Assembly: GCA_002897695.1 (NCBI GenBank)
Contig: BDTG01000009.1
Span: 1 to 23,179 of the forward strand
DNA from: a bacterium BMS3Abin14
GTDB lineage: Bacteria > BMS3Abin14
Direction: 5' to 3'
Length of the DNA stretch: 23,179 nt
This document shows positions 1 through 23,179 of this stretch, one piece after another. Each line of letters starts with the position of its first letter. Positions within the stretch are counted from its first letter, which is position 1. The position numbers and the translations under genes are program-made. Below the pieces are notes generated by a model. It did no database searches, was not told the DNA's origin, and saw only the letters and a program-made list of their open reading frames with translations.

Positions 1-127
1 CGGAGACAATGTCTCGGTGGATGTGGAGTTGATCACCCCCATAGCCATGGAAAAGGAGCTTCGCTTTGCCATACGCGAGGGCGGCCGCACCGTGGGCGCC
101 GGAGTGGTCAGCGAAATTATTGAATAA
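1..127 (+). CDS. tuf: Elongation factor Tu, C-terminal end (partial)
   Basis: The reading frame enters the window at base 2 and runs 41 codons to TAA at 125-127. The tail contains [20 protein letters not shown] and ends [10 protein letters not shown], which is the conserved end of the third beta-barrel domain of EF-Tu. EF-Tu delivers aminoacyl-tRNA to the ribosome as a GTP complex in the cytoplasm. The GTPase domain lies outside the window. Position immediately before rpsJ is the usual str-to-S10 junction, so this gene probably shares a transcript with the ribosomal genes downstream. Identification rests on the conserved C-terminus and on context. Confidence 0.95.
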
Positions 128-130
128 TAT

Positions 131-166
131 TTTTCTTCCTTGTCGCAAGCGGCGGCCGGAGGAAAA
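131..166 (+). other. Weak inverted repeat between tuf and rpsJ
   Basis: TTTTCTTCC at 131-139 can pair with GGAGGAAAA at 158-166, giving nine pairs with one U-G wobble and an 18-base loop. It lies in the 55-base gap between tuf and rpsJ, just upstream of the rpsJ ribosome binding site (AGGGAG, 171-176). It could be a processing or leader structure, but there is no U-tract after the stem, so I do not call it a terminator. Confidence 0.3.
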
Positions 167-185
167 TCAGAGGGAGTAACTGGTG

Positions 186-497
186 ATGGAGCAGCAGAAA
201 ATACGGATCAAACTCAAGGCCTACGATCACAGGATCCTTGACGCCTCGGTTGGCGAGATCGTCGAGACCGCCAAGCGTACCGGAGCCAGAGTCTGTGGCC
301 CCATCCCTCTCCCCACCATGAGGAGCATCTACACCGTGCTGCGTTCTCCCTTCATCGACAAGAAGTCAAGGGAACAGTTCGAGATCCGCGTCCACAAGCG
401 CATGCTCGATATCGTGGAACCCACACCCCAGACAGTGGATGCGCTCATGAAGCTTGACCTTTCGGCCGGCGTGGATGTTGAGATCAAACTTTCGTAG
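186..497 (+). CDS. rpsJ: 30S ribosomal protein S10
   Basis: This 103-aa protein is full length for S10 (usual 102-105). It carries the family core [13 protein letters not shown] near the N-terminus, GPIPLPT in the loop that reaches into the 30S head, and [20 protein letters not shown] followed by a VDVEIKL end. S10 binds 16S rRNA in the 30S head and also partners NusB in antitermination. Two adjacent in-frame starts exist, GTG at 183 and ATG at 186. I prefer ATG because AGGGAG at 171-176 is then nine bases away, but the GTG cannot be excluded. It is the first gene of the S10 cluster. The following gene should be rplC but is rplD. Confidence 0.97.
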
Positions 498-510
498 ATA
501 GGGGATGACC

Positions 511-1131
511 ATGCCTCAGGTGGACGTCTATAATGTAAAGAAGGAAGTGGTCGGGAAGGTAGACCTTGCCCCGTGGTGGGATGAGGATCCGAACGGGGCG
601 CTCATTCATCAGGCCGTCGTATCGGCGCTTGCCGGCGCCCGGAGGGGAACATCCTCCACTAAAACCCGGTCGGATGTCAGGGGCGGGGGTCGCAAGCCTT
701 TTCGACAGAAGGGAACAGGACGTGCGCGGCAGGGAACTATCCGCGCTCCCCAGATGAAGGGTGGGGGCGTGGTGTTCGGTCCGACTCCCCGGGATTTTTC
801 GAAATCGACCAACAAGAAAATGAGCAGAAAAGCCGTCAGGAACGCGCTTGCCCACCGGGCCGGATCCGGAACGCTTGTGGTCCTTGACAGGGTGGCGCTT
901 GAAGCGCCTAAGACCAGCGAACTGGTTGAATTCATGGACCGCATGGATGTGGTCAGCGCATTGCTTGTTGTCGAGGAGATCCAGGAGGAGCTTTTCAGGG
1001 CTTCCTCGAACCTGTCGTGGGTTAAAGTTGTCACCGTAGATCGAATCAATACCTACGATATTCTGGCATTTGAAAAGCTGATTGTAACCATGGGCGCCCT
1101 TGGCGCCCTGGAAGGAGCGCTGGCCAGATGA
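511..1131 (+). CDS. rplD: 50S ribosomal protein L4
   Basis: This is a 206-aa protein of normal L4 length. Family marks are [17 protein letters not shown] near residue 32, then the basic segment [19 protein letters not shown] that forms the extended loop lining the exit tunnel, and [12 protein letters not shown] in the C-terminal half. L4 is an early 23S rRNA binder and in enterobacteria represses its own operon. In-frame ATGs occur at 505 and 511. The SD-like AGGGG at 500-504 abuts the first and is six bases from the second, so 511 is chosen. Its N-terminus is complete, so the missing rplC has not eaten into this gene. It overlaps rplW by four bases. Confidence 0.97.
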
Positions 1132-1418
1132 AGCTGTATACGAAGATAATCCTCCGACCGCTTCTCACGGAAAAGAACACCGCCATGAAGGAAAAGGAAA
1201 ACAGGGTTGTGTTTGAAGTTGCCAGGGATGCCAACAAGCTGGAGATCAAGGGCGCTGTTGAGGAGGCATTCAAGGTTTCAGTGGAGGCCGTGAATATTCT
1301 GAACGTCAAGGGCAAGGTTAAAAGGCTAGGCCGCAACATGGGCAAAAGGCGCAGCTGGAAAAAGGCGGTGGTTACCCTCAAGGAGGGCAGCGTTATCGAG
1401 TTCTTCGAGGGCGTCTAG
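1128..1418 (+). CDS. rplW: 50S ribosomal protein L23
   Basis: This 96-aa protein matches L23 in length and pattern: [12 protein letters not shown] at the N-terminus, a [20 protein letters not shown] alpha/beta core, [15 protein letters not shown], and a [10 protein letters not shown] strand near the end. L23 sits at the polypeptide exit of the 50S subunit and is the docking site for trigger factor and SRP. The ATG overlaps the rplD stop as ATGA (1128-1131), which implies translational coupling. The gap to rplB holds an exact short direct repeat. Confidence 0.97.
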
Positions 1419-1428
1419 GGAAAAACGG

Positions 1429-1464
1429 GGAATGGGAGATAGATAGAGGAATGGGAGATAGATA
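1429..1464 (+). repeat. Exact 17-base direct repeat carrying duplicated RBS before rplB
   Basis: GGAATGGGAGATAGATA occurs at 1429-1445 and again at 1448-1464, separated by two bases. Each copy contains a GGGAG ribosome-binding motif. The second one (1453-1457) is seven bases from the rplB ATG and is probably the working site. Each copy also spells a four-codon mini-ORF, ATG-GGA-GAT-AGA-stop, and the second mini-ORF stops in TAATG overlapping the rplB start. The duplication is seen directly. Any role in coupling or attenuation is inference. Confidence 0.75.
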
Positions 1465-2286
1465 ATGGGTATTCGAAAACTCAAGCCTACATCGCCCGGA
1501 AGGCGTTTTCAGACCATCTCAGATTTTGCAGAAGTTACTGCAAGTAAGCCCGAGAAGAGCCTGCTCGCCCCATTACGAAAAACAGGGGGCCGCAATAATC
1601 TGGGCCGCGTCACGGCCAGCCACAGGGGCGGCGGGCACAAGAGGCGCTACCGGATCATCGACTTCAAGAGGAATAAACATGATATTCCGGCCAGGGTGCG
1701 GTCCATTGAATATGATCCAAACAGGTCCGCATATATCGCTCTTCTGGTCTACTCTGACGGCGAGAAAAGATACATCATTGCCCCGCAGGGGCTGAATGTT
1801 GGTGACGTTGTTCAGTCAGGTGAAAAGACTGATGTTCAGCCCGGGAACGCAATGAAGCTGAAAAATATCCCGCTGGGCACCCACCTTCATAATATCGAAA
1901 TCAAGGAAGAGAAGGGCGGCCAGATAGTTCGAAGCGCTGGAGGATTTGCCCAGTTGATGGCCAAGGAGGGTAAATACGTCCACCTCCGGCTGCCGTCGGG
2001 GGAGATCCGGCTGATACGCCGCGAGTGCATGGCCACCCTTGGCGAGGTTTCCAACCCTCAGCACGAGATCATTTCCATAGGCAAAGCCGGGCGTAACCGC
2101 TGGCGTGGCAAACGGCCCAACGTGAGGGGAGTTGCCATGAACCCGGTTGACCACCCCATGGGGGGAGGAGAGGGAAAGAGCTCCGGCGGCCGGCATCCCT
2201 GCACGCCCTGGGGCGTCCCCACGAAGGGATACAAGACCCGCAAGAACAAGAACTCCGACCGCTATATCGTAAAGCGGCGGTCCTAG
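1465..2286 (+). CDS. rplB: 50S ribosomal protein L2
   Basis: This 273-aa protein has the standard L2 length. It begins [14 protein letters not shown], contains [17 protein letters not shown] near residues 48-64, an SH3-like core, and the signature [20 protein letters not shown] near the C-terminus. His230 in this signature corresponds to the conserved histidine close to the peptidyl-transferase centre. L2 is needed for subunit association and peptidyl transfer. The ATG is supported by GGGAG at 1453-1457. It follows rplW after a 46-base gap with the duplicated leader and precedes rpsS by 15 bases. Confidence 0.98.
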
Positions 2287-2301
2287 AACGGGAGGATTAA
2301 A

Positions 2302-2583
2302 TTGGGCAGGTCCATCAAAAAAGGGCCGTTTGTGGATGACCACCTGATGAAGAAGCTCACCGTCATGGTCGAGAGCGGTGACAGGAAAGTCATCAAGACG
2401 TGGTCCAGAAGATCGATGATCATTCCCGACATGGTCGGATTTACCTTCGCTGTCCACAACGGCAGAAAGTTCGTCCCGGTGTTCGTTTCCGAGAACATGG
2501 TTGGGCACAGGCTGGGAGAATTTTCCCCCACCCGTACCTACAAGGGCCATACCTCCAAGTCGGACAGAAGAGGCAAAAAGTAG
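2302..2583 (+). CDS. rpsS: 30S ribosomal protein S19 (TTG start)
   Basis: This 93-aa protein starts [14 protein letters not shown] after the initiator and contains [37 protein letters not shown] and SPTRTYKGH-like sequence, all typical of S19. S19 binds the 30S head with S13 and contacts the A-site finger. The start is TTG at 2302, because no ATG or GTG lies in the right place, and GGAGG at 2291-2295 is correctly spaced. It is one of several TTG starts in this cluster. Confidence 0.97.
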
Positions 2584-2637
2584 CGCGCTTCATTTAGTTT
2601 TTGGATCCCAAAGAGGGTCTGAGGCGAGGGAGAGTTC

Positions 2638-2970
2638 ATGGAAGCACATGCAAAAGCGAAGTACGTGCGGGTTGCCCCGCGAAAACTCCGGCGCATCATG
2701 GATATGGTGCGGGGAAAGGACGTTTCGGAGGCATTGAGCGTTTTGTCGCTCGTGAAGAAGAGCGCATCCCCCGTGCTGGCCAAGGTAGTGCGTTCCGCGG
2801 TTGCAAATGCCGAGAACACCAAGGGCATGGATGTGGAACGGCTTTTCATCAAGACGGCCTTTGTTGATGAAGGTCCGACCATGAAAAGGTTTATGCCGCG
2901 GGCCATGGGTCGTGCAACGGTCATCCGCAAGAGAACCAGCCATATAACGGTTGTGCTTGGCGAGAAGTAA
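2638..2970 (+). CDS. rplV: 50S ribosomal protein L22
   Basis: This 110-aa protein carries [20 protein letters not shown] at the N-terminus, [12 protein letters not shown] in the middle, and [21 protein letters not shown] in the beta-hairpin that lines the nascent-peptide tunnel. It ends [10 protein letters not shown], the usual L22 end. L22 binds all six 23S rRNA domains. The ATG at 2638 follows a purine-rich GAGGGAG ribosome binding site. It sits between rpsS and rpsC as expected. Confidence 0.97.
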
Positions 2971-2981
2971 GGAGGCAGGAT

Positions 2982-3638
2982 TTGGGTCAGAAAGTACATC
3001 CCAAAGGGTTCCGGCTTGGGATTATTCAGGATTGGGATTCCCGATGGTACGCCGAAAAGGATTATGCGAAGCTGCTCCATGAGGATATTCGGATCCGTGA
3101 TTTTATCAAAAAGCGGCTCTTCCACGCAGGCATCTCCAAAATTATAATTGAAAGGACGGCCAAGCGTGCCAGGATAAACATCCACTCCGCCCGACCGGGG
3201 ATCATTATCGGCAAGAAGGGAGCGGAGGTTGAGGCACTTCGGCGTGAGATCAAAAAGATGACCGATAAGGATATCTTCATCAATATCATAGAGGTTCGCA
3301 AACCGGAGGTGGAGGCGCAGCTCGTCGCCGAAAACATCGCCAGCCAGCTGCTCCGGCGTGTTGCCTTTCGACGTGCCCTGAAAAGGAGCGTTGCCTCAGC
3401 CCTGCGCTTTGGAGCTGAGGGTATCAAGGTCATGTGTTCCGGTCGCTTGAATGGCGCTGAAATGTCGCGCAGGGAGTGGTACAGAGAGGGACGGGTCCCT
3501 CTACAGACCCTGCGTGCCGATATTGATTACGGGTTTGCCGAGGCAAATACCACCTACGGCATCATCGGCGTCAAGGTTTGGATTTTCAAGGGGGAAGTCC
3601 TGCCCGAAAAGGCCGGCGGATCTGAACCGGCCGCCTAG
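2982..3638 (+). CDS. rpsC: 30S ribosomal protein S3 (TTG start)
   Basis: This 218-aa protein opens [14 protein letters not shown], the S3 hallmark. It has a type II KH domain with [14 protein letters not shown] around residues 68-81, and the C-terminal S3 domain with [20 protein letters not shown] and [17 protein letters not shown]3 forms part of the mRNA entry tunnel on the 30S subunit. The start is TTG at 2982, with GGAGG about six bases upstream, and no alternative start gives the conserved N-terminus. The last codons are GC-rich and form an inverted repeat (GGCCGG 3611-3616 with CCGGCC 3627-3632). Confidence 0.97.
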
Positions 3639-3681
3639 GAGATTCGTTTTTTAATATCCGGTTCCGGATGGAGATTGTGTC

Positions 3682-4095
3682 ATGTTGATGCCAAAAAAGG
3701 TTAAGTTCAGAAAACAGCAACGTGGCCGGATGAGAGGTGCGGCCAGGAGAGGCAACATACTTAGCTTCGGTGATTTTGGGTTGCAGGCGCTTGAGCCGGG
3801 ATGGGTCACCGCCCGCCAGATAGAAGCGGCACGTATCGCCATCACGAGACACGTGAAGAGGGGCGGCAAGGTCTGGATCCGGGTCTTTCCCGACAAGCCT
3901 ATCACAAAAAAGCCCGCTGAGACCCGTATGGGTAAAGGCAAGGGCGCGCCGGAGGCCTGGGTCGCAGTGGTCAAGCCGGGACGTGTCCTGTATGAGCTGG
4001 AAGGGGTGACTGCCGATGTGGCCCGTGAGGCCATGAGATTGGCTTCCCACAAACTTTCCATAAAAACACGGATCCTGGTGAGGGAGGAAAACTGA
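3682..4095 (+). CDS. rplP: 50S ribosomal protein L16
   Basis: This 137-aa protein of normal L16 length starts [19 protein letters not shown] and contains [25 protein letters not shown]-type sequence, [22 protein letters not shown] and a final helix [17 protein letters not shown]16 helps position the A-site tRNA in the 50S subunit. ATG at 3682 is preferred over ATG 3688 because GGAG at 3670-3673 is eight bases away. A 14-base palindrome, ATCCGG-TT-CCGGAT (3656-3669), lies directly before the ribosome binding site. The stop TGA overlaps the rpmC ATG by one base. Confidence 0.97.
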
Positions 4096-4301
4096 TGAAG
4101 GCCAGGGATATGAGAGACATGACCGTTGACGAGCTCCTTGAGAAGGAGCGGAATATTTCCAGCGAACTTTTCAACCTTCGTTTTCAGCTCGCCACGAACC
4201 AGCTGGAAAATCCCATGCGCCTTCCGCTGATCAGAAAAGATCTTGCCAGAGTCAAAACTTTACTGGGGGAAAAGTCCGCCTCAGGTGAGGGGAAAGAATG
4301 A
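4095..4301 (+). CDS. rpmC: 50S ribosomal protein L29
   Basis: This small 68-aa protein is predicted to form two helices: [20 protein letters not shown], then [20 protein letters not shown] and DLARVKTLL, the classic L29 antiparallel hairpin. L29 sits at the tunnel exit beside L23. Its ATG is embedded in TGATG with the rplP stop, and its own stop TGA lies in ATGA with the rpsQ start, so it is coupled on both sides. A short charged tail ([11 protein letters not shown]) follows the second helix. Confidence 0.96.
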
Positions 4302-4591
4302 TGTCAGAGACGAATACTACCCGGAACAGTAAAATAATCACTGGCACCGTTGTCGGAAACAGGATGGATAAGACGGCGGTTGTGCAGTCCCACAGGAGGG
4401 TTGCGCACAAGGTGTATCCGAAATTTGTCAGCCGGCGTGTCAAGTACAAGGTCCATGACGAGGAGAACAGCCTTAACGTTGGCGATACGGTCAGGATTGT
4501 GGAGACCCGCCCCCTGAGCAGGGACAAAAGATGGCGACTTCTCGATGTCCTCGAAAAGGTCCCGATGGGCCCGGAAAAATCTGGTTCATGA
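4298..4591 (+). CDS. rpsQ: 30S ribosomal protein S17
   Basis: This 97-aa protein has an OB-fold pattern: GTVVGNRMDKTAVVQSHRRV, HKVYPKFVSRRVKYKVHDEE, NVGDTVRIVETRPLSRDKRW and a hydrophobic end. These are the conserved S17 blocks. S17 binds 16S rRNA helix 11 early in 30S assembly. Tandem ATGs stand at 4298 and 4301. The first overlaps the rpmC stop as ATGA. The extra ten or so N-terminal residues and the PMGPEKSGS tail make it slightly longer than E. coli S17 (84 aa), which is common. It is the last gene of the S10 part of the cluster. Confidence 0.96.
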   Translation: MMSETNTTRNSKIITGTVVGNRMDKTAVVQSHRRVAHKVYPKFVSRRVKYKVHDEENSLNVGDTVRIVETRPLSRDKRWRLLDVLEKVPMGPEKSGS

Positions 4592-4603
4592 AGAAAGTTA
4601 AAA

Positions 4604-4637
4604 TGACATTTTTCGCTTTACGTCGGATAAAAAGTCA
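4604..4637 (+). repeat. Inverted repeat in rpsQ-rplN gap
   Basis: TGACATTTTT at 4604-4613 can pair with AAAAAGTCA at 4629-4637, giving nine pairs with one bulged A and a 15-base loop. It lies in the 86-base gap separating the S10 and spc parts of the cluster. The AAAAAG/CTTTTT core and flanking GTC/GAC are shared with the element at 17232-17306. It may be an intergenic repeat or a weak bidirectional stem. There is no T-run after the downstream arm on the plus strand. Confidence 0.45.
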
Positions 4638-4677
4638 CTGATGGATTCTTCAGGACCCTGGAAAGAAGGTATTTGAG

Positions 4678-5046
4678 ATGATCAAGGTAGAGACAGTCCT
4701 ACATGTAGCCGACAACAGCGGGGCCAAGAAGGTGCTCTGTTTTAGAATACTCGGAGGGTCCAAAAGGAAGTCGGCCACTATAGGAGATGTAATTGTCGTC
4801 TCGGTGAAGGAGGCCACTCCCGAGTCCAAGGTAAAAAAAGGTGAGGTTCACAAGGCTGTTATCGTCAGAACCAGGAAAGAGATTCGAAGGCCAGATGGTT
4901 CCTACATCCGTTTCGACAACAACGCAGCTGTGATTATCAATGATCAGCAGGAGCCCGTTGGGACCAGAATCTTTGGTCCCATTGGTCGGGAATTGAGGGG
5001 AAAGAACTTCATGAAGATCGTTTCCCTGGCTCCAGAGGTCCTTTAA
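4678..5046 (+). CDS. rplN: 50S ribosomal protein L14
   Basis: This 122-aa protein of exact family length has [20 protein letters not shown] near the N-terminus, [19 protein letters not shown] in the middle, then [20 protein letters not shown] and [20 protein letters not shown] at the end. L14 lies at the subunit interface, contacts 16S helix 14 and is the docking site of the silencing factor RsfS. It is the first gene of the spc part of the cluster, 86 bases after rpsQ. L14 is strongly conserved, so the call is secure. Confidence 0.98.
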
Positions 5047-5057
5047 GGGAGATCCGA

Positions 5058-5378
5058 ATGCCGGCAACAGGTGTTAAAAAAAACGATTTTGTAGTCATCA
5101 CCGCTGGGAAGGAAAAAGGCAAAAAGGGGAAGGTCCTCAAGGTTGATCGCGACAAGAATCGCGTGGTTGTTGAGAAGGCCAACTTCATCAAGAAGCATAC
5201 TCGTCCTGCCGGCTCCCAGAAGCAGGGGGGAATCATCGAGAAAGAAGGAACCATTCATGTTTCCAACGTCATGCTCTATTGCGATAAATGCGGCAAGGGA
5301 GTAAGGGTACGTCGGCGGAAACTGGATGACGGCACCACGGCAAGACTATGCGCCGGGTGTGGAGAGTCGTTTGATTGA
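5058..5378 (+). CDS. rplX: 50S ribosomal protein L24, zinc-ribbon form
   Basis: This 106-aa protein has an N-terminal KOW motif (NDFVVITAGKEKGKKGKVLK, residues 9-28) and the L24 core ANFIKKHTRP. The C-terminal part has Cys75-x2-Cys78 and Cys98-x2-Cys101, a probable zinc ribbon seen in many bacterial L24 proteins but absent in E. coli. L24 initiates 50S assembly by binding the 5' part of 23S rRNA. The gene begins 11 bases after rplN with a GGGAG ribosome binding site. The zinc role is inferred from the four cysteines. Confidence 0.97.
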   Translation: MPATGVKKNDFVVITAGKEKGKKGKVLKVDRDKNRVVVEKANFIKKHTRPAGSQKQGGIIEKEGTIHVSNVMLYCDKCGKGVRVRRRKLDDGTTARLCAGCGESFD

Positions 5379-5420
5379 TGTTTTTTTCCGATGCATTCGG
5401 GTTAAGAGGAGTGTCAGTTG

Positions 5421-5960
5421 ATGGATACGCTGCAGAAGAAATTCCGGGAAGAGATAGTCCCGTCCATGATGAAGACGTTCAGTTACAGCAACGTCATGCA
5501 GGTCCCGCGAATGGAAAAAATCGTTCTCAACATGGGCCTTGGGGGTGCGCTTGAGAATGCCAAGATTCTGGACGTCGCCATGAAAGAGCTGGGCCGGATT
5601 TCAGGTCAGAGGCCGGTCCTGACACGTGCCAGGAAGTCCATAGCAAACTTCAAGCTCAGGGAGGGCAATCCAATCGGGTGCAGGGTTACCCTGCGCAGGG
5701 AGCGAATGTATGATTTTTTCTACAGACTCCTGAATATCGCGCTTCCTCGGGTCAGGGATTTCAAGGGGACCTCCAACAGGGCATTCGATGGCCGGGGTAA
5801 TTACACCCTCGGTGTGCGCGAGCAGCTCATTTTTCCCGAGATCAATTACGACGATGTCGAGGAGATCAGGGGAATGAACGTGACTATTGTCACCACTGCC
5901 GATACGGATGAGGAGGCCAAAGAGCTGCTGAGGCTTTTTGGTGTTCCTTTCAGAAAATAG
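5421..5960 (+). CDS. rplE: 50S ribosomal protein L5
   Basis: This 179-aa protein has the L5 blocks [77 protein letters not shown] and [21 protein letters not shown]5 forms the central protuberance with 5S rRNA and L18 and contacts the P-site tRNA. TTG at 5418 and ATG at 5421 are adjacent in frame. AGGAG at 5407-5411 suits either, and ATG is preferred. It is followed by a 91-base gap with a hairpin before rpsN. Confidence 0.97.
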
Positions 5961-5989
5961 AATTGATGATTTCGCAATAAGCTCCGTAC

Positions 5990-6018
5990 CTGCCTGTGTC
6001 TTGCACGCGGACAGGCGG
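5990..6018 (+). other. Hairpin between rplE and rpsN
   Basis: CTGCCTGT (5990-5997) pairs with ACAGGCGG (6011-6018), giving eight pairs including one U-G, with a 13-base loop. It occupies the middle of the longest gap inside the spc segment. E. coli controls its spc operon by S8 binding an mRNA hairpin near rplE, so a regulatory role is imaginable. However, I see no specific S8 consensus here and the position differs. Confidence 0.4.
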
Positions 6019-6051
6019 ACTTTTCGCGACCCAAGCATAACTGGAGGAGAA

Positions 6052-6237
6052 ATGGCGAAGAAAGCCCTGATTAACAAGGCCATGCGCAAGCCGAAGTTCG
6101 CGGTGAGGGGATATAATCGTTGCCCCCTCTGCGGCAGGTCAAGGGGATACCTGCGAAAGTTTGCTATGTGCAGGATCTGTTTTCGTGCCCGTGCCCTCGC
6201 CGGTGAAATCCCCGGCGTGGTCAAGGCCAGCTGGTAG
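6052..6237 (+). CDS. rpsN: 30S ribosomal protein S14, zinc-binding type Z
   Basis: This 61-aa protein is the short, zinc-containing S14 (C+ form). Cys24-x2-Cys27 and Cys40-x2-Cys43 form a zinc knuckle within [20 protein letters not shown]. It begins [20 protein letters not shown] and ends GVVKASW, as in Thermus, Bacillus and many anaerobic Proteobacteria-like lineages. S14 binds the 30S head next to S3 and S10. The ATG at 6052 has a strong GGAGGAG site at 6043-6049. The frame extends upstream without a stop, but only this start gives the family N-terminus. Confidence 0.97.
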
Positions 6238-6250
6238 GAGGAATATTGTC

Positions 6251-6649
6251 ATGTCAATGACCGACCCTGTCGCCGACATGCTGACCCGAATCCGAAACGC
6301 CCTGATGGCGGGCAAGGAGAAGGTCGACATCCCATCTTCGTCCCTGAAAGAGGATATAGCACGGATTCTCCAGGATGAGGGGTACATAAAAAGCTACCGT
6401 GTTCTCAGTGATGATAAACAGGGGGTCCTGAGGGTTACCCTTAAATATTCGGAGGGCGAGACACCCGCAATCATCCGGATTCAGAGAATCAGCAAACCTG
6501 GCGGGCGGGTTTATGTCGGGGCCAAAGAGATCCCCCGTGTTCTGAACGGGCTTGGCGTGGCTATACTATCAACTTCGAGGGGTGTGATGAGCGATGCCCA
6601 GTCCAGGAAGGAAAACGTTGGCGGCGAGGTCCTTTGCTACGTCTGGTAG
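6251..6649 (+). CDS. rpsH: 30S ribosomal protein S8
   Basis: This 132-aa protein begins [20 protein letters not shown] after the initiator and ends [25 protein letters not shown], both diagnostic of S8. The middle [20 protein letters not shown] is also typical. S8 binds helix 21 of 16S rRNA and in enterobacteria represses the spc operon. ATG at 6251 is nine bases from AGGAGG (6236-6241), which itself overlaps the rpsN stop. A second ATG at 6257 is too far away. The frame stays open upstream but without family similarity. Confidence 0.97.
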
Positions 6650-6730
6650 GCTGCCCGGCCCTGGTTCGGGATGGTGTGGATATCTTTCGGGATTTTGCCA
6701 GGTAATCAACGGTAATTGCGGGGAAAAATA

Positions 6731-7270
6731 ATGTCGAGAATCGGAAAACAGCCTGTTGGGATACCTGATGGGGTTGAAGTCGGAATGGAGGGGCGGCGCT
6801 TCACTGCAAAGGGCGCCCTGGGTCAACTTGGCAGGGATCTGCCCTTGGGTGTTGACGTGGAAATAGATAAAGAGGAAATTCGGGTTCTGCCGCCTTCAAG
6901 GCCCAAGGAAACCTCGGCCATGCAGGGGCTTGCCAGAACCCTCATCGACAACATTGTTCAGGGTGTTTCGAAAGGTTACGAAAAGGCCCTTGATATGGAA
7001 GGTGTTGGATATCGGGCAACGATCAAGGGTGCAGCACTTGAGCTCATGGTCGGATTCTCCAACCCGGTGGTTTTCCCGATTCCCGATGGGATCAAGATCG
7101 AGGTTGACAGGAATAACAGGATTACCATCAGAGGGATCGATAAGGAAAAAGTCGGCCAGATTGCAGCCGACATTCGGGCCGTCCGTCCCCCGGAACCCTA
7201 CAAGGGGAAGGGGATCCGGTATGTCAACGAGCGGATTCGACGTAAGGCTGGAAAGGCCGGCATTACGTAA
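6731..7270 (+). CDS. rplF: 50S ribosomal protein L6
   Basis: This 179-aa protein opens SRIGKQPVGIPDGVEV and has two repeated L6 domains. The second carries the classic PEPYKGKGIRYVNERIRRKA-GKAG block at the C-terminus. L6 sits near the factor-binding stalk base and sarcin-ricin loop. ATG at 6731 gives the family N-terminus, and an upstream in-frame TTG at 6716 would add five non-conserved residues. It has TAA-TAA tandem stops (7268-7273). An 81-base gap after rpsH precedes it and has no clear signal beyond a GGGG ribosome binding site. Confidence 0.97.
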   Translation: MSRIGKQPVGIPDGVEVGMEGRRFTAKGALGQLGRDLPLGVDVEIDKEEIRVLPPSRPKETSAMQGLARTLIDNIVQGVSKGYEKALDMEGVGYRATIKGAALELMVGFSNPVVFPIPDGIKIEVDRNNRITIRGIDKEKVGQIAADIRAVRPPEPYKGKGIRYVNERIRRKAGKAGIT

Positions 7271-7281
7271 TAATTTACCAT

Positions 7282-7308
7282 GAAGCCGTTGGCTGCCGTG
7301 CCGGCTTC
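7282..7308 (+). other. Hairpin between rplF and rplR
   Basis: GAAGCCG (7282-7288) and CGGCTTC (7302-7308) form a perfect seven-pair stem around a 13-base loop. It starts a few bases after the tandem stops of rplF and ends well before the rplR ribosome binding site. There is no U-run, so it is not an intrinsic terminator. It could protect or process the transcript. Confidence 0.45.
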
Positions 7309-7346
7309 GGTTTGCAGGTGAGGCCAGAGCTTACTGGTGGAGGAAA

Positions 7347-7721
7347 TTGAGGTTGAATAAAACAGAAAAGAAGAAAATGGCCCGTCTGAGGAGGCGTCGC
7401 AGAATCCGCGGCAAGATCAGCGGAACAGCCACAAGGCCCAGGCTCTCTGTCTTTCGAAGTTCCCGCCATATTTACGCTCAACTCGTCAACGACGAAATGG
7501 GAACGGTTCTGGCCAGCGCTTCAACCATGGACAGGGAGTTGAAGGGAACCACAAAATCCGGTGGCAATGAGGATGCAGCACGAGGGGTGGGAAAACTCCT
7601 TGCCAGGCGCGCATCGGATAAAAAGATCAACACGCTTATCTTTGACAGGGGCGGTTTTCAGTACCATGGCCGTGTAAAAGCGCTGGCTGATGCTGTCAGG
7701 GAGGGTGGTCTGAAATTCTAG
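7347..7721 (+). CDS. rplR: 50S ribosomal protein L18 (TTG start)
   Basis: This protein of about 122-124 aa has a basic N-terminus [20 protein letters not shown], then [20 protein letters not shown], and ends [20 protein letters not shown], all L18 family blocks. L18 and L5 bind 5S rRNA to build the central protuberance. Two TTG codons, at 7347 and 7353, are candidate starts. GGAGG at 7339-7343 is three bases from the first and nine from the second, so the true start may be 7353, giving MNKTEKKK as in relatives. No ATG or GTG serves. Confidence 0.96.
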
Positions 7722-7772
7722 GCCTGTGACGATGGCGATTCAGTACGCCCGGGAAGGACGGTAGAAGCGAAA

Positions 7773-8300
7773 ATGAAGAGATCCTTAAAACAGCCATTGA
7801 GAGAGCACCGTATCGACGACACCGAGATGATAGATAAGGTGGTGTTTATCAATCGTGTCGCCAAGGTTGTCAAGGGCGGCAGGCGGTTCCGTTTCAGCGC
7901 TCTCGTAGTGGTCGGTGACGGCAAGGGGACCGCTGGAGTTGGTTCCGGCAAGGCCAATGAGGTTCCGGAGGCCATCCGCAAGGGTATCGAAAACGGCAAG
8001 AAAAGCCTTTACAAAATCCCTTTGAACGGGACCACGATTCCCCATGAGATTATGGGACGATGGGGAGCGGCGAAGGTTTTCCTCAAGCCGGCTTCTGCCG
8101 GAACCGGCATTATCGCCGGTGGTCCGGTGCGTGCCCTCATGGAGTCCCTGGGTGTCAATGATATTCTCACCAAATGCATTGGGTCGAACAATCCGAACAA
8201 TGTTCTCATGGCCACCATGCAGGGGCTTTTGAGCCTGAGAAGCGCCGAGGAGATCGCCAACGTTCGAGGTAAAAAAGTCAGCGAGATCCTTCACGGCTAG
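7773..8300 (+). CDS. rpsE: 30S ribosomal protein S5
   Basis: This 175-aa protein has the double-stranded RNA-binding N-terminal domain with [20 protein letters not shown] and [20 protein letters not shown]. The C-terminal domain has [20 protein letters not shown] and [17 protein letters not shown]5 lies at the mRNA entry tunnel and contributes to decoding accuracy and helicase activity. The ATG at 7773 lacks a strong SD (only GGAAGG about 20 bases upstream and GTAGAAG nearer), so initiation may rely on coupling. The preceding gap is 51 bases. Confidence 0.97.
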
Positions 8301-8314
8301 GCTGGGAGAGAAAA

Positions 8315-8503
8315 ATGGGAAAAATTGACGTAACACTGGTGCGCAGCACCATCGGCAAGCCTGAAAAACAGGCCCGGGTTGTGCGGAGTCTGGGGTTGCG
8401 AAAGCTCAGCCAAACTGTCAGACACGATGACAACCCCCGGATCAGGGGTATGGTGAACAAGGTTTCCCATCTGGTTCGTGCCCATGAAGTGGAGGATGAA
8501 TAG
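8315..8503 (+). CDS. rpmD: 50S ribosomal protein L30
   Basis: This 62-aa protein has the L30 pattern: a [20 protein letters not shown] first strand and helix, then [20 protein letters not shown] and [12 protein letters not shown]30 is a small 23S rRNA-binding protein, present in most but not all bacteria. The ribosome binding site GGGAGAG (8304-8310) supports the ATG. The stop TAG directly abuts the ATG of rplO with no spacer. Confidence 0.96.
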
Positions 8504-8938
8504 ATGCTCGATCAATTAAAACCTGCCAGGGGTGCGATTAAGAAAAGCCGGCGTGTGGGCCGCGGTATCGGCTCGGGGTCCGGCAAGACCTGCGGCAGAG
8601 GGACCAAAGGGCAGGGCTCACGGTCCGGTGGCGGCGTGAAGGCCGGCTTTGAGGGCGGTCAGATGCCCCTGCAGCGCCGGCTTCCCAAACGTGGATTCAC
8701 CAATCCTTTTCGCACCGAGTACTCTGTTGTAAATCTCAAGGATCTTTCCCGTATTACGGATGTTGATGTTGTGGATCCTGATCTGATGGTTCGCTTCCGG
8801 CTTGCGAGGAAGGGGATGCCGATCAAGATCCTGGCTGTGGGAGAACTGGATCGTCCGGTGACCATAAGGGCCCACAGGTTCAGTGTTTCCGCAGCCGACA
8901 AAGTTGTCAGGGCAGGCGGCAAGACAGAGATCATCTAG
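8504..8938 (+). CDS. rplO: 50S ribosomal protein L15
   Basis: This 144-aa protein has the glycine-rich N-terminal extension RVGRGIGSGSGKTCGRGTKG followed by GGVKAGFEGGQMPLQRRLPK and RGFTN, the L15 signature. The globular C-terminal domain ends SVSAADKVVRAGGKTEII. L15 joins late in 50S assembly and its tail threads into 23S rRNA. It starts on the base after the rpmD stop, so its ribosome binding site lies within rpmD (GGAGGATG). It precedes secY by 11 bases. Confidence 0.97.
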   Translation: MLDQLKPARGAIKKSRRVGRGIGSGSGKTCGRGTKGQGSRSGGGVKAGFEGGQMPLQRRLPKRGFTNPFRTEYSVVNLKDLSRITDVDVVDPDLMVRFRLARKGMPIKILAVGELDRPVTIRAHRFSVSAADKVVRAGGKTEII

Positions 8939-8949
8939 GGGGCGATGAG

Positions 8950-10257
8950 TTGCTGCAAAGCTTTCAGAATATATTCAAAATACCGGAGTTAAAGCGCCGG
9001 ATCATCTTCACCCTCGTAATGCTTGCCGTCTATCGTGTGGGAACCCATATCCCCACACCGGGCATTGATGGCCCGGCGCTTGCGGAATTCTTCAAGCAGG
9101 CGCAGGGAACCCTCCTGGGGTTCTTTGACATGTTTTCCGGGGGCGCTCTCCTGCGAATGACGGTTTTTGCCCTTGGAATAATGCCTTACATCAGCGCCAG
9201 CATCATTATTCAGCTCCTGACTGTTGTCATCCCCTACCTTGAGAAACTTTCCAAGGAAGGAGAGGCGGGCCGCCGAAAGATTACCCGGTATACCCGTTAC
9301 GGCACCGTGGGGCTGGCGGCTTTTCAGAGCTTTGGCATCTCCATTGGTCTGGGGCAGATGACCTCACCCGGCGGGGCGCCCGTTGTTCCCGACCCGGGGT
9401 GGAGCTTCAGGATTATGACCGTGATCAGCCTCACTGCCGGAACCGCTTTTATCATGTGGATTGGGGAACAGATCACCGAGAGGGGGATCGGAAACGGGAT
9501 CTCTCTCATCATCTTTGCCGGTATTGTCGCCAGGATGCCTACTGCCATCGGACGATCGCTCTCCTTGATGAAAACAGGTGAAATCTCCGCATTTGTCATG
9601 ATTTTCATCCTGATCCTTATGATCGCCGTCGTGGCTTTTATTATCTTTATGGAACGTGGACAGCGAAAGGTGCCTGTCCAATATGCCAAACGGGTTGTAG
9701 GTAGAAAGATGTACGGGGGGCAGAGTACCCATCTTCCGCTCAAGGTCAACACGTCAGGGGTTATTCCGCCTATCTTCGCGTCCTCTATCCTGATGTTTCC
9801 AGCCACCATAGCCGGTTTCATTAAAAACCCCTACATGGATGCGCTCGCCCAGGCATTTTCCCCCGGGAAAGCCCTGTATACTTCCCTTTATGTGGGATTG
9901 ATCGTTTTCTTCTGCTATTTTTACACCGCGATCCAGTTCAATCCCGTGGATGTTGCCGATAATCTGAAAAAATATGGCGGGTACATTCCCGGGATCAGGC
10001 CAGGAAGGAAAACGGCGGAGTATATTGACAGGGTTCTGTCCAGGATTACGTTTGGAGGCGCCATCTATCTCTCCCTTGTCTGTGTCCTCCCCTCCATCCT
10101 CTACCGTCTCTTTAACGTCCCGTTCTATTTTGGAGGGACCGGGCTTCTGATCGTGGTTGGCGTTGCCCTGGACACAGTGACCCAGATTGAGACCCATCTG
10201 GTCACGAGGCATTACGACGGATTTCTAAAAAAGGGCAAAGTAAGGGGAAGGAGATAA
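8950..10257 (+). CDS. secY: Protein translocase subunit SecY (TTG start)
   Basis: This 435-aa polytopic membrane protein is the channel of the Sec translocon in the inner membrane and partners SecE, SecG and SecA. It shows about ten hydrophobic segments, the plug region after TM1, the signature GIMPYISASIIIQLL near residues 77-91, and the cytoplasmic C5 loop GIRPGRKTAEYIDRVL that contacts SecA and the ribosome. The start is TTG at 8950, because the nearby ATG at 8945 is out of frame. The ribosome binding site is the AGGGGGCGA run at the rplO stop. It ends one base before adk. Confidence 0.98.
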   Translation: MLQSFQNIFKIPELKRRIIFTLVMLAVYRVGTHIPTPGIDGPALAEFFKQAQGTLLGFFDMFSGGALLRMTVFALGIMPYISASIIIQLLTVVIPYLEKLSKEGEAGRRKITRYTRYGTVGLAAFQSFGISIGLGQMTSPGGAPVVPDPGWSFRIMTVISLTAGTAFIMWIGEQITERGIGNGISLIIFAGIVARMPTAIGRSLSLMKTGEISAFVMIFILILMIAVVAFIIFMERGQRKVPVQYAKRVVGRKMYGGQSTHLPLKVNTSGVIPPIFASSILMFPATIAGFIKNPYMDALAQAFSPGKALYTSLYVGLIVFFCYFYTAIQFNPVDVADNLKKYGGYIPGIRPGRKTAEYIDRVLSRITFGGAIYLSLVCVLPSILYRLFNVPFYFGGTGLLIVVGVALDTVTQIETHLVTRHYDGFLKKGKVRGRR

Positions 10258-10258
10258 A

Positions 10259-10921
10259 ATGGACATAATTCTCTTGGGGCCTCCCGGCGCAGGGAAGGGC
10301 ACCCAGGCGAAATTCATAGTTGAAAAATGGAAAATTCCACAGGTCTCAACCGGTGATATCTTGAGGTCCGCCGTTCGTGAGGGGACCGCCCTCGGTGTTG
10401 AGGCAAAGTCCTTTATGGACAAGGGCGAGCTTGTGCCTGACCGGGTTGTGATAGGCATCATCGCGGAAAGATTGAAGGAGGATGACGCATTCAAGGGTTT
10501 TATCCTTGACGGGTTTCCGCGCACCATCCCCCAGGCAGAGGCCCTTGGCGCAATACTCGCGCGAATGGGCCGCGCCATTGATCACGTCGTCAGCATAGAG
10601 GTCGAGGATCAGGATCTGGTCGCACGCCTGACTGGCCGAAGGATGTGCAAGGAATGCGGAGAAAGCTTCCATATGGTCTTTAACCCGCCCAAAAATGCGG
10701 ATACCTGTGATGCCTGCGGCGGTGCACTTTATCAAAGGGATGACGATAAAGAGGAGACCATCAGGCAGCGGTTGAAGGTTTACCACGATCAAACCTCTCC
10801 CCTGATATCGTTTTACAGCGAAAAAGGATGCCTGAGGCCCATTAAGGGCACCGGCGGCATCGAGGAGATTTTCACCCGGATTGAACAGGCCTTGGCCGGC
10901 GAGTCCCAGAGCTGTTCTTGA
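10259..10921 (+). CDS. adk: Adenylate kinase, zinc-lid type
   Basis: This 220-aa enzyme interconverts ATP + AMP and 2 ADP in the cytoplasm. The P-loop GPPGAGKGT is at residues 7-15, the NMP-binding region follows STGDILR, and DGFPRT is at 84-89. The lid (about 126-163) has Cys130-x2-Cys133 and Cys150-x2-Cys153, the structural zinc site of Gram-positive and many other bacterial kinases that E. coli lacks. Placement directly after secY is common. The ATG is one base after the secY TAA, with ribosome binding site AAGGGGAAGG inside secY. Confidence 0.98.
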   Translation: MDIILLGPPGAGKGTQAKFIVEKWKIPQVSTGDILRSAVREGTALGVEAKSFMDKGELVPDRVVIGIIAERLKEDDAFKGFILDGFPRTIPQAEALGAILARMGRAIDHVVSIEVEDQDLVARLTGRRMCKECGESFHMVFNPPKNADTCDACGGALYQRDDDKEETIRQRLKVYHDQTSPLISFYSEKGCLRPIKGTGGIEEIFTRIEQALAGESQSCS

Positions 10922-10970
10922 TAGCCCCATGTTCTGGACGACTCCGGTTCCATAACCTCGGACTGGTTTG

Positions 10971-11729
10971 ATGATATACAGAAAAAGTCCCGCCGATATT
11001 TCCGCCATGTACCAGGGTGGCGCTATTGTCGGTAGTATTTTAGAAAAAATGAGGCTGGTGGTGAGGCCCGGGATCGCCACTTCCCGGATAGAGGCGGAAG
11101 CCGACCGGCTGTCAAAATCCATGGGGGTCATAGCCGCCTTCAAGGGCTATCGCGGCTATCCGAGCAGCGTCTGTGTCTCTGTGAATGATGAGGTGGTCCA
11201 CGGGATTCCTTCCGGAAAACGGCGGTTGGAAGAGGGTGACATCGTCGGGCTGGATTTTGGGGCCTTGTTCAAGGGTTTTTTCTCCGACGCTGCGGTAACC
11301 CTTCCCGTGGGCAAACCCGGGGATGAGGCAAGGCGTCTCATGAAGGTTACAGAGGAGGCACTATACAAGGGTATTGACGCTGCGCTGGTCGGCAATCGCA
11401 TTGGAGACGTATCCCATGCGGTCCAGCAGCATGTTGAGGGCAAAGGATACTCGGTGGTTAAGGTTTTTGTGGGGCACGGCATTGGCCGAAGCCTGCACGA
11501 GGAACCCCAGGTGCCCAATTTTGGGGATCCCGGGTGGGGTGTCCGCCTCAAGGAGGGGATGACCATTGCCATTGAGCCCATGGTAAATGCAGGCGGGGAT
11601 GAGGTGCGTGTTCTTGAGGACGGGTGGACTGCGGTAACGGCGGACGGGAGCCTTTCTGCACACTATGAGCACACCATTGCAATTACGACCAACGGGCCCA
11701 GGATACTGACTCTGGCCGGATCGGACTGA
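10971..11729 (+). CDS. map: Methionine aminopeptidase, type I
   Basis: This 252-aa enzyme removes the initiator methionine from nascent proteins. The five metal ligands of the pita-bread fold are visible: Asp95 (GLDFGA), Asp106 (SDAA), His169 (GHGIG), Glu202 (IEPM) and Glu233 in the [10 protein letters not shown] block when aligned. Substrate-site His77 (VVHGIP) and His176 are also present. It lacks the N-terminal SH3/zinc extension. TTG at 10968 and ATG at 10971 are adjacent, and ATG is preferred. SD is weak. The 46-to-49-base gap after adk shows no other signal. Confidence 0.97.
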
Positions 11730-11745
11730 GGGAGAGCGAGGGAAT

Positions 11746-11964
11746 ATGGCGAAAGAAGAGGCCATAGAGGTAGAGGGAACGGTGGTGGAACCACTGCCCA
11801 ATGCGATGTTTCGTGTTGAGTTGGAAAACGGCCACCAGGTGCTTGCCCATATTTCTGGGAAAATGCGCATGCATTACATAAGAATCCTGCCCGGGGACAA
11901 GGTGACGGTGGAGCTTTCCCCCTATGATCTGACCAGGGGAAGGATCACCTACAGGGCCAAGTAA
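11746..11964 (+). CDS. infA: Translation initiation factor IF-1
   Basis: This 72-aa protein is exactly the family length. It has an OB fold with [40 protein letters not shown] and [20 protein letters not shown]. It ends ITYRAK. IF1 blocks the ribosomal A site during initiation and assists IF2 and IF3. The start is supported by GGGAGAGCGAGGG upstream. A strong GC hairpin begins on the base after the stop codon, before rpmJ. Confidence 0.98.
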
Positions 11965-11984
11965 CGCGCCCACAGAAGGGCGCG
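11965..11984 (+). other. Perfect GC-rich hairpin after infA
   Basis: CGCGCCC (11965-11971) and GGGCGCG (11978-11984) form a seven-pair all-GC stem around the loop ACAGAA. It starts immediately after the infA TAA. No U-run follows (next bases CCAAAC), so it is unlikely to terminate transcription on its own. It may stabilise the 3' end of a processed infA message or modulate rpmJ-rpsM expression. Confidence 0.6.
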
Positions 11985-12012
11985 CCAAACGAAGATTTGA
12001 GAGGGTAGCAAG

Positions 12013-12126
12013 ATGAAGGTCAGACCGTCTGTCAAGAGGATGTGCGACAAGTGCAAAATTATCCGACGCAAGGGTATTGTTCGTGTGATTTGCGAAAACC
12101 CGAGACACAAACAGCGGCAGGGTTGA
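12013..12126 (+). CDS. rpmJ: 50S ribosomal protein L36, zinc form
   Basis: This 37-aa protein reads [20 protein letters not shown] and then [17 protein letters not shown]. It is the canonical short L36 with zinc ligands Cys11, Cys14, Cys27 and His32 (C+ form). L36 binds 23S rRNA near the base of the L7/L12 stalk. The ATG at 12013 follows a GAGGGTAGCAAG stretch with GAGGG as the ribosome binding site. Location between infA and rpsM is the conserved position. It is short enough to be missed by length-based gene calling. Confidence 0.96.
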
Positions 12127-12150
12127 TTTCAGATTTCAGGAGGATAAACA

Positions 12151-12522
12151 GTGGCGCGTATCGCTGGAGTGGATTTACCAAGGAGCAAGAGGGTCGAGGT
12201 TGCCCTGACCTATATTTATGGGATCGGACCCTCAAAAGCCGGCCGGATAGTGCGGGACGCCAAAGTGGATCCCGATGTTCGTGTGGTAGACCTGGATGAA
12301 GGACAGATCGTTCGTCTTCGCGAGGTTATTGACAAGTCCCACATGGTCGAGGGTGACCTTCGCAGGGAGGTGGCCTTCGATATCAAGCGCAAGATGGATC
12401 TGGGGTCTTACGAAGGGCTTCGGCACCGGAGGGGATTGCCGGTGAGGGGACAACGCACGAAAACCAATGCGCGGTCCAGGAAAGGGCATAGGCCTTCTAT
12501 CGGTGGAAGAAAAAGGAAGTAA
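12151..12522 (+). CDS. rpsM: 30S ribosomal protein S13 (GTG start)
   Basis: This 123-aa protein begins [20 protein letters not shown] and IYGIG, continues with the helix-two-turn-helix body, and ends in the basic tail [20 protein letters not shown]. All are S13 marks. S13 lies in the 30S head and bridges to the 50S subunit, contacting P-site tRNA through its tail. The GTG at 12151 has a good AGGAGG site (12138-12143). In E. coli the leader before rpsM is the S4-regulated site. The 24-base gap here is too short to hold the known pseudoknot. Confidence 0.97.
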
Positions 12523-12543
12523 ATCTGATGGCTGGAGGAAAAA

Positions 12544-12936
12544 ATGGCAAGACCTAAGAAAAAAGGATCCGCAAAAAGGGTCAAGAAAAATGTACCCGTC
12601 GGCGTGGCCCACATACAGGCGACATTCAACAATACCATAATTACCATCACTGATCCGGTCGGGAATACCCTGGCCTGGAGTACCGCAGGGAGCAAAGGTT
12701 TCAAGGGATCGAGAAAAAGCACACCTTTTGCTGCCCAGCTGGCAGCGGAGGACGCCGCCAAAAAAGCCATGGAACACGGTGTGCGTAAGGTTGACGTACT
12801 CGTTAAAGGGCCGGGGTCCGGCCGTGAATCGGCTCTGAGATCCCTCCAGGCCGCAGGGCTTGAGGTAAAATTAATTCGGGATGTGACCCCTATCCCTCAT
12901 AACGGATGCCGGCCGCCGAAAAGGCGCAGGGTCTGA
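12544..12936 (+). CDS. rpsK: 30S ribosomal protein S11
   Basis: This 130-aa protein carries [60 protein letters not shown] and the C-terminal block [17 protein letters not shown]. These match S11 throughout. S11 is part of the 30S platform and interacts with the Shine-Dalgarno helix. A ribosome binding site GGAGG (12534-12538) supports the ATG. It lies 21 bases after rpsM and 15 before rpsD. Confidence 0.98.
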
Positions 12937-12951
12937 CGAAGGAGGAAGAAA

Positions 12952-13578
12952 TTGGCTCGATACCGTGAATCCGTATGCCGACTCTGCCGTAGAGAGGGCA
13001 CAAAGCTTTTTCTTAAGGGAGATCGCTGTTATTCAGACAAGTGTGCGGTAGAGCGCAGGCCCTACCCCCCCGGCATGCACGGCACCCGCAGGATGAAGCA
13101 ATCAGACTATGGCATTCAGCTCAGGGAAAAACAGAAGGCCCGTAGAATATACGGGGTCATGGAGTCTCAGTTCCGTAATTATTTTAAGACCGCCGATGGA
13201 CAGAAAGGCGTGACCGGCCAGAATCTCCTTGTCCTTCTGGAGAGACGTCTGGATACCGCCGTGTACCGTCTGGGGTTCGCCACTTCCCGTGCCGACGCCA
13301 GGCAGCTCGTAAAACATGGGCATATTATGGTCAACGGCAGGAAAGTCGATATCCCGTCGTATCTCCTCAAGATAGGAGATGAGATTCAGATAAGGGAAAA
13401 AAGCCGCGAATCCGTAAGGGTCAAGGAGGCAATGATCTCCGCTGAGAGAAAGAGCGTTCCCGCCTGGCTGGACCTCGAGGTAAAGGCGTTCAAAGGGGTA
13501 TATAGAAATTATCCTACCCGCGAGGATGTCGCGCTGCCCGTTCAGGAGCAGCTGATCGTTGAGCTTTACTCCAAATAG
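12952..13578 (+). CDS. rpsD: 30S ribosomal protein S4, zinc form (TTG start)
   Basis: This 208-aa protein has an N-terminal zinc-knuckle region with Cys9, Cys12, Cys26 and Cys31, then [35 protein letters not shown], and the S4 RNA-binding domain [40 protein letters not shown]. The end [14 protein letters not shown] is typical. S4 nucleates 30S assembly and in enterobacteria represses the alpha operon. The start is TTG at 12952 after GGAGGAAG. The following 111-base gap before rpoA is rich in stem-loops. Confidence 0.98.
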
Positions 13579-13581
13579 TTC

Positions 13582-13676
13582 CGATGTATCGGCAGTTGGT
13601 TTATGGCGACAATACCACCGGGTTTGGGGTGAAACCGATGGGATTCGCTCCACGATGTGATCAGGGAGCGCAATCC
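13582..13676 (+). promoter_or_regulatory. Structured rpsD-rpoA intergenic leader (candidate regulatory RNA)
   Basis: Three inverted repeats fill the 111-base gap. CCGAT-GT-ATCGG lies at 13582-13593. GGTTT-GGGGTG-AAACC lies at 13621-13636. A long stem pairs GGATTCGCTCC (13641-13651) with GGAGCG and AATCC (13665-13670, 13672-13676), giving 11 pairs interrupted by one bulged C, with a 13-base loop. The last stem ends four bases before the rpoA ribosome binding site AGGAG (13680-13684). Stems are seen directly. Regulation, for example of alpha-subunit synthesis by a ribosomal protein, is inference. Confidence 0.5.
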
Positions 13677-13689
13677 GCGAGGAGTCAAG

Positions 13690-14721
13690 ATGACAATAAT
13701 GGATACTAACTGGAAGAGTCTGACCCGCCCAAAAAAATTGGAATTCGACAACGATTCACAGTCTGAAACGTTCTGTCGTTTTTCCACTGAGCCCTTTGAA
13801 CGGGGGTATGCCACCACGCTGGGCAACGCTCTGAGGAGGGTTTTGCTTTCTTCCCTTCAGGGGGCAGCTGTTACCGCCTTTCGTATTGAAGGTGTCCTGC
13901 ACGAGTTTTCAACGATCCCCGGGGTCTATGAGGATGTGACCCAGATAATTCTCAACCTGAAGGAACTCCGGTTCAAGGTACATTCCCAGGAGCAGAAGAT
14001 CATTTCCCTGGATGTCAGCAGGGAGGGAATGATTACCGCAGGTGACATCATAACCGACCAGGACGTTGAAGTTCTCACTCCCACCAAGCCTGTTGCGACC
14101 CTGGAGAAAGGCGCACATCTGAAGATGGAGGTCGTCGTAAGGTTAAACAAGGGTTTTATCACCGGTGACAGGAACAAGGATGAGGATCTCCCCGTGGATT
14201 TCATCGCCATAGATTCCATCCATTCCCCGGTGGTCAAAGTGAACTACCATGCTGAAAATGCACGTGTGGGGCGGATGACAAATTTCGACAAACTGGTCAT
14301 GGAGATTACAACCGACGGCAGCGTGCTTCCTGAGGACGCTCTGGCCTACGCTGCAAAGATCATAAAGGAGCACATGAACCTCTTTATCAACTTTGAGGAG
14401 ACCTCAGCGGTGGAGGCGGAGACAGAAAAGGAGGACGTGGAGGAGAGGGAAAATCTCCACGAGAAGCTTAACAGACATGTCAATGAGCTGGAGCTTTCCG
14501 TCAGGTCCATTAATTGTCTGCAGAACGCAGACATTGACACCATTGGCGAACTGGTCCAGAAAACTGAGCCGGAGATGCTTAAAACCAAAAATTTCGGAAG
14601 AAAATCGCTCAACGAACTCAAGGAAATTCTTCTGGAAATGGGATTGACCTTTGGAATGGACGTGAAAGGATGGGAACCTTCTACGGAGGTGGAAGAGGAA
14701 CCTCCTCCGACGGATGACTGA
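13690..14721 (+). CDS. rpoA: DNA-directed RNA polymerase subunit alpha
   Basis: This 343-aa protein is the alpha subunit. The N-terminal dimerisation domain has FSTEPFERGYATTLGNALRR followed by VLLSSLQGAAVTAFRIEGV. A linker rich in Glu (ETEKEDVEERENLHEK, about residues 250-265) leads to the C-terminal domain with ELELSVRSINCLQNADIDTI, GELVQKTEPEMLKTKNFGRK and SLNELKEIL, which binds UP elements and activators. ATG at 13690 is five bases from AGGAG (13680-13684). The frame opens earlier at 13657, without similarity. The acidic proline tail EEEPPPTDD is a lineage feature. Confidence 0.98.
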   Translation: MTIMDTNWKSLTRPKKLEFDNDSQSETFCRFSTEPFERGYATTLGNALRRVLLSSLQGAAVTAFRIEGVLHEFSTIPGVYEDVTQIILNLKELRFKVHSQEQKIISLDVSREGMITAGDIITDQDVEVLTPTKPVATLEKGAHLKMEVVVRLNKGFITGDRNKDEDLPVDFIAIDSIHSPVVKVNYHAENARVGRMTNFDKLVMEITTDGSVLPEDALAYAAKIIKEHMNLFINFEETSAVEAETEKEDVEERENLHEKLNRHVNELELSVRSINCLQNADIDTIGELVQKTEPEMLKTKNFGRKSLNELKEILLEMGLTFGMDVKGWEPSTEVEEEPPPTDD

Positions 14722-14768
14722 TGGAAAACAACTGAATGCTGATGTAACAGGGAAAGGCAGGGAGCTTT

Positions 14769-15350
14769 ATGCGGCATCAAAAATCCGGAAAGAAGCTGGG
14801 AAGAACATCGGCTCACAGGAAGGCGCTTCTCAGAAATATGGTGACATCCCTGCTGAAGCATGAGCGGATTGTTACGACTGCGGTGAAAGCCAGGGAGGTT
14901 GGCCGGGTAGCTGAACGAATGATAACCCTTGGGAAGAGGGGAACCCTTCATGCCCGCCGGCAGACAATCGCATTTATCGAAAGCGGCGAGGTGGTCAAGA
15001 GGATCTTTTCCGTCTACGCTGAAAGGTACCGCAACAGGGATGGCGGCTATACCCGGGTGATCAAACTTGAGCCCAGATCCGGCGACAATGCACCCATGGC
15101 TATTGTAGAACTGGTTGATCGTCCCGTGGAAGCCAAGGACTCCGATAAGAAACAGGCCAAGGCCGATGCCAAACAGGTCAAGACTGACGCCAAACAGGCC
15201 AAGGCCGAGACCAGGAAAACCAAGACCGAGACCATGAAGGCCAAACCGGGAACCGGGAAGGCCAAGCCCAAGAAAGCCGCAGCGCCAAAAAAATCTGCGT
15301 CGACGACAGCCAAAAAGAAGGTCGAGGTCCCCAAGGAGGAAAAAGAATAG
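14769..15350 (+). CDS. rplQ: 50S ribosomal protein L17 with long Lys/Ala-rich tail
   Basis: The first 116 or so residues are standard L17: [40 protein letters not shown], and [20 protein letters not shown] before [10 protein letters not shown]17 contacts the tunnel exit region of the 50S subunit. Total length is 193 aa against the usual 115-130. The extra 75 residues are almost all Lys, Ala, Thr, Asp, Glu and Pro and include six seven-residue repeats (residues 128-169) of pattern K-x-x-K-x-x-x. The tail resembles histone H1-like basic tails. Last gene of the cluster, followed by a terminator. Confidence 0.96.
15150..15275 (+). repeat. Six tandem 21-base repeats in the rplQ tail
   Basis: Successive 21-base units start at 15150, 15171, 15192, 15213, 15234 and 15255. 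They encode [35 protein letters not shown] and GKAKPKK. The first three are most alike at DNA level, and later units drift. The pattern points to growth of the L17 tail by slippage or unequal exchange, in frame, and is expected to vary between strains. Confidence 0.8.
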
Positions 15351-15389
15351 CATCCAGGGCCGTTCTGGCCATGAGAGATTATCTGCATC

Positions 15390-15427
15390 AGAGCAAGGGT
15401 CGGCGGCCCTTGCTCTTCGTTTTTTTT
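15390..15427 (+). terminator. Intrinsic terminator after rplQ
   Basis: AGAGCAAGGG (15390-15399) pairs perfectly with CCCTTGCTCT (15407-15416), giving ten pairs with a seven-base loop, followed two bases later by a run of eight T (15420-15427). This is a textbook Rho-independent terminator. It is the only one in the window and marks the end of the ribosomal-protein transcript. Confidence 0.92.
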
Positions 15428-15472
15428 GGAAAAAGAGATCCCCTGCCTGAGAAAAGGGGCTGGAATTACCGT

Positions 15473-15489
15473 TTGTGAGGGTATCACAA
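15473..15489 (+). promoter_or_regulatory. Palindrome over the ECF ATPase ribosome binding site
   Basis: TTGTGA-GGGTA-TCACAA is a perfect six-base inverted repeat with a five-base centre. It ends three bases before the ATG at 15493. As DNA it resembles operators of the TGTGA/TCACA kind. As RNA it would fold into a hairpin with the GGG of the putative ribosome binding site in the loop. Either would allow control of the transporter gene, but no regulator is encoded nearby. Confidence 0.45.
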
Positions 15490-15492
15490 TAT

Positions 15493-17226
15493 ATGCCGTA
15501 TCTGTCTATTAAGGACCTTTGCTATACCTACGACATCGGAGATATTCCCGCCCTGCGCGGCGTTGATCTTGAGGTGGAGAAGGGCGAACTGATGGCGGTT
15601 GTCGGTCCCAATGCCGCAGGCAAAAGCACACTGGCCCGCGCCGTAAAAGGGTTGATAAAACCCCAATCCGGAAAAATAGTCATCGATGGACAGGCCGTGG
15701 AGGGAACTTTCCCCGATAGCAGGGTGGGCTATCTCCTCTCCAACCCTGAAAACCAGCTGGTCACCTCAATCGTCGAGGAGGACATTGCCTTCGGGCTGGA
15801 AACACAGGGCATTGAGCCGTTCAGGATCAGGGCCGCGGTTGACCGAACCCTTGGCATGCTTGGCATTGAGCGGTTCCGGCGGGCTATGCCCCACCGCATG
15901 TCCTGTGGCCAGCAGCAAATGGTCGCGCTGGCCGGAGCGCTTGCGCCGGATCCGCATGTCCTCATTCTCGACGAACCCACAGCTTACCTTGACCCCAAAG
16001 GGGCGGCTGCGGTGATGAAGGTCCTGGAGGGCCTGGCCCAGGATGGCCGCACCGTTATCTTCATCACCCACGATATGGAGGAGGCATCACGGGCCCATCG
16101 GATTGCTCTTCTGGTTAATGGCCGTGTGGTCCGTGTGTCCGCGCCATACGAATTGTTCCGTGACCTGGAGGCCGTAAAGCTTGGAAGGCTGAAGCAGCCG
16201 TTCGCAGTCAGGATGGCCCAGCGGTTGGAACAGGAGGGTGTTGCACTTCCGCGGCCGAGCGCCTGCCTGGATAATGTGGTGCCCATGCTGGAAAAACTTC
16301 TGGACCATCGTCCATTGGCCCCCTTTCCGCCGGCCGGCTTTTCAAAAGGAAGAGAAAAGCGCCGGGACAACCGACACGGCCTGAGTTATTGCGGCGTCAG
16401 CTTTCGATACAGATCTTCCGGCCCGGGCGGCGTCGAGGTCCTCAGGGGCCTGGACCTTGAGGTTCGGAAGGGCTCCATGATGGTTCTGTGCGGGGCCAAT
16501 GGCACAGGCAAGAGCACATTGCTCCAGATGGCCAATGGCCTGCTGAAACCCGATTCAGGCCGCGTATTGCTGGAGGGGGCTCCCCTGGAAAAAGCGGCCG
16601 CCCGCCCGGGAGGTATCCCTGCGCGTGCCGCCATACTCTTCCAGAACCCTGAGCGGCAGGTCTTTGCCGAGACCGTGTTCGACGATGTTGCGTTCGGCCC
16701 AAGGAACCTTGGCGTCGGCGAGGATGAGGTCAGAGCCCGCGTTATGGAGGCAATGGAATGGACCGGCCTCTCCCCACGGATTCTCAAACGATCCCCCTTC
16801 AGGCTTTCCGGTGGCCAGCTGAGAAGGGTGGCTATTGCCGGAATACTGGCCATGAAACCCGATCTTGTCGTCCTGGATGAACCCACCGACGGTCTCGATC
16901 CTCTTGGAGCCGGTGAACTGATTTCCAGGGCTGCCCAATATGTTGAGAGTACCGGCACAACCGTTCTCATGGCGACCCACAGGGTTCCTGAATCCAACCT
17001 CCAGGGGTGTGATCTTTCGGTTCTCGATGGAGGGAGGATAGTTGCCTGTGGTTATCCGGATGAAATCCTGTTTGGAACCCAATCCTCCCTTGCCCTGGAG
17101 TTCATGCCCCCACACATTCGGGTTCAGCATGAACTGATCAGGAGGGGGAGAATTATTCCGGAACCCTCTCTGGATATCGAGAGAGCTGTTGCTGCGCTTG
17201 TGGGGGCGGTGAAGGGTTTTCAATAG
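15493..17226 (+). CDS. ECF-type ABC transporter, fused double ATPase
   Basis: This 577-aa protein has two ABC ATPase domains in one chain, like fused EcfA-EcfA'/CbiO-type energising units that drive vitamin or cobalt/nickel uptake at the inner membrane. NBD1: Walker A GPNAAGKST (38-46), NPENQ Q-loop, signature MSCGQ (136-140), LILDEP with Glu161, His193. NBD2: Walker A GANGTGKST (334-342), FQNPERQ, LSGGQ (438-442), VVLDEP, His496. The NBD1 signature is degenerate (Gly to Cys). No EcfT or substrate-binding S component lies in the window. GTG at 15475 is an alternative start adding six residues. It begins after the ribosomal terminator. Confidence 0.9.
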   Translation: MPYLSIKDLCYTYDIGDIPALRGVDLEVEKGELMAVVGPNAAGKSTLARAVKGLIKPQSGKIVIDGQAVEGTFPDSRVGYLLSNPENQLVTSIVEEDIAFGLETQGIEPFRIRAAVDRTLGMLGIERFRRAMPHRMSCGQQQMVALAGALAPDPHVLILDEPTAYLDPKGAAAVMKVLEGLAQDGRTVIFITHDMEEASRAHRIALLVNGRVVRVSAPYELFRDLEAVKLGRLKQPFAVRMAQRLEQEGVALPRPSACLDNVVPMLEKLLDHRPLAPFPPAGFSKGREKRRDNRHGLSYCGVSFRYRSSGPGGVEVLRGLDLEVRKGSMMVLCGANGTGKSTLLQMANGLLKPDSGRVLLEGAPLEKAAARPGGIPARAAILFQNPERQVFAETVFDDVAFGPRNLGVGEDEVRARVMEAMEWTGLSPRILKRSPFRLSGGQLRRVAIAGILAMKPDLVVLDEPTDGLDPLGAGELISRAAQYVESTGTTVLMATHRVPESNLQGCDLSVLDGGRIVACGYPDEILFGTQSSLALEFMPPHIRVQHELIRRGRIIPEPSLDIERAVAALVGAVKGFQ

Positions 17227-17231
17227 GGCGT

Positions 17232-17306
17232 AAAGTTGAACTTTTAACCCATACGTGCTACCTAGTCTCGATGACTTCGCAAAAAGCCGCGAGTGTACTT
17301 TTTACG
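17232..17306 (+). repeat. Inverted-repeat element upstream of trpB2
   Basis: Two small palindromes lie in the 109-base gap: AAAGTT-G-AACTTT (17232-17244) and CGCAAAAAG (17278-17286) with CTTTTTACG (17298-17306), nine positions with one mismatch and an 11-base loop. The block GATGACTTCGCAAAAAG and later ACTTTTTACGA resembles a type of intergenic repeat I associate with desulfobacterial genomes. This comparison is from memory only. It shares its AAAAAG/CTTTTT core with 4604-4637. Confidence 0.45.
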
Positions 17307-17335
17307 ATCCTATCAAGATTGCAAAGGAGAGGAAC

Positions 17336-18691
17336 ATGATCGCCAAAAAAATTCAGCTCAGCGAAAAGGAGATGCCCAAGGCCTGGTACAACGTCGTCCC
17401 GGATCTTCCCAATCCTCCCGACCCGCCTCTCAACCCCGGCACCGGACAGCCCATCGGGCCCGAGGACCTGGCGCCCATATTCCCAATGGGGCTTATCGAA
17501 CAGGAGGTCTCCCAGGAGAGATGGATACCGATCCCTGAGGATGTGATGGACATATATGGCCTCTGGCGCCCTTCCCCTCTTTGTCGCGCGACACGGTTGG
17601 AAAAGGCGCTGGGTACTCCGGCCAGGATATATTATAAGAACGAAGGGGTCAGCCCCGCTGGAAGCCACAAGCCCAACACCGCCATTCCTCAGGCCTATTA
17701 CAACAAGAAGGAGGGCGTCAAACGGCTGGCCACTGAGACCGGCGCCGGCCAATGGGGCAGCGCACTTTCCCTCGCATGCCGGTTCTTTGACCTCGAGTGT
17801 ACCGTTTACATGGTCAAGGTGAGCTACCATCAGAAACCCTACCGTCGGTCAATGATGCACGTCTGGGGGGGAGAGGTCATCCCCAGCCCAAGCGATCGAA
17901 CCAACGCGGGCCGTAGTATCCTCGAGAAGGACCCGGAGTCCATGGGCAGCCTTGGCATTGCCATCAGTGAGGCAGTGGAGGACGCGGCCACCAGGGATGA
18001 CACCAAGTATGCCCTTGGAAGTGTGCTTAACCATGTTCTGCTTCACCAGTCCATTATCGGCCTTGAGGTCAAGGCGCAGCTAAAGAAGGTGAACGAGAAG
18101 CCCGATGTGCTCATCGGGTGCTGCGGAGGCGGCAGCAATTTTGGTGGTTTTACCTTGCCATTCCTGCCGGAGAAGTTGGCTGGAGAACAGATCCGGTTCC
18201 TCGCTGTGGAGCCGACCTCCTGCCCCACACTCACCAAGGGCACCTATGCCTACGATTTTGGGGACACCGCAAAAATGACGCCCATGATGCCCATGTATAC
18301 CCTGGGCCATGATTTCATCCCCCCGGGAATTCATGCCGGCGGCCTGAGATACCATGGGGAGTCATCGCTTATCAGCGTGCTGCACAGGGACGGCATTATC
18401 GATGCGGTTGCCTATACGCAGAACCCTGTTTTCGAGGCCGCTGCGATTTTCGCCCGAACAGAGGGGCTCATCCCCGCGCCCGAATCCGCCCACGCCATAA
18501 GGGCCGCCATTGACGAAGCGATCCGCTTCAGGGAGGAGGGAAAGGAGGGAGTCATCGTGTTCAACCTCAGCGGGCACGGTCACTTCGACATGGGGGCATA
18601 CGACGCCTATTTTGCCGGCAAGCTCGAGGATTATGAATATCCATCCGAGAAGATTGCCGAATCCCTGAAAAATCTGCCCAAGGTCGGGTAG
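17336..18691 (+). CDS. trpB2: Tryptophan synthase beta chain, TrpB2 type
   Basis: This 451-aa PLP enzyme condenses indole with L-serine to tryptophan. It has the long N-terminal extension and the TrpB2 mark ETGAGQWG (134-141), where TrpB1 has GAGQHG. PLP-binding Lys112 is in AGSHKPNTA, catalytic Glu134 follows, and the phosphate loop GGGSN is at 264-268. FDMGAYDAY near the C-terminus is also typical. ATG at 17336 is preceded by AGGAGAGG, and relatives start with a short basic leader before MPKAWYN. No trpA or other trp gene is near, consistent with a stand-alone, indole-salvaging enzyme. Confidence 0.93.
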
Positions 18692-18703
18692 TCCGGAGAG
18701 CGG

Positions 18704-19555
18704 ATGGTTTCCTGGTTTAAAAAACGGTCCTCACGTCCCGAGCGTACCGAACGGCGCAAGGTGGCCGTTCCGGAGGGCCTGTGGGTAAAGTGCAATAACT
18801 GTGGGGAGATCTCCTACAGCAAGGAGATCGACCGTAATCTCAAGGTCTGTCCCAAGTGTGATTATCATTTCCGGATCACCGCTCGGGAGAGGATTGATCT
18901 CCTCGTGGATCAAGAATCATTTGAGGAGTTCGATTCGACCATGGAGAGCATGGACCCGCTTCATTTCAAGGATTCACAGAAATACACGGATCGTCTCAAA
19001 AAAGCCAAAAAGAAGACCGGTCTGTCCGATGCTGTAGTCTCCGGTGTGTGTACCATCGGGGGTCAAAAGGCGATCCTTTCCGTTTTTGATTTCTTTTTCA
19101 TGGGGGGCAGCATGGGTTCCGTTGTGGGAGAGAAGGTGACAAGGGCCGTTGAGAGGGCCGTTCTGGACCGATGCGGCCTTGTCATCGTTTCCTCTTCCGG
19201 CGGGGCCAGGATGCAGGAAGGCGCCCTGTCCCTCATGCAGATGGCCAAGTCCAGCGGGGCTCTCGCCAGGTTGAGGAGAGAAGGCCTGCCCTATATTTCA
19301 ATCCTTACGGATCCTACCACCGGCGGCGTAACGGCGAGTTTCGCCATGCTGGGAGACGTGAATATCGCGGAGCCCAGGGCACTTATCGGATTTGCGGGAC
19401 CCAGGGTGATCGAACAGACCATCAGGCAGGAACTACCTGATGGCTTCCAGCGATCAGAGTTTCTCCTGAAACACGGGATGGTGGACTGCATCATTTCCCG
19501 TAAGGAGATCAAGACCACGGTTGCCAATCTTCTCGCGGCTTTTACCGGGCAATGA
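18704..19555 (+). CDS. accD: Acetyl-CoA carboxylase carboxyltransferase subunit beta
   Basis: This 283-aa subunit pairs with AccA to move the carboxyl group from carboxybiotin to acetyl-CoA, giving malonyl-CoA for fatty-acid synthesis. The N-terminal zinc ribbon has Cys30, Cys33, Cys49 and Cys52 (VKCNNCGE, CPKCDYHF). The crotonase-like core contains FFFMGGSMGSVVGEKVTRAV, IVSSSGGARMQEGALSLMQM and DPTTGGVTASFAMLGD. The ribosome binding site GGAGAG is at 18695-18700. The stop overlaps the folC start as ATGA, the common accD-folC pairing. Confidence 0.97.
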   Translation: MVSWFKKRSSRPERTERRKVAVPEGLWVKCNNCGEISYSKEIDRNLKVCPKCDYHFRITARERIDLLVDQESFEEFDSTMESMDPLHFKDSQKYTDRLKKAKKKTGLSDAVVSGVCTIGGQKAILSVFDFFFMGGSMGSVVGEKVTRAVERAVLDRCGLVIVSSSGGARMQEGALSLMQMAKSSGALARLRREGLPYISILTDPTTGGVTASFAMLGDVNIAEPRALIGFAGPRVIEQTIRQELPDGFQRSEFLLKHGMVDCIISRKEIKTTVANLLAAFTGQ

Positions 19556-20835
19556 CCTCTCAAGAGGCCGTGGATTATGTTTCCGGCCTCACCGAGATGA
19601 GCATAAAGCCGGGGCTGGAAAGGATCGCTGAGGCGCTGGCGGTTCTGGGATACCCCTTTTCTGAGTATCCCCATGTTCTCATCGGCGGTACCAACGGAAA
19701 AGGGTCCACCCTGACCTTTATGGGGGCGGTCCTTCACGCCGCTGGATACCGTGTCGGCCTTTTTACCTCTCCCCATCTTTTTAGTTTTGAGGAGAGGATC
19801 CGCGTGGATTCCGAATGCCTGCCTTCCGCCGTCCTGCCGGCCCTGGTTGAGGAGATCAGGGCGTTGAATATCCCACTTTCCTATTTTGAATTTGCAACGG
19901 CCATGGCGCTGCTTTATTTTGCCCGTATGAAGGTGGATGTCGTCCTTCTGGAGGTTGGCCTCGGAGGGAGGTGGGACGCCACAAACGCTACGGATCCCCT
20001 CCTGTCCATCATTACAGGGGTGGCGCTGGATCATACGGAGTGGCTGGGATCCAGTTTGGAGGCAATCGCAGGGGAAAAGGCGCAGATCATGCGTTCCGGC
20101 AGATCCGTTGTCGCCGGGAGGCTTCCGGAGAAAGCAGAAATGATTGTGCTTCGGGAGGCTGCTGCACGCGGGTCCGATGTGGTTCTTTTTAACCGGGATT
20201 TTTCAATACGTTCAGGCCCGAATGGTCTCATCTACCGGGGTCGATCTTGGCGCCTGGAAGGAATCGTTTCCGGACTTGGGGGAGAATTTCAGCAGGATAA
20301 TGCCGGTTGTGCCCTTGCAGCCCTCGAGCGACTGGAGGAATGTGGATTCCATTTTTCCCGGAAGGCGGTTCTTCAGGGGGTCAGGGAGGCCGTTTGGCCC
20401 GGAAGGTTTCAGCTGGTTCTCAGGCCCGGCAGGGCCGGGATCGTCGTTGATTCAGCCCATAATCCCAGCGGGATGCGGGCGCTTGTTCACTCTCTTCCCG
20501 AGGAGGCAAAACCGCCCGTATGGCTGATTTCGGCGCTGAGGGAGAAGGATATCCGTGGAATGGCCGGTGAGATCGCTCAGTCGGGTGGACCGGTCTTCCT
20601 TGTGCCCCTCGATCATCCCAGAGCCATGGATGTACAGGAGATGCCGGGTTGTTTCGAAGCTGCGGGGACGAGAAGTAATGTTTGTCCCTCCGTTGAGGCA
20701 GGACTGTCTGAGGCGGAACATCGGGCCGCCGAAGGTGGCGGCATGGTGGTTGTGGCCGGTTCGGTTGTCCTTGCCGCCAGGGTTCTTGAGCTTTGCTCCT
20801 CCGGGTCTGGACGGCCGACGGAGAATGTTTCGTGA
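19552..20835 (+). CDS. folC: Folylpolyglutamate synthase / dihydrofolate synthase
   Basis: This 427-aa Mur-ligase-type enzyme adds glutamate to dihydropteroate or tetrahydrofolate using ATP. Visible motifs are the P-loop GTNGKGS (46-52), TSPHLFSFEERIRVD, the FolC mark EVGLGGRWDATN, DHTEWLGSSLEAIAGEKA, and the C-terminal domain start DSAHNPSGM. Whether both synthase activities are present cannot be told from sequence alone. It overlaps accD by four bases and lptD by four, so the three genes are likely co-translated. A GGAG site for lptD lies in its last codons. Confidence 0.95.
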   Translation: MTSQEAVDYVSGLTEMSIKPGLERIAEALAVLGYPFSEYPHVLIGGTNGKGSTLTFMGAVLHAAGYRVGLFTSPHLFSFEERIRVDSECLPSAVLPALVEEIRALNIPLSYFEFATAMALLYFARMKVDVVLLEVGLGGRWDATNATDPLLSIITGVALDHTEWLGSSLEAIAGEKAQIMRSGRSVVAGRLPEKAEMIVLREAAARGSDVVLFNRDFSIRSGPNGLIYRGRSWRLEGIVSGLGGEFQQDNAGCALAALERLEECGFHFSRKAVLQGVREAVWPGRFQLVLRPGRAGIVVDSAHNPSGMRALVHSLPEEAKPPVWLISALREKDIRGMAGEIAQSGGPVFLVPLDHPRAMDVQEMPGCFEAAGTRSNVCPSVEAGLSEAEHRAAEGGGMVVVAGSVVLAARVLELCSSGSGRPTENVS

Positions 20836-22742
20836 GAAAGTTGCTTGTAATCCTCTGCGCAGCTGTCCTCTTCGCTGCTACTGCCATGGCCGCTGACGAA
20901 TCCATCCGTGTCCGGGCCGACTCGATGGAAGCCAGGAGCGACGGGGCGCTGGTGGCCGAGGGGAACGTCACAATCGTGGGCAGGGGGATTACCGCCCACG
21001 CCGACAGGATGACATATGATCCAGCCGGCTCCATCCTGAGCCTTTCGGGGCATGTTCAACTCGAGGATCGTAAAGGGGGTAAATCCACCGGTGATTCCAT
21101 TGATCTTGATCTTGACAGCATGGAAGGGAGCATCAGGGGCGGGGAGATCGTTCTGGAGCCCACCGGTTATCGTATCAAGGGAGAAAACATCAGGCGTCTT
21201 CAGGGAGATGAATACGAGGTGAAAAACGGGACCTTTACCTCCTGCCCGGGTGACTGTCCGGACTGGTCACTCACCGCTTCGAAAATCAGTGTGAAAAAGG
21301 AGGGATACCTGACGGCGAGAAATGTTGTCTTTCGCCTGGCGGGCATTCCTGTTTTCTATTCACCCTACCTGGTATACCCTGTCAAGACCTCCAGACAGAC
21401 CGGGTTCCTCCTGCCCGAGGTGGGGTTCACCGACACCCGCGGATGGGAAGCAGATTTTCCATTCTTCGCCACCCTGGGGCCATCGGCTGACCTGACCCTG
21501 ACGTTGGAGACCTTCAGCCGGGATCGGGCGGGCCTGGACGGCGAATTCCAATATCTACTGCCCTATGGCGGGGGCGGCGAGTGGTCGGGCTTTGTCATCG
21601 GGGACAGGGGAACCGGCGGTGACAAGGGCAGGTATTTCATCTCGGGAAGCCATTCCCTGGCCATCCTGCCTGATCTCTGGATGAGGGTAAAATGGTATGA
21701 TGCCGGGAATTCCAACACCCCCGCCGATTTCGGAACGACCTTCCCTGAGCGAAACCCCGGTCCTGTAGACAGGCACATCAGCCTTGATTTCGCGGAGGGT
21801 GGAATATCCCTTTGGGCCGGCCTGTCGGATCTGGCCCCCGATGGCTCTGCGGTGCGAACCGGGCCCACCATCAGGAGGGCAGAGGCGGGCGCCGGAATCG
21901 GCCCCATTTCGTACGGCGCCGGTGCAGCCAGTCTGTCCGTGGACATAACCCGATTCGAGGATGGTGACAAACGTCTCCTCCTGACCCCGCAGCTGTCCGC
22001 CGGCTGGGATGGTCCGTGGGGCCTTGGGGGGCGTATCTCGGGGAAGTGGACGGATTCGACTGAGGCTGAGGGGTCATCGTCCGATTCCATGGCTGTCATT
22101 ACAGCGGAGGAAAGGCTCGCTTTGTCCCGATCCTTTTCCTGGGGGCTTCATCGCCTGGACATCTCTCTTCTTGGAGGTGCGGCGGACGCACACTCATTCG
22201 CCGTCACCGGCAGCAGGGACGGGATTGACGCCGGCCGGGAGATCTCTTTGGTGGCGGGCCATATCCGGAGCCGAATTACCGCGGGTGCTCTTGACTGGAG
22301 CATCCAGGCGGGGGTATTGAGGGACTTTCAGCAGGGGGAGTCGGTTTCTTTCGGCGTAACTTCCCTGCGCCGTGGGCCGTGGTCTATGGGTGGGACCTGG
22401 AACCGCGACCCTGAATACGGGCTTGTCCTTCCCGCCGGACCGTCCGATTTTACGCTAAATCATGGGTGGACCATGGAGGCAGGCTATGATACGACCCCCC
22501 TGATGTTGAGGGTTGCGCGCAATGAATCATACGGGTCTCCCGGTATACTCTCCTGGTCTTACCGTGTTTCCCTTGGGACAGTCAGTGTGTCCGGTGCCGC
22601 ACAATACGACCTGGACGCCAAAGATGTCTCAGACGATACCTGGACGGCGACATACGGGGCCGCCTGCTGGGAGCTGGCCCTGACCCGGAGCCGTAACCGG
22701 AGCGGGAACAGATGGAAACTCAACGCGGCGGTAAAATATTGA
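20832..22742 (+). CDS. lptD: LPS-assembly protein LptD (GTG start)
   Basis: This 636-aa outer-membrane protein inserts lipopolysaccharide into the outer leaflet. It has a signal peptide (residues 1-20, cleavage after TAMA), an N-terminal OstA/LptA-like beta-jellyroll (about 24-130), the LptD mark FTSCPGDCPDWSLTASKI, then PVFYSPYLVYPVKTSRQTGF and LLPEVGF opening the beta barrel, which runs to the C-terminal VKY. Cysteines of the mature protein are 138, 142 and 612 only, against four in E. coli. It is shorter than E. coli LptD (784). GTG at 20832 overlaps the folC stop as GTGA, with GGAG nine bases upstream. Confidence 0.9.
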   Translation: MRKLLVILCAAVLFAATAMAADESIRVRADSMEARSDGALVAEGNVTIVGRGITAHADRMTYDPAGSILSLSGHVQLEDRKGGKSTGDSIDLDLDSMEGSIRGGEIVLEPTGYRIKGENIRRLQGDEYEVKNGTFTSCPGDCPDWSLTASKISVKKEGYLTARNVVFRLAGIPVFYSPYLVYPVKTSRQTGFLLPEVGFTDTRGWEADFPFFATLGPSADLTLTLETFSRDRAGLDGEFQYLLPYGGGGEWSGFVIGDRGTGGDKGRYFISGSHSLAILPDLWMRVKWYDAGNSNTPADFGTTFPERNPGPVDRHISLDFAEGGISLWAGLSDLAPDGSAVRTGPTIRRAEAGAGIGPISYGAGAASLSVDITRFEDGDKRLLLTPQLSAGWDGPWGLGGRISGKWTDSTEAEGSSSDSMAVITAEERLALSRSFSWGLHRLDISLLGGAADAHSFAVTGSRDGIDAGREISLVAGHIRSRITAGALDWSIQAGVLRDFQQGESVSFGVTSLRRGPWSMGGTWNRDPEYGLVLPAGPSDFTLNHGWTMEAGYDTTPLMLRVARNESYGSPGILSWSYRVSLGTVSVSGAAQYDLDAKDVSDDTWTATYGAACWELALTRSRNRSGNRWKLNAAVKY

Positions 22743-22760
22743 CAGGTCATCATAATTGAC

Positions 22761-22979
22761 ATGAAAGACCCCATGTTCTATATTCTAGCGCCTTTCGCCC
22801 TGGTTTTCGGCCTTTTCGTCGTCTTTCTCGTCGTAGGCATCCTGATCGGTGACCCCGGCAGACCCTTCCGGATGTTCGCCTCCAGGCCCATTCCCGGATC
22901 CACGGAAGACAAGGAAGAGGGTGTACTCTCGGAGGAGGACGGATCCGAGCGTCCAAAAAAAGGTGGGAAAGAGCATTGA
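22761..22979 (+). CDS. Small single-pass membrane protein, unknown function
   Basis: This 72-aa protein is not recognised. A hydrophobic segment of about 26 residues ([20 protein letters not shown] and GILIG) near the N-terminus is followed by [10 protein letters not shown] and a hydrophilic, Glu/Lys-rich C-terminal tail. It looks like an inner-membrane anchor with a short cytoplasmic tail. Its stop overlaps the lepA TTG start by four bases (TTGA), suggesting coupled translation. The ribosome binding site is weak, and ATG at 22773 is an alternative. Coding is supported by the tight overlap and plausible topology, but without a family match. Confidence 0.6.
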
Positions 22980-23179
22980 AACAGGATCAGATCAGAAATT
23001 TCTCCATAATAGCCCACATAGATCACGGCAAGTCCACTCTGGCCGACAGGATTCTTGAGATTACCGGAGCGGTGGCCAAAAGGGATATGACGGAGCAGAT
23101 TCTCGATTCCATGGACATCGAGCGGGAGAGGGGCATCCCCATCAAGGCCCAGACGGCCCGCCTTTCCTACAGGGCGGAT
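22976..23179 (+). CDS. lepA: Elongation factor 4 (LepA), N-terminal part (partial, TTG start)
   Basis: The first 68 codons read [20 protein letters not shown], then [20 protein letters not shown] and [13 protein letters not shown], typical of LepA. The G1 P-loop AHIDHGKST is intact. LepA is a ribosome-associated GTPase that helps initiation and 30S biogenesis and can back-translocate stalled ribosomes. The start is TTG at 22976, overlapping the preceding stop. In the switch I/G2 motif the residue at position 55 is Pro (CCC, 23138-23140), giving ERGIPIKAQ where the family normally has ERGITIKAQ. The gene leaves the window at 23179. Confidence 0.95.

Follow-up and report, generated by a model that had tools for sequence, protein, structure and literature searches.

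Ribosomal protein gene rplC away from the S10 cluster in the bacterial phylum BMS3Abin14, with a conserved leader hairpin as a candidate element of L3 control

Introduction

Where is ribosomal protein L3 (uL3) encoded in a bacterium whose S10 cluster passes directly from rpsJ to rplD, and how could its synthesis be matched to that of its former neighbours? In ordinary S10 operons, L3 is produced from the same mRNA as the neighbouring proteins and shares with them a common feedback control, exerted in E. coli by uL4. The window, i.e. the whole stretch of DNA analysed here (23,179 nucleotides), is the entire contig C9 of the genome of bacterium BMS3Abin14, which comprises 2.28 Mb in 49 contigs and is estimated to be 100% complete. 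For the absence of rplC from this cluster, the initial annotation left three explanations side by side, namely that L3 has moved elsewhere in the genome, that the assembly has dropped about 650 bases at the junction, or that the window carries a second copy of the cluster.

Two sets of genomes were compared with that of the window. The phylum was represented by 12 genomes from one family, covering eight genera, whereas the survey outside the phylum sampled genomes across the domain, mostly one or two per family. The adjacency of the genes for L3 and L4 was judged from coordinates in the 215 genomes in which both were located among the matches listed, about 80 further sampled genomes being left uncounted.

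Results

The rpsJ-rplD junction in the window

The features of both loci are collected in Table 1. The two genes bordering the junction are intact, with rpsJ starting at GTG and sharing 89-100% identity with the copies of its relatives. As the initial annotation had described it, the rpsJ stop codon leads straight to the start of rplD at 505 or 511, both ends being preserved and the short junction containing just the ribosome-binding site of rplD (AGGGG). Of the two ATG codons, both located after the rpsJ stop, the one at 511 is favoured, since the start ATGCC(T/C)CA(G/A) is common to most relatives and AGGGG is positioned just 5' of it. The order claimed for the remaining genes was found as well: rpsJ and then rplD to rplQ stand in the standard order of the S10-spc-alpha cluster in the list of open reading frames (ORFs), the identity of most genes downstream of rplD having been read from their translations rather than from a profile test for each. 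The order rpsJ-rplC-rplD is absent from the window and from ten relatives, and the ORF list of the window contains no L3. A 3' end of tuf precedes rpsJ, which is also the case in nine of the ten rplC-less clusters examined from other lineages.

Concerning the distal part of the window, rplQ (bL17, 14769-15350) has a long C-terminal tail rich in Lys, Ala and Thr, with repeated KQ(A/V)KxDAK-like units. The ORF located 3' of it (15475-17226; 583 residues) resembles two cobalt/ECF-type ABC ATPases fused in one chain, and is followed by a TrpB-like gene, accD, folC and an LptD-like gene.

Table 1 Features of the rpsJ-rplD locus in the window and of the relocated rplC in the same genome (G000)
Feature	Position	Strand	Basis
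tuf (EF-Tu), 3' end, upstream of rpsJ, truncated by the contig start	2..127	+	translation
rpsJ (uS10), intact, GTG start, stop TAG at 495-497	183..497	+	PF00338, E 3.7e-37
rpsJ-rplD junction, the usual rplC slot in most bacteria	498..510	+	direct reading
rplD (uL4), intact	511..1131	+	PF00573, E 5.4e-63; alignment of starts
rest of the cluster, to rplQ	1128..15350	+	ORFs and translations, standard order
rplC (uL3), relocated, monocistronic	G000:C10:117297-117974	minus	PF00297

A single L3 gene elsewhere in the genome

The search of the whole genome with the profile PF00297, proposed together with the initial annotation, revealed one L3 only, located on contig C10 and scoring 64.6 bits against a cut-off of 22. 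The protein is of full length (226-231 residues), and its residues 5-211 align with solved bacterial L3 chains at an E-value of 1e-71. L3 and L4 are both present, once each, in 11 of the 12 genomes of the phylum, the twelfth, which is 71% complete, having neither. The spacing in relatives, also put forward for comparison, is equally uniform: in all 11 members carrying the genes, rpsJ is joined to rplD across a gap of roughly 10 nt and L3 is encoded elsewhere, and none of these 11 genomes has rplC between rpsJ and rplD or a second rplC. In the three single-contig assemblies (G002, G003 and G009) the distance between the genes for L3 and L4 ranges from 33 kb to 1.7 Mb; in G002, for example, L4 is found at 0.39 Mb and L3 at 2.10 Mb.

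An artefact of assembly or binning, with about 650 bases dropped at the junction, might be suspected from the fact that the genome is a draft of 49 contigs and that the window begins at a contig end. Against this, the intact junction recurs in eleven independent assemblies, three of them single-contig and each with one L3 elsewhere, so that the junction is the true arrangement and neither a chance feature nor a gap; the probability left to an artefact is negligible. Of the three explanations offered at the outset, the move of L3 thus stands, the drop-out being ruled out by the independent single-contig assemblies and the second copy of the cluster or replicon by the single-copy state of both L3 and L4. 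Since the junction and the relocated rplC are common to all 11 members carrying the genes, the exit of rplC from the operon is ancestral to the phylum, L3 itself having been kept.

The neighbourhood of the relocated gene

In the genome of the window, rplC lies about 180 nt downstream of the gene for tRNA-Sec (selC), with a divergent gene for an ABC1 kinase upstream and, downstream, an ORF with a receiver domain and a regulator of the ArsR type. Within the phylum, selC is situated 0.1-8 kb upstream of rplC in 8 of 11 genomes, an ArsR-type gene follows rplC in 10 of 11 (the downstream side differing in G005), and uvrA is located upstream in five. The neighbourhood is conserved and ancestral, later insertions having parted the neighbours in some genera. 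It should be noted that most of the phylum has selC in the vicinity of rplC (L042, 10151-10248, and relatives), and its members therefore probably make selenoproteins. With regard to the protein, the C-terminal tail of L3 is short in the window's genome, G001 and G002, and in most other genera it extends over 30-100 acidic residues rich in Glu, Ala and Pro (L045-L052), an odd feature for a ribosomal protein.

A conserved hairpin in the rplC leader

In all 11 genomes the leader of rplC is directly preceded by sigma70-like boxes (TTGAC-N17/18-TAnnnA). The 5' UTR itself is ordered as CUAAAMCAUYC, a variable apical part, GGAUAAGAURG and the ribosome-binding site, and its consensus fold (RNAalifold) is one hairpin of about 70 nt. 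In the outer helix, P1, CUCC pairs with GGAG of the rplC ribosome-binding site and is continued by CUA:UAG; the inner helix, P2 (AUYCRY:RYGGAU), covaries, and between the two helices there is a symmetric internal loop, AAMC/AAGA, with near-invariant strands. Standard pairs occupy 93.9% of the pair cells, versus at most 48% once the pairing is shifted by 1-3 columns, and P1, with 90.9% of its cells paired, could occlude the ribosome-binding site. The covariation score of the leader exceeds those of all 500 shuffles; five pairs are altered on both sides, a count matched by 47 of the 500. Single leader sequences fold alone into the hairpin or most of it, their folding energies lying just 1.7-2.5 standard deviations under those of shuffled sequences, one of five showing no excess.

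A covariance model of the leader yields one strong match per phylum genome (E-values from 1e-12 to 1e-16), always at the start of rplC, the next-best matches in the phylum having E-values of 0.05 or worse. No match at an E-value of 0.01 was obtained in 133 sampled genomes outside the phylum, searched with stricter filters by which weak matches could be missed, and no Rfam family matches the leader up to an E-value of 5. On the basis of only 11 sequences, the element is thus a conserved, covarying and rplC-specific 5'-UTR structure. The same leader was not found at other relocated rplC genes, which means that relocation does not in general entail this leader; one match about 1 kb upstream of the rplC in L097 (E-value 0.5-1.1) was taken as chance. 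The comparison with 23S rRNA had to rely on that of E. coli, the organism's own being absent from the assembly, and gave short partial matches at 192, 1140 and 2731, all near chance. These partial matches do not make a convincing case for mimicry of E. coli 23S rRNA, and binding of L3 by that route is unsupported.

Relocation of rplC outside the phylum

Outside the phylum, L3 and L4 are encoded apart in 21 of the 215 genomes with both located among the matches listed. These 21 come from 19 families, and each of them has rplD immediately after rpsJ in its DNA. The relocation is therefore estimated to concern about 10% of the sampled genomes outside the phylum, and the statement in the initial annotation that nearly all bacterial S10 operons have rplC between rpsJ and rplD, while true of most, was too strong. 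In addition, rplC lies away from rplD in the stretches examined from two metagenome-assembled genomes (MAGs) of Myxococcota and one further MAG (L067, L076 and L097), being near a contig end in L067 and L076. Neighbourhoods of rplC differ between the lineages with a free-standing gene, and on the concatenated tree, going by its starred branches, the location of the gene must have changed at least six times; the move has thus recurred, though one old event may account for a large part of the cases. Two side observations concern the same sample. The L4 match of G254 (C1:146235-146801) contains three in-frame TGA codons, and as L4 is essential, TGA is probably translated as an amino acid in this genome (code 4 type). 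Neither the L3 nor the L4 profile matched in G156 and G211, both rated 100% complete.

Discussion

Age and origin of the free-standing rplC

The move may be considerably older than the phylum, in which case a deep clade including Myxococcota-like lineages would have inherited a free-standing rplC vertically, its few operon-type members having re-gained the linkage or being misplaced. Such a history, which concerns timing and is compatible with the explanation preferred here, has a substantial chance of being right, if a smaller one than its opposite. The enlarged concatenated tree places the phylum in a group of 24 rows (19 free-standing and 5 operon, support 93), and the three MAGs mentioned above add further free-standing L3s. 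An earlier tree with fewer taxa, however, set the phylum beside operon-type genomes; the varying L3 neighbourhoods, the at least six forced changes of location and the restriction of the leader to the phylum also speak against it.

Horizontal transfer, by which a free-standing rplC with a variant loop would have been acquired and would have displaced the operon copy here and likewise in other phyla, draws on a loop of L3 (alignment columns 134-148; residues about 132-148 in the window's genome, L001) that we take, from 50S structures, to be the segment reaching towards the peptidyl-transferase centre. In the aligned set, the motif [ST]HGTHE..R.GGSIG is present in 25 of 27 free-standing L3s and 3 of 40 operon L3s, the usual loop of the operon type being SHGS-..HR.PGSIG; the exceptions are the f81 genomes, free-standing with the ordinary loop, and the f6 genomes, one MAG of Auribacterota and G019, with the variant loop in an operon L3. 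The L3 tree gathers 22 of the 25 free-standing rows and 5 of the 44 operon rows into a group of 27 (support 96/91), and 3 label changes suffice for it, whereas seven further cluster genes need 9-13. This grouping nevertheless rests on the loop, as it vanishes without the 15 loop columns, the label changes of L3 then amounting to 8, the same as in the concatenated tree. Nor is the incongruence specific to L3, since every gene tested rejects the concatenated topology, and in tests with held clades L3 behaved no differently from L4 or L2; the L3 data did not reject a grouping of the phylum with what were then its closest operon-type relatives (p-AU 0.164), and the two copies of rplC were not encountered together in any genome. 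The independent-pairs test found just three informative pairs, which agreed in direction (p 0.25), so that the association between the loop variant and the free-standing location is unproven, being not phylogenetically significant. With its main suggestion weakened by the removal of the loop columns and by the rejection of the concatenated tree by all cluster genes tested, whole-gene transfer of L3 was set aside as improbable.

Proposed control of L3 synthesis

The explanation preferred, and held with good confidence as a whole, is that rplC left the S10 cluster no later than in the common ancestor of the phylum and is now a single monocistronic gene with its own promoter and leader hairpin, probably controlled by L3. 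No longer carried on the shared S10 mRNA, the gene would need a dosage control of its own. It would be transcribed alone from its sigma70-type promoter near selC, its entire 5' UTR forming the conserved hairpin of about 70 nt; L3 itself would bind the invariant internal loop and stabilise the closed hairpin, which would hide the rplC ribosome-binding site, and feedback and balanced synthesis of L3 would be restored for a gene off the S10 mRNA. The analysis shows that the gene has moved, that its new location is conserved throughout the phylum, that it is single-copy, and that promoter-like boxes and a conserved structure specific to rplC precede it; the last steps, with L3 as the ligand and its binding as the cause of translational repression, are inferred as the most likely ones.

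A hairpin closing over the ribosome-binding site and carrying an invariant loop would be as expected of an autogenous leader of a ribosomal protein, and L3 appears to be the most economical ligand, at close to even chances. It may instead be that the conserved segment is merely a constrained promoter or ribosome-binding-site region, or that it binds another ribosomal protein, a small RNA or a metabolite. Part of P1 would be constrained in any case, since it contains the ribosome-binding site, and the ligand is at present putative, no likeness to the L3 site of E. coli 23S rRNA having been found. The invariant strands, however, are flanked by two helices that covary, they lie outside the promoter boxes and, for the most part, outside the ribosome-binding site, and the element is found at rplC only, which leaves these possibilities rather unlikely. 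That a hitherto undescribed leader of the relocated rplC binds L3 and acts autogenously, having evolved to replace the control at the operon level, is accordingly put forward as a tentative proposal, somewhat short of even odds.

The supposedly universal order of the S10 cluster is thus broken at rpsJ-rplC-rplD in roughly one tenth of the sampled bacterial genomes and in one entire phylum, so that marker-gene and synteny methods assuming rplC in that slot will err. The relocation is a natural experiment on how the dosage of an early-assembly ribosomal protein is matched once its gene is off the shared mRNA; the phylum-specific hairpin offers a testable answer and is a candidate for a new RNA family. 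The association between loop and location, should further data bear it out, would tie the location of a gene to ribosome function.

Comparison with known systems

The rplC of the phylum shares with the free-standing genes of L067, L076 and L097 and of the 21 sampled genomes the lack of adjacency to rplD and, in nearly all of them, a similar L3 loop of the HGTHE type. It differs in that those genes have other neighbours, no tRNA-Sec gene in the stretches scanned and no match to the leader.

Autogenous leaders of ribosomal proteins include those of bL20, uS15, uL10 and uL1, together with the S10 leader of E. coli bound by uL4. Like them, the rplC leader has a 5'-UTR structure that can sequester the ribosome-binding site as well as conserved unpaired nucleotides; unlike them, it has no match in Rfam and its ligand is putative. 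In a 2024 review of extraribosomal functions (PMC10931766), uL3 appears a single time, without being described as an autogenous regulator, and our literature search, for which subscription journals were mostly beyond reach, found no paper on a cross-phylum relocation of rplC or on an L3 leader.

Removals of genes from ribosomal clusters with the neighbours staying joined are known for other genes, the explanation given being that the operon copy disappeared once a duplicate, or a homologue that was already present or had been transferred, was available (PMC8046335). Four deletions were described there in detail (rpmJ, rpsN, rplJL and secY, in Gammaproteobacteria and Bacilli), rplC being absent from the main text; earlier surveys are represented, as cited therein, by Coenye and Vandamme 2005. 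The present case resembles these deletions in that one gene is out, its neighbours are joined and the gene survives elsewhere, whereas here the gene that moved is that of L3, an essential ribosomal protein, its move is fixed in a whole phylum and it recurs in other lineages. The event is thus of a known kind, what is new being the identity of the mover, L3, and the structured leader, which probably regulates rplC.
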